Shown here: piece after piece, positions 1 to 64,000 of the stretch
Numbering within the stretch: position 1 is the first letter of the stretch
How the letters are laid out: each line of letters begins with the position of its first letter
Assembly (NCBI RefSeq): GCF_000003815.2
Contig: NC_049979.1
Location: forward strand, 20,722,759 to 20,786,758
DNA from: Branchiostoma floridae
Lineage: Eukaryota > Chordata > Leptocardii > Amphioxiformes > Branchiostomatidae
Direction: 5' to 3'
DNA: 64,000 bases
Notes under the pieces: model-generated
Told to the model about the DNA's origin: nothing
Seen by the model: only the letters and a program-made list of their open reading frames with translations
The model's database searches: none
Program-made: the position numbers and the translations under genes

Positions 1-2245
1 CCCACTATATCCACAAAAATATCGGCCGTCCCGCAACATCACCTTCACCTACCGACACAAACATGTTAAAGAAAGTGTCCAATTAATGTGTACGATGTTT
101 CCGCGAGAGCAGAATAAAACTTGAAAAGACGTAGGTTTCTAGTGCCCGAACAAAGGGTTTTTATACGCATAAACTACAATTTGCAGCCAAACTGAAAAAC
201 TTTGAACAATCACGCTTCATTCATTCTTCACTTTATCAAACAGCGTATGTAATCTAATAACAATATTCAACGCACATACTATCGTTGTGACGTAATGATG
301 TCTGCAAGTGCAGAATAGAACTTGTAAAGACATAGGTTTCTAGTGCCCAAACAAAGGGTTTTTATATGCATAAAATACATTTTGACGCCAAACTGAAAAA
401 CTTTGAACAATCACGCTTCGTTCATTCTTCGAATTCACTATACTAAACAGCATCTGTAAACTATTCAACGCACATAATATCGTTGTGACGTAATGATGTC
501 TGCAAGTGCAGAATAGAACTTGTAAAGACATAGTCTTCTAGTGCCCGAACAAAGGGTTTTTATATGCATAAACTACATTTTGCTGCAAAACTGAACTTGG
601 TCATTCACGCTTCATTCATTCTTCACTATACTAAAAAGCGTCTGTAATCTAATAATAATATTCAACGCACATTATATCGTTGTGACGTAATGATGTCTGC
701 AAGTGCAGAATAGCACTTGGAAAGACGTAGGTTTCTAGTGCCCGACACAAACGAAGGGTTTTTATATGCATAAACTGTACTTGGCAGCAAAACTAAACAA
801 CTTTAAACAATCACGCTTCATCTATTCTTCACTATACTAAACAGCGTCTGTAATCTAACAATAATATTTAACGCACATAATATCGTTGTGACGTAATGTT
901 GTCTGCATGTGCAGAATGGAACTTGTAAAGACATAGTCTCCTAGTGCCCGAACAAAGGGTTTTTATATGTATAAACTGTATTTGGCAGCAAAACTAAACA
1001 ACTTTGAACAATCACACTTCATTCATGCTTCACTACACTAAACAGCGTCTGTAATCTAATAATAATATTCAACGCACATAATATCGTTGTGACGTAATGT
1101 TGTCTGCAAGTGCAGAAGGGAACTTGTCAAGACGTAGGTTTCTAGAGCCCAAACAAAGGGGTTTTACATGCATAAACTACATTTTGCAGCCAAACTGAAC
1201 AACTTTGAACAATCACGCTTCATTCATTCTTCACTTTACCAAACAGCGCATGTAATCTAATAACAATATTCAACGCACATAATATCGTTGTGACGTAATG
1301 ATGTCTGCAAGTGCAGAAAATAACTTGTAAAGACAAAGGTCCCTAGTGCTCGAACAAAGTGTTTTTATATGCATAAACTGTACTTGGCAGCAAAACTAAA
1401 CAACTTTGAACAATCACGCTTCATTTATTCTTCACTATACTAAAGAGCGTCTGTAATCTAATAATTATATTCAACGCACATGATATCGTTGTGACGTAAT
1501 GATGTCTGCAAGTGCAGAATAGCACTTGGAAAGACGTAGGTTTCTAGTGCCCGACACAAACGAAGGGTTTTTATATGCCTAAACTACATTTTGCTGCAAA
1601 ACTGAACTTGGTCATTCACGCTTCATTCATTCTTCACTTTACTAAACAGCGTCTGTAATCTAATAATAATATTCAACGCACATAATATCGTTGTGACGTA
1701 ATGATGTCTGCAAGTGCAGAATAAAAATTGTAAAGGCGTAGGATTATAGTGCCCGAACAAAGGGTTTTTATATGCATAAGCTGTACTTGGCAGCAATACT
1801 AAACAACTTTGAACAATCACGCTTCATTCATTCTTCACTATACAAAATAGCGTCTGTAATCTAATAATAATATTCAACGCACATAATATCGTTGTGACGT
1901 AATGTTGTCTGCAAGTGCAGAATGGAACTTGTCAAGACGTAGGTTTCTAGACCCCAAACAAAGGGGTTTTATATGCATAAACTACATTTTGCAGCCAAAC
2001 TGAACAACTTTGAACAATCACGCTTCATTCATTCTTCACTTTACCAAACAGCGCATGTAATCTAATAACAATATTCAACGCACATAATATCGTTGTGACT
2101 TAATGATGTCTGCAAGTGCAGAAAATAACTTGTAAAGACAAAGGTTCCTAGTGCTCGAACAAAGTGTTTTTATATGCATAAACTGTACTTGGCAGCATAT
2201 CTTTACAACTTTGGACAATCACGCTTCATTTATTCTTCACTATAC
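1..2245 (+). repeat. Satellite array, about 201-bp monomer, first orientation
   Basis: About eleven head-to-tail copies. The landmark GTGACGTAATG recurs near 287, 485, 682, 888, 1089, 1290, 1491, 1693, 1894 and 2095, giving spacings of 197-206 bp, mostly 201. Each monomer also carries AACGCACATAATATCG and a CAAAGGGTTTTTATATGC block. A four-monomer block is repeated: about 1116-1390 matches about 1921-2195 at an offset of 805 bp. Short open frames inside the array repeat with the monomer and are not genes. The array is cut by the left window edge. Confidence 0.95.
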
Positions 2246-5040
2246 TAGAAACCTATGTCTTTACAATTTTTTTTCTGCACTTGCAGACATCATTACATCA
2301 CAACTATATTATGTGCGTTGAATATTATTATTACATTACAGTCGACGCTTTGTAGTTTGAAGAATAATCGAAGCGTGATTGATTAAAGTTGTTCAGTTTG
2401 GCTGGCAAGTACAGTTTATGCATGTTCAGACTCTCTGTTCGGGCACTAGAAGCCTGTGTCTTTAAAAGTTCTATTCTGCACTTGTAGACATCATTACGTT
2501 AAAACGATATTATGTGCGTTGAATATTATTATACATTACAGACTCTGTTTAGTATAGTAAAGACCAAAGGAAGCGTAATTGATCAAAGTTGTTCGGTTTT
2601 CTTGAAATTGTAGTTTATGCATATAAAAATCCTTTGTTCGGGCACTAGAAACCTACGTCTTTACAAGTTCTATTCAGCACTTGCAGACATCATTACGTCA
2701 CAACTGTTTTATGTGCGTTGAATTTTATTATTAGATTACAGACGCTTTACAGTTTAGTGAAGAATAATATAGAATCGTTATTGATCAAAGTTATTCAGTT
2801 TTGCTGGCAAGTACAGTTTATGCATGTTCAAACCCTTTGTTCGGGCACTAGAAACCTATGTCTTTACAAGTTCTTTTCTGCACTTGCAGACATCATTACA
2901 TCACAACTATATTATGTGCGTTGAATATTATTATTACATTACAGACAGTTTGTAGTTTAGTGAAGAATAATCGAATCGTTATTGATCAAAGTTATTCAGT
3001 TTTGCTGGCAAGTACAGTTTATGCATGTTCAAACCCTTTGTTCGGGCACTAGAAACCTATGTCTTTACAAGTTTTATTCTGCACTTGCAGACATCATTAC
3101 GTCGCAACGATATTATGTACGTTGAATATTATTATAACATGACAGAAGCTGTTAAGTATAAAGTAGAATGAACGAAGCGTGATTGATCAAAGTTGTTCAG
3201 TTTTGCTGAAATTGTAGTTTATGCATATAAAAATCCTTTGTTCGGGCACTAGAAACCTACGTCTAGAGCTACAACTTCTATTCTGCACTTGCAGACATCA
3301 TTACGACAAAACGATATTATGTGCGTTGAATATTACTATTACATTACAGACGCTGTTTAGTATAGTGAAGAATGAACGAAGTGTGATTGTTCAAAGTTGT
3401 CTAGTTTTGCTGCAAAATATAGTTTATGCATATAAAAACAATTTGTTCGAGCACTAGAAACCTACGTCTTTACAAGTTCTATTCAGCACTTGCAGACATC
3501 ATTACGTCACAACTGTATTATGTGCGTTGAATATTATTATTAAATTACAGACTCTGTTTAGTAGAGTGAACAATGAACGAAGCGTGATTGATCAAAGTTG
3601 TTCAATTTTGCTGAAATTGTAGTTTATGCATATAAAAATCCTTTGTTCGGGCACTAGAAACCTACGTCTTTACAACTTCTATTCAGCACTTGCAGACATC
3701 ATTACGTCACAACGATATTATGTGCGTTGAATATTATTATTAGATTACAGACGCTGTTTAGTATAGTGAAGAATGAAAGAAGCGTTATCGTTCAAAGTTG
3801 TTCAGTTTTGCTGCCAAGTACAGTTTATGCATATAAAAACCCTTTGTTCGGGCACTAGAAAACTACGTATTTACAAGTTATATTCTGCACTTGCAGACAT
3901 CATTACGTCACAACGATATTACGTGCGTTGAATATTATTATTACATTACAGACGCTTTACCGTTTAGTGAAGAATAATCGAAGCGTGATTGATTAAAGTT
4001 GTTCAGTTTGGCTGGCAAGTACAGTTTATGCATGTTCAGACTCTCTGTTCGGGCACTAGAAGCCTGTGTCTTTAAAAGTTCTATTCTGCACTTGTAGACA
4101 TCATTACGTTAAAACGATATTATGTGCGTTGAATATTATTATACATTACAGACTCTGTTTAGTATAGTAAAGACCAAAGGAAGCGTAATTGATCAAAGTT
4201 GTTCGGTTTTCTTGAAATTGTAGTTTATGCATATAAAAATCCTTTGTTCGGGCACTAGAAACCTACGTCTTTACAAGTTCTATTCAGCACTTGCAGACAT
4301 CATTACGTCACAACTGTTTTATGTGCGTTGAATTTTATTATTAGATTACAGACGCTTTACAGTTTAGTGAAGAATAATATAGAATCGTTATTGATCAAAG
4401 TTATTCAGTTTTGCTGGCAAGTACAGTTTATGCATGTTCAAACCCTTTGTTCGGGCACTAGAAACCTATGTCTTTACAAGTTCTTTTCTGCACTTGCAGA
4501 CATCATTACATCACAACTATATTATGTGCGTTGAATATTATTATTACATTACAGACGCTTTGTAGTTTAGTGAAGAATAATCGAATCGTTATTGATCAAA
4601 GTTATTCAGTTTTGCTGGCAAGTACAGTTTATGCATGTTCAAACCCTTTGTTCGGGCACTAGAAACCTATGTCTTTACAAGTTTTATTCTGCACTTGGAG
4701 ACATCATTACGTCACAACGATATTGTGTGCGTTGAATATTATCATTAGATCAAAGACGTTGTTTAGTATAGTGAAAAATGAACGAAGCGTTATTGATCGA
4801 AGTTGTTCAGTTTTGCTGCCAAGTACAGTTTATGCATATAAATACCCTTTGTTCGGGCACTAGAAAACTACGTATTTACAAGTTATATTCTGCACTTGCA
4901 GACATCATTACGTCACAACGATATTATGTGCGTTGAATATTATTATTAGATTACAGACGCTTTGCAGTTTAGTGAAGAATAATCGAATCGTTATTGATCA
5001 AAGTTAATCAGTTTTGCTGGCAAGTACAGTTTATGCATAG
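2246..5040 (-). repeat. Same satellite, inverted orientation
   Basis: From about 2246 the same monomer continues as its reverse complement (TTCGGGCACTAGAAACC, then CTGCACTTGCAGACATC, then TTACGTCACAACG). About fourteen copies are present. The switch falls between ACTATAC and TAGAAACC, so the two arrays meet head to head. A block of about 700 bp at roughly 2364-3060 reappears almost unchanged at 3974-4670, an offset of 1610 bp or eight monomers, which is a higher-order repeat. Confidence 0.95.
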
Positions 5041-5126
5041 CCAAACCCGGCTAAGGAGTAGTTTACGACCCAAAGCATTGACTTTTTAGCCCGACGCCAA
5101 TACCGTGCGTCGGCGGTCAAATACAG

Positions 5127-7937
5127 CTAAAGTAGTGTCTTCGGGGTTGCATCCTGAAATCTACTGTCCCAGTTCAGTTAGCCGTGTCTTGACGTTCACT
5201 GTTTGAGACTTATACTTGCAAGTGGATTTATGAGTTGGACCATTGATACAGTCAAGCATTGCGTCGATTCAGCCGTCGATTTGCTTGAAGCCAGCGATTT
5301 AGCCGGCGATTTGTCTTGCACAGAAGGTAGCATCTGATTCGGGCGTCGATTCGTACAAACTGCAACTGCTTCATTTCCATTGAAACCTATATATATAGAT
5401 ATAAAAAAATGCTACTTATTGTCTGTTACCACCCAATATAACGTTATGTATAACGTTATTTAAACATAAAAGTAGCTTTCCGGTCCCTGTCATATTAACG
5501 CTATGGCGTTTGATAGTTAGAAATATACAAGTTCATTTATGTAAATACTGCATTATGTACCTCAAAGACATTTGACGCCTTATAGCAAGGTAGCTTGATG
5601 ATTTTTGAAGTCCAAATGACATTCTACAATCACTAAATTAGATAGTAAATAAGATTCAATAATCAGAATTAACGCACACGCAATCGTGATGTCATAACGT
5701 CTAAAATATGGACAATACTAATAACAGTTGCTTTCCATATCCCTGGTATTCTAGGTAAATACAACACTTTCAAAGCCTTGTAGAAACGTAACTAAGTAAT
5801 CAATAGCAGTCAAATGGATTTCTACTCGCTCTCGACGGGTTTTACTATCAAAATCAAGTGATAAAAGTAACGCACATTTTTTAACCTTGATGCCATAACG
5901 TTTGAAATTTTTGGTACCTTAGCCTCAAACCCTTTGTTCGGGCACTAGAAACCTGTGTCTTTAAAAGTTCTATTCTGCACTTGTAGACATCATTACGTTA
6001 AAACGATATTATGTGCGTTGAATATTACTATACATTACAGACTCTGTTTAGTATAGTAAAGACCAAAGGAAGCGTAATTGATCAAAGTTGTTCAGTTCTC
6101 TTGAAATTGTATATTATGCATATAAGAATCCTTTGTTCGGGCACTAGAAACCTACGTCTTTACAGTCAAGTTCTATTCTGCACTTGCAGACATCATTACG
6201 ATATTATGGGTGTTGAATATTATTATTACATTACAGACTCTGTTTAGTATAGTAAAGACCAAAGGAAGCGTGATTGATCAAAGTTGTTCAGTTTTGCTGA
6301 AATTGTAGTATATGCATATAAAAACCCTTTGTTCGGGCACTAGAAACCTACGTCTCTACAACTTCTATTCTGCACTTGCAGACATCATTACGTCACAACT
6401 GTATTATGTGTGTTGAATATTATTATTAAATTACAGACTCTGTTTAGTAGAGTGAAGAATGAACGAAGCGTGATTGATCAAAGTTGTTCAGTTTTGCTGA
6501 AATTGTAGTTTATGCATATAAAAATCCTTTGTTCGGGCACTAGAAACCTACGTCTTTACAAGTTCTATTCAGCACTTGCAGACATCATTACGTCACAACT
6601 GTATTATGTGCGTTGAATATTATTATTAAATTACAGACTCTGTTTAGTATAGTGAAGAATGAACGAAGCGTGATTGATCAAAGTTGTTCAGTTTTGCTGC
6701 CAAGTACAGTTTATGCATATAAAAACCCTTTGTTCGGGCACTAGAAAACTACGTATTTACAAGTTCTATTCTGCACTTGCAGACATCATTACGTCATAAC
6801 TGTATTATGTGCGTTGAATATTATTTTATTAGATTACAGACGCTGTTAGTATAGTGAAGAATGAACGAAGCGTGATTAATCAAAGTTGTTTAATTTTGCT
6901 GCAAATTATAGTTTATGCATATAAAACCCTTTGTTCGGGCACTAGAAAACTACGTCTTTACAAGTTCTATTTGGTTATGACGTCACGATGACATGATGTG
7001 CGGTAATTTGGATGCTTTAATCTGATGTAACAAGTGATTCAATGATTGTTGAATGTCGTTTGGATTACAATCATTATTTTAAGCGACCTTGATACATGGC
7101 GTTTCTTGTCTTGGATGTATATAATGTATTATTTACATAAATGACTTATCCAAAAATTTCAAACGTTATGGCATCAAGGTTAAAAAATGTGCGTTACTTT
7201 TATCACTTGATTTTGATAGTAAAACCCGTCGAGAGCGAGTAGAAATCCATTTGACTGCTATTGATTACTTAGTTACGTTTCTACAAGGCTTTGAAAGTGT
7301 TGTATTTACCTAGAATACCAGGGATATGGAAAGCAACTGTTATTAGTATTGTCCATATTTTAGACGTTATGACATCACGATTGCGTGTGCGTTAATTCTG
7401 ATTATTGAATCTTATTTACTATCTAATTTAGTGATTGTAGAATGTCATTTGGACTTCAAAAATCATCAAGCTACCTTGCTATAAGGCGTCAAATGTCTTT
7501 GAGGTACATAATGCAGTATTTACATAAATGAACTTGTATATTTCTAACTATCAAACGCCATAGCGTTAATATGACAGGGACCGGAAAGCTACTTTTATGT
7601 TTAAATAACGTTATACATAACGTTATATTGGGTGGTAACAGACAATAAGTAGCATTTTTTTATATCTATATATATAGGTTTCAATGGAAATGAAGCAGTT
7701 GCAGTTTGTACGAATCGACGCCCGAATCAGATGCTACCTTCTGTGCAAGACAAATCGCCGGCTAAATCGCTGGCTTCAAGCAAATCGACGGCTGAATCGA
7801 CGCAATGCTTGACTGTATCAATGGTCCAACTCATAAATCCACTTGCAAGTATAAGTCTCAAACAGTGAACGTCAAGACACGGCTAACTGAACTGGGACAG
7901 TAGATTTCAGGATGCAACCCCGAAGACACTACTTTAG
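5127..7937. mobile_element. Foldback-type element with 788-bp inverted arms
   Basis: The left arm (5127-5914) and right arm (7150-7937) are reverse complements. Paired coordinates sum to 13064 along the whole length, so there is no indel, and I see no mismatch by eye. The ends read CTAAAGTAGTG and CACTACTTTAG. Both sides abut ACAG (5123-5126 and 7938-7941), a possible 4-bp target duplication. The 1.2-kb loop contains a satellite array and no transposase frame, so the element is non-autonomous. A very young or gene-converted hairpin is likely; an assembly artefact is possible. Confidence 0.8.
5925..6968 (-). repeat. Satellite array inside the foldback loop
   Basis: About five monomers of the same family as 1-5040, in the inverted orientation (TTCGGGCACTAGAAAC recurs at about 201-bp steps). 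The last copy grades into a diverged monomer at about 6969-7149 (GGTTATGACGTCACGATGAC). The arms of the element also contain diverged monomers (AACGCACACGCAATCGTGAT near 5680 and AACGCACATTTTTTAACC near 5869), so arms and loop share ancestry. Confidence 0.9.
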
Positions 7938-10900
7938 ACAGATACCACAAACCCCCATGTGGTGCCCACTTCAAATTTCTCGGCGTGGGGCCATCCCATT
8001 GAAAAACAATGGGGCCGACACCTCAGCGAAATGGTCAACTTTGATGCGCCGGATGCCGTCTTAGAATACATTTTGACATCTTGAATGAAGTCCACAATGT
8101 TCTCTGACTTATCAAGAGTACGATGATACAGTTATTATCCCCATTTGACAAATTGTTTATTTTCTATGATTTTTTTGTGTAAAGCATCCTTATGCCTAAT
8201 TCTGGCTGTCGACATTCACGGAAGGCCCGCCATTTTGGTTTGAAAATCAGCTGCTTTGGACAGAAGCTAGCCACTTATTGTGTTACAGATTGCCGTGATA
8301 CGGCGTAAATTGCCTGGATGCGCAAGTGTATGAAGTATGAACAAAATAAAGTGTAAAGTGTGTAGTCTCCATATCTCACCGACAATTTATGTTATGAATT
8401 TGGGAAGTTATGTTGGAAAAGCCGAATCTTTAATCAGCGCTGTGTTTCATCGTCATAATGCGTCCCCCTGAACGCCACGACTGCGTTGGACGGGTGCCCA
8501 GTGAAACGCTGTGACGGTCCGATTTCATGGGGATACTCGAGCCACGGAGGAAAAAATTACTTATACCTTAAAATAATGTTTAATTGTACAAAGACTACAC
8601 GCAATTTTCGCAATTAAGAAAATTTCACATCCTTGGATTTTTTTTTACTTTTGTTTCGTTACACTGTCGTTGCCGTGTGTTCACCTGCACAAGGAAACGG
8701 GTTATACAGTACATCGACTTTATACGGCACTTTTTTAGCGGGTTTTGGCGATCAGAAACGGGAAATGTCTGTCCGTTGATTGTTTTTCGGTCGACTGCCC
8801 GATGACCAGGAACGTCCGATGGCGACTTTCCGACCCAGTTCCAACCCAAGAGCGCCGTCAGGAACAGGTAGGTCTTCATGCAGAGTTGCGCCCTTGACTA
8901 CCAGCCAGCGGATGAAACCCAAATTCCTAGCTACCGATGTAGCTACACTAGCGATGGCTAAACTAAGGAATATCAACTTATCTAGAAATACATGTCGTAA
9001 CGTAAATAGAACTGAGCGTACCCGGTAAAAATTGGAAAGGTCTATTATTATAGGGGATTGTTCTGATTAAGTTCATTGAAGTAAACAAAATGCCAATTGA
9101 AATATTTCATACGGTTGTGAAATGTTGCTACATATTCAAAGGAAGCTGGCCAAATTACTTATCTTTTGAAAAAGTTTATTTCATATTTCTTTATGTGATT
9201 CTCCCCCTGCTATTACTATTAGAACGTCCCTTAGATCGTGGGAATCCCCAATATATAGAAGTTCGCTACATCCAAGTTGTACTGGGTGTCGGTGCTTTGA
9301 TCTAGTATCATATGTACCGCGCCGACGACAAAATCAATCAATTTTGACTACCGCCTATCACGCAATGCATGACGGTCTAGCATCAGTTGTCGGTAGAAGA
9401 AAATATTTGTGCGCCTTGTAGGAAATGCCACAAACATTATATTTTCTCCCTTTAAACTGGTACATGGACAGTGTTTTGTAAGAAAAGTGGTAAGAAGAGG
9501 TTTCAGTCTAAATATACACTTTGAAGGGATATTGGATCTCGTTTTATTGTCAATGTATTGGCGCGGGACGGACAAGACGTGAGGATGCCCACGGAAGTGC
9601 GTGCGTCGTCAGTCAAACAACAAATGTGCCGGTATCATTTGTATAGGTGATACTGCGCTATTTATAAACGAAACTGAAAGCATTTAATTATGAATTATTG
9701 TACACATCGCCTGATATATGCTCATTGCTCAAATTTATACATAACACAGATATTATTACGTGTAATCACTTGGAAAAGTAAATTGTACATGTACATCGTC
9801 TGAAGGAAAAATCATCAAAAACGAAAATCGCATGTGGGGAAAGCGTCCAGAAAGACGGGAAAGGACATGAATAATGATAGGGAAAAAGATTTGTCAAGGA
9901 AACTTCTACAAAATGTTTTCAGAGCCTACAATAGCAAACTTCTTGGCTCTAGGGCCAACAAGCCCCCAAGAATTGAAGAAAACTCTCAACTCTCGATGTA
10001 ACGAAACGACTCCCTCCGTCCTTTTTTAGACCAGAGTCAAGCTACGTTTTTGTGTGTGTGTGTGTGTTGGTGCAAGGAAGTGGTAAGCTTTAGATGTAAA
10101 CCAGAAAGCAAGATATTTATACAAAGACCAAGTAGATTAGAATAATTTTTACGTTGTTTCCTAGCCTAGTTTCGTAACATCGGTTCATAACATTGATTTG
10201 AACGAACAGTCAGCCATTCTTGAGATTATCGTTACAGGAAGCAAGCGGGCGCTCCTGGTGCACCCGACGGGCCGACATGCAGCGTGGCCTCCGGCGTTAA
10301 ATATCTGCTAAAGAAAAAAAAAAAATATTGAAATTTGAGTCACGAGGTTTTGTTATCAAGTAAACCAGCTTATAATAAAGAATCAAGTATAGAAGATGTT
10401 TAGTTTATGACTTGTCTGTATGCATCTGGCTTGTGAAAGGAAGACTCGAAGCGTAAACTCTGGGTCATACTCGCAAATATTATGTTGTGTGCGTGGTCGG
10501 TGATATTATATACTGATAATACCTGACCCATTTCCAATCCGAGGCCCGGCTATGAAGTTTTGCGGTACAAAAAGTATGACATTAAAGACAACAAAAGACG
10601 CTAAACGTGCTAAATTATTCAAGTCTTCAAGGGCACACATTGTTCATATCTATTGATTGTTTTTTTTGTATTTTTTTTGTATTTTGTTTCCGAAACAGCC
10701 CGGCCCGTCGGGAACTCTAGCAATTTAGCGTGCTGCTCAACACGCTATTTTATAAACTGAAGAGTATGACTAGGAAAACATTGACTCAATTATTTCAACA
10801 AGAGAGTGTACAGAGTGAAAAAAAAATTTTACCATCGTCTTGACATAACAAAATTGCATTTGGTGTAACCCGTTTTGGCGTGCGACTCAACACGCAATAA

Positions 10901-11460
10901 CGGGAGACAACCGGGTCGGCGGCTTAGTGAAATTAGCATACCGAAAAAGAGATCTGCACACACAAAAAACAGAGAATAATCTCAAAAAGGAAAACCTAAA
11001 ATCTATTGCCATATTGATGTGCAAATTCTGCGTGCTAAGGCTCCAAACTGTTGGTGTGTGTATGTCCGTCCTTTTGCGCGGCTCAACACGCCATAACGGC
11101 GTCCTGGCGTGCCTGCTGTCACATGCTGACGGTCGGACTGGCAAGTTCAATGTGTGTCACTGTGTGTGTTGACGTTATATTATGAAACATCTATGATTTA
11201 CAAACAAAGTTTTCAGTACCAAAATACTTTTATGCAACCTCTGGTTCTCGACAAAACAACCTGAAATCGTATGCGGACAAATGAAACGCACACCAACCCA
11301 TGCTAGATGTGTGTGTAGAATAAGTGGCTAGCTTTCCTTCAAACCAGTTCGTATCAGTCATGGCGCGCGGTTCTTCCGTGCCGTGCACTGCGCGGCGGAT
11401 AGGTACGATTTTACACAGGTCTATCAGCAACTAATCGGTGCAATACGCTTGGTATAACAT
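7938..11460. other. Gene-poor interval
   Basis: No reading frame here has a family I recognise or a convincing exon structure. A GC-richer patch at about 8750-8980 is open in several overlapping frames on both strands, but no frame is supported by splice signals. There is a short TG run at about 10051-10066. A GCGTG...CACGC palindromic motif recurs at about 10728, 10875 and 11070 and is listed in the findings. Confidence 0.5.
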
Positions 11461-11522
11461 CTAAAAATTATGGAAAAGGTAAAAGTTATAAATTCTGGTG
11501 TTCGTTACTTTTTTTATTTGCA

Positions 11523-11619
11523 GAATGGATTCGTCAAACTCCCTCCAATCCGCGGCGCCCACCCGACCCACGAACTTCGCAAACTCGATCAATTTTTCCC
11601 AGGCTTTGTCATTCTTCAT
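11523..11619 (-). other. Short coding-like segment, unassigned
   Basis: Reading leftward from an ATG at 11619 gives about 33 codons of GC-rich, coding-like sequence beginning MKNDKAWEKLIEF and ending near DWREFDESIL, followed by AT-rich sequence. On the plus strand the same stretch is preceded by a polypyrimidine tract and CAG (11521-11523) and opens with an ATG, so either strand could be an exon. I recognise no family. It may be a fragment of a transposon protein. Confidence 0.25.
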
Positions 11620-11821
11620 ATAAAAAAATAAATAAAAGGCGATTATAAGGTATTTTCAAGTCAGTTCTCTACACTTTACATTTTCTGGATGCAATAAAAG
11701 ACAGCCGTTCTTGGTGCCCTATACAGCACCTCATGACTGCCGTCACTGCGTGTCCGCTGTGCACGTCATAGCTACGTTATAGCGTGTCAGTCAGCACGCT
11801 TACATACCTACATCATAGTAC

Positions 11822-12786
11822 ACGTCTGATGCATCATAGTCCACATCCGCCAGGTGTCTCTTCGCGCAGGGTGAGACCTCGTCTTCCTCCCTCCGACGCT
11901 TCTGCCTGTTCAGACAGCCGTCCATGTAAATCAAGTCCACGGTCTCGTCGTCTCACACTGCTGGTCACCTCGGGTAGACCGCTTCACCACAGATCTTCTC
12001 CGGCCGAAGCTCACAGCTGGCCGTTTTTGGGACAAAGTGTCCGCAAAGGGCAGAAAGTGGTTTCTACCGGCAGGTTGGACAGCACACACGGTCATTCTGG
12101 TCAATCCTCTGCACCTGGCCGAACCGCTGGACTCTGATGTCGTCACATCGTCTCCGGAGTCGTCGGAGTTGCTCTGTAGCGCCGGAGAAGCGGACAGACC
12201 CAGCAGGAGCTCTCTCGCTACAGACGACCTTTCTCCTCCGGAGAACCCAGGTGTCTGCGTAGTGCTGGGTGGAAGCGGGGTGAAGTTGACGTGACCCGCC
12301 GGCTTGCTGGGACGGATGGACATCCGGGCGGTCTTCCTTCCCTCGTAATGCTGCCAGGCCAGCCCCCTCGCGACCCGATCGTTAAGTTTCAGCACGTATC
12401 TCAGCATGTACGGCTCCATCCTCTGTCACCTGTCTGACGTTAGATTGACGTGAATCACGGCGAAACGCGACAACAACTCAGTGGTTGAGATCAGCCGTCA
12501 ACTCTGAGAGGATCTGTAATAGAAAGACATTACTGTCCACCTGATATCATGTTATGTTGTTCACAACTTCAAACTGCCAACAGAAAGTTGTTCAACGTGA
12601 GATATTTGAGAAGATTCAAGAGGAAAAGTTAAAACAAACCTCTTTTTTTCAAGATGGCCGACTTCATTGTAGAAAAAGAACCACGGAGAACGCCGAACGT
12701 TCTATTTACCGTCACTTTATTACGCCATTCCATGGCAACAGTTACTACATGAGGAGCAGTGTTGTAGAACTGTTCTTGAACAGCCA
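11822..12786 (-). repeat. Inverted duplication, left arm
   Basis: This segment is the diverged reverse complement of 13520-14505. It includes a gene body (ATG at 12419), a shared 5' UTR with a candidate 3' splice site (TTTCTATTACAG), and a promoter-proximal block (AAGATGGCCGAC, then TTATTACGCCATTCCATGG). Divergence is several percent with small indels, so this is a real old duplication rather than an assembly mirror. Confidence 0.85.
11931..12419 (-). pseudogene. Frameshifted copy of an unrecognised intronless gene
   Basis: The frame starts with MEPYMLRYVLKLNDRVARG and closely matches the intact copy at 13885-14514 for about 150 residues, then ends after CETTRPWT. Compared with the intact copy, 10 bases are missing just after the codons for CETT. 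The lost frame is still open downstream (about 11822-11932) and would encode the same basic tail, with KRRREEDE and CAKRHLADVDYDA. The deletion is therefore probably recent. The product, if made, would lack the putative nuclear localisation signal. It could still be expressed as a short isoform; I call it a pseudogene because of the frameshift. Function is unknown. Confidence 0.7.
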
Positions 12787-13519
12787 AATCTACAGACCAC
12801 TAGCACTGCTCGTGCGATGAAGTAACGTTAGTATCTTTGTAATAATTAAGTGACAAAAGTCGTTGAAACAAGCGCCGCCCCACATTCCGGAAGAAATATT
12901 TTCTACGGTCCGTTGATTCGATAGTATTATGTAACGATGCATTTTATGGCATTGCCGAACTTTCTATTTACAGTCACGTTATCATACCATTCCATGGTAG
13001 TTACTACATGTACATGCATATAGAACGGGCTTGAATCTCCCTCATTGTGTTCTGTGGGAAGAAAATGAAACAGGTTACAATAATTACACGGTCAAACAAA
13101 AGGAGAGTTATTTACAGGTTACAGAATAAGTGTATAGGAAAGAACGTCTTAAGTCACAATAGCTTCGTATTACTAAACGGACTAGCAACATCCCGCACAG
13201 TTTCTGATGCTGAACGTAACACCATTGATTCACAGTCACTGTCCTTGGTGCTGAACACTATCCAAAGAAGAAAGCACAACACAACAAATGGGCAGGCTCC
13301 GCGTATACGTAAGAGACAACATCCGCAGATGGACTCACATATCAAAAGCTAATTGACCACCGTTCATCAATAATAGCTAAGTTCTGTCTTTGGTACTGAA
13401 AGTCATACAAATACATGCAACAAAAGGTTTCCTTCCGTAGATTAGCATATACATTGTACTCTATTTCTCAGCACAATTCTTGGTTTGGCGTACCAGCGGT
13501 GTGTAATTTTGTCTGTTTT
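12787..13519. other. Spacer between divergent duplicated genes
   Basis: This is the loop of the inverted duplication. It contains a third, partial and diverged copy of the promoter-proximal block at about 12951-13012 (GAACTTTCTATTTACAGTCA ... CCATTCCATGG ... TAGTTACTACATG). Open frames within it show no recognisable domain. Transcription would run outward from both sides. Confidence 0.6.
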
Positions 13520-14505
13520 CAAGAACAGTTCTACAACACTGCTCCTCATGTAGTAACTGTTGCTATGGAATGGCGTAATAAAGTGACGGTAAATAGAACA
13601 TTCGGCGTTCTCTTAGTTCTTTTTCTACACTGAAGTCGGCCATCTTGAAAAAAGAGGTTAGTTTCAACTTTTCCTCTTGAATCTTCTCAAATATCTCACG
13701 TTAAACAACTTTCTGTTGGCAGTTTGAAGTTGTGAACAACGTAACATGATATCAGGTGGACAGTAATGTCTTTCTATTACAGATCCTCTCAGAGTTGACG
13801 GCTGATCTCAACCACTGAGTTGCTGTCGCATTTCGCCGTGATTCACGTCAATCGAACGTCAGACAGGTGACAGAGTCAGAGAGGATGGAGCCGTACACGC
13901 TGAGATACGTGCTGAAACTGAACGATCGGGTCGCTAGGGGGCTGGCCTGGCAGCATTACGAGAGTAGGAAGACCGCCCGGATGTCCATCCGTCCCAGCAA
14001 GCCGGCGGGTAACGTCAACTTCACCCCGCTTCCACTCAGCACTACCCAGACACCTGGGTTCTCCGGAGGAGAAAGGTCGTCTGTAGCGAGAGAGCTCCTG
14101 ATGGGTCTATCCGCTTCTCCGGCGCTACAGAACAGCTCCGACGACTCCGGAGACGACGTGACGACGTCCGAGTCCAGCGGTTCGGCCAGGTGCAGAGGAT
14201 TGACCAGAATGACCGTCTGTGCTGTCCGACCTGCCAGTAGAAACCACTTACTGGTTATTCCGGACACTTCGAATTCATCCAACAAACGGCCAGCTGTGAG
14301 CTTCGGCCGGAGAAGAGCTGTGGTGAAGCGGTCTACCCGAGGTGAACAGCGGTGTGAGACGACAGGAGGGAACGAGACAGTAGACTTGATTTACACGGAC
14401 GGCTGTCTGAACAGGCAGAAGCGTCGGAGGGAGGAAGACGAGAGCGAGGTCACACCCTGCGCGAAGAGACACCTGGCGGATGTGGACTATGATGCAGACG
14501 ACGAG
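13520..14505 (+). repeat. Inverted duplication, right arm
   Basis: Mirror partner of 11822-12786. In order it holds the promoter-proximal block (13520-13660), a 5' leader with candidate acceptor TTTCTATTACAG near 13780, and the intact gene. Both arms keep an AAGATGGC-type YY1-like element and GAAnnTTC-type pairs near 13597-13612, which may be regulatory but are weak matches. Confidence 0.85.
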
Positions 14506-14514
14506 TCCAACTGA
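13885..14514 (+). CDS. Unrecognised intronless 209-residue protein, nuclear-type tail
   Basis: I chose the ATG at 13885 (MEPYTLRYVLKLNDR) because the inverted copy shares it; the frame stays open upstream to 13867 but that extension is not conserved. The protein has a short basic amphipathic N-terminal segment (to about residue 45), a long Ser/Thr-rich low-complexity middle with acidic SSDDSGDDVTTSESS, and a basic-acidic tail (RQKRRREEDE, CAKRH) that could be a nuclear localisation signal. There are no membrane segments or signal peptide. A short N-terminal helix, disordered body, NLS and single exon loosely resemble the immediate early response (IER2/IER5) layout, but sequence identity is not evident, so no name is given. 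A candidate 3' splice site near 13780 suggests a 5' UTR intron. Confidence 0.7.
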   Translation: MEPYTLRYVLKLNDRVARGLAWQHYESRKTARMSIRPSKPAGNVNFTPLPLSTTQTPGFSGGERSSVARELLMGLSASPALQNSSDDSGDDVTTSESSGSARCRGLTRMTVCAVRPASRNHLLVIPDTSNSSNKRPAVSFGRRRAVVKRSTRGEQRCETTGGNETVDLIYTDGCLNRQKRRREEDESEVTPCAKRHLADVDYDADDESN

Positions 14515-15210
14515 AAGGGCGCATTGAAATGTGGACTAGAACTGATTGTCCACATGAAAATGAATACCTATTTTTAATATGAACTTGGTGGAAATAATTG
14601 CATACCAAGTTACCGTGAGCTATGAGTCGACTTTTCGTGTCGAAAAATTAAGGGAATCTGAAATCTATTTATTGTTTTTATGAGAAGAATGATTTCCCGA
14701 AAATGCTGTCTTAAGAAACAGAACCAATGTGCAGATGATTGTAGAAAAAAACTTCAAGAGTTTCAACCTTAATCAAACTACGACTGATGAATTTGACAAG
14801 TTTTTGGGTACATCTTTAATTTACACATTGCATTACATTACACGAGCACCTATATTTAATATGAACTTGGTGGGGAGAATTGCATGCCAAGTTACAGTGT
14901 AATTTAAACGTAAATTTCAGACATTTTATGTAAACGCTACTTTCAATTGTAAAACATGACTTCCATGAATTAAAATGGCATTGATGTTTATTAAGAAGAA
15001 TTGGCATAAGTTCTTAAATCACCTGGTTTGTGTATCTCTCATGAATTGTTGAAATACAATTTGCCGTCCTAATTTTTGCTGTAGCCTTCTTGGATCTTCT
15101 TGCTGTAAATACTAGTACGGTACTAGTATGCTGTAGCAAACAGAATCATAGACTCCATGCGGAATTTAACAGCACTGCAGAAAGATGTATTCTCTTGGTT
15201 GAATAAATAT
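14515..15210. other. 3' flank and intergenic sequence
   Basis: AT-rich sequence after the stop at 14514. A short phrase is repeated, CCTATTTTTAATATGAACTTGGTGG near 14568 and a similar one near 14850, both followed by CATRCCAAGTTAC; this is a diverged direct duplication of about 60 bp. No gene seen. Confidence 0.5.
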
Positions 15211-15211
15211 A

Positions 15212-15395
15212 CAGTCAAACCTGTCTATAGCGGCCACTCAAGGGACCGGACAAATTTGGCCACTATACATGTAGACAGGTGGCCTCTGTATAGAGGTGGT
15301 AACTTGTAGATAAAATACCCAAGGGACCGACAAAAAGTGGCCACTATGGACAGGTGGCCCCCCTGTAGAGGTGGCCCCTAATACAGGTTTGACTG
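15212..15395. mobile_element. Tc1/mariner-type MITE
   Basis: The ends are CAGTCAAACCTGT and ACAGGTTTGACTG, flanked on both sides by TA (15210-15211 and 15396-15397), the target duplication of the Tc1/mariner/pogo group. The 184-bp body has internal GTGGCC/GGCCAC repeats and no coding capacity. Confidence 0.85.
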
Positions 15396-15649
15396 TAATC
15401 AGTCGTTAGAGTATCCTGCTAACTGCTACAGCTATAACGTTAGTGTTAGCTTTTATTTCGTGATGTCCGTTCGATCAAAGAGCTTGGTTGTTATAACGTT
15501 ACACATGCAAAGACTTTCTTATCATTCTTCGAATTGATTGGCTACAAATCAGGAGCTGCATATTTGTAACGTTTGACCTCTGGTGACCCTCCCATGCCTA
15601 CTGAAGAAGTGTACAGAAATCTCAGAGGTTTAGTTGCCCCAAACAGAAG

Positions 15650-16974
15650 ATGCCTCTAGTTTCTGGAATCATCAGAGGTCTGATTAGAGGCGCAGACAGG
15701 AGTAGACCATGGAACAGCAAAATGGGGACAAAGTACAACAGAATGGGTACGTAGGGCCATGTCACTTTTTGTTGTAAAATCATGTGGGGAGGGGGGCAGG
15801 TTTTAGGAAGTCGCGTTCCCGTGTCGTTGTGTCAGTCCTCTAATGTTGATTATCCCGAAATATGGTAACATAGTAAGGAACTGAACTTGTTTCAACACAT
15901 GAAATGCTCCACATATTAAGTCTTTAGTTCAGCTATGTCGTGTATTTATATGTAACTGTTTGGTATTGCCGAGCTTTTATCACTGATAAAAGCTCCTTGG
16001 TATTGCGATGTGTGAATGTCACAAACAAATTATTTGTGGTATATGTAACGTTATATGATCAATTTCTTCTTGTTCTTCCAGGGAGAGGTGCTCCAGAACT
16101 AGTTCAGTTCAAGAAAGGTATGAAGACGACTTCTTTTCTTAGGTCGCATTGCAAATTTTTTTTTCAGTTTCGCAAGCTTGTCAATGTGTCATTATTCATT
16201 TTATCGCATGTGATACTACATATTGAAGTTCGCTGTCAAGTACTGTCAAACAATTATCAATCACAATGTTGTTTTGAATGACTGTGTGTTATAACTATCA
16301 CCTACATATCCCTCCAGTAGAGTTGTAGATAATAAGGCTGAAATGTTATTGTCCTGTTCCCTACACAGGCAAGAGGATTGTAATGAGAAATTACATTCCA
16401 CAGTACATAGTACCTGATCTGACAGGATTTGAGGTAAGTTTCCAATGAATCTTACTTGTAAAAAGTATACTGTTCTTTGATATATTTTTCTAAAGGCATG
16501 GGTACGGTTATGTACATACACACGTAGATACTAAGTATGTGCATGGATAGTTTTGGATACACTCGTATGCTTGCACACACTCATACATGTAGATAAACAT
16601 ACATGATAACCGTTGCATACATACACACACACACATATATGCATGGGTTTATGTATATCAACACACTTGCTTTTATACGCAACACACGTCTGTGCATCAA
16701 AAATCATGGTTAGACATTTTTTAATCAAATTGCATGTTTGCTTTATTGACAAAATTTATACAAGGATTAGATGTGTATGATTTCAAGTTTTGCTTTCAAC
16801 AGCAGTTGTGTGCTAAAACCCTGCATGTGTATCTTACTGTTCCAGTTGAAGCCATACGTTACTCCCAAAGTCCCAGAAGTCCACTGCAATCCTGTCACGC
16901 CGAAGGACATATTTGATGTCTGCTGTGCACCGGAAATAGAGGCACAATTCAAGGAAGGGGAGATATCAGAATGA
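15650..16974 (+). CDS. mrpl41: Mitochondrial ribosomal protein L41 (mL41)
   Basis: Component of the large subunit of the mitochondrial ribosome. Four exons: 15650-15746, 16082-16117, 16369-16433 and 16846-16974, all GT-AG with phases 1, 1, 0. The product is 108 residues. Family marks in order are LIRGADRSRPWNSKMG near the start, GRGAPE, the core YIVPDLTGFELKPYV (human has FVVPDLTGFKLKPYV), and a C-terminal segment with TPKDIFDVCCAPEIEAQF. The known family extends about 25 residues further; here the protein ends after KEGEISE, so it is slightly short. The start is the first ATG and gives the conserved RGADR near residue 11. A basic N-terminus suits mitochondrial import. A poly(A) signal AATAAA lies at 17328-17333. 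Confidence 0.93.
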
Positions 16975-17327
16975 CATCATATTATGACTTTAGCAACTAT
17001 CTTTTTTTTTTTACATCACAATGAATGGAGAAGATATTGCATGACCTTTTGGATACTCCAAATGGTCTGACTTGTCTAAACAACCCTGCATGATGATGTG
17101 AAGTCTTGTATATAAGTATGATAGAATTTGATAGCTCACTGCTGTTGTTGTGTTTGGAAAGACATTGTAAGTTTGGAACAAATGTTGCTTTGAAGATTGA
17201 TACCCATGTATGGTTCATGGGTAACTATGTTTCTCAAATTGGAGATCATATTGTTACTAGAGGCCAAAATTTAGACTGTGTACAGAAGACCTAAATTGTC
17301 TATTCAGGCAATTTCAGTCACCAACAC

Positions 17328-17333
17328 AATAAA
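17328..17333 (+). terminator. Poly(A) signal of mrpl41
   Basis: AATAAA about 350 bp after the mrpl41 stop. On the other strand AATAAA lies at 17371-17376 (read as TTTATT here), suited to the convergent minus-strand gene. Both cleavage sites would fall at about 17345-17360. Confidence 0.6.
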
Positions 17334-17344
17334 GATTAAATGTT

Positions 17345-18410
17345 GAAACAAATAAGCAAGTAGTAAGTTGTTTATTCTGATCTGTCAATCACAAATATGA
17401 AGCACACATTGACTGGATCACAGGACAGAAGTCTTTAGAATATATTTTTCAACGGTAGAAAAATAGTCACTAATATTCTCTTAGCAAGTCTACCACAAAT
17501 ATCAGCTTTGCAGTTAGTGGTCAATTTCCTCGGTCTGCAATTTGCACTTTTTAAAATTACTCAGTTCATTAAAACAATGAAAATGTATAGACAAGAAAAT
17601 AGATACCTTTCTCTATACATGGAACTATTTTGTATCACTAAATGTATGCCCCTGATTTGGATACCACTAAAAATGGACAGAATGTAACTTTCTGTTAAGA
17701 CAATTGTTCAAATTTACACTTATTGTTGATAATCATAACGAACTGGACCTATCACATACATTTACATGTACTCGGTAAGGATTTTGTATACAACCATTTG
17801 TGTTACTTTTACCAAACTCATCTCACAATATTATCTTGACACTTACCATGTATATCAAGACTCAAGGACAACCTTTGTGTCACAAAGAAGTCTTTTGACT
17901 ATTACAAAGAAATTTTTTGATTACCATAAACAAATCTTCTGTTGGATAACAATAATTGATATCCTTTTAACATTCTACACATACAATGTACAAATATATA
18001 TATATCTTACAATTGACAAAGTTTAACACAACACACTGAGAAACACTTAAATTTTCACACAACATACACTATACAATATTTTCAAAGAATTCTTTGTACA
18101 AGAATACAGATAGTTCTAATGCAATGGCCTCACATACATGTACAGTAGGAAAAATATGTCGCATAGCAGCATGATAAATTTGTTTATTGACCTGAAGTGA
18201 CTGAAAATTTGTACTTGACAAAGCATACAACAGTATTTTAATACAATTGTAGTCAACAAGGACACCTCTGCTACATTAGCAAAGACTATACCTTGCTTTC
18301 TCTTCATCAGTATTTAACTTATAGCATCCAAACAAGATGACGACAAGGAAGGCAAGTGTTTGTATAAAGTTGTGGCGGGAGTCCTTTATCTTGGGGTGTT
18401 GTTTGTTGTA
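17345..18410 (-). other. Presumed 3' UTR of the IQ-motif gene
   Basis: AT-rich sequence between the stop of the minus-strand gene (18411-18413) and a minus-strand AATAAA at 17371-17376. No competing gene is visible. Calling it UTR is inference from the poly(A) signal and the absence of another exon. Confidence 0.45.
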
Positions 18411-21400
18411 TCATCTTGGAGAGACGTTGAGCTTGCCGAGCCACTCCTTGAGGTCCATACCCCCAGCACGGAAACTTAAATGGGATGAAATAAACAAACA
18501 CAATTATTACCTTTTTTTTTTTTTTTTCAATGGTCACCACGTAACAAGGCCTGAAGGCCACTCAAGGTTACGGGTTACATGGTTGGAACTGTAACAGCAA
18601 CTCTTCGCCCTAGGTCAGAAACATCATGATTGAGACCAGCCCAATTGCTCACTATGAGTGAGGACTAACTGACCCAATAGGCGAAGCAGGGGTTACGAGG
18701 GCTGCTCGGGAGATTCCCTACCCCTATTTTTGGCCGGAATGGTTTGATCCGCTCAGGTGGATGTTCGCACATGTGGGGGTTCTTTAACATGCTTGGGGTG
18801 TTGCTCTCCCCAAACACGGGACTTCCATTTAACGTCCTATCCGAAGGACGGCCCGAGCCGAAGCTGGGTACTCATTTTCACCTGAGTGAAGTGAGGAAAG
18901 TTGTGTTAAGCGCCTTTCCCAAGGGCACAAGATCGGTAACACACCAGGCGGATTCGAACCCGCAACCTCTCGGTCACGAGCTGAAGAAACTGCCACTGTG
19001 CTACACGGTCCCACCTATTACTTTTAAAGCATCAAACAATCTCACATTTTCATTTTTGCTGAAGCAAAGAGCACAAATGCAATCTTTCAACATGTTGTTT
19101 ATAATGTATGATATTTGTTAAACATTTTTGTCTTCTGATTCAGAAGATTCAACACTTACCAGGTAGATTTGACCACACAGCAGCAAGAAATAAACAAGAA
19201 AATAAGAAATCATGTCAACTGGATATTCTCAGCCCTCTTATTATACATGTAGAACCAGCAGCATATATGTATAGAATTTTCTTCGATTTGCCATGTGCAG
19301 AATTATTAGTGGCTTTGTTCATGTTTCCTTTTATGTGATGCATCCTTGATGTTTCTGCAGCAAGATTTTGAATGTCATTCAGGGAGGGGTTGCTAGCTGT
19401 TACATCACCAATACTGTTTGAATCCAAACTGCCATTTACAGGAATCTTGTGTCTATCAATTACACTATCACAGAAAGTCTATTACATAATGATTGACACA
19501 TGCAGCACACCCTACCTGTCAGGGTCCTCCAGCTGCCACTCATACTCATGTAGGTCCTCCATGTCCTCATCCAGCTGCTGGCCCAGCTCAGTCAGAACCA
19601 CATCCACTGCCTGGAACATGGGGAGGGGGTAATGTTGTGGGTCATTATGGCCTTGTGTTATGACTCAGCAGCTGCAAGTTGATGCCAAGTCCACGCGGTG
19701 ACTTGGAGTCTTGACTGAGAAAATGTTTGTCTAAGTTGGGCCTAATTATTATTAACCTGTTCTACTGCACTGTGATTGCTACATGGTCAATCTAATTGGT
19801 CTCTCAACCAATCAGGCCATGCCATGTTCAAACCTGTTACACAGTTAATCTAATCGGTATCTTGACCAATCAGGCCACACCATATTTAAACCTGTTACAC
19901 AGTCAATCTAATCAGTTTCTTGACCAATCAGGCCACACCATATTCAAACCTGTTACACAGTCAATCCAATCAATCTCCAATGGTTCAGCAGTTTCCATCC
20001 ACAGGAAAGGGGGCTGAAGCCAGAGTAGATACATTGTGCAACGTGACAAAGCTAATACAGTGTCAGAATTCTAATATAGTAGTAGTAGCCAATCTTTACT
20101 GACAAGGATTGTATTTCACACTCACATGGATAACAAGGAGTAAGTTGTGTATTACATACCGTGTCAGTGACGACTTTCTCATGAAGTCGTTTTGTAGGCC
20201 AGTTGTCCAGGGTGAACTGTCGATTGTTTCTGACGATGAAGTACTGTTTCAGTAAGTTGTCCAGCACAATGCCTAGTGGGGAAACAAATGGCAAAGTGGT
20301 ATAGATAATTATCATAATTGGCAATAAGGAAACTTATCAGATATATATCCTCTAAATCAAACATTAGAAGCTTTCTGACTGGGGCATGATACACACAGGT
20401 TTCTCCTGCATTTTCCCTGTGCTTCAACTATTGGAACATCATAGAGTTAGAAACAAGAAATTTGCTCAGGAATCAATAAATATAGAATACAACACGGTGT
20501 ATTCCGTATCGCCCAAGGTATCAGCCCGACTGCGGGTCAGATCGCCCGGAGGGTGATCCGACCCGCGGGAGGGCTGAGACCGAGGGTGATGCGGAATACA
20601 CCGTGTTGTATTTTATTTATGTCATACCCACCTGAGAAAACCCATATTTTGATGCAAAATGCGCCAGAAGTTGAACAAATTTGGTGCCCTCGAACAATAA
20701 GTGATGCAACAGCAATGTTCCAACGTCCGAATCAGGTATTCGAATTGCCAATTCGGCCCGCTCGAAACAGTTCGATTTATTCGAATGGAGCCTGTGTAAT
20801 ACGCCTTTCGAACCTGTGCGATACAGAAACGTACGGCCCGGTCCGGAACACCCGTATCGAACGTTTTCGCGTCACAGGTATGACATAAACATAAATATAG
20901 CATGGCTGGATTATACAACTCTTTTAGAAACCATATGTATTTGTTTAAAAGATTAGATAATAACTGTCCTAAAGAAAACTATCAAACGTTTCTACTGCTC
21001 TGTTGTATGCAGTAATTTTGCTGAAATATTTCAGAAAGGGACAGTCTTACCGTCCAAAGCCTTCAGTGCCAGGTCCTCTCTGCTCATGACTTGGCCGTCC
21101 CTCGCAAACAGGTTCAGCAAATGGTGGAGAAACACACCGTCTAGCAGTCTCTTGTTAGCACGGCTAGCCACCTGGTCAGCAATAAGAAAACAATTGCTTC
21201 TTACTGGTGTGTGGTATAACTATATTGTATATTAACAAGCTTTCAAAACATACCACAAATATACAAAGGGCAGCACAAGGGATTAAACAAAGATAGAAAA
21301 CACTGTGGCTGGATCACAATGATGAAATACAAGGCTACACTGGCAGGCAAGATCTAAAGAACCTCTTCACTGCCTTGGTAGAAATCTACAGACCAGTGCA

Positions 21401-24400
21401 TGTATAACTTGTAAGCGCAATCCCCTTACTCTGCATGTACAGTGTAGATCCTGGACTGTGGAGCAAAACACTTCATACCACTCATGCATTAAATCAATCT
21501 TCATATGTCAATGGCAAAGTCATATTGAGTCAGCTCCCTCAAGTACCATTCAACGAAACACTCAATGACATTCAAAACCTATCACATAGAGCTAACTGGT
21601 AAATACTCTACTATGGTGACTCGTTATGTCAAGTCAAGTTGAATTATCAAGATTGTTCCAATGAGCTCCTTGCAATTCAGCCCCTGGCTGCAAAGAGGAA
21701 CTAGTCAGTCCACCCAAGAACAAATTCAATGTTACCTGATGTTTTTCCTCACTCTGAAAGCATGTTGGAAAAGAAAAGTAACTATAACATCTGGCAGCAG
21801 CTACATTCTGAGCAAGTAAACTCTGACAAATTATACAAACACTCATTTTAAGTCTTCCTGTCTACTCCAAGCATATTTTGTGAAGCAACATTAGGAGGTA
21901 GATGCAACAGACAATCAACCACATTGCATTACAAATCTCTTTCTGTTATGTGTATTTTGTTGTGTCTTACATCTAACTTTTACATCTTACATCGTATCAA
22001 AATTACCGGTCACAAAAATTCATTTTGGTTGCTGTACGATCACTTAGTAATTGCCATCAGGGGGCCTACATTGTATAACCCTACATGTACTACAGAATAC
22101 CAGCAGGAGAGAGACACAATCATGTAAAAGCAGGTGGTTACCTCACAGTCACAACCATGGGGGAAGCATAGCTGGGAACAAATTAAAGCAGGTCGTTAAG
22201 TATTGCTGAAAACTGCACTCGCAAAAATCAACCTTAAGGCCACAACTAGTTAACTCTATGGATGGAATTTACATGCACGCTGATTTTCACCTGAGCTAAG
22301 TAAGACATCTTGTTTTTCTCTGGCAATGGCCAACATGGCAAGAAAATACCGAATATGGGAAAATGTCTTGTACAGTAGCATAGAATGTAAATGTAGAAGT
22401 TCCAGTGAGGTAGGATGTATTTGAAGTGATTCTTCCCTACCAAACTAATATCACTTTTTGCACTTCTGAAATGCAGGAATAAAAAAGTTATTGACAGCAT
22501 ATTCTGTCACTTCAATTCCTGTTACAATGATTTCTATATTGAAAATTTAAGGCACAATTTTTTTTTTTGCTGATCATGTCTTTTTTCCGGCTCATGCATT
22601 AGATTTGGCTGTCGTCCATAAAGTTTCTTGCTGTGGCCTAAAGCTTAACAATTGCTATATAAAGCAACCTCTTCTAAAAACCTTTCATTGTGGTTCTCTC
22701 CCTGGTGCTGAACATGCCTTCCATTGGTAGGCTAGGCCATGCTACTACTGATGTTTTCAAGAACTACAGATCAGGAAATTCCCTCCATGAGTTTATGTTT
22801 GCAGTTTTGTGGAAACCTTTCACAACAAACTCATCACACCGTGAAGATATGATTTGCCTCAAATTGTGTTATAACGAACGTAAAACATATGATTTTCCTT
22901 AAATTGCGTTATAACGAACTCAAAGCAGTATAATGCCTTGTCTCCCCCCCACAAAATTAAGTCTCCAAGAACTTAAATCAAATTACCATAAAAATGTAGG
23001 GTACATGTAAAAAAGCTTCTAATGTCTTTAAGAACTGGCATGCTTTCCTTGGTGCTGAACATGCCTTCCATAGAAGGCTTACTCATGCTAATCTCAATAA
23101 AGATGATCTTTTTTTATAACTATTAGTGCTTTTACACATTGCTTTGACACTAAGTACTCCGTGGGTGCTGAACAACACAAATTTGTACTGGGATGAAAAG
23201 TGCAACAGTTAACATCACCTACAGCTGTTGTTAAGAAATACAGGTAAGCACGAGAATTTCCGTATAAAAACAGGTATTGCTTACCTCACGAAGCTCTCTC
23301 CTTTGCACGGCGTTGTCGTACTTTTCCAGAACCTGTGTGGACGTACTCCGGGCCTCCTCTTCCACGACCTCTGACACAATCTCCGTATCGATCATCTGCT
23401 CCAGAATCACGTCAAACACAGCTTCCCTCACCTAGCACAGCAATCATTCTTACAATTACTAGTAATTTACAGTAATCATGTCTGAAAGATAAGCTTTCCA
23501 TAGTAACCTAATGGTTAATCAGTCATGAAAATTACAGGAAGTTAAAGCTAACAGCCTCCCACACTTCACAGGAGGTTGGTACAGTACCTCAATGATATGC
23601 ATCAAAAAGGCTTCTTTTTGGCTCAAAAGATAGCATAATTGTGTTATATATGAAATACGTTTTCTTTTAGCCTTAATTGATCCAGAAGGCATCAGAGTTT
23701 AAACACTGGGGATAAAAGGTTTTAGCAGGTGGATGAAGCCTGATTGATGTAGAATCTAATAACAGAGCTGCTGTCATGTTGTTTACGGCAGACTGTCTGT
23801 ACTTTTCCCTGAAGGGTGGATCAAAGATGGGAGGTTTCTGAGCCAGGATGCAGTTTGACACACTACAGCTGCTCCATCGAGACACTGCCAGTCAAGATCA
23901 ACTCGGAGCATGGGAGGACTGATCAACATGTGACTGCAGAAACATTCATGCCTCCGTGGACTTCTGTACAGAATGTTCTTGATGTACAGAATGTTCTTTG
24001 TTTTTTCATGATGCTCCAACGTGTTAGTCTATGGGCGTTGTCGGCATGATGTCACCAGAACAGAAATCAGAGATTGACAGCGCCAAGGGCACGGCACATC
24101 ACGAGAACACAGATTGGGCAACCGCACAAGCTGACTACTTGATGGAAGTAAGTGTGTCTACTTACACCAGTACCACATTTTTTGAAAAATGCCCAGCCGG
24201 GCAGTTTGCGGGAATGGAAATCATGATACAAAAGAAGACAAAACATGAAAAATGACAAAACAATAGTCATATGAGCATGAATCGTGTATGTCCATTGATA
24301 TATACTTTTACTTTTCATTCCCGAAAACAATCTGGCCTGGTCCTGGTCTGGAATTATGAGCCTGGCATTAGCTCTGAGTGGATTGATGAAGAAATATTAT

Positions 24401-27400
24401 GCGCACTCAAGCCCAGACTTAATTACTTAGATTGCCTATTCATGTTCTTGTTATACATTGTACCTTATGATATGAAGTCCCACTGGTGACATGGTTTCTT
24501 TGAAGCCTTCCTTTAGAGTTGGGCTTTAAGCCAACGCCTCTGTGAAAATGAAAGCGTCCCAGACGACAAGACGCCCTTTGTGACAGGAGTTCTGTAGACA
24601 GCAAGGGATGGGCTCAGACGCGCTGAGACGCACTCACGCGGTGTTCAAACAATTTCAGACGCTTTGATTTTCACAGAGGCACTTATGCCGTTTCCTCCCT
24701 AGGAAGGCTTGCCCCACTTTCTGAATGCCCTTGTGCATATGGGCTGAATATATCATCATTGCATTGGCATTAACAGTAAATATACCAACTTAATGACCTC
24801 CATAACAAAAAACCTGCTAAAATCTTCACACTACACAAGTACTCATCCTTACTATGTCAGGCATGAACTCTCCAATCACATCCGTGGCCAGGTCCATGGT
24901 CCAGTCGTACGCTGCCCCGCGGTATATCGTGTCTCCCACCATGTCTGCTATGGCACCTTTTATAGCCTCCTCTGTGCCTTCTTGTACCACTTCTTCCATG
25001 ATCTCTTCTGAAACATCTCGGATCAGTCTGGGATCAAAGGACTTCTCTGCAAAGTACCTGTTTGGAATAAAAGTGCATCATTATGAGGATACAGTACTAG
25101 GTATGATATGATATTCTAAAGGAATAATGAAAACTAATAAAATATTTGTTTCTTTCAACCAAAATACCCTTTTTACTGTACCATAATAAGACAATACAAA
25201 GACAATATGGCTGAACTATACTTTTTAGTAAAACATGTTTCAAGGCAAACAGTATTGTTCTTAGTTTTATAGGACTGGTATGAATATTATGTAATTGGTA
25301 TCCTGCACCATCAATACAAATCAAGTCAGATCAAAAATTATTCAATCAGCATGACAGTCATGTATGCATACAGCACTGAAATTCATTGATTTGTCCCACA
25401 TTGTTTTATTATATCTGTATCTGTATCTGTATCTGTATCTATATAGCCGGTATAACCGCCATTCGGCGTAACACACCAGCTTCGCAGGCACGCGGCGCGG
25501 CAGCAGCTGGTTATATTACACTGAACGATCCGTCACACCTAACTTTTGCACATCTAACTGCAAGCGTTCTTTAAAACTATCCATTCTAATGTTCCTCATT
25601 ACAAATGAGAATGCTTTATGTCTGGCAGTCCAGCTGTTAAGGTGTATGAACTGAGCTTTCCTGTTCCTCAGCTAATGTACATTGTAACATAGTGTCTTAT
25701 CAGGTGGAAGTAAGACGTGGCAGGAGTGAGAGGTGTCTTGTAATTTTCCTTTTACTAATCCATTAGTGAGTCTTCCCTTCTCCTAGACTCAAGGGTTGGC
25801 ATGTGCAAATGGGGACTGTTCAGGCAAATCTTTTGTACTCTTTCCAAGTATGACAAACAGAATGTAAGAAAAGAGTAGTAACTGTTGCCCATGTTGGCTG
25901 TCCCGGCCACTGACAATTTTATCCAATAATGTTAGTACAGTCATCATGTTTAAATTTTGATGGCTAAAATTTCTAACATTATATACTAGCCAGAAAAAAA
26001 AGGGTCTGACTCAACAAGAAATTAGTAACTTACAGTTTTGCAAATTTCCTGACAAATATGACACAACCATTTATGTTATATGCATGTCCATTTAACACAT
26101 TACATGATCGGGTTATTGACTTTTGGTCATGTGCCAACATTCACTTCCTGTCAGCCTGCTGAGGTAATTTGGACACAGACCAGCTAAACCTTTGCATCCT
26201 GCTAGTCTCTAGTCACAACTGGATCAGGGCCAGCAGAAATAAATTTGAACACACGCCAAGACAAACAAACAGACCAAAAAAGTACATTGAAGTTCGTTTT
26301 CACAGAAGTATTATTAGAACAAATAGAAATATTACTGCCACCAAAGACAATATACCGGTACAAATGAAATTCCCATCCTTTATAGCTCAACTGTTACATG
26401 CAATATAGCATTACCTGTCTACCAGTTCCCTGTTGGATTCCAGCACGACATCCCTGAGTTGCGGTTTCAGCTGTGAGTTTAGGAAGTCTTCAGTAACACC
26501 AGCTGCCAGATCTTCATGTGCTGCTGTCAGGCCATGAGGTAATCGTGGGGAGTATATCACAGGCGCCTTCCAAATAAGGAATTTAAAAAAATTGTCAGTA
26601 AAACTAGCTCTACTCTGTATTTGTGCTTTTAGAACATTGTATAAAGTGTGAGCACCTAAGGAAGTAAAACTACATGACATTGTACCCCTTCATTTGTGTC
26701 TAAAAATCAAGATGTGCAAAGTACTGCAAGAAACTGTTCATAATAAACTTCAACCACTGCACAGTGATCTACTCAGAAATACTGGTATTGTACATTCATA
26801 TTAATATTAGTTTATGGTACATCCTAACCCAAAGGTTAACTGGATGTAACTGGTGAAAAAACATCAAGCAATAATTCGCAGGCATCATAGTCTGATGCAT
26901 AGCAGCTAAAAGACATCAACAGTTCACGCCAGGTTGGTCTGTCCTGGGCGTACTCCCTCCAGTTGGTTCTGGAGACCCCCAGCTCTTTGAGTGTGTTGAA
27001 GATCTGATCTTCCCATCTCCCTTTTGGGCAGCCTCTTGGGCGTTTCCAAGCAGTGTTTGGGTCCGAGGGTGTCAGTTTTATCATGTCCTAAGTGAGAACT
27101 GCTCTTGATGCGTGTCCTTAGAAAGTCATCCTTTGTTTGGCAATTCTAGAATTGATTAGCCTGGGTACCATCCGGAAAGTAGTTTGCTCTGGTGATCATT
27201 ACATACTATATACAGTCGCTTCTAGCTCTGACATTCATTATACACTATATACAGTCGCTTCTCTGCTGTTCTGTCCGGGAACGCGGACCATCTTAACGTC
27301 TGGAATCGTCCAAATTTTGGACGCAGGCGCTGATTGGTCACCACATGAGCAAATTATGGAATGGGTTCAAGCGATCGTTCGAACACTCAAGCGTTCCAAC

Positions 27401-30400
27401 ACCGGACAAGCCCTCTGTCTGCTTGCAGGAGGCCTGTTGTCATCGAACGAGTGCTCTAGATAGAACCTATTCCTTTGATTTGCTCATTAACTGACGTTAG
27501 CACCAAACGGTTTGTTGAAATTGCATGTCTCCAGACGGATAGCAGAAGCGAACATAGGAGCGAACTACTATTCGGATGGTACCCAGGCTAGGAATTGATA
27601 ACATCATGAACAATAACACAGACCAATGGGCACAATGGTTGTGACCTCCCTGTTACCTGTGCGGTTTGGTTTCCGTGCTCTGACAGCACCTCGATGAGGA
27701 TGTCTGGTACCAGCTCCTCCTCCATCATCTCCTCTATGAGAGAGTCTACATAGTTCTGAGCAAACCTGCGGTCTGACTGGAAGTGCAGGGCTGCTGACAT
27801 ACCCTGGTGAAAGTGAAGTGGAACAAAATCCAAGCTGTCAGCTTATGGATAAAAGAAAGTTGCTTTCATTTTTGCATTAAACTTTCAAACAGGCGTCATT
27901 CAGATTGATTATTAAAGACTGGTCTACAAGTCTGAAAAGTGTTAAAGTTAAAACCCTTAAACTGCCAGAGTTTCAGCCCAATAAGATTTTCTCAGGGCCA
28001 GGTTTTGACCGCTGACGTCCAAAGAGAAAACCTTGAACAAGGCCAATGCCCCTAACTCCCAGGTTTCTTGTGCTACATGCAAGCAAAGCAGTTACTTTGG
28101 GGAATGCCCTATACTGGTTATATCCATGCATGGCACACAGGGCATATATTTGTATGCCAGATATATCAGGGCTTGGCAGTGTAAGGGTTGTAACAGTAAT
28201 ATGTAATTGATATGTCTTGTTCAGTTGTAGAATCCCTTTGAAGTTCTTGTTGTAAGAAGAAAACTTGTCTTGTGTACAAGTTTTAACGAGTAACTTATCA
28301 ACAAATTACCAAGTTATTAACTAGCATATCTGCCATTGCTCTGTGGGTTTATACTTCTGATTTCATTGATAATGGATAAGTTTTTTTGTTTTGTTTCAAG
28401 AAGCAAGTGTTCTTACAAAAACTGTACTCAGCATTACTTACAAATTATTGGGTATGTGTTTTTACATTACACTATGATTGAAAGTCTTTGATTACATTGT
28501 GCTATATCAAACTATTGAAGTGCAAATTTTCACTTAGTTTACAAAAAAATCACTACTTTGAGTAGAAAATATAATGTAAAAAAAAATGTTGGCAATTATC
28601 TAACTTGTTTTACATGACAAAAAAGGAATATTACACATTACAGCAATGAAGGCAAACATCCACAGAAAGCTATACATCAATGGCAGCACAAGTTAATAAC
28701 GTGACCACTTGTAGACAAGTTACCACTTTGGGCGCGTCGGTTTTAAGAACGCCAATCAGGACATCAGGAATGGCCTCGTCGTCCAGGAGGGTGTTGATGA
28801 AACTGACCACAAAGTTCCTGAGTACGCGGTCATAGTGAAGTCTCTGTTGAGTGTAACGGTGCAGCAGGAAAACAACAGAGATGATTAACTCAGTTTTACT
28901 CAGGAGAGCATATAACAGTGCACAAGAAGAAGAATGTTATATAACTTGCACACGGTTTCTCCTACAGGTAAGCTATATATGATCTCTAGCTCTACTGCTG
29001 ACTGTTGTTGACTACCTTCTATCTATGTACACTAAGTAGGCTTAGGAAAGTGGTGATTAGATAGATCACTTACTAATTGTTCTTTCAAAATGTTGGAACA
29101 TTGCAGGAACTAAAGCTGCAATACTCAAATGCATTACCCAGTAAACAACTTTTGTCCTCTACACCTACATGTAATCTAGCAGCATTAGCTTNNNNNNNNN
29201 NNNNNNNNNNNNNNNNNNNNNNNNNNNNNNNNNNNNNNNNNNNNNNNNNNNNNNNNNNNNNNNNNNNNNNNNNNNNNNNNNNNNNNNNNNNNNNNNNNNN
29301 NNNNNNNNNNNNNNNNNNNNNNNNNNNNNNNNNNNNNNNNNNNNNNNNNNNNNNNNNNNNNNNNNNNNNNNNNNNNNTGGCTGGGCAGTTCCGCAGTCGT
29401 CTCAGGAGCCAGTAGATCTGTGAGTGCCTTAGGAATAAGACTTTCTGACAGGTATCCATCAATGTAGCCCTCTGCCATGTCATAGGCAAACAACTCGTCC
29501 AGAGCGGATGTGTCCGGTTGGGAGGGCCCAGAGTCGGTTATTCCTCCACCCACATGGGCGGGGTCACGTGAGGGCGTCGTCTGTGTGTGGGGGGAGGGAG
29601 TGTTCTGTCTGGTCAAAGGTCGCAGCTTCAAACTTTGTTTGTGAAACTTGACGGTCTTGTTTTTTCCGGGTACTTGTCGTTTGTCAAGGTCAGTTACAAT
29701 GTCATGTTTTATGAGGTCAGGAGTGTGGTTCTCAGAAGAGGAGGAACATTCCTAAATGATGATGACAACAAAATACAAGGGATTGGGAAGACACCAATCT
29801 TAATGATGAAAAGGACAGAAGAAGTGATATGATTATGAACTTGTCATGTCAATGTGAAATGCAATGTATTGGGCAACCAACAGTAATACTGTACATGTAG
29901 TAGCATTTTTTTCTTCTGCCATGGCTAAACTCTGTAAAGAATACACATTTGATTTAAAAAAGGAATTTCAGTATCTAGAAGATTCAACCATCAGATTTAT
30001 AGAGTATCCTTCACAATGACACACTATAAGAGATGGAAATCAATACTAAGCGAGTTCTAAATAAATCTCAATATTTTTCCAATTAACTTACCATATAACC
30101 TGATCATGCACTATGCATAATTTCAATTTATACCAAATTAAACTACTATGATAAGTTGTGGCCTATTCATTTTCTTGGACCTTCTTCTTACGGTTGTAGA
30201 AAACTATGTAAAGCTTAAGCTGTAATCACCTTCCTGGTGCTGTAGCCCCGGAAGGTCTTTTGGATGGCAGTTGCAGCTTGACTAGGATCTGCCAGGGGCG
30301 CCTCATGANNNNNNNNNNNNNNNNNNNNNNNNNNNNNNNNNNNNNNNNNNNNNNNNNNNNNNNNNNNNNNNNNNNNNNNNNNNNNNNNNNNNNNNNNNNN

Positions 30401-33400
30401 NNNNNNNNCTGTAGGACGGTTTGTGCTGGTCGGGATGGATGTACTGAAACAGGCAGCGGTTATGTTACTGTTTATTGCCATCCAACATGTGTGTTACAGT
30501 TAAGTGAGGATGGAAATTTGAATTGCCTTAATTGGTTAAATACTTCAAAATACTTTTAAAATGAAGACCTCGTAAAGTCAGGCGACATCATTTCGACATT
30601 TAAATGAGAACGAGCCTGACTGTTTGCATGGGATGAATTCGAAGTCATTCCATTTCCCCGCCCAAAACGTTGAAGGCTGTTATTGTGGTTTAATTTTTTT
30701 GTCATCATAGACATTTATATTTTTCTTTCCCAACCAATTTCAAGTTACCAAAAACTTCACACAAGTAAGTATTTTAGAACATATTATCACCTACTTGTCC
30801 AAGCAAACTCTCCTTGTACCCTAAATGTACTAAAAAGAATACGCAGTTCCTGAATGAACATTCTATAAACTATGACATACATTTGTACCACATACAACAT
30901 ACCTCCCAGGGGGACTTGGGGGGCAAGCATGTACATGTGAAAAGGTCTTTTGAATTAGTGTTACAGTGCCAGTGCCCTTCAAAAATGTACACTCTATTGC
31001 TTGAAATAGCTAAACCTGTCATTAAAAACAGGTATTCCAAGGATTTACTTGCCATTACGCAGCAATTACCTGAAGGTGTGCTTGGTTAATACTGTAGGTT
31101 AATAAGGTCTTACTGGTGCCCTGGGACATTGCTGCAGAGTCAACGTAATACTGTAAGGGATCCATCAGTGGATTAAGTCTAGAAGTCGATCAACATATTA
31201 TAGGATGTTCTGCAGCTTAGCTTTCTAGTAAGTACCTTAGGACTGTACTGGTACTTTAAGTAAAAATTGATTAGGGATATCAACCAATCAGACAGCTTGT
31301 TGCAAGTCAGTCAGGTGTTTCATGGAATCCGATGTTCCTTGGCCTAGTTTTTACGAGTGACATGAAATGGGCATTATGAAATGAAAACGACAAATTGACT
31401 GGACGATAATGGCCATTAATGGGCTTTTAATGATGTCATCTTCAAAAGGACAAGCCATGTGTGGTAATGGGAAAATAAGATTCAGGCCATTTTCTTCCCC
31501 AAGGCATTGTTGCGTGCAATTGGCAAGGAAGTACCTCTAATACTACATATTACATCAAAGCTTTCAAGAACAGTCCTAAGCCTAAGTGACCATTGTTTTT
31601 CCGTCTAAGACATATTTTGACCTTCTATACTTAGTCTAGTACAATGTACTTGCATTTGCAGCAAAGTCTATTGACGGTAATGGCACAAAATAAAGCCTGA
31701 CATGGATACCTCACACTTGAACAACCCAGACTGACCAACTGTCACCACAAAGAAAGGTGATGACAACCTATTCGTTTCTTTTGCCCTGTCTAATGACGTG
31801 TCCAAGACACCAGATCGATTCCCACTGAAACGGAAAATCCGAGCTTTACGAGCGCATTTGAAAAGTTGCAGTTGAACGGAACGTGAGCAGACTCCAACCA
31901 CGCCTAGCTTGGTGGTATCCATCAAAATTAGCTTGTAGGAAGTGTAACTGTTAAGCTAGCTATCGTAAAACTAAGTATCCTGTGCAGGTATAGGGTTTTA
32001 CAATGGACTCAAGGGATCAACGAATAGATGCGTACAAATTCAACGATATATACAGAGTCTCGTCCCTTAGAGATGCTCCCGACAGTTTAGATGTCACAAG
32101 GAACATCAACAACAAGCTGAATGGCACGCAAGCCAAGATGCAGGTACGTGTTTGGATACATACATGTACAAGTATCTTATATAATGGAAAAACTCTACTG
32201 ATTGCCACATCTATACATGCATGTTACAAAAATGTACATGGATAAAGCTACAGATTCCTAGTAAAGGAAAACTGTATGGTTTGGAAGCCAGGAGAAAAGA
32301 ATGTATGTTGAATTGGATTATTGCAATGAATCAACATTGGTGAGGTTTGGGCATACGGTATCAAAATACCAACCGGCAGTTTGCAGGCAAATTTTTGGAC
32401 AATGCATATGTAAATATATTGTATTTTGGCAAGATATTCAATTCAGGCTCGGTATTAGGAATAATGTATGGCAGGGCCTGGTGAAAAAAGACATGCAATA
32501 GCAATTACCAGTAAAACGTACCTTATAAGTGTCCAATGCTGGATCATAAGGGTACAGTGATGTGCCCAGTTGAGGGGACGGTCTCCGATGTGCGTACAAG
32601 TTTGCAGTATCGTAGACCGCTTGCTTTGGTCTGAGGTAACCTACTTCCAGCGGGTCCATTCTCCCCCCTGCTGCCTTTGGATAGTTTGTCTTTTTATCTG
32701 CAAAATCGTTCACAATGGGGGTATAGTTCAACGACTCCTTCGCCTTGAACTTGGACAGTGCCCTCGCATCCTGGACGGTATCCGACTCATCCGCTTGTAT
32801 CCCCCGCTCCTCTACGGTATGCGTTGCGGCGTCGCGGTGGCTTCTATGTGTCTCTGCCGCTCTCCGACTGCCAAGGTGCTTAACTCTTGTATCACCTTTA
32901 TCCTGTGGACGGTATCTCCCCTTTGCCTTGCTTTTCCCTCGGTCCCGTCTCTTACTTCTTTGGTGGTGGGGTTGTGGTTGGGGTTGGGGGTAGAAGGCCG
33001 GCATGGCGGGATACACCATGGGTGGCTGGTAGTATCCGTAGGGGTAGGGTTGGGGAGGGGCGGGGCCATTGTGGTACGGGTAGGCACGATCTTCGTCGGA
33101 TGATTCCCCACTGTCGTAACTGTCCTCATCTGACACAGGCCTGAGGAGAATTCCGGGATCATTACTTGTGTACAACAGCACACATCATGTGTGTGTCTTG
33201 GTTAAAACTAGAGACTGAAGAAAAGTGGCTGCTGAAGGGGTGTGGTTGCAACAGAAAAATGTGTTGGTTGACTGGGTAAACAGTACATGTAATATATATG
33301 GTAATAGACTTATGCCTGTACATTGTAATAAGTAAGACAATGTTGCAATGAAATTACCATAGAATGATAGAGCACATTGTTAAATGGAATAACATCAATT

Positions 33401-36400
33401 GAAAAGAGAACATTTTATTCAATTGAGATACAATATATACAAAACATGATTTTTAAAAAAATTTGATACAGATGCATTAAATAAAAGATGCTTAGAGATG
33501 CCCAGTTTTTCTAAATGGTTTGATTTGTACTTTACAGTCTAATTTTGCCTTGTGTGAGGAGGATTCATCATCAACTTTGGTTGTCAATGGGGCATGAGTG
33601 CCACATTGTTACTTAAAAAAGTGATCGCTGGTTGGGTAAGATACTTCAAGTTTAGCAGAGGGTCCTTATTATGTAAACTCTTACGTTACTTTTTGTTGCA
33701 AAGAGCTATTTTAGCATAGACCACGTATTCAACAGATATTCTATACAATCTGAATCATATAATTAATATGTTTACAATTCCTACAAAAAACATTGAGGTT
33801 GAAAATGAATATGAAACAGAATACCGTCACTGAGAATCAGATTGACTATACTGCATATCAAATGAAAATTTCTGTGATAAACATGCTTTTAGCTAGGATT
33901 TTATCATAGGGAATCTAAATTTCTAGAGTCACAGTAAGTGCTATACAATGTTTGTAGGCCCGACTATTGTAGGGGGGTCCAGGGGCATCCGACTTCCATG
34001 GTGCAGATTTTTTGAGAATTTTAAGTTAAAATGGTGCATTCCAAGGTATCTTAGGGGTAATTACTGTGAAAGAGGTCACAGTAGCATCTAGTGACCTAGT
34101 GGTATTCCTGGTCAATCAGAATTTCATGCTTGTCAGAGGATCTTCTCCCAGTGAAAAGCCCATCTACCTGATGCCATGACCCATGCCTGGCTAAAAGCCT
34201 GGTTATACAACAATTACTCATGACATACATACACTGGCTGACACCTGTTGTGGCTTACAACATGGACGTCTGACATCTACCTTATCTAATCTGAGAAGCT
34301 AGCTATATGCCATGTATAAATCAGAGATTACTGACTACTCATCCCGTCTCTTCTGCCTCATCAATCTGTACCTTTTGCATTAGTGACATAAAATGTCTTT
34401 CTTAAAGACTATGCACTTTGTCTGAGCTATTTTTATCACAATTAGAATAAATCTTGATTATCATGTTTTCCCATTTTTCAAAGGGGAAAACATATTGTTT
34501 TTGCTGGTACATTGTATGTTCTTCCTCCAAGCAGAAAAGGTTTACTGAAAAGGATGGGCTGTGCACCAGGCCTGGCTGCCTGGGCTGTCTATCACTCAGA
34601 CATCCCCATTCATAGACCCAATTCTTTTTTTTTTCACTCGCACACACTACTTTTGGGTGAGCCTGATTATATAGTATTGTATGCGAGTAGCTTGACACAA
34701 GGCTAGAGGGAAAACATTCTGCTTTTTTGCAAAAATGTTGTTTTTCTAGTTTAGGTCTCTCCTCACATGGGGTTGAGGTTTTGTGTGAAAAGATTTGTGT
34801 GAAAAACGTGCGCATCAAAAATCTGCTTATTCTTCTGGTGCATATTTTTCTCCCCGCCAGAAAAAATCCTGTATGAGCTTTTCTTACCTCTGGAAAGCAT
34901 CCCTCTTCGGTTTTACTGGAGGAACAACTTTGCGTCTCCCTCTCCGGAGGTCATCATCACTGTAATACTCCGGGGGAGTACTTAACCTGTTCAGATAAAC
35001 AACAGTTGTTATAATAGTGAGGTTATGAAAACTCACTATTGATTATATTGGTGTGGCCTAACTATAGGAAGTACGTCCTAATTTGCATTATGTATAACCT
35101 CAAACAAAGTGAAATATGTCACAACTGGAGTTCTACAGTCTCAATCCTTTGCCAAATGATTTTGTCTCAGTACAATGCAAATGTGTTGCAAAGAGATAAA
35201 TGCAAACATCCTTCTAAATGAACACTGACAAAAACATACATGTAACCTTGTTGGCAAAGGAATGCAGAGAAGATTCAAAGAAATGACTGTGACGGCTTAA
35301 CTATTGACTTTACCCTTTATCCATGACCTTTTCCTGAACTTACTGCTTATCAAAAAATAACGAGCTCATAAATTAGCCCTGAGGTACACTAAGAAGTTTT
35401 CCTTACAATCTAAGACTGTCAAAGCATCACGACCTGAGCTCACCCCAGTTGGATCAGCCAGACTTAACTTTGCCACATTGCCCTTGGCATGACTCTGAAC
35501 ATAAAAGGTGCCAGTCAAAGGGAAATGCCGCTAAGGTTGTGATATTACCAACCTCATCAGACAGAAAGTCTGGAACGATTCATCTTTGGTAGGGATTGTT
35601 GTGCTACTATTATCAAATCATCATGAGCAGAACCAGGTGCTTGACTCTGAAACTACTGATTCTATCTGAATCTTCCAGTTTTACAATTGACAGCCATGGA
35701 TCTTTTTTCTGTGTCACTGAGGCCCCAGAAAAAATGTTACTCTTTTAATAACACATTCATGAATGATTCAGAACTAAGGACAACACCCATTCCAATTTGA
35801 AAAATAGAAAGGCCACATTTTCAAGAAAATTCTCTAGAACCTTGAAAGGCAATGACCCTTTTCTTACTTTGAGCAACAACGGTGGATTAACTGGCCTTGT
35901 TTTAATAAGTATCTGTTGATGTTCCTCTCTTTCTCAAATGTCCCAAGTCAAAGGAAATAAGCCCTAATAAGGCTTGAAGTTCTTAGCTAGCTGCTGGATT
36001 ATACATGTACAACTTCTTTATGAGCCCAAGAGGTATTTATCAAAAGATCATAACCATATAGGATGTCCAGAACACAAGATTTAAAAACCAGACGTTCTAC
36101 TGCAGTACCACGGATGGTGATCTATACACAAAATTTAAACTTTCCTTTCCTGACAAATAAAATGCACACACCAAGCAAGTACTAGTATCATAGATCTATT
36201 CTTGAATGGCATTGGATGACTGACAAAAACATTTCATGATGCTAGACTTAGTATAGTGTAACTATCTTGGCAAAAATAATCTTGCTATCAGTTTTTTCCC
36301 CCTCAAAGGAATCTTGAGTCAATGTGTGATAAAACTCAGATCAGAACATTAAATGAAAATGAGTTGAGAGACAAATTTCAACTATGGCTGACCAAGGAAA

Positions 36401-39400
36401 CAATGCGTTTGATTGTTATACATGTACCTTAGCTGTGGTAGCTGTGGAGGTGTTCTCCTGGATGGGTAGATGTGTTTATGTTTGCCAGCTGACATGACTC
36501 TGGCAGGCTTGTCCTCTGGTTCTAGCGAGGCATGTGGCTTCCCTCCTCCCAGCTCCTTCCGCACACGGTTCAACCTGAAAGTAAGATGTGAAACGTCGTA
36601 GAAAAACCAATGTTCCTGTGACCCTCATAGTTGCTGTTATGCTGCTACATCTTACAAATCTGTCAATTATAAAGAACCTGTCATAACCGGAGTACCTGCA
36701 ATTTGGTGTACCGTTTCTGGTTCACAGGCACAGGGTGTTGGCTGGCTATAACTAGTTATCTGACACCAAAAGGCTAACCCAGAGTTAAATGCAAACCCTT
36801 CTAGTAATGCTAACCCTAAACCTAAACTCCAACAACCTTGATCATGAAAACAGGTACCAAATCCTGTGATAGTCTACTCTGGGTTTATAAGACTGATATC
36901 TTTTGAACTGAATGTGTGATAATTCTTTAAACCGTAACAAATTATTACTTGCCGAATATACGGGCATTACTTAATATACAGCATACTTCATCTTGATTTT
37001 TAGCCATCTTGCATTTATGAGACTAGTGCCAGACACAGAATACATGAAAGTAACAAAGAGACTATAAAGTGTGAGTGGGATTGAAAGCTTTTTTGTTGCC
37101 ACTTAAATGTAGCGTTCCTTTGTGAATTTCTTTACAATGGAGTATTAGAGGCTGTCTAGATAAAACATGTATTTAGATGTTGGGGAATTTTCCCATCATT
37201 GCAATGAGAACAAGTTCTTGACTGTGTCCCTCTGTACCTTTGACATTCTAACCAACAAAATCCATGACTGCTGGTACAATATTCTAGTCTGTGAAGACAG
37301 TTAGACTCAATAGCTTCAAAAGGCCAAATACTAGTAACTGGAGGGCTGCAAGAACCAAACAAGCTGCTACATTGTACGAGGCCAAACATGGCTACGTCGG
37401 TGTTGTGTTTGTGGCTAAAAGTCAATACCCAAATGCCTTTCAATGCAAATCCAGAACAGTAAAGACACCTCCCTTAACTGTAGGGCCTGGCATTAAGTTT
37501 CAAATCATGAAAGGTAAAAAAACAAAACCTTTGAGATTCTTCACGATACAGCATTTCCATGCATGTTGCATCCTGAAATAATGACCCCCCCCCCCCCAAA
37601 AAAAAAAATTCCACCAACCACCAAAGAAACATCACATCTGGCTGCATTTGTAATACAAATCTGACTATTCTATGCTACTCTAGATCTAGATCTTAGACAT
37701 TATCTGATACATGTTATAAGAAACAAATACACACCAAAAAGTACTCCTACGCCTCAGCTCCTGACAGCACTAGTACTGGTACAAAGCTTCTTTGCCATGC
37801 AAATTTTGACCATTTGATCATAAATTTTAGGAAATGTTCAAGTTCTAAGCCAGATCTAGCAGTACACTTCTACACATACGGCACCATCAAGCTATACATG
37901 TATAGGTGTGTTTGTTGCTCCTGCACAATTTATTCATGAACTTACACATTGTGTTTTTTTGACGTATTGCAACATAGCGTGCCTTAAAATGTTAAATTAC
38001 TATAATTTCCATCATTTGTATAGATTTGGCACAATTTCAGACCCTTGAAGCTTGTCAGGAAAAAAGGCAATATTTTACCAATTGGTGGCATGCATACATA
38101 GATTAGAGCCGCTTACCAAATGCAGTATTGCGTGACTCGTAAGTTGTATGAAAGATTCAAACTGTCATGAATTCTTTATGACACCTCAATCATTGCATAC
38201 AACAGGAATACAATTAGGGTGACCAGAAAAGATCATCGCTCAATACAATTGCATGGCACAAATTGTTCATTGAATGTTCAATCCGCCGACAGAAGAGGAC
38301 TTCTAATTGGTGGCTTCCATGGGCGGATACGTACCTCCTGTGCGTGCTCATTATTTTTTGGTGGGAGCTATACCTGTCCATTTTACTCTTTGATGAATAA
38401 TGCATGATGGCAAATGGCTCTTTTCAACGTTGATGCATGGTTGCTAATCTTGTTATTCGTTTTGACAATAGCGCCCAGTACGACTGTTAACTGGTACACT
38501 GTACGTGCATTTGGAAAAGCCCAGGTCTCAAAGTCAAGTTTTCCTGTACATGTATTTGAAGAAACTAAAACACTAGACAATACTGTTCTACAGACTACAG
38601 AAAGACTAAATCCTGTCTCAGTAGAATGAAGCAGAATTGAGCACTAACTTGACTAAGTAAAATCAGAAAAACTCTTATATAATACAAAATATATACTCTC
38701 GCTCTGAGGAAAACCCAACATGTAAAACTTCATACGAATTATCAATAATTTAAAAGTTGCATAGGTACTAGTACAGTTCCATCCAAGTCTAGACCTAGCC
38801 TCTCCTTTGTTGCTTTACATAATCATCTACTAGTAATTCAACTGGGAAAAACAGGTGTCAGCTCAGAGAAGAGACAGACACAGGGGAAGAGTGTTCTTTG
38901 GGTGAAGGTCATGAGGAGATACTGCTCTTCAAACCCTTATGATCTCTAAGGACTCCTGGTTCAGGCCCTCTGGATGTAGTGTTCTGAGTTGACGAATCCA
39001 GTAGGATTCACAATGTAAACCACAGGGGGAAGAGTTACCTGGATATTTGTATATATTGTTTCTGTTTGTTTCTACTCCCTTCTTGTTTCACAGGTCCTTA
39101 AAAGGCTGGGTGGGAGCTTTGTAGCAGCAAGGACGTTATATGAAACGTCCTTGGTAGCAGAGTTGAAACTTAAAGTTGACCATACCACAGGGTAGATTAA
39201 AACAACTGTAAAACCTGACAAATACAATATCTGGGAAAACAGTGCACAGAGCAGACATCATCTAATGTTTTATAACATAACGTGTATTACAGTGTAGTAA
39301 TCCAAACGTTAGTGTACAGCACCACAGTAAACTCAAGATGTCACATCCACAAATCCCTTGGGACTTACTGATGTGTGCATGCATCATTTCATGGCATGGC

Positions 39401-39809
39401 AATTTGAATAATCACATTTGAGAATCTGCACCCCTCAATTGTGATATAACCTTAGTTTGTAAGTGATTTTCCTTGAAAGTGGTCTGTATCAAAACAAAAT
39501 CTTCAAACTTGCTACACAGACAAAATGATAATTTTTTCCCCAGCATTTTCTAGTTTTGAAACGCATTGGGCTTTCATACCTCACAGATGGACGATGTATC
39601 TTCCTGTCTTTTGAACATATGGTACATCTAATAGCTATGGCATCGTTAGGCGATATTTTGACTTAACTGTTAAACAAGGCACACATTTTAGTCTGTGAGC
39701 TATAACTTGGCTGAATGGTAAAGAAGTATGTGTGATTTAGGGGGAGGGGGGCGTACACTTACCCCTCTTGAAGTTGTGTCCAGTTCCTCTCTGGGTGAGC
39801 AGTTGTCAT
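18411..39809 (-). CDS. IQ-motif protein, 16 or more exons, unnamed
   Basis: I joined coding exons by GT-AG sites and phase: 39809-39763, 36574-36428, 34986-34888, 33140-32522, 30443 into the gap at 30408, gap to 30230, 29751 into the gap at 29377, 28843-28724, 27803-27657, 26566-26415, 25057-24853, 23431-23285, 21171-21051, 20272-20160, 19610-19516 and 18474-18411 (TGA). Every junction outside the two gaps is phase-consistent. At least 854 codons are visible. Start is MTTAHPERNWTQLQEG. Exon 4 is Pro/Tyr-rich (PQPYPYGYYQPPMVYP) then basic. One IQ motif, AATAIQKTFRGYSTRK (30230-30308), predicts calmodulin binding. Exons from 29751 to 21051 encode short amphipathic helical units rich in Glu, Ile and Val, such as VPDILIEVL. 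No signal peptide or membrane span. Cytoplasmic, possibly ciliary; I do not recognise the family. Confidence 0.82.
18505..19021 (-). mobile_element. tRNA-derived SINE
   Basis: On the minus strand the element begins near 19013 with a tRNA-like head: an A-box-like TAGCACAGTGGC and a perfect B box GGTTCGAATCC (near 18951-18961). A body of about 400 bp follows, and it ends in a poly(A) run (T run at 18512-18528). TATTAC flanks both sides (18505-18510 and 19016-19021), a probable target duplication. It sits in the last intron of the IQ-motif gene's region, just upstream of its final exon. Confidence 0.8.
19215..19430 (-). other. Possible alternative terminal exon
   Basis: After a weak acceptor (AATGGCAG) this frame is open for about 70 codons, beginning LDSNSIGDVTASNPSL, and it is in phase with the donor at 19516. 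It could be an alternative last exon of the IQ-motif gene. The polypyrimidine tract is poor and the second half looks non-coding, so I favour the exon at 18474-18411. Confidence 0.2.
19781..19975 (+). repeat. Tandem repeat, about 61-bp unit
   Basis: About three copies of a unit containing GACCAATCAGGCCACACCAT and AACCTGTTACACAGTCAATC. Copies differ by a few substitutions. Intronic. Each copy contains an ATTGG/CCAAT box. Confidence 0.85.
20486..20612. repeat. Large imperfect hairpin
   Basis: Arms of about 60 bp meet almost without a loop. Both ends read AATACAACACGGTGTATTCC when taken inward. GC-rich centre (GCGGGTC/GACCCGC). It resembles a MITE built as a near-perfect palindrome. Confidence 0.85.
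20614..20890. mobile_element. MITE-like element next to the hairpin
   Basis: Short terminal inverted repeats, TTTATGTCATACC at 20615-20627 and GGTATGACATAAA at 20877-20889. The interior has several TTCGAA/TTCGAAT phrases and no coding frame with a known domain. It directly abuts the hairpin, so the two may be one compound element. Confidence 0.55.
21172..23284. other. Intron with minor repeats
   Basis: Intron of the minus-strand gene. A phrase TGGTGCTGAACATGCCTTCC occurs at about 22703 and again at about 23050, each followed by related sequence, and a two-copy 42-bp tandem (TTATAACGAAC) lies at about 22855-22920. No exon-like frame was found. Confidence 0.5.
24536..24680. mobile_element. Short MITE
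   Basis: Terminal inverted repeats of about 23 bp, GCCTCTGTGAAAATSAAAGC at both ends read inward. The 145-bp body is non-coding and contains several GACGC/GCGTC pairs. I see no clear target duplication. Intronic. Confidence 0.7.
25412..25441 (+). repeat. TATCTG microsatellite
   Basis: About five TATCTG units ending TATCTATATAG, directly followed by CCGGTATAACCGCCATTCGG and GC-rich sequence to about 25560. A hexanucleotide tail next to a distinct body suggests the end of a dispersed repeat. Confidence 0.75.
26830..27090 (-). mobile_element. LINE 3' fragment
   Basis: An open frame of about 80 codons contains RPRGCPKGRWEDQIF and LGVSRTNWREYAQDRPTWR. This RxRGRPxxRWxDxI...W...AQDRxxWR signature closes the reverse transcriptase ORF in several non-LTR retrotransposon clades. 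No upstream RT core is present. It is a dead 5'-truncated insertion in an intron of the IQ-motif gene, on the same strand. Confidence 0.8.
27157..27590. mobile_element. hAT-like MITE with 8-bp target duplication
   Basis: Perfect terminal inverted repeats of at least 18 bp, TAGCCTGGGTACCATCCG, at both ends. GAATTGAT flanks it at 27149-27156 and at 27592-27599, an 8-bp target duplication of hAT type (one extra G at 27591). The 434-bp body is non-coding. Two copies of CACTATATACAGTCGCTTCT occur near 27206 and 27241. Confidence 0.85.
29192..29377. other. Assembly gap (186 N)
   Basis: Unknown bases. The coding exon that starts at 29751 on the minus strand runs into this gap still in frame, so its 3' end and donor site are hidden here. 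Confidence 0.99.
30309..30408. other. Assembly gap (100 N)
   Basis: Unknown bases, and a length of exactly 100 suggests a placeholder. The exon starting at 30443 enters from one side and the IQ-motif exon leaves on the other, so coding sequence and perhaps an intron are missing. Confidence 0.99.
32003..32141 (+). CDS. Candidate isolated plus-strand exon
   Basis: An ATG at 32003 follows a possible acceptor (TGTGCAG at about 31988) and gives 46-47 coding-like residues (MDSRDQRIDAYKFNDIYRVS ... TQAKMQ) ending at a strong donor, CAG|GTACGTG, in phase 0. It lies antisense in an intron of the IQ-motif gene. I found no partner exon nearby. It may start a nested gene, or be spurious. Confidence 0.3.
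33141..34887. other. Intron, nothing coding seen
   Basis: Intron between the exons 34986-34888 and 33140-32522 of the minus-strand gene. AT-rich, with a T run near 34625. No repeat with clear ends and no coding frame with a recognisable domain. Confidence 0.5.
36575..39762. other. Large first intron of the IQ-motif gene
   Basis: No exon-like frame connects here: the phase-2 donor at 39763 joins directly and in frame to the acceptor at 36574. There is a C12/A10-type low-complexity run at about 37587-37609. A region at 38880-39180 has GACGTTATATGAAACGTCC, a short palindrome. Nothing else is clear. Confidence 0.55.
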
Positions 39810-40120
39810 ATTGCATTACACTGTTTCATATCAATGTCAAACGCACTATAGAAAATGTAGAACTCAGAAGATACGCTGTCAAATCAAACCGCCATTTTCT
39901 GTCCCACCAAAACAAACTTGCCCGGAAAGTCGCGACGCTGTCCCGTTGTCATGGCTCACTCGACAACCACATCATGAAGTTTTAATGTGAACCAGAGTCT
40001 CAGTCACGTTCTTTAGCTCTGTTAGCGATGTCTTTGGGCTGTCAGTTCCACTACAGTGACATATGGGTCCCCGGGAGGGACATTTGATACGGTGTGAGGG
40101 AGGTACTTGAGTCTTGGGTT
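39810..40120 (-). promoter_or_regulatory. Probable promoter of the IQ-motif gene
   Basis: Sequence upstream of the ATG at 39809 on the minus strand. It is GC-richer at about 39890-39970 and contains a palindromic GTTGTCATGGCTCAC with nearby CGACAACC (39945-39967). This resembles, imperfectly, an RFX X-box (GTTGCCATGGCAAC type) about 140 bp from the start codon. Evidence is weak. Confidence 0.3.
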
Positions 40121-40877
40121 CCAAAAACACAAAAATATCCGGAAAGTTTACTCACTAAGGGTGCTATCCCAGCAGGCCATTGTGCAGATTCGTCCACTTA
40201 AGTTATGGGGGTTACTTGTATTGTGTGCAATGAAAACGTTTCAAGTTTCTAGTTTATCTTGGGCTGTTTTATATTTTTATCGGCAGAGCGTTACTGAAAT
40301 GAATAACCTCGTCATTTCTTTAACGTTATATGTGACGAAGTTTGCACTTAACGTAACTTTTCTTTTACATTTCCACCCCCTGCCATGGATAAGGCAGTGG
40401 AATATTCAATTGCAACAGGTGAACAGATCTGAAAACAATTGCATGTTATGCACTTGAATTAAACTCTCTTTACATGCGTAACCCCGAGAGAAATATTCTT
40501 TTGAGCAAATGAAGCAAAACTACTCAATCTCCTTTATTTTCCTTTGTATTGTTTTTTATTGCAACATATATTTACAAAACATGGTGGCATGGGTGGCGAC
40601 ACACTCAAGTCGTAACATACATTAGACTAGTTCCTCCACCGATGACGAATACAAGCACATGGGTAAATAAATACATGAAGACAAAACAAAAGAACAAATA
40701 AGCAAAGCATCGAGACATAATTTACAAATGAAAAGTCTTCGGTATCGAAGCAATTGGTATCTAACGTTACCAAGAAAGTTTGCACCAAGGAGGTTTGCAC
40801 ATACATTAATATTTGGAGATTTTGGCCGAGGACAGAAAGGAAGACCATTTAAATGCAACTACTAAAGATTGTCCATA
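40121..40877. other. Intergenic, nothing supported
   Basis: AT-rich sequence between the 5' end of the IQ-motif gene and the LINE remnant. Overlapping minus-strand frames at 40622-40858 have no recognisable domain; the stretch could be LINE 3' sequence. Confidence 0.4.
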
Positions 40878-42997
40878 TCAAAACCCACCCGTCTTTTTTT
40901 TAATTGCCGATGAGGGAAGCTCTCTGTTGATGAGTGTCGTTTGGGCAGTGTAGCAGAAAGTGACAAATGCTTTCACATGGGTTACCACAAGTTCAAGCTG
41001 GGCTAACAACAAGATTACGGATGCATGAGCAAATTCTGATTTAAACTGTGGGTACCAAGACAAAAACATGAGAGTAAAGCGCAGGGGTAACGGGGGACCG
41101 AAGTAAAAAAAAAAGAAGAAGGACGGGCCGGGGCGCACAGATTTGATCAATTTTGTTCTGACTGACATGCTTTTAAATAGTGAAGGCTCAACGAGCGATC
41201 GGCTCGGCATAGTCTGGTTGTTCCAATGGTAAGTAGCGTAGCGAACAAGAGATCTTTTGAAACGATTTGTATCACATATCGTTATGGGTATATGACTATT
41301 TTGTTTGTTGCGTAGATCGTAGTGAGTGGAGTCAAAACCAAAATGTGGTATCAATTCTACCGTGTAAATAACTGTGGAACCAGTCAAGAATTGGCCCTAC
41401 CACCCTGTTTCGTTGTAGCTTAAATATCAATCCTTGATGCCAATATAAGGGCAAACAAGTTTTAAGAAACGGTTAGCAACATTGTCCCATCCATACGCTT
41501 TGGAGATATCTATCTCAGAAATATACAATTCTACCTCAGCAGCTGAGGTTTCAAAATCGAAAAGATGTACACCAGTCAGATAATCAAAGCGCAGTAGGCA
41601 GGCATTAGCGTCGTCAATTACTGGCTGGAGAGAAAAGTATTTGTTGAATCTAGAACTGAGTCTAGATCTATTACAGGGGTGATAAATAAGTCCTCGGCCT
41701 CACCTAGAAATTATAAGCACAACTCAGATTTCGAACCCTAGTTGTCAAGTATAAAGTCTTTTATGAATGTGTACCGAAATTCAAGTTATTATGATCAAGG
41801 AGGTTAAAAAAAACTCATTGTTATGATCATTAGCAGGCGACACCCAGTAACGGTAGGTAAGAGCAAGAAGGAGAAAAAAACATGGACGCCAGAGGTGCGC
41901 AGGTTAACTTGCGCTGCTTAAAGCCAGTCACACGCTTCTTTTTACTTGAAATGCGAATGGAATCATTATCAAACATTTTGGCAATGTCTTTAAAGAATTT
42001 ACAGCATGGAGAACTCGACCCACACATGTCTGATCACAATTCACCCTTGTTTCTCTCGCCACTTACCTACTGATTTTCAAGAAGACGTGACCTGGAAAGT
42101 AATGACTGCAATGATTTGAAATTTAGAGGGTATTGATAAAAGGCTTCATACAAGTTAAGTTCTGCCTTGAGTTGTGATTATTATTTCTGGGTGAGGCCGA
42201 GAATTTTTCCCTTGTAACAACGTACTTAACAATGTGCCACCATGCCAAATATTTTTCTGCCAGTGGTAGAGTGATAAAGGATTTATTTAACGAGTTTTAT
42301 TTCTTATTTTACGATAGGAGGCCCAGAATGAGAGACTGTCAAACAATTAACATTTTTGTGTGTATCTTATCTCTTTTGTTCATTAGTCTTCGCAGCTGGG
42401 CGACATCCAGGGCTTATCGCGGGGTATAACAGTGATGTTTCTGTGTGGAACACATTTACTTTCAGTCTCAATAATAAGGTTAACTGACATGTTATTGGTT
42501 TCGTCAACGGTATTGCATTGGCAAACTTCAAACCATTTGGGTCTGTACAGGTTTTTGCAAGAATGGCTTGATCAGTTTTGGTGTAGCCCCAGACTGTTCG
42601 GAATATGGGAGCTTAATAGATTAACTTGGGAGCTTAATAGATAAGTTAGAATTAATGATGATGGGGCAATGGTGGCACCCAGACAGAGGAGAAAGCACAG
42701 AGGCTGATAGGACTAAATTGGAAGCATCTGCGAATAAGATATCAATTAGCGAATGCGAGCGAGTTAAATCGCACATCGGTTCCTTCATCATTTGCTTTAT
42801 ACTTAAGACTCAACATTTCTGAGAAGTCCATTTTGAACCAATTGACGTGTTAGGGTCAAGAGGCCACCAAGCGTGTTTGGCTTTAAAGTCCCCTGTGGTG
42901 ATAATTGTATAACATTGTGAAGCCCCAGCTGTCAAAACGTAATCACGAAACGAATCAACAGAGAATGAGTCTTGCGCAGGTGGCCGGTATACGTAGT
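40878..42997 (-). mobile_element. Decayed LINE with RT core deleted
   Basis: Read on the minus strand it keeps, in order, an endonuclease part (VYRPPAQDSFSVDSF, TTGDFKAKHAWW, then a degraded HCPI motif, 42995-42640), a linker, the start of the RT (VELYISEIDISKAYGWDNV, 41640-41420), PILDWFHSYLHGR near 41380, and the C-terminal tail (HYDLRNKQNSHIP ... RYATYHWNNQ, 41330-41200). The stretch that should hold the catalytic YADD box is missing. Stops and frameshifts occur throughout. The motifs suit the CR1/L2/Jockey side of non-LTR elements; the clade is not resolved. Confidence 0.8.
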
Positions 42998-43100
42998 TAG
43001 CCTGGGTTTACACAATCTCTCGCTGGCTGGGGTTAATGGCCTCCTCTAGATGGTGGCAACTGTAAGGCTGGCCGCTAGGAGCGCGATTTTAATCAGGCTA
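42998..43100. mobile_element. Possible small hAT-like MITE
   Basis: Ends TAGCCTG and CAGGCTA, as in the element at 27157-27590, about 103 bp apart. The inverted repeat is only 7 bp and the flanks (ACGTAGT, CCGGTAGT) match only in part. Confidence 0.35.
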
Positions 43101-43689
43101 GCCGGTAGTCACTTAAGGTAGCAGAACACAGTTTTCCGCCTATAGAGTTTCTTATTGTTAAGGGCCAGAAGGTGACTGGCTTCGACGCGGAAAAACATGA
43201 AGTAGAGTGCACTTTAGGAATACCAAAAACGGATATGTTCGAGTTCAGAGTACATACAAGCCACAAAATATTGAAAAACGGCAAATACGTCGGCGTATCG
43301 CCTTCTCAAGCCCACTTTGAAACGTCGCTCTGCGGAGGTCAGCCGGCTCGCACCAGAAGAGTAGTTGCGTAATGGGGCGCATTTATACACGAAATAGAGA
43401 ACGTTTACAATCCAAATCATACAGTCAAAGACATTTTAAATGTTCAAAGACATTTGGGAATCCATGCGTTCTGAGATTCGTTTTATCTCGCGGATCGATG
43501 AAGTGGTCAATGTGGTGTTGTAGTGGGTAAGGCTCACAGTGAAGAAAGAGTTCAAATTTCGTGGTACGATGTGGAGTCCTCACAGCATACGTACACCTCC
43601 GGACGCCATCTTGTCATTCAACTCAACAAAGTATTCAGGTTTTTCACAGCCTTCATATTGTATAATTGTATCTTGCTTTGTCCTTTCAG

Positions 43690-46600
43690 CAAGGAATACC
43701 GAGGCCGAAAGTGATTCTTCAACATCCAAGACCTTCCAGTGTACCAGGGAATACGAAGGCAAATGAAGAGAAATCGTCGAATGACAAGAAAGGGAAACAG
43801 ACGGTTTCACAGCTGAGCAAGCAGTTCTGTGACGCCACGACATGTCACGGACTGAACCGTATCGGGTCGGCGCAGTCCACGGCGGCTCGCCTGATGTGGC
43901 TCGCGCTCGTGCTGACCGCTGCCGCCTTGACCATGTGGCAGGGGAGCAGACTGTTGACCAAATACATGTTATATCCCGTGCAGGTCAAGGTCAACATCGT
44001 CGTGAACAACAGGCTCGTGTTCCCCTCGGTAACCGTCTGCAATCAGAACAGACTCAGGAAGTCGAAGTTGAACGGATCACGTTTCGAGCCCCTCATAGAG
44101 ATCGACGACGAAACTATCGGATCGGTTGACTTCCTGGAGATGGACAGCCAGGACGGACCGCTAGATGGCCTAGATGCGACAAATAGATCCAGGAGATCGA
44201 CAGATTCAGACGGACCGGAGTCCGCGATGCAGATGCTGGAAAAACGACGTCAGATGCTGAAACGGAAAACCAGAGCTACTTCCCCCTGCCCCAAGGCTCC
44301 CGTGAGTGGGGTAGATATAGTTTGTGTGGACGTCAAGCACTCGATGGACAATGCCTCCGAGGGCTGTGCTCAAATAGGCATGCAGCTATGTTCATACCAT
44401 CAACTCCGAACGGCGCACGCTAGAGGCATCCGCGATCCGCTGCCGCTGGAGCAAGGCAACTCCTGGCGTTTCTTCAGTCGTCCCGGATGGGACGTCACTC
44501 TTCAGTCCGAATGTGGACCTCGCTATGAGAACGTCGTGGATGAATGTTACGATGGCATGTTCCCACACACTCCTCGTGCGGGGACTGAGGGATTCCTGTA
44601 CTGCTGTAACAAGGAGTTCATCGTGACCGACGAAACCTTCACCGATCATCAGCAAGCAAAACAGGCCTGCGATGATCAAGGGTTTCAATTGTGCTGGCCT
44701 CAACAGCTCAAGAAGATTTTTACGGATGGGTTTCGGGGTGAGACATGGGGCTTTGTCAGTGATCCGACGAGACAAGCACACCTCAGTCCGTGCGGCTGCC
44801 GACCACAAAAGATGTGCTACCAGTTCACGTACGGCTACGTACTGAAGACCAGACGAAACATGCCAGCATACTGTTGTCAGCAAACATACGCATTCCAAGA
44901 CGTGGACTCTTCTCTGCAAAACCGCGCTGCCGACACATGCTCATCAAAGAACTTTAAATTATGCCCCATCCAACGATTGGTAGACGTACACAAAGCAGGA
45001 ATCCGATTTGACAACTGGGGCTGGGTGAAGCACCCCGGTAGAATTGCTCTCCTTGGCGAACGGTGTGAAGAGAGCAACGATACGGAATGCTATCAGCAAC
45101 GTGTGGCTTACTTGGACGACCAACCTGAAAGCACTAATAAATCTCATTGCTGTTCACCAATGATTGCCATCTTTAATGACCGGTTTCAAGACGAAGATGA
45201 TGCATCAAACTCCTGTGATCGACAAGGCCTTCAGCTTTGCACTCTCTCTCAGCTGGTGACAGCTTATCGCAGAGATACCCCGATTGAAGACTTCGGTTGG
45301 GCAGCCGACACCAGAGACGGCACCTACCAAGTCATCGTCACCAAGTGCAGCTCAGGCCCGAACTGTTACAACCCGATACCTGTTACTCCTGGTGACAGAT
45401 TCCCAGCATATTGCTGCCAATATGTGGAGGCGAAGATCGCTATACCACCAAGAACACAGTGTACCAACATATTTAGGGGCTGTAGCGAGCCTCTAGGTAT
45501 GGAAGATGGTCGAATCTTGGATCAACAGATCACTGCTTCCTCCAGTATGGGTAGAAACGGCACGCTGCCATACCAAGGCCGCTTGAACGGGTGGGGTGCC
45601 TGGTGGGCCGATACCATTTCAGATAGCAATCTGGGCAGCAATGAGTGGTTCCAAGTTGATTTACTGAAGCCGATGTATGTGACGGGACTGATGACGCAAG
45701 GGGTGCGGAAGGGCTTCATCATAACCTACAAGCTTTTGTACAGCAACGATTCTGCTGGTCCGTGGATTGTGTACATGGACAAGAGCAGTAACCGGGATGA
45801 GTTGTTCAAAGGCGTAACCCGTCTGGGTGAAACGAGCCACCAGCATTTCGCCTACCCGATCTTGACGAGGTACGTCAGGTTACAGCCTCACTTCTTGTCC
45901 CACAAGTACGCCACCCTGAGGATGGAACTGGTCGGCTGCGACCCCGAGACGTGTGCCGATCCTAGGAGCACGGACGAGCGTGGGGTGGTGAACGTATCAT
46001 TGGACTGCCAGGGACGGGACTGCTACGTGGGCAACGGGGAGAACTATCGAGGGACGAAAGGAACGACGGAATCTGGAAGAGGCTGTCAGCAATGGGCGCG
46101 ACATGACCCACACCCACACTGTAACGTCACCAGTGACACCTATCCAGCAGCGTGTCTCGTAAACGACTATTGCCGCAACCCGGACGGCCGACCAGGCGGG
46201 CCGTGGTGCTTCACCAAGGACCCGGACGTTCCGTGGGAATCCTGCGGCGTCGGAAAATGCACACTGCAGGAAAACGAGGTCTTAGACAAAGCTGCGTGGA
46301 GAGGGTACATTGAAAAATCGAACACCTCCGACAACAGTGACCTGTCCGAAATCCTTCCTCCGGCCACTCGACAGGAGCTGCGGAAGCTTGGACATCAGAA
46401 GAACGACTTCATCCTGCAGTGTAGCTTCGACAAACAGCCATGCTCACCTGACGACTTTATCATGTCACAAGATGCAAAGTAAGATTCGTTTATTTTCCAT
46501 AAAATGACGTGTTATCTTACGGTTAATTGCTGTTGGATGTCGTCTGCTTGAGATAGGTTCTCTTTTCCAGTTTCTAATAGAGTCTATCATCTCGCCTGTT

Positions 46601-47541
46601 CTTTCTGTAGGTACGGCAACTGCTACACATTCAACAGCGGTACCAATGGAGTGGTGCGCACAACTACCAGGTCAGGAACTAGCTATGGTCTTAAACTTAC
46701 CCTAAACGCCGAGTCAGCAGAATATTTGGGTCTCTTCGGACAAAGGGTGGGCGCTAGGGTCACCCTCCATCCGGTCAACTCCACTGCCTTCCCGGACACG
46801 GAGGGCATCGACGCTCCTCCCGGAACTGCCTCGTCCATCTCGGTGAGACAGGTGGTCATCACTCGCACGCCTTGGCCGTACGGACAGATGGACTGTACCA
46901 ACAACAACGACGACTACATGTCGCTGTACAGCGGGAAGATCTACACCCTGCGTATGTGTGAGAACACCTGCTTACAGTGCGCCATCATCAACCGGTGCCA
47001 CTGCGCCACTGACATGATCGACCTCACACGAAAGAAGGCCATCAGAGAATGCTCCCCGTTGTTTGCCAACTCCACTGTCCCCGTATGCAACATCGCTAAA
47101 TCGCGAGTTCAAGCGTGCGTCAGGGGCTTGTGGAAGCGTTTCCAGCGAGGGGAACTCGAATGTAAGTGTGACCAGGCCTGCAAAGATGAAATATTCGAGC
47201 TCAGCCTTTCGTCCTCCTTGTGGCCGTCCGACCGGTTCGTTCCGTACATCTTGAGAGACCTGCACATGATCCAGGACATCCGGAGAAACAACCTTCCGCG
47301 GAGTATGCAGGAGGTGAGGGACAACCTGGTCCGGGTCGAGATTTCCTACAAGGAGCTGAACTACGAAAGCATCGCGGAAGAGTGGAACTACAAAGAAGAG
47401 AACCTCCTCGGAGACATGGGCGGTCTACTGGGCTTTTACATAGGCGTATCTATCATCACCATTTGTGAGTTCGTCGACTACGTCCTGGATCTGCTTGGAC
47501 TACTCTGCAGAAAAATCAAAAGAAGCATAAAGAGAAGGTGA
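43690..47541 (+). CDS. ENaC/degenerin-type channel with cysteine-repeat, F5/8C and kringle insert (paralogue 1)
   Basis: Predicted amiloride-sensitive-type sodium channel subunit at the plasma membrane. Exons 43690-46478 and 46611-47541 (junction phase 2) encode 1239 residues; an upstream first exon is needed, because the acceptor at 43689 is in phase and the first internal Met lies in TM1. In order: TTCHGLNRI (HG gating motif), TM1 (about 43880-43950), FPSVTVCNQN (palm), furin-type sites RSRR and RKTR 26 residues apart, four cysteine-rich repeats (44287-45417), an F5/8C domain bounded by cysteines (45481-45939), a kringle (46021-46260: YRGT, CQQW, YCRNPDG, PWC), then DFILQCSFDKQPCSPDDF, YGNCYTFNSG, the cysteine-rich palm/thumb, and TM2 with LLGDMGGLLGFYIGVS (GxS filter). 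The C-tail is short with no PPxY. Typical family members are 500-700 residues, so the insert doubles the length. Tandem paralogue 9 kb downstream. The ligand is unknown. Confidence 0.93.
44197..44274 (+). other. Tract between two furin-type sites, paralogue 1
   Basis: Codes for the 26 residues from after NRSRR to the end of KRKTR. Both sites fit R-x-x-R. The tract sits directly before the first cysteine repeat in the ectodomain. Vertebrate alpha-ENaC is activated by furin removing a tract of similar length; the parallel is inference. Confidence 0.6.
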
Positions 47542-47642
47542 TTGAACAACAACAACAACAACAACAACTAAACTTTAGAACTTTTGGCAATGACGGTAAC
47601 TGGTACTTTAACATTTTCGACAATTTATTTTTGAATGATCGA

Positions 47643-47946
47643 TAGGGTATCAGTAGAATGCATTCCTCACATTCCTAAATGGACAAAGCCCAAATTTCTC
47701 TTCCAATGTTCTGCTTTATAATTATTTATCTCCCACTTTGTCCAGTCCCCTTTTCCTCTGAGGATCAAACACTCATCCAGAGGGCGTTACACCTTCGTGT
47801 TGACACGAGGGTATCTTGAGCTAATATCCCCAGACTTTTTTTACATTCTTTGAACTAAGCTAGCCTTGTTAAAGATTTCATGGGTGAAAATAGGCCCAAA
47901 GACAATGTTGTTTGGCCTTTCAGGAATGCATTCTACTGACTCCCTA
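47643..47946. mobile_element. MITE with 24-bp inverted ends
   Basis: The ends pair as TAGGGTATCAGTAGAATGC and its reverse complement (AGGAATGCATTCTACTGA, then CTCCCTA). Part of its interior (GGGCGTTAC ... GTATCTTGAGC ... CCCCAGAC) reappears in inverted and diverged form at about 48110-48275. Confidence 0.7.
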
Positions 47947-49333
47947 TATACTAAATGAAATACGCAATGTACAGATACTAGTAACTCTCTCATGATGTAA
48001 GAAGTGCAGAAGATTATAGGCCCTTGAATTTAACAAGCTAAGAGAAGCTTTCCATATGATCATGACTCGTCATGATTTTTTCAGATGACGCTATTGTAAA
48101 AGATAGTTGTGGAGGAAAATCTGCTCGCAACTACTGTTTTCTAGGTTTGAGCTATTGTCACCCTTAAGATCGTTAAAATGGCAGATTCAAGAAATGTGAA
48201 GAAGTCTGGGGGTATTGCTCAAGATACTCTCCTGTCAAGAATAACGCCCTCCGGCTGGGTGTTTGGTCCTAAGTAGCTGTTGGAACGGCAACACTTTGAG
48301 ATGTGATCGGTAGAAGTCGCTTCTACACTGTACTGAGGTACCGATGCAGTTGTGAAGGGGTGTGGGCTTAATGTTATGAGTCTTTACATGTTGGACCACT
48401 TGAGCTTGATCTTATGGATGACAATTTCTACAAGAATATTCCTTGCAGTATTAAAACAAGCTGCTAAGGAGCTCAAAACTGCTTCTTTTCGACCCCAAAA
48501 GCTATGTATCTGCCGCCCAAAAGGCAAGTCCACAGCGCCCATATCCAGAGCGGGACGTATTAAAACTGGACGCCCAATGCAACCCACAGGGAAAGCTGCC
48601 AGGAGGCAAAAAACTTTAAATCTTCTCATTCCATATGAAGGCATATCATGAACAATACTTTGACAATACATATGCATCAAATGTACAATATATTTACTTG
48701 ACAATCGGGCAAATAAGAAAAGAAAATGAAACTATAGAATCTAAAGCATAGAATTGCCTTATATCGTTGGTCATTGTAAAAAGATGATGTTGTCCTTGCA
48801 AAGCAGCGCTAAATGATAATCTACGTCATCCTTAAGACAAAGACTGTGTGACCAAAGTATGTCGATCGTGATGTCATTAAGTATTAGCCAATCAGTGTGC
48901 GTGTTCGTACCTGTATCATGCATCGGACGTCAGGCATTGTATGTGTACTTTACGTTTGTTAGTTGGTTACTTTGTTTGTGGACAGGATGAGTCTATGGAA
49001 TACGAATTTTCAATAATTTGACATGAGTAAAAATGTCATTAGTGGAAACATCTGTTTTCCGGCCATATGATGAAGAATATGTTGAATTTGCCAGATAGTG
49101 AGCCTATCAATGAGGTGGTTTGATATCAGCGGTTTTGTAACACATGTGGGGATGACCACTGAATCATAACATAAAAGATAGGAAATATAACACACTAAAC
49201 AGTGTAGCGGGTCAGTTGTAATCGAGGCAGACTGAAGGAATAATTTCGTCCACAAACAAAGGAACTCCATGATGGTAAATTGTAAGAGATAAGTACCACT
49301 TTACGTGAAGTGCTTTACTTGATACGTGTTGAT

Positions 49334-49701
49334 TAGGAGTGGGTACCGGTACGGTGTACCGATGCAAAACCGGTTTTTCTTGTTGGCCCGGACCGGACAA
49401 ACGGGAACTGACAAAAATCATCAGTGGACCAAATGTCGGATCTAATAGAAAATGAACAGATCATGCCGGCACCTCGGTGGCTGGCGTTCATGTGTTTTGG
49501 GGCTTATTGGTCAAAGAAAATAGCAAGAGTGAAGTAGAGGAGAGCTAATAGTCATTTTCAGAGGCAGATTCCTTTGTAGTGAAATGGACCAATGTTTTGA
49601 GTCATTCACAAACAATTAGATTATAGGTCCGGACCTGGACCAGATCCTCTGGACCTGAAACGAACCTGTATCTGAATTATCTGTACCGGTACCGACCCCT
49701 A
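49334..49701. mobile_element. hAT-like MITE
   Basis: Inverted ends follow TAGGRGTSGGTACCGGTAC over 19 bp. The interior has repeated GGTCCGGACC/GGACCGG phrases. Possible degraded 8-bp duplication: GTGTTGAT on the left and GTGTCTGC on the right. Confidence 0.65.
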
Positions 49702-50343
49702 GTGTCTGCTGTATACCCGTATTAGCTGTATATGTATAACGTTATCTCTGAACGTTATGTATTTCGTATAATGTTGTATCACATGCCCTGCAATCATAAC
49801 GTTTAGTGGTAGAGGTTGCGCATTAATTCTGAGCACTTTTTCCCCATTGATGTAATAGCTATTATGCCCCTGTCACATAGTATAAACATCGATAAGCTGG
49901 CGAGTATACAAGCTCTAAATAACATAAAATAGCAGTATTACGACCGATGTTCTCTCGATAATTGCTACATTTTTAGGGATCGACTGATATCACAGGTCTC
50001 TAATCCTCGTCCACTGTGATGGGGTATATTTTCGGGTGAAAAACACTGTCGAGTCGTTTTAAATTCGGTGACTTTGGGGCGAAAAACAAACACCGAAGGT
50101 CGTGAACTATGTGACAGGGGTTCTATACTTGTCAATATAGGGTGTTTATAATTACTTGACTCATGTAAACCAACCAACATAGCAGAGGCGAGAAAAAACG
50201 GCGAGGGTATTTTGTGGAAAATGTTTGAAACGAATATTTTTCTAACCGGTCAACATGCATGTATTTGTCATTGGGCAGCATTAGGGAGTATTTTAACCAA
50301 AAAAATAAGGTCACTAACCATTCCGAGTTAGCATTTGTAGCGA

Positions 50344-50533
50344 CATGAATTATGGGTAATAGGTCAAAGGTGAAGACACCTGACTTGTGAAGACCATGAC
50401 AGTTCTATTGATACTACATCCATATTCTGGTCTTGACATCATCAGCAGTCTTGACTTTTGTCTCGACTTGCCGTGAATATCCAGACCTGTTTTGTTTATG
50501 TCTTCACCTTTGATATATTACCCACAATTCATG
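50344..50533. mobile_element. Inverted-repeat element
   Basis: The left end CATGAATTATGGGTAATAGG and the right end (TATATTACCCACAATTCATG) are near reverse complements, and GGTGAAGAC/GTCTTCACC extends the arms to about 33 bp. 190 bp, non-coding. Confidence 0.65.
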
Positions 50534-51179
50534 CTGGTCATCATAGCGCCGACCATCTCCAAATGTAGACAGCTAGGCAAAATAGACATGAATATGCAAA
50601 TACATTTGTATTGGCGGACATGCAGCCATTTTCTCATTGGTCAAACCGGTAATTGCCATGCTATCATTGGATGAACTGTTATTTGTTATTGTACTGTATG
50701 CATCGATAATAAAGTTAGTTTTAGATGAGAGAAAGCGCGGTGTGCATCATTTAAGTTTGATACCAACCTTACCGAAATTATGCTGACAGTAGGGGCATAA
50801 AACCAAATTATACTATGGATAACCTGTCAGCTATTAGAACTTGAAATCGTCATGTCCCAAACTTAGCTAAAAAGTATTGAGTCTTTTGTTTTGTAGGCAA
50901 GGGTACGTACTGTCTGACATGATATTTGACTACGTCTACGAGGCCTATGTTTTTGGCATGTGTTTTTGTTTGGGTTGGGTTGTCATATGCCATGTCATAT
51001 GACATACGTCTGAATCTTGACTAAATTTTGGATATGTCTCTGCCAGAGTCTGACCTATCGTTAACCGGTGAGTTGGGGGAGGGGGGCGGTGTCTGTATCT
51101 ATGATGTCATAGAATAACATGTCTGCTATGAACATTGAGGGAAAAAACTACACTACGTTATCATACATGAATTGTGCAT

Positions 51180-51740
51180 TAAATCCATCTTTTGTATCGC
51201 TATGCGATAGAATTGCAGTTGAAATTTATACCCAATTGCAAAAGGCATAACCCCTAAGACTATACAGACATGTACGAAAAGGAAACAAAATACATGAAAT
51301 CGTCGCGGGGAAATACAAATCTTTACAAATATCAACCACAAAGAAGATTATTCGCCCTCCCACAGTGAGAACATCCATAGCTTACTGTCTTTGCTCCCTA
51401 ATCCGGCCGCCTTTGGAGCTTCCTCCTACCAAATCGCCCCAATCCGCTCGATGATTGCCATATAAAAGAAATAGAAGTAAGACATAACGTTATTCTATGC
51501 AATTTTTGATTTCCCTATACGACAGAATTAATTGTGTTTGATATTTCTCCAAGAAGCACATGACCCCTGAACTATATAAACATTGTGTAAATCTTTACAA
51601 ATACAAATCATAAAAAATATAACTCGCTCTCGAACAGCGGGATTATCCTTAGCCGGTTGTCTTTCCTCGCTAATCCGACCGTCTTTGCAGCTAATCCGTA
51701 CCAAATCTCCCCACATCCACCCGATGATCCTTTCTGCCCT
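51180..51740 (+). repeat. Diverged direct duplication
   Basis: Two copies of about 270 bp, roughly 51180-51470 and 51500-51740. Shared blocks include GACAGAATT/GATAGAATT, CATRACCCCTRA, AAATCTTTACAAATA, CTAATCCG and CCAAATC. Function unknown. Confidence 0.6.
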
Positions 51741-52282
51741 TCTGAACGACTGTTACACACAAGAAACCTTCGTGCAGTAGTACATTGAAAGACCCCTTAG
51801 TCTCCTTTGCTGAGGATAACGTGACCAACGTTGACCTTTCTGCCCAAAAGCTGCCCAAATCCATATATTAGATCGAATCCGCTTTTCAAATTACATCTGC
51901 TTGACGTAAGGTGCTTTAAAGCTTCTTCTGTTTGTGTTAATTGTGTTACAGAAAGATTTACCATATTAAATGGGTGCGATGAAGACAAATGTTGCATCAT
52001 CAGTATAAATATATACCATATTTCTAAGAACTCCATTGAAAATTGAAATCTGAAGGAATATCTTACGTGCCGGATGTCTATTACTCGTGCATCATCAAAA
52101 TCTTCTTATCTCGCCAGGGATTGGTCGTAAGAAGAAGATAAAACTTAATGACGATAAAGAAAATCCGATAGCTTAATTTTCTTCACACCTGATCCAGAAT
52201 TGTCGTTTTCGCTGGACAGAGAGGACTGGCCATCGCAAAGCTCTTCGACGGGAACAGGTTTTCTGTTCTCGGATGTCCGAAA

Positions 52283-55200
52283 ATGTTTTCCAGCGTTCAC
52301 CCGATCAAACTGGGCCTTGATGCGAAGGTAAGAGTACTGTATTGATTTGTATTTACTTCATTGTGTAGTACGCAACTTTAGGCGCTGTGACACTGTAACT
52401 TGTACACGTATTTGCCGTTCAATTAGCTACCTTCTCTTACCATAGCTAGCAACACTGCTTAAGGTAATGATGACTATGAATTGATTGAAACAAAGACTGT
52501 CAGCCGCAAACCGTGAGGGGCATTTGGCGCAGGAAACATCTTAAAATATATTTGCCACATACAACAAGATATAGTTTCAAGCTTTAACTCGGGTGTTATT
52601 TGCTTTACATCTGCACAGAAAGTAGTGGGGCTAAACTCTTTAATGGCAAATGCGGTTCTGTTTTTTCGCCATACAGGGTGACAAGAAAGGGCCCAGGAAG
52701 ATATTCGTCATCCCAGTCGCCACTAACAAAAATGAGAAGGAGGAGGAAAGGCCACGGAACATGACGATTCCGCAGTTGTCCAAGAAGTTTTGCAGCGCCA
52801 CCACATGCCACGGTCTCAACCGCATCGCTCAGGCGCAGTCCCCGGTCGCCCGCTTCATCTGGCTGAGCCTTGTCCTCACCTCGCTGACGTTGTTTTTACT
52901 CCAGGCTAATTTGCTCATCACCAAGTACATGGACTATCCAGTACAGATCAACGTCAACATTGTCGTCAATCACAGACTCCCGTTCCCTTCGGTGACGATC
53001 TGCAACCAGAACAGAATGAAGAAATCGGAACTGAACGGAACGCGCTTCGCACCGCTAGTGGACATCGACGAAGAAACCGTGAGCACAGTGGCTTTTCTGG
53101 GGAATGATGGAGGTGCAGTGAGCAGTCAGGGGGAAGGGTCAAGTGAGCAAACGGTACGGATGAAGAGAGGAATACCAGCAGCAGAAGATCGCCATAACCT
53201 TGGCAAAGACAGGCCCATTGTTGCTCGAAAACGCCGAGCGTCACCAGGGTGCCCCAGCGACCCCGATAACCCGTACGGAATCGTTTGCCTGGACGTCAAG
53301 ACCTCAATGGCAAATGCCTCCAACAGATGCGCTACCATCGGCATGCAGCTTTGCACGTACGACCAACTACGAAAGGCGCATGCCATGGGAGTCCGAGACC
53401 CGCTGACCAGCGACGACAACGACGGTTGGCGATTCTTCAGCCGAAATGACTGGGACGTGACGTTACAGGACGACTGCGGGCCGCGTTACGAGAAGGTCGT
53501 GGACGAGTGTTATGAAGGAATGTTTCCCCATACGCCTCGGCCAGCTACCCATGGGTTCCTGTACTGTTGCACCAGAGAAATGCTTCGAACCACCGATAAA
53601 TACAACACACACGAAGAAGCTGAACAAGCCTGTGAAAGCCAGCAATTTCAGCTGTGCACCCCGAAGCAGATGGCGAACGCTTATGACAATGGCATCCGAG
53701 ACGAGAAGTGGGGGTTCATCAGCCAAGCAGACAAACAGGCCCACCTCGCACCGTGCGGGTGTCGACCAGATGACGAATGTTACCACCTAGCGTTCTCCTA
53801 CATTCAGCGTCAAAGCCCTTCCCTCCCGGCGTACTGCTGCAAACGAACATACCAGATGCGAAACGACTACTTCAGCCACGAAGGAGCAGAGAACGGCTGT
53901 TCTTCAATAGGATATGATATCTGCAGCCTAAAGCAGCTTGCCGTAGTCCACGGCTTAGGCTCACGTTCTGACGCTTGGGGATGGGTTCAAGAAGAGAACA
54001 CGATCTCCCGGCTTCATGGGACTTGTGTGGAAGCTAACGGATTCCGCTGCTACGAGAATGCTCTGCAGTACCAGACTGCTGCACCAGGAGGGATCTACCG
54101 GCTACACTGCTGCACCCCCACCTTTGTACAAACCACTCAGACATTCTCCAGCTATGGCAACGCGATGGATACTTGTAACAAGGATGGTAAGCAGATCTGT
54201 ACATTGACCCAGCTGGCGGAAGAATATAAGAACGGAGTTCGGACAAACACCTGGGGCTGGGCTGAAGACCAGATGCAGGCCGTCGTGGGGGAGTGCGACG
54301 CTAACCTTGACTGCGCCAGTAACGTGACCAATGCGATCCCTTACGTAACAGCGGACGGGACGGCCAAGCAAGCCTACTGTTGCGAGTATGTCCGAGTATG
54401 GCCGGAACTCCCTCCTCGGACCCAATGCACCAACCGATTCAAAGGGTGCAACAATCCTCTTGGGATGGAGAATGGTGTTATCAAGGACTACCAAATCACG
54501 GCTTCATCTACGGACGGGCGGAACGGGACTCAGGCCCACTACGGCCGCTTGAACGGGCCGGCTGCGTGGTGGTCTAACGGTGTCCCACAAGGGGTGCTTG
54601 GGATCGACGAGTGGTTCCAAGTAGACTTACTAAAGCCGATGTACGTCACAGGTGTCATCACCCAAGGACTGGCAAGAGCCTTCATTTTAACATTCAAGAT
54701 TCGCTACAGTAATGACACGGGCGGGCCTTGGTTCGTGTACACTGACCCGTACGGAGGACGTGATGAGTTGTTCAAGGGCGTCTCCGCAGAGGACCAAACA
54801 GGTCATCAACACTTTGCCTTCCCGATTCTTGCCAGGTACATCAGGTTCATGCCTTGGTTCATGTCAGAGTTTATCTCGCTGAGGATGGAACTTGTCGGCT
54901 GTGATCCCGAGACCTGCTCCGACCCGAAGAGCACGGACGGACGCGGCGTCGTCAACGTAGCCCTAGACTGTCAGGAGAGAGAGTGCTACCTCGGCAAAGG
55001 AGAGAACTACCGCGGCACGAAGAAAACGACTGAATCGGGACGAAGCTGCCAGAACTGGGATCGACACTACCCGCACCAACACTGCAACATCACCAGTGAC
55101 ACCGACCCGGACGCTTGCCTGGCGAAAAACTACTGTCGCAACCCGGACGGTAGACCAGGCGGGCCGTGGTGTTACACAGTCGACCCCGTCATCACCTGGG

Positions 55201-57309
55201 AGTATTGCGGGGTCGAGAAGTGCACGGAGAGAGACGACATCGTGCTGGACAAGACGGCGTGGAGAGAATACATCGAGCGGTCCAACACCTCCGATTTCAA
55301 CGACCTGTCTGATCATCTTCCCCGGGCCACGCGGGAGGAGCTGCGTCAACTCGGACATCAGAAGAACGACTTCATCCTGCAGTGTAGCTTCGACAAACAG
55401 ACCTGCTCACCTGACGACTTTGTGTCTACCCAGACTGAGAAGTAGGTAGTACTATAACTTATCCATAAAGAGAGAAGAAGCCGAAGCTGTAAATGGTAGA
55501 CTTCGATACTACATAGAAGAACTTTATTGCACGACAACTGTAGAGGATACAGTGTTTGGCAACTTGAACATACAATACATACAGAACAGTTTAACTACAT
55601 GAGTTACTAGTATCTAAAAATCTAAGAGAATTATCTATTTTACACATGGTATATTATATTTACAATCAGGCTAGCATTATGTGCTGGTTTATGATAGTAT
55701 AATATTGTCTCGTTTTTTAAATGAGTTATATATAAATTGACCGACATAGGCAGATATATCAGCAGGACATGATAGTAACATATTAAACATTTCTGTCTTG
55801 GTAGGTGGTAACATTGTATCAGATTTTCATTTTATAGACTGTAACATTTTTTGTCTCTCTCTATCATAAGTTGGACAATCCATTATAAAGTGAGATCATA
55901 TGTATATTCTTGTGAGTTGTCTTTGCTACCGTGTGTAGAAAAAAAGTGTAGAACAAAATTTCATCCAATCAAAATCAAGGTATTGAATTTGGAAAAAAAC
56001 AAATCAGCAAGTATTTTTCCCTGGCACGATGGCATGATTACAGGTTGCAAACAATCAGCTTTCATTGAATAGATAGAAATTGTAATCGGATAACAGAGTT
56101 TAATTTGGACCAAATGCATTATGTGGATCATCCAGAAAATATAAGACTCCCTAAACTATACTTGGTGCGTCACTTGGTATTCCATCCACACTGTCAGTGA
56201 GACGTATGTCGCTTGTAATTGCAGTGTTTTTGTGTTGCTCTGCCGTGATGCGGATCAAGGGAAAGTTAGATGCGAAATGTTCCTCTCCTGTTAGTTTAAA
56301 AATCTGTAACTTATCCCATCTATCTCACAGGTATGGCAACTGCTTCACGTTCAACTCCGGACGTGATGACAAAGAATGGGTGACCACCAGGTCCGGCTCA
56401 AGCTACGGTCTGAAGCTCACCCTCAACCTGGAGACGGCAGAGTACCTCGGTCTGTTCGGCAACAAAGCCGGCGCCAGGGTCAGCATCCACCCCGTCAACT
56501 CCACACCGTTCCCGGAAACCGACGGCGTCGACGTCCCTCCCGGCATGGCCACGTCCATCTCGGTCAGATCCCTGGTCATCACGAGGACGCCCTTCCCTTA
56601 CGGCGGTGGGGACTGCACGGCCAACGTGGACGAGGCCGTGTCGCTGTACGAGGGAAACAAGTACTCCTTCCGCCTGTGCGAGAACAGTTGCTTTCAGTGC
56701 CAGGTCATGCAGAACTGCAGCTGCACCACGGACTTGATCGATTTGAGCAAGGTCGAGGCAATCCAAAAGTGCAACGACCAGTTCCAGGGTGCCCCCGTCC
56801 CCATCTGCGACCTCGCCAATCCCCGGGTCCAGGCCTGCGTCAAGACCCAGTGGAAGCTCTTCGAAAGCGGTGAGCTGAACTGCTCCTGCAACCAAGCCTG
56901 TCGCGACGAGGCCTACGAGCTAAGCATCTCCTCCGCCATCTGGCCGTCTCGCCCGTTCGAACCGTACATCCTGAGAGATCTACATATGATCCAGCAGTTG
57001 AAGAGGCGAAATCTTCCCCGGTCCTCTGAAGAGGTGCGCGACAACTTAGTACGAGTCGAGGTGTACTACGAGGAACTCAACTACCAGAGCATCAGCGAAG
57101 AGTGGAACTACAGGGAGGAAGATTTCCTCAGTGATCTCGGCGGTCTTCTCGGACTGTATATCGGTATTTCCTTCATAACCCTTTGCGAGATCCTTGACTT
57201 TGTTCTCGATATGATTAAACTACTGATGAAAAAATGCTTCGTACTGAGAATGAAACAGGAATCGCGCAAGTTCCAACAGCCTGCTGACGACGGTAAAGCA
57301 AATGAATGA
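52283..57309 (+). CDS. ENaC/degenerin-type channel with cysteine-repeat, F5/8C and kringle insert (paralogue 2)
   Basis: Same architecture as the upstream paralogue, and complete. Exons 52283-52327 (MFSSVHPIKLGLDAK, phase-0 donor AAG|GTAAGA), 52677-55441 and 56331-57309 encode 1262 residues. TM1 is at about 74-96; FPSVTICNQN at about 118; furin-type sites RMKR (to 179) and ARKRR (to 202), 23 residues apart; cysteine repeats about 207-586; F5/8C 606-757; kringle 785-864 with YRGT, CQNW, YCRNPDG and PWCY; then DFILQCSFDKQTCSPDDF and, across the intron, YGNCFTFNSG. TM2 carries LGGLLGLYIGIS (GxS filter). The first exon is an inference from phase and a good donor. The 55441 donor is GTAGGT and is supported by matching the paralogue junction. 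A poly(A) signal lies at 58189-58194. Several N-glycosylation sequons occur in the ectodomain. Confidence 0.93.
53169..53237 (+). other. Tract between two furin-type sites, paralogue 2
   Basis: Codes for 23 residues between RMKR and the end of RKRR, at the same place as in paralogue 1. Both sites fit the strong R-x-K/R-R form. The residues between differ between paralogues while the bounding basic sites persist. Confidence 0.65.
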
Positions 57310-59174
57310 GGTAATGTTAAATACAGTTTCAAATTGCATTCAACGACGAACATGTACTCATAGTGGCTGCGTCAACTGTGTATTCGTAGTCTTCAAGAAC
57401 ATGTCGTCGAACCAATATGTACTATAAAACTTAGAATTATAAAACAAAAGGTGTCGTCACAGACTTCATTACAGAGGTGTAGTTTGGATATCAAATGAAT
57501 GAAAGGTAATTTTTATGTAACATAAGATGAACACTACATATATATTATATTCGTTGCCAGTCATCATTTCATATGTTAATTCTATAAGAATCCGACATCG
57601 TGTCATTGTTGTCATCTATCATTGTTCAGATATAACGCAAAGAAGGTTAATGTTGATGTAACATCAAGCTAAACATAGCCAGAGTGAACGTAGTCCCATG
57701 TTTATATACATGTGTTACATACATGTTCTGATGTATACTCAAGGAGAATCTAACATCGTGTTCTTGTATTATTGTTCAGGCTAGATAACCAAACAATTAA
57801 CGCTGCAGTGACAATGCAAAGATCAGTTAACGTTGATGTAACAGTAAGTTAAACATGTGATACATGTGACTTACAGACATGTCGTAATATTACAAATATA
57901 TATATACTGTTGGTGTCATTTTGTCAAATGAAAGTGTCATAACAAGTGCTAACTTCACATGTAATGCATGAGTTATCTGCTATGGGAGTGATTTCGACAA
58001 GCAAAACGTTTCGTTGTTTTATCAGTTTATGTCAAGACTATAACGTTAATATTGATAATTTATCGGATAAAATTTGACGCGATGAAGAAAAATATTTTTG
58101 TGAACTATATATCATCAGCATTATCATATAGTATGATAAGTATGTGAAATGATAGCTATGTACTATTTCCTAAATATCATAGTAAATGAATAAAGAATGT
58201 AAAGATAGGATATAAGCGTTGTTTTCTCAATCATTAAAAACCATACTATTATCAAATAGAGATCAGCTCAGCCTATACAAATGCTATCTTTTAAACGTGT
58301 ATTTGCTCCATCTGTGTATTGCCTCAGCCGTTTGTTTTGAAAAAAGAGGTTGTACTTTTTCTTTGATTTTCAATTTTGAAGAAAGTAATTATCTATACCA
58401 ATTTTAGACTAGATTACGTATTACGTGAAATGCATTGGCTACGCTTTATGGTAAGTCGTCCCATCCTCACTATGAATTACGTAAAATGAAATAGCTTCCC
58501 TATGAGTAGCAAGGAATTAAAAAGACCCGCAGACCTTCTTTATACCACCACGGTCGCTATATCATGCACGTACGACCATGTTCTGAGGTACCCTGATAAA
58601 GTAGCCATGGCGCAAAGTAAACAAAGTGACCGTTATGGGTGACCTAAAGTTACCCCAACCTCATGTGCCTGTCTCAGGACTAATGTTTGCTAACGGAACG
58701 TGTCAAAGTTCATCCAGGTACTGCAACAAACACACGAAGACAGGACATGTAAGCTTTTCCTCGCTTCTTTTGATGTTTTTTTCAAGCTGCACGGGGTTCA
58801 TAATATTGCTTGGTTATATAGTGTGTCCACTGTATAAATTATACAGACTTAAGTTATACAACATCTAGACTATGGCAAGCGAAATATACTCTGCAAGGAA
58901 CCATGGGGGGGGGTCTCTCTCTCTCTCTCTCTCTCTCCTAGCCGTCGTATAAACATTTGGTCGCTGCCAAGAAGAAAATATTCAGGCAGAAGAATTTAAC
59001 ATTCAGGACAAGTCTGACATAAAGCATAACAGCTAAGCAGTAAGGCAACGCCTTTTCTGCTATCAAACATGGTGAACTACCTCAGGGGACAAGTGTGAAA
59101 AGGTGACAAAGCCATGAAGAACAAAGTCAACTATTTAGTTAGTTCCTTATTTGTGTTCGGTTACAGTCGAAGCC
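57310..59174. other. Intergenic, channel 3' flank to LRR-Ig gene
   Basis: Probable 3' UTR to the AATAAA at 58189-58194. Within it, a diverged direct repeat (about 57590-57680 and 57745-57860; shared AATC.AACATCGTGT and GTTAAYGTTGATGTAACA). A CT microsatellite lies at about 58914-58936. The stretch 58620-58760 is duplicated upstream of the next gene at about 62885-62990, so it may hold the shared promoter or 5' UTR. Confidence 0.5.
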
Positions 59175-62043
59175 ATGAGGGCGGTCTGTTTTCTTCTGGC
59201 GATTTGTGCCGTGAGTGTGTTGCCCTGTTCGTCTGCCTGTCCGAAGTACTGCAATTGTAGCGACTTCGGCAACGAGTACACGGTGTATTGTCGCGGAGAA
59301 AACATCACTGCTATCCCACGGGACATTCCAAAGAACACGTCACGATTGGATGTCTGTAAGTACGTGTTATTATCATCTTTAGAAATCTTCTATGTGCCGT
59401 GGTTTATTATGGGCCGAAACCCCGAAAGTGATCCTACCTTTGTTTTCAATGGCATATTAAAAAAAAAAAAAAAACTATTCTATATAGTCAAAACGCCATT
59501 GGCATTGTTTGGATGGACTGATTGACTGATTAAACCTTTGCTTATTCATGAGAAGCTCAAATCGGCCCGCAGGCCACTTATCATTGAGGTCATGAGGATA
59601 GGCGTCAAAATACATTGAGGTCATGAGGAAAGGCATAAGAATACAAGGAATACATGCATTACATCATCGCATCAAATGTACAAACACATACCGTTACACA
59701 TTTCACATCTTTTTGAAGAATACTACTGTTTTGAAGAATATTACTGTGTCGAAGGTTCAACGTATGCTCATATGAACATAAATCCTTCTCATTTCTGCAG
59801 GTTTTACCCCAATCACCATGCTACGGAAAGGCGACTTCGTTGACATGCCCAAACTCAAACAGTTGAACGTTTGGTGGAACCTCAACCTGACCATGGTCGA
59901 ACTGGGAACCTTCGACAATCTACCAACCATCACGTCACTCGGACTGTTCAACAACTCCTTCACCAAGCTACCGACCGGGCTGTTCGACAGCTTAAAGAAC
60001 CTGAAGACTTTTGACGCTCACAACAGTAAGCTGGAGACGATCCAACACGGTCTATTCACCGACCATCCTACCCTACAAGAGATCAGATTGCCCTTGAACA
60101 ACATTACGGGGCTGGAAGATGCCGCTTTTGGTGGCCTTCCTCACCTGACCTCCTTGTATCTCAGTTCCAACAGCCTAACGTCTCTTAACCCGTCCGTCTT
60201 TGAGGGTTCGCCTAAATTGAAATCTTTGGATGTTGACGATAACGCCATTACCGCTATTAGTAAAGATACCTTTGCTGGCACCAACTTTGAGTTGTTGTAT
60301 CTCAATAGAAATGCCATCAATACCGTAGATGTCGACTCCTTTTCCAATCTCAAAAGCCTTCAGTATGTTTCCCTGGATCAAAACAACATCAAAGATCTAC
60401 AGGACGTCTTTAAAGACCTTCCCCAACTTCAGTCTGTTTCCCTGTTTGATAACAAGCTTACCAGCATCGAGGGTGTCTTCCAAAATCTCCCCAAGCTTGG
60501 CACTCTTTCGTTAAATGGTAATCAAATCACGAAGATCAGCAGCACCACATTCGACAGTGTTCCTGCCATGACGTCATTGAGCCTCAGTAACAACGCCATC
60601 GCTGAGGTGGAAAGCGGGGCTTTTAGAAACCTTGACAGCCTTGATTCACTTTACATTGACAACAACCAGATTCCAGAAATCTCCTTGGCAGGCTTGCATT
60701 CTCTTACGACTCTTACCATGAACGTCAACAACCTGCAGAGATTTCCTACCGACTTGGAAGATGCCAACCAACTCACGTATCTGACGCTGACCAGCAATCC
60801 AATCAAGGAACCGCTGGACGAGCAATTGTCAGTTTTGCACAGGTACGTTTCTCCATGTTTCAAACTTCCATGATACGTGTGGTCTCATCTATGTATTGTT
60901 ATATACTATTGGGATTTTTAATCATAATTTATTTGAATTACATTTTCATCCAGGCTCTCCAGTCTGTACCTGTCTGGCATTACAAGTCTAAAGTTGGCGG
61001 GGACACTGAATCCGAAGGCGCTATGTGGCTTGGATGCCCTTGAAGCTGTGTGGATTAAAGGCAACGAGCTAGTTTCAATCCCACCCACAACCTTCGAGTG
61101 CACACCGTCTATTTCCGGAATATGGCTTTCGAACAATAACCTGACAGAACTGAGTCCCCGCTTGTTCCATGGTCTGACGGAGTTGAATTGGCTGGATCTG
61201 ACAGACAACCAACTGAGCCACCTGGACCCTGACACGTTTGTCGGTCTTGATAAGCTGAGGTCTCTTTCTCTGATTGGAAACAACTTCACCAACATGGCAC
61301 ATGTAGCTCCGGCATTAGCACACCTCCCAATTCTACTGTACCAGACACTGGACAATAACCCATTTGTCTACCTTGGTCGCGACTCCTTCCCAATGCCTAT
61401 GAAGCATGTTAACTCGTTTTCTGTATCCAAAACACACATTCGTGTCATAGAAGAGGGAACTTTTTCTGCAGATACATTCCCCAATCTGACTCGGTTGGAA
61501 CTTGAGCAGGATGATTCTTTGCACTTCCTGCCAGGCAATATGTTGGACGGCCTTGACAACCTCACGTCCATGCTTGCGTACGGCGATCCTTTCCATTGTG
61601 ACTGCCAGCTCAAGGCCTTCGTCACCTGGCTACGCGAACAAGTCAACCCTCCGTACGTGAGCGCGACTTGTGCCAGCCCGCCGAGTCTAAAGGGCAAAGA
61701 CCTGACGGACGTTCCCCTGGCCAGTCTGACGTGTGACTGCCAACAGGTGGAAGTTCCTTCAATCGATACGAGTGGCAGTGATAACTTCACCCGTGAGGGT
61801 CAGACCGCCATGCTGAACTGTAAGGTCTCAGGCTGTCCTGAAGCCGAGTTTTTCTGGACCACCCCAACCGGAGCCATGTTGGCTGTGGAGTCGGGGTTCC
61901 CTAGGATGGAGGTACTGGACAGCGGTACCCTGGTGGTGACAGACGCGAGGGAAGAGGATACAGGGGTGTACACATGTACCGCTGTCAACTACCGCGGGAA
62001 GGCCAGCAAGGAAGTGTCTCTGCATGTAGGCAACAAACAATAG
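59175..62043 (+). CDS. Secreted LRR-Ig protein
   Basis: Exons 59175-59355, 59801-60842 and 60954-62043 (phases 1 and 2, GT-AG) give 770 residues. A signal peptide (MRAVCFLLAICAVSVLPCSS, cut before ACPKYC) is followed by a cysteine-rich LRRNT cap (CPKYCNC), roughly 22 leucine-rich repeats of 23-24 residues (LxxLxLxxNxI pattern), an LRRCT cap (DPFHCDCQLKAFVTWL), and one Ig domain (NCKVSGCPEAEFFW ... EEDTGVYTC). It ends at VGNKQ with no membrane span or GPI-like tail, so it is likely secreted. LRR-Ig proteins serve in adhesion, neural guidance and innate recognition; which applies here cannot be told. The start is the ATG opening the signal peptide. Poly(A) signal at 62399-62404. A tandem paralogue starts 4.2 kb downstream. 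Confidence 0.9.
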
Positions 62044-62404
62044 TTCGTCAGAAGGCTGACGCAAAAGTGGACAAACGAACCCTCGCGCAAATGTGTGCCA
62101 CTAAAAGCAATGCATTGCTGCGCTGTGCTGATACTTTTAAATGGCAATCTAAACATGTTATCGCTCCATTGAAGAAGTTTATAATCCCATCGAATATATT
62201 TTCGTGAAATTGTATAATGATTTTGTATATGTTGATGGCAATTGCTATTTGTAAAAATAGAGATAGATTTCGGATCCTTAATAGCTATGTTTTGAGCTAT
62301 ATTTATAAATGAATTATGAGCTTAATTCTTAAGTTGAATTTGTAAGAACGAGAATTATATATATATATCCATACACCACAAATGCTTCACTGTGTTACAA
62401 TAAA

Positions 62405-63413
62405 CGTTCATTTCCTACAAACTGAAAGATCATGAGTACAAAACTAGCAAATAAAGATAGAATGAGAAGTTGTTGCTGTCTTTCTGACTCATTGTTTTGA
62501 CCTTTCTGATAATTTCTACCGTTGTGACTCGACGGTGACCAATGCACCAAAAAAAATAAATAACTGACAGCTCTGAGCAACAGGTGTAGGCCAAACTGCT
62601 TCTGTTCAGGTAATTGTTTTATATAAAATGTATCTAGATATACCGGGGGAATGTCCTAAGGTGACCCTGCTGCCTTGCGTCTGTCCTAAGACCAACGTGC
62701 ACCGAGTACTTATCATTTTATACCACTGTGTCCCTAACGTCACTTATTAAGTATGCAAATTAAACAAGACCATAATCTGAGACCTCTGGTACCCTGATTG
62801 AAACAATGTTGAAATCCACCACTTTGGAACGGCTTGGCCAATGAGCGGGCCTTGCATATTTTATAGATTCATTCGCCCAGGGCTTTGTTATGACTGACCT
62901 TAAGTTACCCCGTCGTCATATGCCTGTCTCAGGACTAATGTTTGCAAAACGTGTCAAAGCTCATTCAGGCACTGAAACGAACGCATTGTCGGTAAGAATT
63001 CCGATTTTCGTTGCTTGTTTTCATGACTAGGGGGTGGGGGCGTTAAGACTATCGCTTGGTCATATGCCGGTCACTATACAATGTATATACACCTGTTGTA
63101 GGTTATGTAACATCCTTGCCTAGCGAAAGTAGTATATCCTACAAGGAACCATTCGGGGGCGTGTCTGCTTCCTGTGTCCGTCGGCACGTATCAACATTTG
63201 GTCTCTGCCAGGGCTAGGGAGCTAGTTTTCAGGCAGAGGTTTGTAAGAATGTATCATCAGGACTAATCTGACATAGGAAAATAACAGATAATGGCTTGCT
63301 TGCTCTTAAATATGGTGAGCTACCTCAAGGGACAGTCTAAAAAGGTATGGGAGCCATGACGGAGAAAGTCAACATGTTATTTACTTAGTTTGTGTTTGGT
63401 TACAGGCCCAGCT
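62405..63413. other. Intergenic between LRR-Ig paralogues
   Basis: The part at about 62885-62990 is a diverged copy of 58620-58760 (shared CCTGTCTCAGGACTAATGTT and AACGTGTCAAAG), and 63150-63360 matches 58890-59110. These are the paralogous upstream regions of the tandem duplication. No other gene seen. Confidence 0.6.
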
Positions 63414-64000
63414 ATGAAGGCGCTCTGTTTCCTTCTGACGCTTTGTGCGGTGGGCTTACTGCCCCGTTCTTCTGCCTGCCCAAAGTACTGCTACTGCGAC
63501 AGTTACGAGAAAGATGAATATTCTGTGAGGTGCAATGGTGCCAACATAACTGCCATTCCACGGGACATTCCAAAGAACACAACAATGTTGGATATCAGTA
63601 AGTCTCGGAATGTTTCGTATTTTTGCTTTTGTCATTCGTATGATATTAAGTAAACGAGACCTGTCCACCCTTCAAGTTCAATAATTCGTGGACACCGTAC
63701 CTACAGGTTTCAGTTGGCCTTGTTTACTAGTAGGCAAACTGACATTGCCATTCACGCTCACAAAATATAAAAGTAATTCGCAGTTTACGATATAACATTA
63801 ATAATTGTCCCATTTCTACAGGTTTCACCCCAATCACCATGCTACGGAAAGGAGACTTCGTTGACATGCCCAAACTCAAACAGTTGAACGTTTGGTGGAA
63901 CTTCAACCTGACCATGGTCGAACTGGGAACCTTCGACAATCTACCGACCATCACGTCACTCGGGCTGGATCAAAACAACATCAAAGATCTAAAAGGCGTC
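63414..64000 (+). CDS. LRR-Ig paralogue, cut by the window end
   Basis: Exon 1 is 63414-63597 (signal peptide MKALCFLLTLCAVGLLPRSS, LRRNT cap CPKYCYC) and exon 2 starts at 63822, phase 1, continuing past 64000. The first 46 residues of exon 2 are almost identical to those of the upstream gene (SFTPITMLRKGDFVDMPKLK), then the frame jumps from TSLGL to DQNNIKDLKGV, which in the neighbour lies 143 residues further on. It therefore has fewer LRRs. The intron positions and phases match the neighbour. Confidence 0.88.

Follow-up and report, generated by a model that had tools for sequence, protein, structure and literature searches.

Two tandem DEG/ENaC-type channel genes of Branchiostoma floridae carry link modules, an F5/8C domain and a kringle within the finger

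The analyzed window, a 64,000-nucleotide stretch of Branchiostoma floridae DNA, contains two tandem DEG/ENaC-type genes on the + strand, at 43690–47541 (gene 1) and 52677–57309 (gene 2). Both share one module order: an HG motif, TM1, palm strand 1, an insert of ~770 residues, and a C-terminal half of ENaC/ASIC type whose TM2 contains GxS. Within the insert, four link modules are followed by one F5/8C domain and one kringle, together referred to here as the cassette. Judged from the genomic sequence, the architecture of a fused channel and cassette is almost certain, and the gene products would be subunits of DEG/ENaC-family cation channels. In other proteins, modules of these kinds hold on to sugars and matrix. 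This suggests that such channels may feel what they are attached to. Features were read in the open frames 43666–46482 (gene 1) and 52644–55445 (gene 2). The annotated span, 43690..57309, runs from the gene 1 long-exon acceptor to the gene 2 stop.

43690..46478, +, gene 1 long exon, with the N-terminal cytoplasmic part, HG, TM1, palm strand 1, candidate cleavage tract, link modules 1-4, F5/8C and kringle, then the beginning of the C-terminal finger
43825..44091, +, gene 1 ASC N-terminal part, TM1 and palm strand 1 (Pfam ASC 1-90, frame residues 54-142)
44185..44274, +, gene 1 tract flanked by the furin-like sites RSRR and RKTR, putative cleavage (motif scan)
44299..44607, +, gene 1 link module 1 (profile, residues 212-314)
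44602..44877, +, gene 1 link module 2 (profile)
44878..45153, +, gene 1 link module 3 (profile)
45148..45417, +, gene 1 link module 4 (profile)
45526..45930, +, gene 1 F5/8C (discoidin) domain (Pfam, residues 621-755)
46021..46260, +, gene 1 kringle (Pfam, residues 786-865)
46611..47541, +, gene 1 second exon, coding for the C-terminal half of the channel with the GVS of TM2 (Pfam ASC 174-455, splice junction)
52677..55441, +, gene 2 long exon: modules and order as in gene 1 (Pfam, splice acceptor)
52788..53045, +, gene 2 ASC N-terminal part (Pfam ASC 1-87, frame residues 49-134)
53157..53237, +, gene 2 tract flanked by the furin-like sites RMKR and RKRR, putative cleavage (motif scan)
53262..53570, +, gene 2 link module 1 (profile)
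53565..53840, +, gene 2 link module 2, structure predicted (profile and model)
53835..54113, +, gene 2 link module 3 (profile)
54108..54383, +, gene 2 link module 4 (profile)
54492..54890, +, gene 2 F5/8C domain (Pfam, residues 617-749)
54984..55223, +, gene 2 kringle (Pfam, residues 781-860)
56331..57309, +, gene 2 second exon, coding for the C-terminal half of the channel with the GIS of TM2 (Pfam ASC 166-455, splice junction)

Pfam scores exceeded the curated cut-offs. ASC reached 78.0 bits (gene 1) and 79.8 bits (gene 2) in the long exons and 189.6 and 205.1 bits in the second exons (cut-off 23.6). F5_F8_type_C scored 58.4 and 58.9 bits (cut-off 28.2), Kringle 81.7 and 92.0 bits (cut-off 34.3), and Xlink 47.6 bits over three stretches in gene 1 and 50.5 bits over four in gene 2 (cut-off 27). 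Matches by chance or composition were rejected, as all four families exceed their cut-offs in the long exons. By reading, the HG motif is TCHG in both genes, and the GxS of TM2 is GVS in gene 1 and GIS in gene 2. The long-exon acceptors lie at 43690 and 52677, and the following intron has GT-AG ends, is in phase 2 and splits the corresponding codon of each gene (DAK|YGNC, TEK|YGNC). The gene 1 long exon has no Met ahead of TM1, therefore an upstream exon must exist. These results bear out the first-pass annotation, which had described one frame running from HG and TM1 through the repeats, F5/8C and kringle, spliced in phase to the C-terminal half, with every module in the same order in both paralogues. 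The Pfam domains that it had named for a search (ASC, F5_F8_type_C and Kringle) are all over cut-off in both genes.

That annotation had also held that the fusion is not an annotation join, and the paralogues agree: in 5 of the 6 paralogue frames scanned, F5/8C, kringle and channel half are read without a break in a single frame, which excludes a splice-join artefact. In the paralogues F5/8C, kringle and ASC are above their cut-offs, and Xlink is below its own except in L040. A false join of unrelated genes, through an error in the assembly or the gene model, is accordingly a highly improbable account. The gene models do come from genomic sequence alone, the first coding exon is not among the exons read, and three of the other loci have N gaps or a frame break; against this stand the uninterrupted paralogue frames, the phase-2 intron conserved in both window genes, and loci on three contigs with identical module order. 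The statement that known ENaC/degenerin proteins carry neither discoidin nor kringle modules agrees with the open-licence papers searched, and no description of such a channel architecture was found among them.

Comparison to known channel chains places the insert in the finger, as initially proposed. The gene 2 N-terminal match to ASIC1 (2qts) stops at chain residue 78, and the C-terminal match of the paralogue L011 begins at chain residue 136; thus, ASIC1 has 57 finger residues where the window genes have ~770. Against the FMRFamide-gated channel 7yvb, the gene 2 N-terminal match ends at residue 145, and a C-terminal-half profile aligns the post-kringle W-x-x-F helix from residue 158, leaving about a dozen residues in FaNaC at the point where the window genes hold the cassette. 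In ENaC, GRIP is placed between helices 1 and 2 of the finger (PMC6197857, excerpt). By alignment, the insert occupies this finger stretch, with link modules, F5/8C and kringle where vertebrate ENaC has GRIP. At the GRIP site of another gene of this genome there is a mucin-like sequence of ~1,080 residues.

The family fold of the C-terminal half is shared with ENaC, whose beta subunit gives the best PDB score (E 8.9e-56), with FaNaC (E 1.6e-53) and with ASIC1 (E about 1.6e-50); the N-terminal part of gene 2 matches FaNaC1 8on7 best (E 9.3e-12). Other hallmarks differ. The acidic stretch around TDETSF of ASIC1 is part of the acid sensor. It faces a six-residue gap in L011, to which the window genes align there without a gap, so by alignment via L011 this ASIC-type stretch is absent from the window genes. 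An ASIC1 lysine, which we take to be Lys211, faces Lys in L011 and Arg in the window genes. Lys211 and His73 are named for ASICs in an excerpt of PMC10507113. A PY motif is named at the ENaC C-terminus (PMC8791634, excerpt), whereas neither window gene has a PPxY on reading of the C-termini.

The first-pass annotation had counted four cysteine repeats; the number holds, and their identity is corrected here to link modules. On profile and predicted fold, the repeats are divergent link modules of the kind found in TSG-6, LYVE-1, CD44 and aggrecan. A PDB search with a profile of 17 repeats, taken to an E of 10, gave link-module proteins in 16 of 16 matches. Single repeats score weakly (15.8 bits, E 0.017 for the first one), with Xlink found in 15 of 17 at E up to 1. 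The predicted structure of gene 2 link module 2 (one model, pLDDT 87.6) has a fold of the link/C-type-lectin group, and its best PDB match is the TSG-6 link module (TM 0.67). Link modules have a canonical four-cysteine set, which alignment to aggrecan did not recover in the repeats: a non-Cys stands opposite the Cys of aggrecan's FHQC, and extra Cys occur in QLC and in a closing CC. Hyaluronan binding therefore cannot be assumed. TSG-6, CD44, LYVE-1 and aggrecan thus share sequence profile and predicted fold with the repeats but differ in cysteine set, and none of these matches is a channel. The first-pass annotation had proposed direct gating by a lipid, glycan or matrix ligand, which is still a conjecture; because link modules are present, a glycan or matrix ligand is a more natural guess than a lipid. 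An excerpt of PMC10939387 places the occurrence of hyaluronan from amphioxus upward.

The other two modules offer further clues to ligands. In both window genes the first F5/8C loop, which we take to correspond to a membrane spike, bears an N-glycan sequon, NGT; lipid-binding C2 domains have hydrophobic membrane spikes. The sequon weakly suggests that a lipid-binding discoidin is less likely. The D-x-D pair of plasminogen-type kringles serves lysine binding. In place of the PDAD of plasminogen's fourth kringle, both genes have PDGR (gene 1 aligned, gene 2 read), the second acid being replaced by Arg, which makes plasminogen-like lysine binding by this kringle less likely.

The cassette occurs at 11 loci of this genome, in tandem clusters. 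Searching the genome with the cassette of gene 2 yielded 67 matches, of which 23 lie in channel loci and 44 elsewhere. Among the latter, 43 begin no earlier than query residue 546, within the kringle and its edges, and one starts at 514, reaching into the F5/8C end, with two stops. Among the candidates scored (66 of 677 from a first look, a scope in which link-only or F5/8C-only relatives could be missed), the cassette beyond the kringle was seen only in channel loci, and outside matches barely exceed the kringle, leaving a separate donor gene unsupported. Long frames from the ASC search at C7 and C2 (900, 787 and 750 aa) were set aside as further fusions: no frame of at least 250 aa with fewer than 50 X was found in L043–L045, and in L043 all frames of at least 150 aa contain long N runs.

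Selection was estimated as omega by NG86. Between gene 1 and gene 2, omega is 0.08 for the kringle and 0.15 for F5/8C; dS is saturated in the link modules and tract, hence these have no omega. L011/L020 gave 0.05 for kringle and channel half, 0.16 and 0.29 for link, and 0.17 and 0.25 for F5/8C. The channel half has 0.04–0.05 in two cluster pairs, and omega, taken over whole modules, is below 0.5 everywhere measured. By these estimates the measurable modules are under purifying selection, with kringle and pore half the slowest. An F5/8C tree (10 rows, pattern-caught domains with some missing, long branches) carries no claim.

Both window genes have two polybasic furin-like sites ahead of link module 1. 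Compared to shuffled sequences, the pair is in clear excess only in gene 2 (0.2%; gene 1, 8.2%). Alpha-ENaC also has two polybasic sites, and two such cleavage sites in the GRIP stretch are an ENaC hallmark; the gene 1 pair may be chance. A strong furin motif is found in 4 of the 11 cassette genes and is lacking in the other 7, and the pair was rejected as a family-wide rule.

The most likely reading, at about an even chance, is a channel subunit with a built-in head that captures matrix or glycan. Subunits would assemble as family-type trimers, with link and F5/8C modules forming an outer head that captures a glycan or glycoprotein of the matrix or cell surface. Evolving at about the slow pace of the pore half, the kringle may couple this head to the finger. 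Occupancy or tension of the captured ligand would then shift the finger and open or close the pore, a force-from-filament mechanism with a built-in tether. In transit, cleavage at the two furin-like sites may release the head, by analogy with alpha-ENaC. A model of link module 4, F5/8C, kringle and channel half had a pLDDT of 43.4, too poor to place the head on the pore. A more specific version, in which the head is a hyaluronan/glycosaminoglycan receptor whose link modules bind matrix polysaccharide and whose occupancy or tension gates the pore directly, is tentative and somewhat doubtful. Shear-sensing ENaC and the C. elegans touch channels belong to the same family and share the idea of an extracellular tether; there the proposed tethers are N-glycans or separate components, whereas the window genes have matrix-type modules within the subunit (PMC7958617, excerpt). 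According to the same excerpt, ENaC N-glycans are proposed matrix tethers, and an engineered shear response is lost after hyaluronidase, while that of wild-type delta ENaC is unaffected. Tethers are thus not universal in the DEG/ENaC family, since the delta ENaC response survives the enzyme.

Three other functions were weighed. The head could belong to a chemosensory or immune channel, recognizing soluble or microbial glycans or peptides, with binding gating the pore as FMRFamide does in FaNaC and tandem copies differing in ligand. The clustering of the 11 loci, the faster evolution of link and F5/8C than of kringle and pore half, the link/C-type-lectin group of the predicted repeat fold, and the alignment of the C-terminal half and finger helix to FaNaC would all fit. 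However, omega is below 0.5 wherever it was measured, so that whole modules show no hint of positive selection, and we consider this reading unlikely. We find it distinctly unlikely that these are protease-activated leak channels, in which a two-site cut would release the tract from an oversized GRIP-like cap and open the channel, the modules serving only as bulk or for localization. Activation by proteolytic cleavage is known for ENaC alpha and gamma (PMC8791634, excerpt), and both window genes have their site pair at the GRIP position, but so few genes with strong motifs and a gene 1 pair possibly due to chance argue against it, as does selection that keeps F5/8C and kringle intact beyond a spacer's need. 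An adhesion protein or silent subunit, its channel frame an anchor or a modifier of other subunits without conduction, would explain an ectodomain dominated by adhesive modules; given the strong constraint on the channel half in both cluster pairs and the retained HG and GxS, it is very unlikely.

By what route the extracellular matrix influences DEG/ENaC channels is still an open question, because tethers are hard to identify (PMC7958617, excerpt). A subunit with matrix-type modules inside its finger, present at 11 loci, would allow tests by trimming or swapping a single protein. The finger at the GRIP site appears to tolerate much foreign structure, the cassette here and the ~1,080 mucin-like residues in the other gene. 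If the head does prove to be a hyaluronan/glycosaminoglycan receptor, one polypeptide would do the job that elsewhere takes a channel and separate tethers.

The Branchiostoma floridae genome that holds the window (C1:20722759-20786758) comprises 513.4 Mb in 431 contigs. The window carries two tandem DEG/ENaC-type channel genes, each with a long exon and a second exon.

Exons of the two channel genes (positions within the window)
43690-46478, +, gene 1 long exon, acceptor read at 43690
46611-47541, +, gene 1 second exon, C-terminal part of ASC by Pfam
52677-55441, +, gene 2 long exon, acceptor read at 52677
56331-57309, +, gene 2 second exon, C-terminal part of ASC by Pfam

Pfam places the N-terminal part of ASC, Xlink, F5/8C and kringle on both long exons, and the intervening intron is GT-AG and phase 2, at a codon position common to both genes. 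These domains and junctions bear out the first-pass annotation, which had proposed a channel frame fused to such modules in both paralogues. The predicted proteins carry adhesive modules in the finger of a channel frame; the architecture is real and well supported, and within an established family of channels it is a novel variation. Since gene 1 has no Met between its acceptor and TM1, its model lacks an upstream first exon. Directly downstream of gene 2 lies a putative leucine-rich-repeat gene with an Ig-like end (59139-62043, +), read by eye. Elsewhere in the window, two open frames that resemble each other (MEPY.LRYVLKLNDRVARGLAWQHYE) at 11931-12425 (-) and 13819-14514 (+) lie in opposite orientation, ~1.4 kb apart.

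The genome contains 11 cassette loci, named here by the handles of their ASC-bearing stretches.

Cassette loci
C1, window: gene 1, gene 2
C16:11.75 Mb: one, L040/L041
C16:12.25-12.30 Mb: five, L011, L012, L013, L014, L015/L016
C6:22.02-22.08 Mb: three, L020, L021, L009/L010

When the cassette of gene 2 was searched against the entire genome, with scores computed for 66 of the 677 candidates, matches far beyond the kringle were confined to these loci. Because gene prediction can err in domain architectures, as passages of PMC3927609 warn, paralogues with a single frame matter here. F5/8C, kringle and ASC 126/129-453 share one frame in five of the six paralogue frames scanned, confirming the earlier claim that the fusion is not an annotation join. 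The sixth, L040, stops within the kringle, with the kringle remainder and six channel coding stretches downstream. TM1 exons precede the cassette at 10 of the 11 loci, and for L040 just a palm-strand exon was detected. N gaps interrupt L013 and L016, and a frame break L009: this third C6 paralogue (2768-6747, -) falls into a frame of 798 aa and another of 530 aa that overlap, which may reflect a pseudogene or an assembly error.

Module order varies. In L011, L012 and L020 it is link, F5/8C, a kringle-like stretch, three links, F5/8C and kringle, while L021 (2995-6858, -) has lost the first link module and its preceding exon continues directly into the cassette. The halves of L040 are collinear copies (455 vs 411 residues, 29% identity, E 4.5e-64). 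Intron loss is marked within the family: the channel half of the L040/L041 gene is split over six coding stretches, whereas cluster genes including L011, L012, L014, L020 and L021 have no introns across ~4 kb.

The cysteine repeats noted at first pass do exist, and profile and predicted fold refine their identity to divergent link modules. Of 11 frames searched with a profile from 10 seed repeats (three from gene 1, four from gene 2, three from L040), 9 contained repeats, 36 in all. All 16 PDB matches (E up to 10) to a profile of 17 chosen repeats were link-module proteins, led by aggrecan (6.4e-10), with TSG-6, LYVE-1 and CD44 next at 0.02-0.6. Singly, 15 of these 17 repeats match Xlink at E up to 1; we call these matches weak because the first had E 0.017 and the best 6.9e-7. 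The predicted structure of gene 2 repeat 2 (pLDDT 87.6, pTM 0.79) has as top PDB match the TSG-6 link module (E 3e-4, TM 0.67), followed by LYVE-1 and CD44, then aggrecan and C-type lectins. Six cysteines are invariant across a second alignment of 19 chosen repeats, which excludes an L040 repeat without the closing CC that had entered the 17-repeat profile. In contrast to aggrecan, these repeats leave the Cys of FHQC unmatched and bring additional cysteines.

The match of the gene 2 N-terminal part to ASIC1 (2qts) stops at chain residue 78 and that of the L011 C-terminal half begins at 136, so ~770 residues replace 57 of ASIC1. Against the FMRFamide-gated channel 7yvb, the gene 2 N-terminal match stops at 145, and a profile built on ten C-terminal sequences, including four individual exons from the window genes, aligns the post-kringle helix (N-D-W-x-x-F) from residue 158. 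The GRIP domain of human ENaC is described as the segment that separates helix 1 of the finger from helix 2 (passages of PMC6197857). A further ASC gene, L018 (2303-5950; C2:34713302-34716949, +), has TM1, palm strand 1 and a polybasic REERRKRR, then a mucin-like insert of ~1,080 residues (Thr 27%, Ser 19%) at the finger position of the cassette.

Nei-Gojobori omega was estimated for five gene pairs. Gene 1/gene 2 gave 0.17 for TM1, 0.15 for F5/8C, 0.08 for the kringle and 0.13 for the finger (dS 1.1-2.0); their link modules and tract were saturated and hence without value. L011/L020 gave 0.29 and 0.16 (link), 0.17 and 0.25 (F5/8C), and 0.05 for both kringle and channel half; L011/L012 gave 0.30 and 0.37 (link), 0.39 and 0.20 (F5/8C) and 0.04 (channel half). 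In L020/L021, one F5/8C reached 0.47 and the channel half 0.15, values underlain by few changes; L011/L014 yielded none. The kringle and the pore half therefore group together; the link and F5/8C modules are freer. The kringle may be the hinge to the channel.

A head of link, F5/8C and kringle modules would form a tether or ligand trap built into the channel. Parts of PMC7958617 describe ENaC and matrix as a mechanosensitive complex tethered by N-glycans; hyaluronidase largely abolished an engineered shear response but not that of wild-type delta ENaC. A candidate ligand for link modules exists in amphioxus, since hyaluronan ranges from amphioxus to humans according to one passage of a review (PMC10939387); it should not be assumed, because the cysteine pattern of these modules is altered. 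Both window kringles miss one acid of the lysine-binding pair and both discoidin first loops carry a glycan sequon, which argues, weakly in each case, against a lysine and a lipid ligand, respectively. An ASIC-type proton gate appears unlikely because an acidic stretch of ASIC1 is absent.

Among the open-licence papers searched, we found none on an ENaC or degenerin channel with a kringle, in amphioxus or otherwise. The cassette architecture was likewise not found in titles or abstract openings of open-licence papers among the matches listed; database records may exist. The word kringle is absent from PMC9822975, PMC9949801 and PMC6827283, all papers with Branchiostoma DEG/ENaC sequences, which PMC9234716 and PMC10507113 also include.

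Two putative cleavage sites lie upstream of link 1 in each window gene: RSRR and RKTR in gene 1, with predicted cuts 26 residues apart, and RMKR and RKRR in gene 2, with predicted cuts 23 residues apart. Chance was taken as the share of shuffles of each segment reaching its observed count of strong motifs (R-x-K/R-R). The two in gene 2 were reached in 0.2% of shuffles, and the single motifs in gene 1, the C16:11.75 Mb gene and L012 in 8.2%, 12.5% and 11.4%; the strong motif is absent from the segments of 7 of the 11 genes. Cutting ENaC twice, at polybasic sites of its GRIP domain, frees inhibitory tracts, and the cleavage-site pairs reportedly co-evolved with terrestrial life (passages of PMC8791634). 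Paired cleavage of the window gene products, should the predicted sites be cut, would be separate from that of ENaC.
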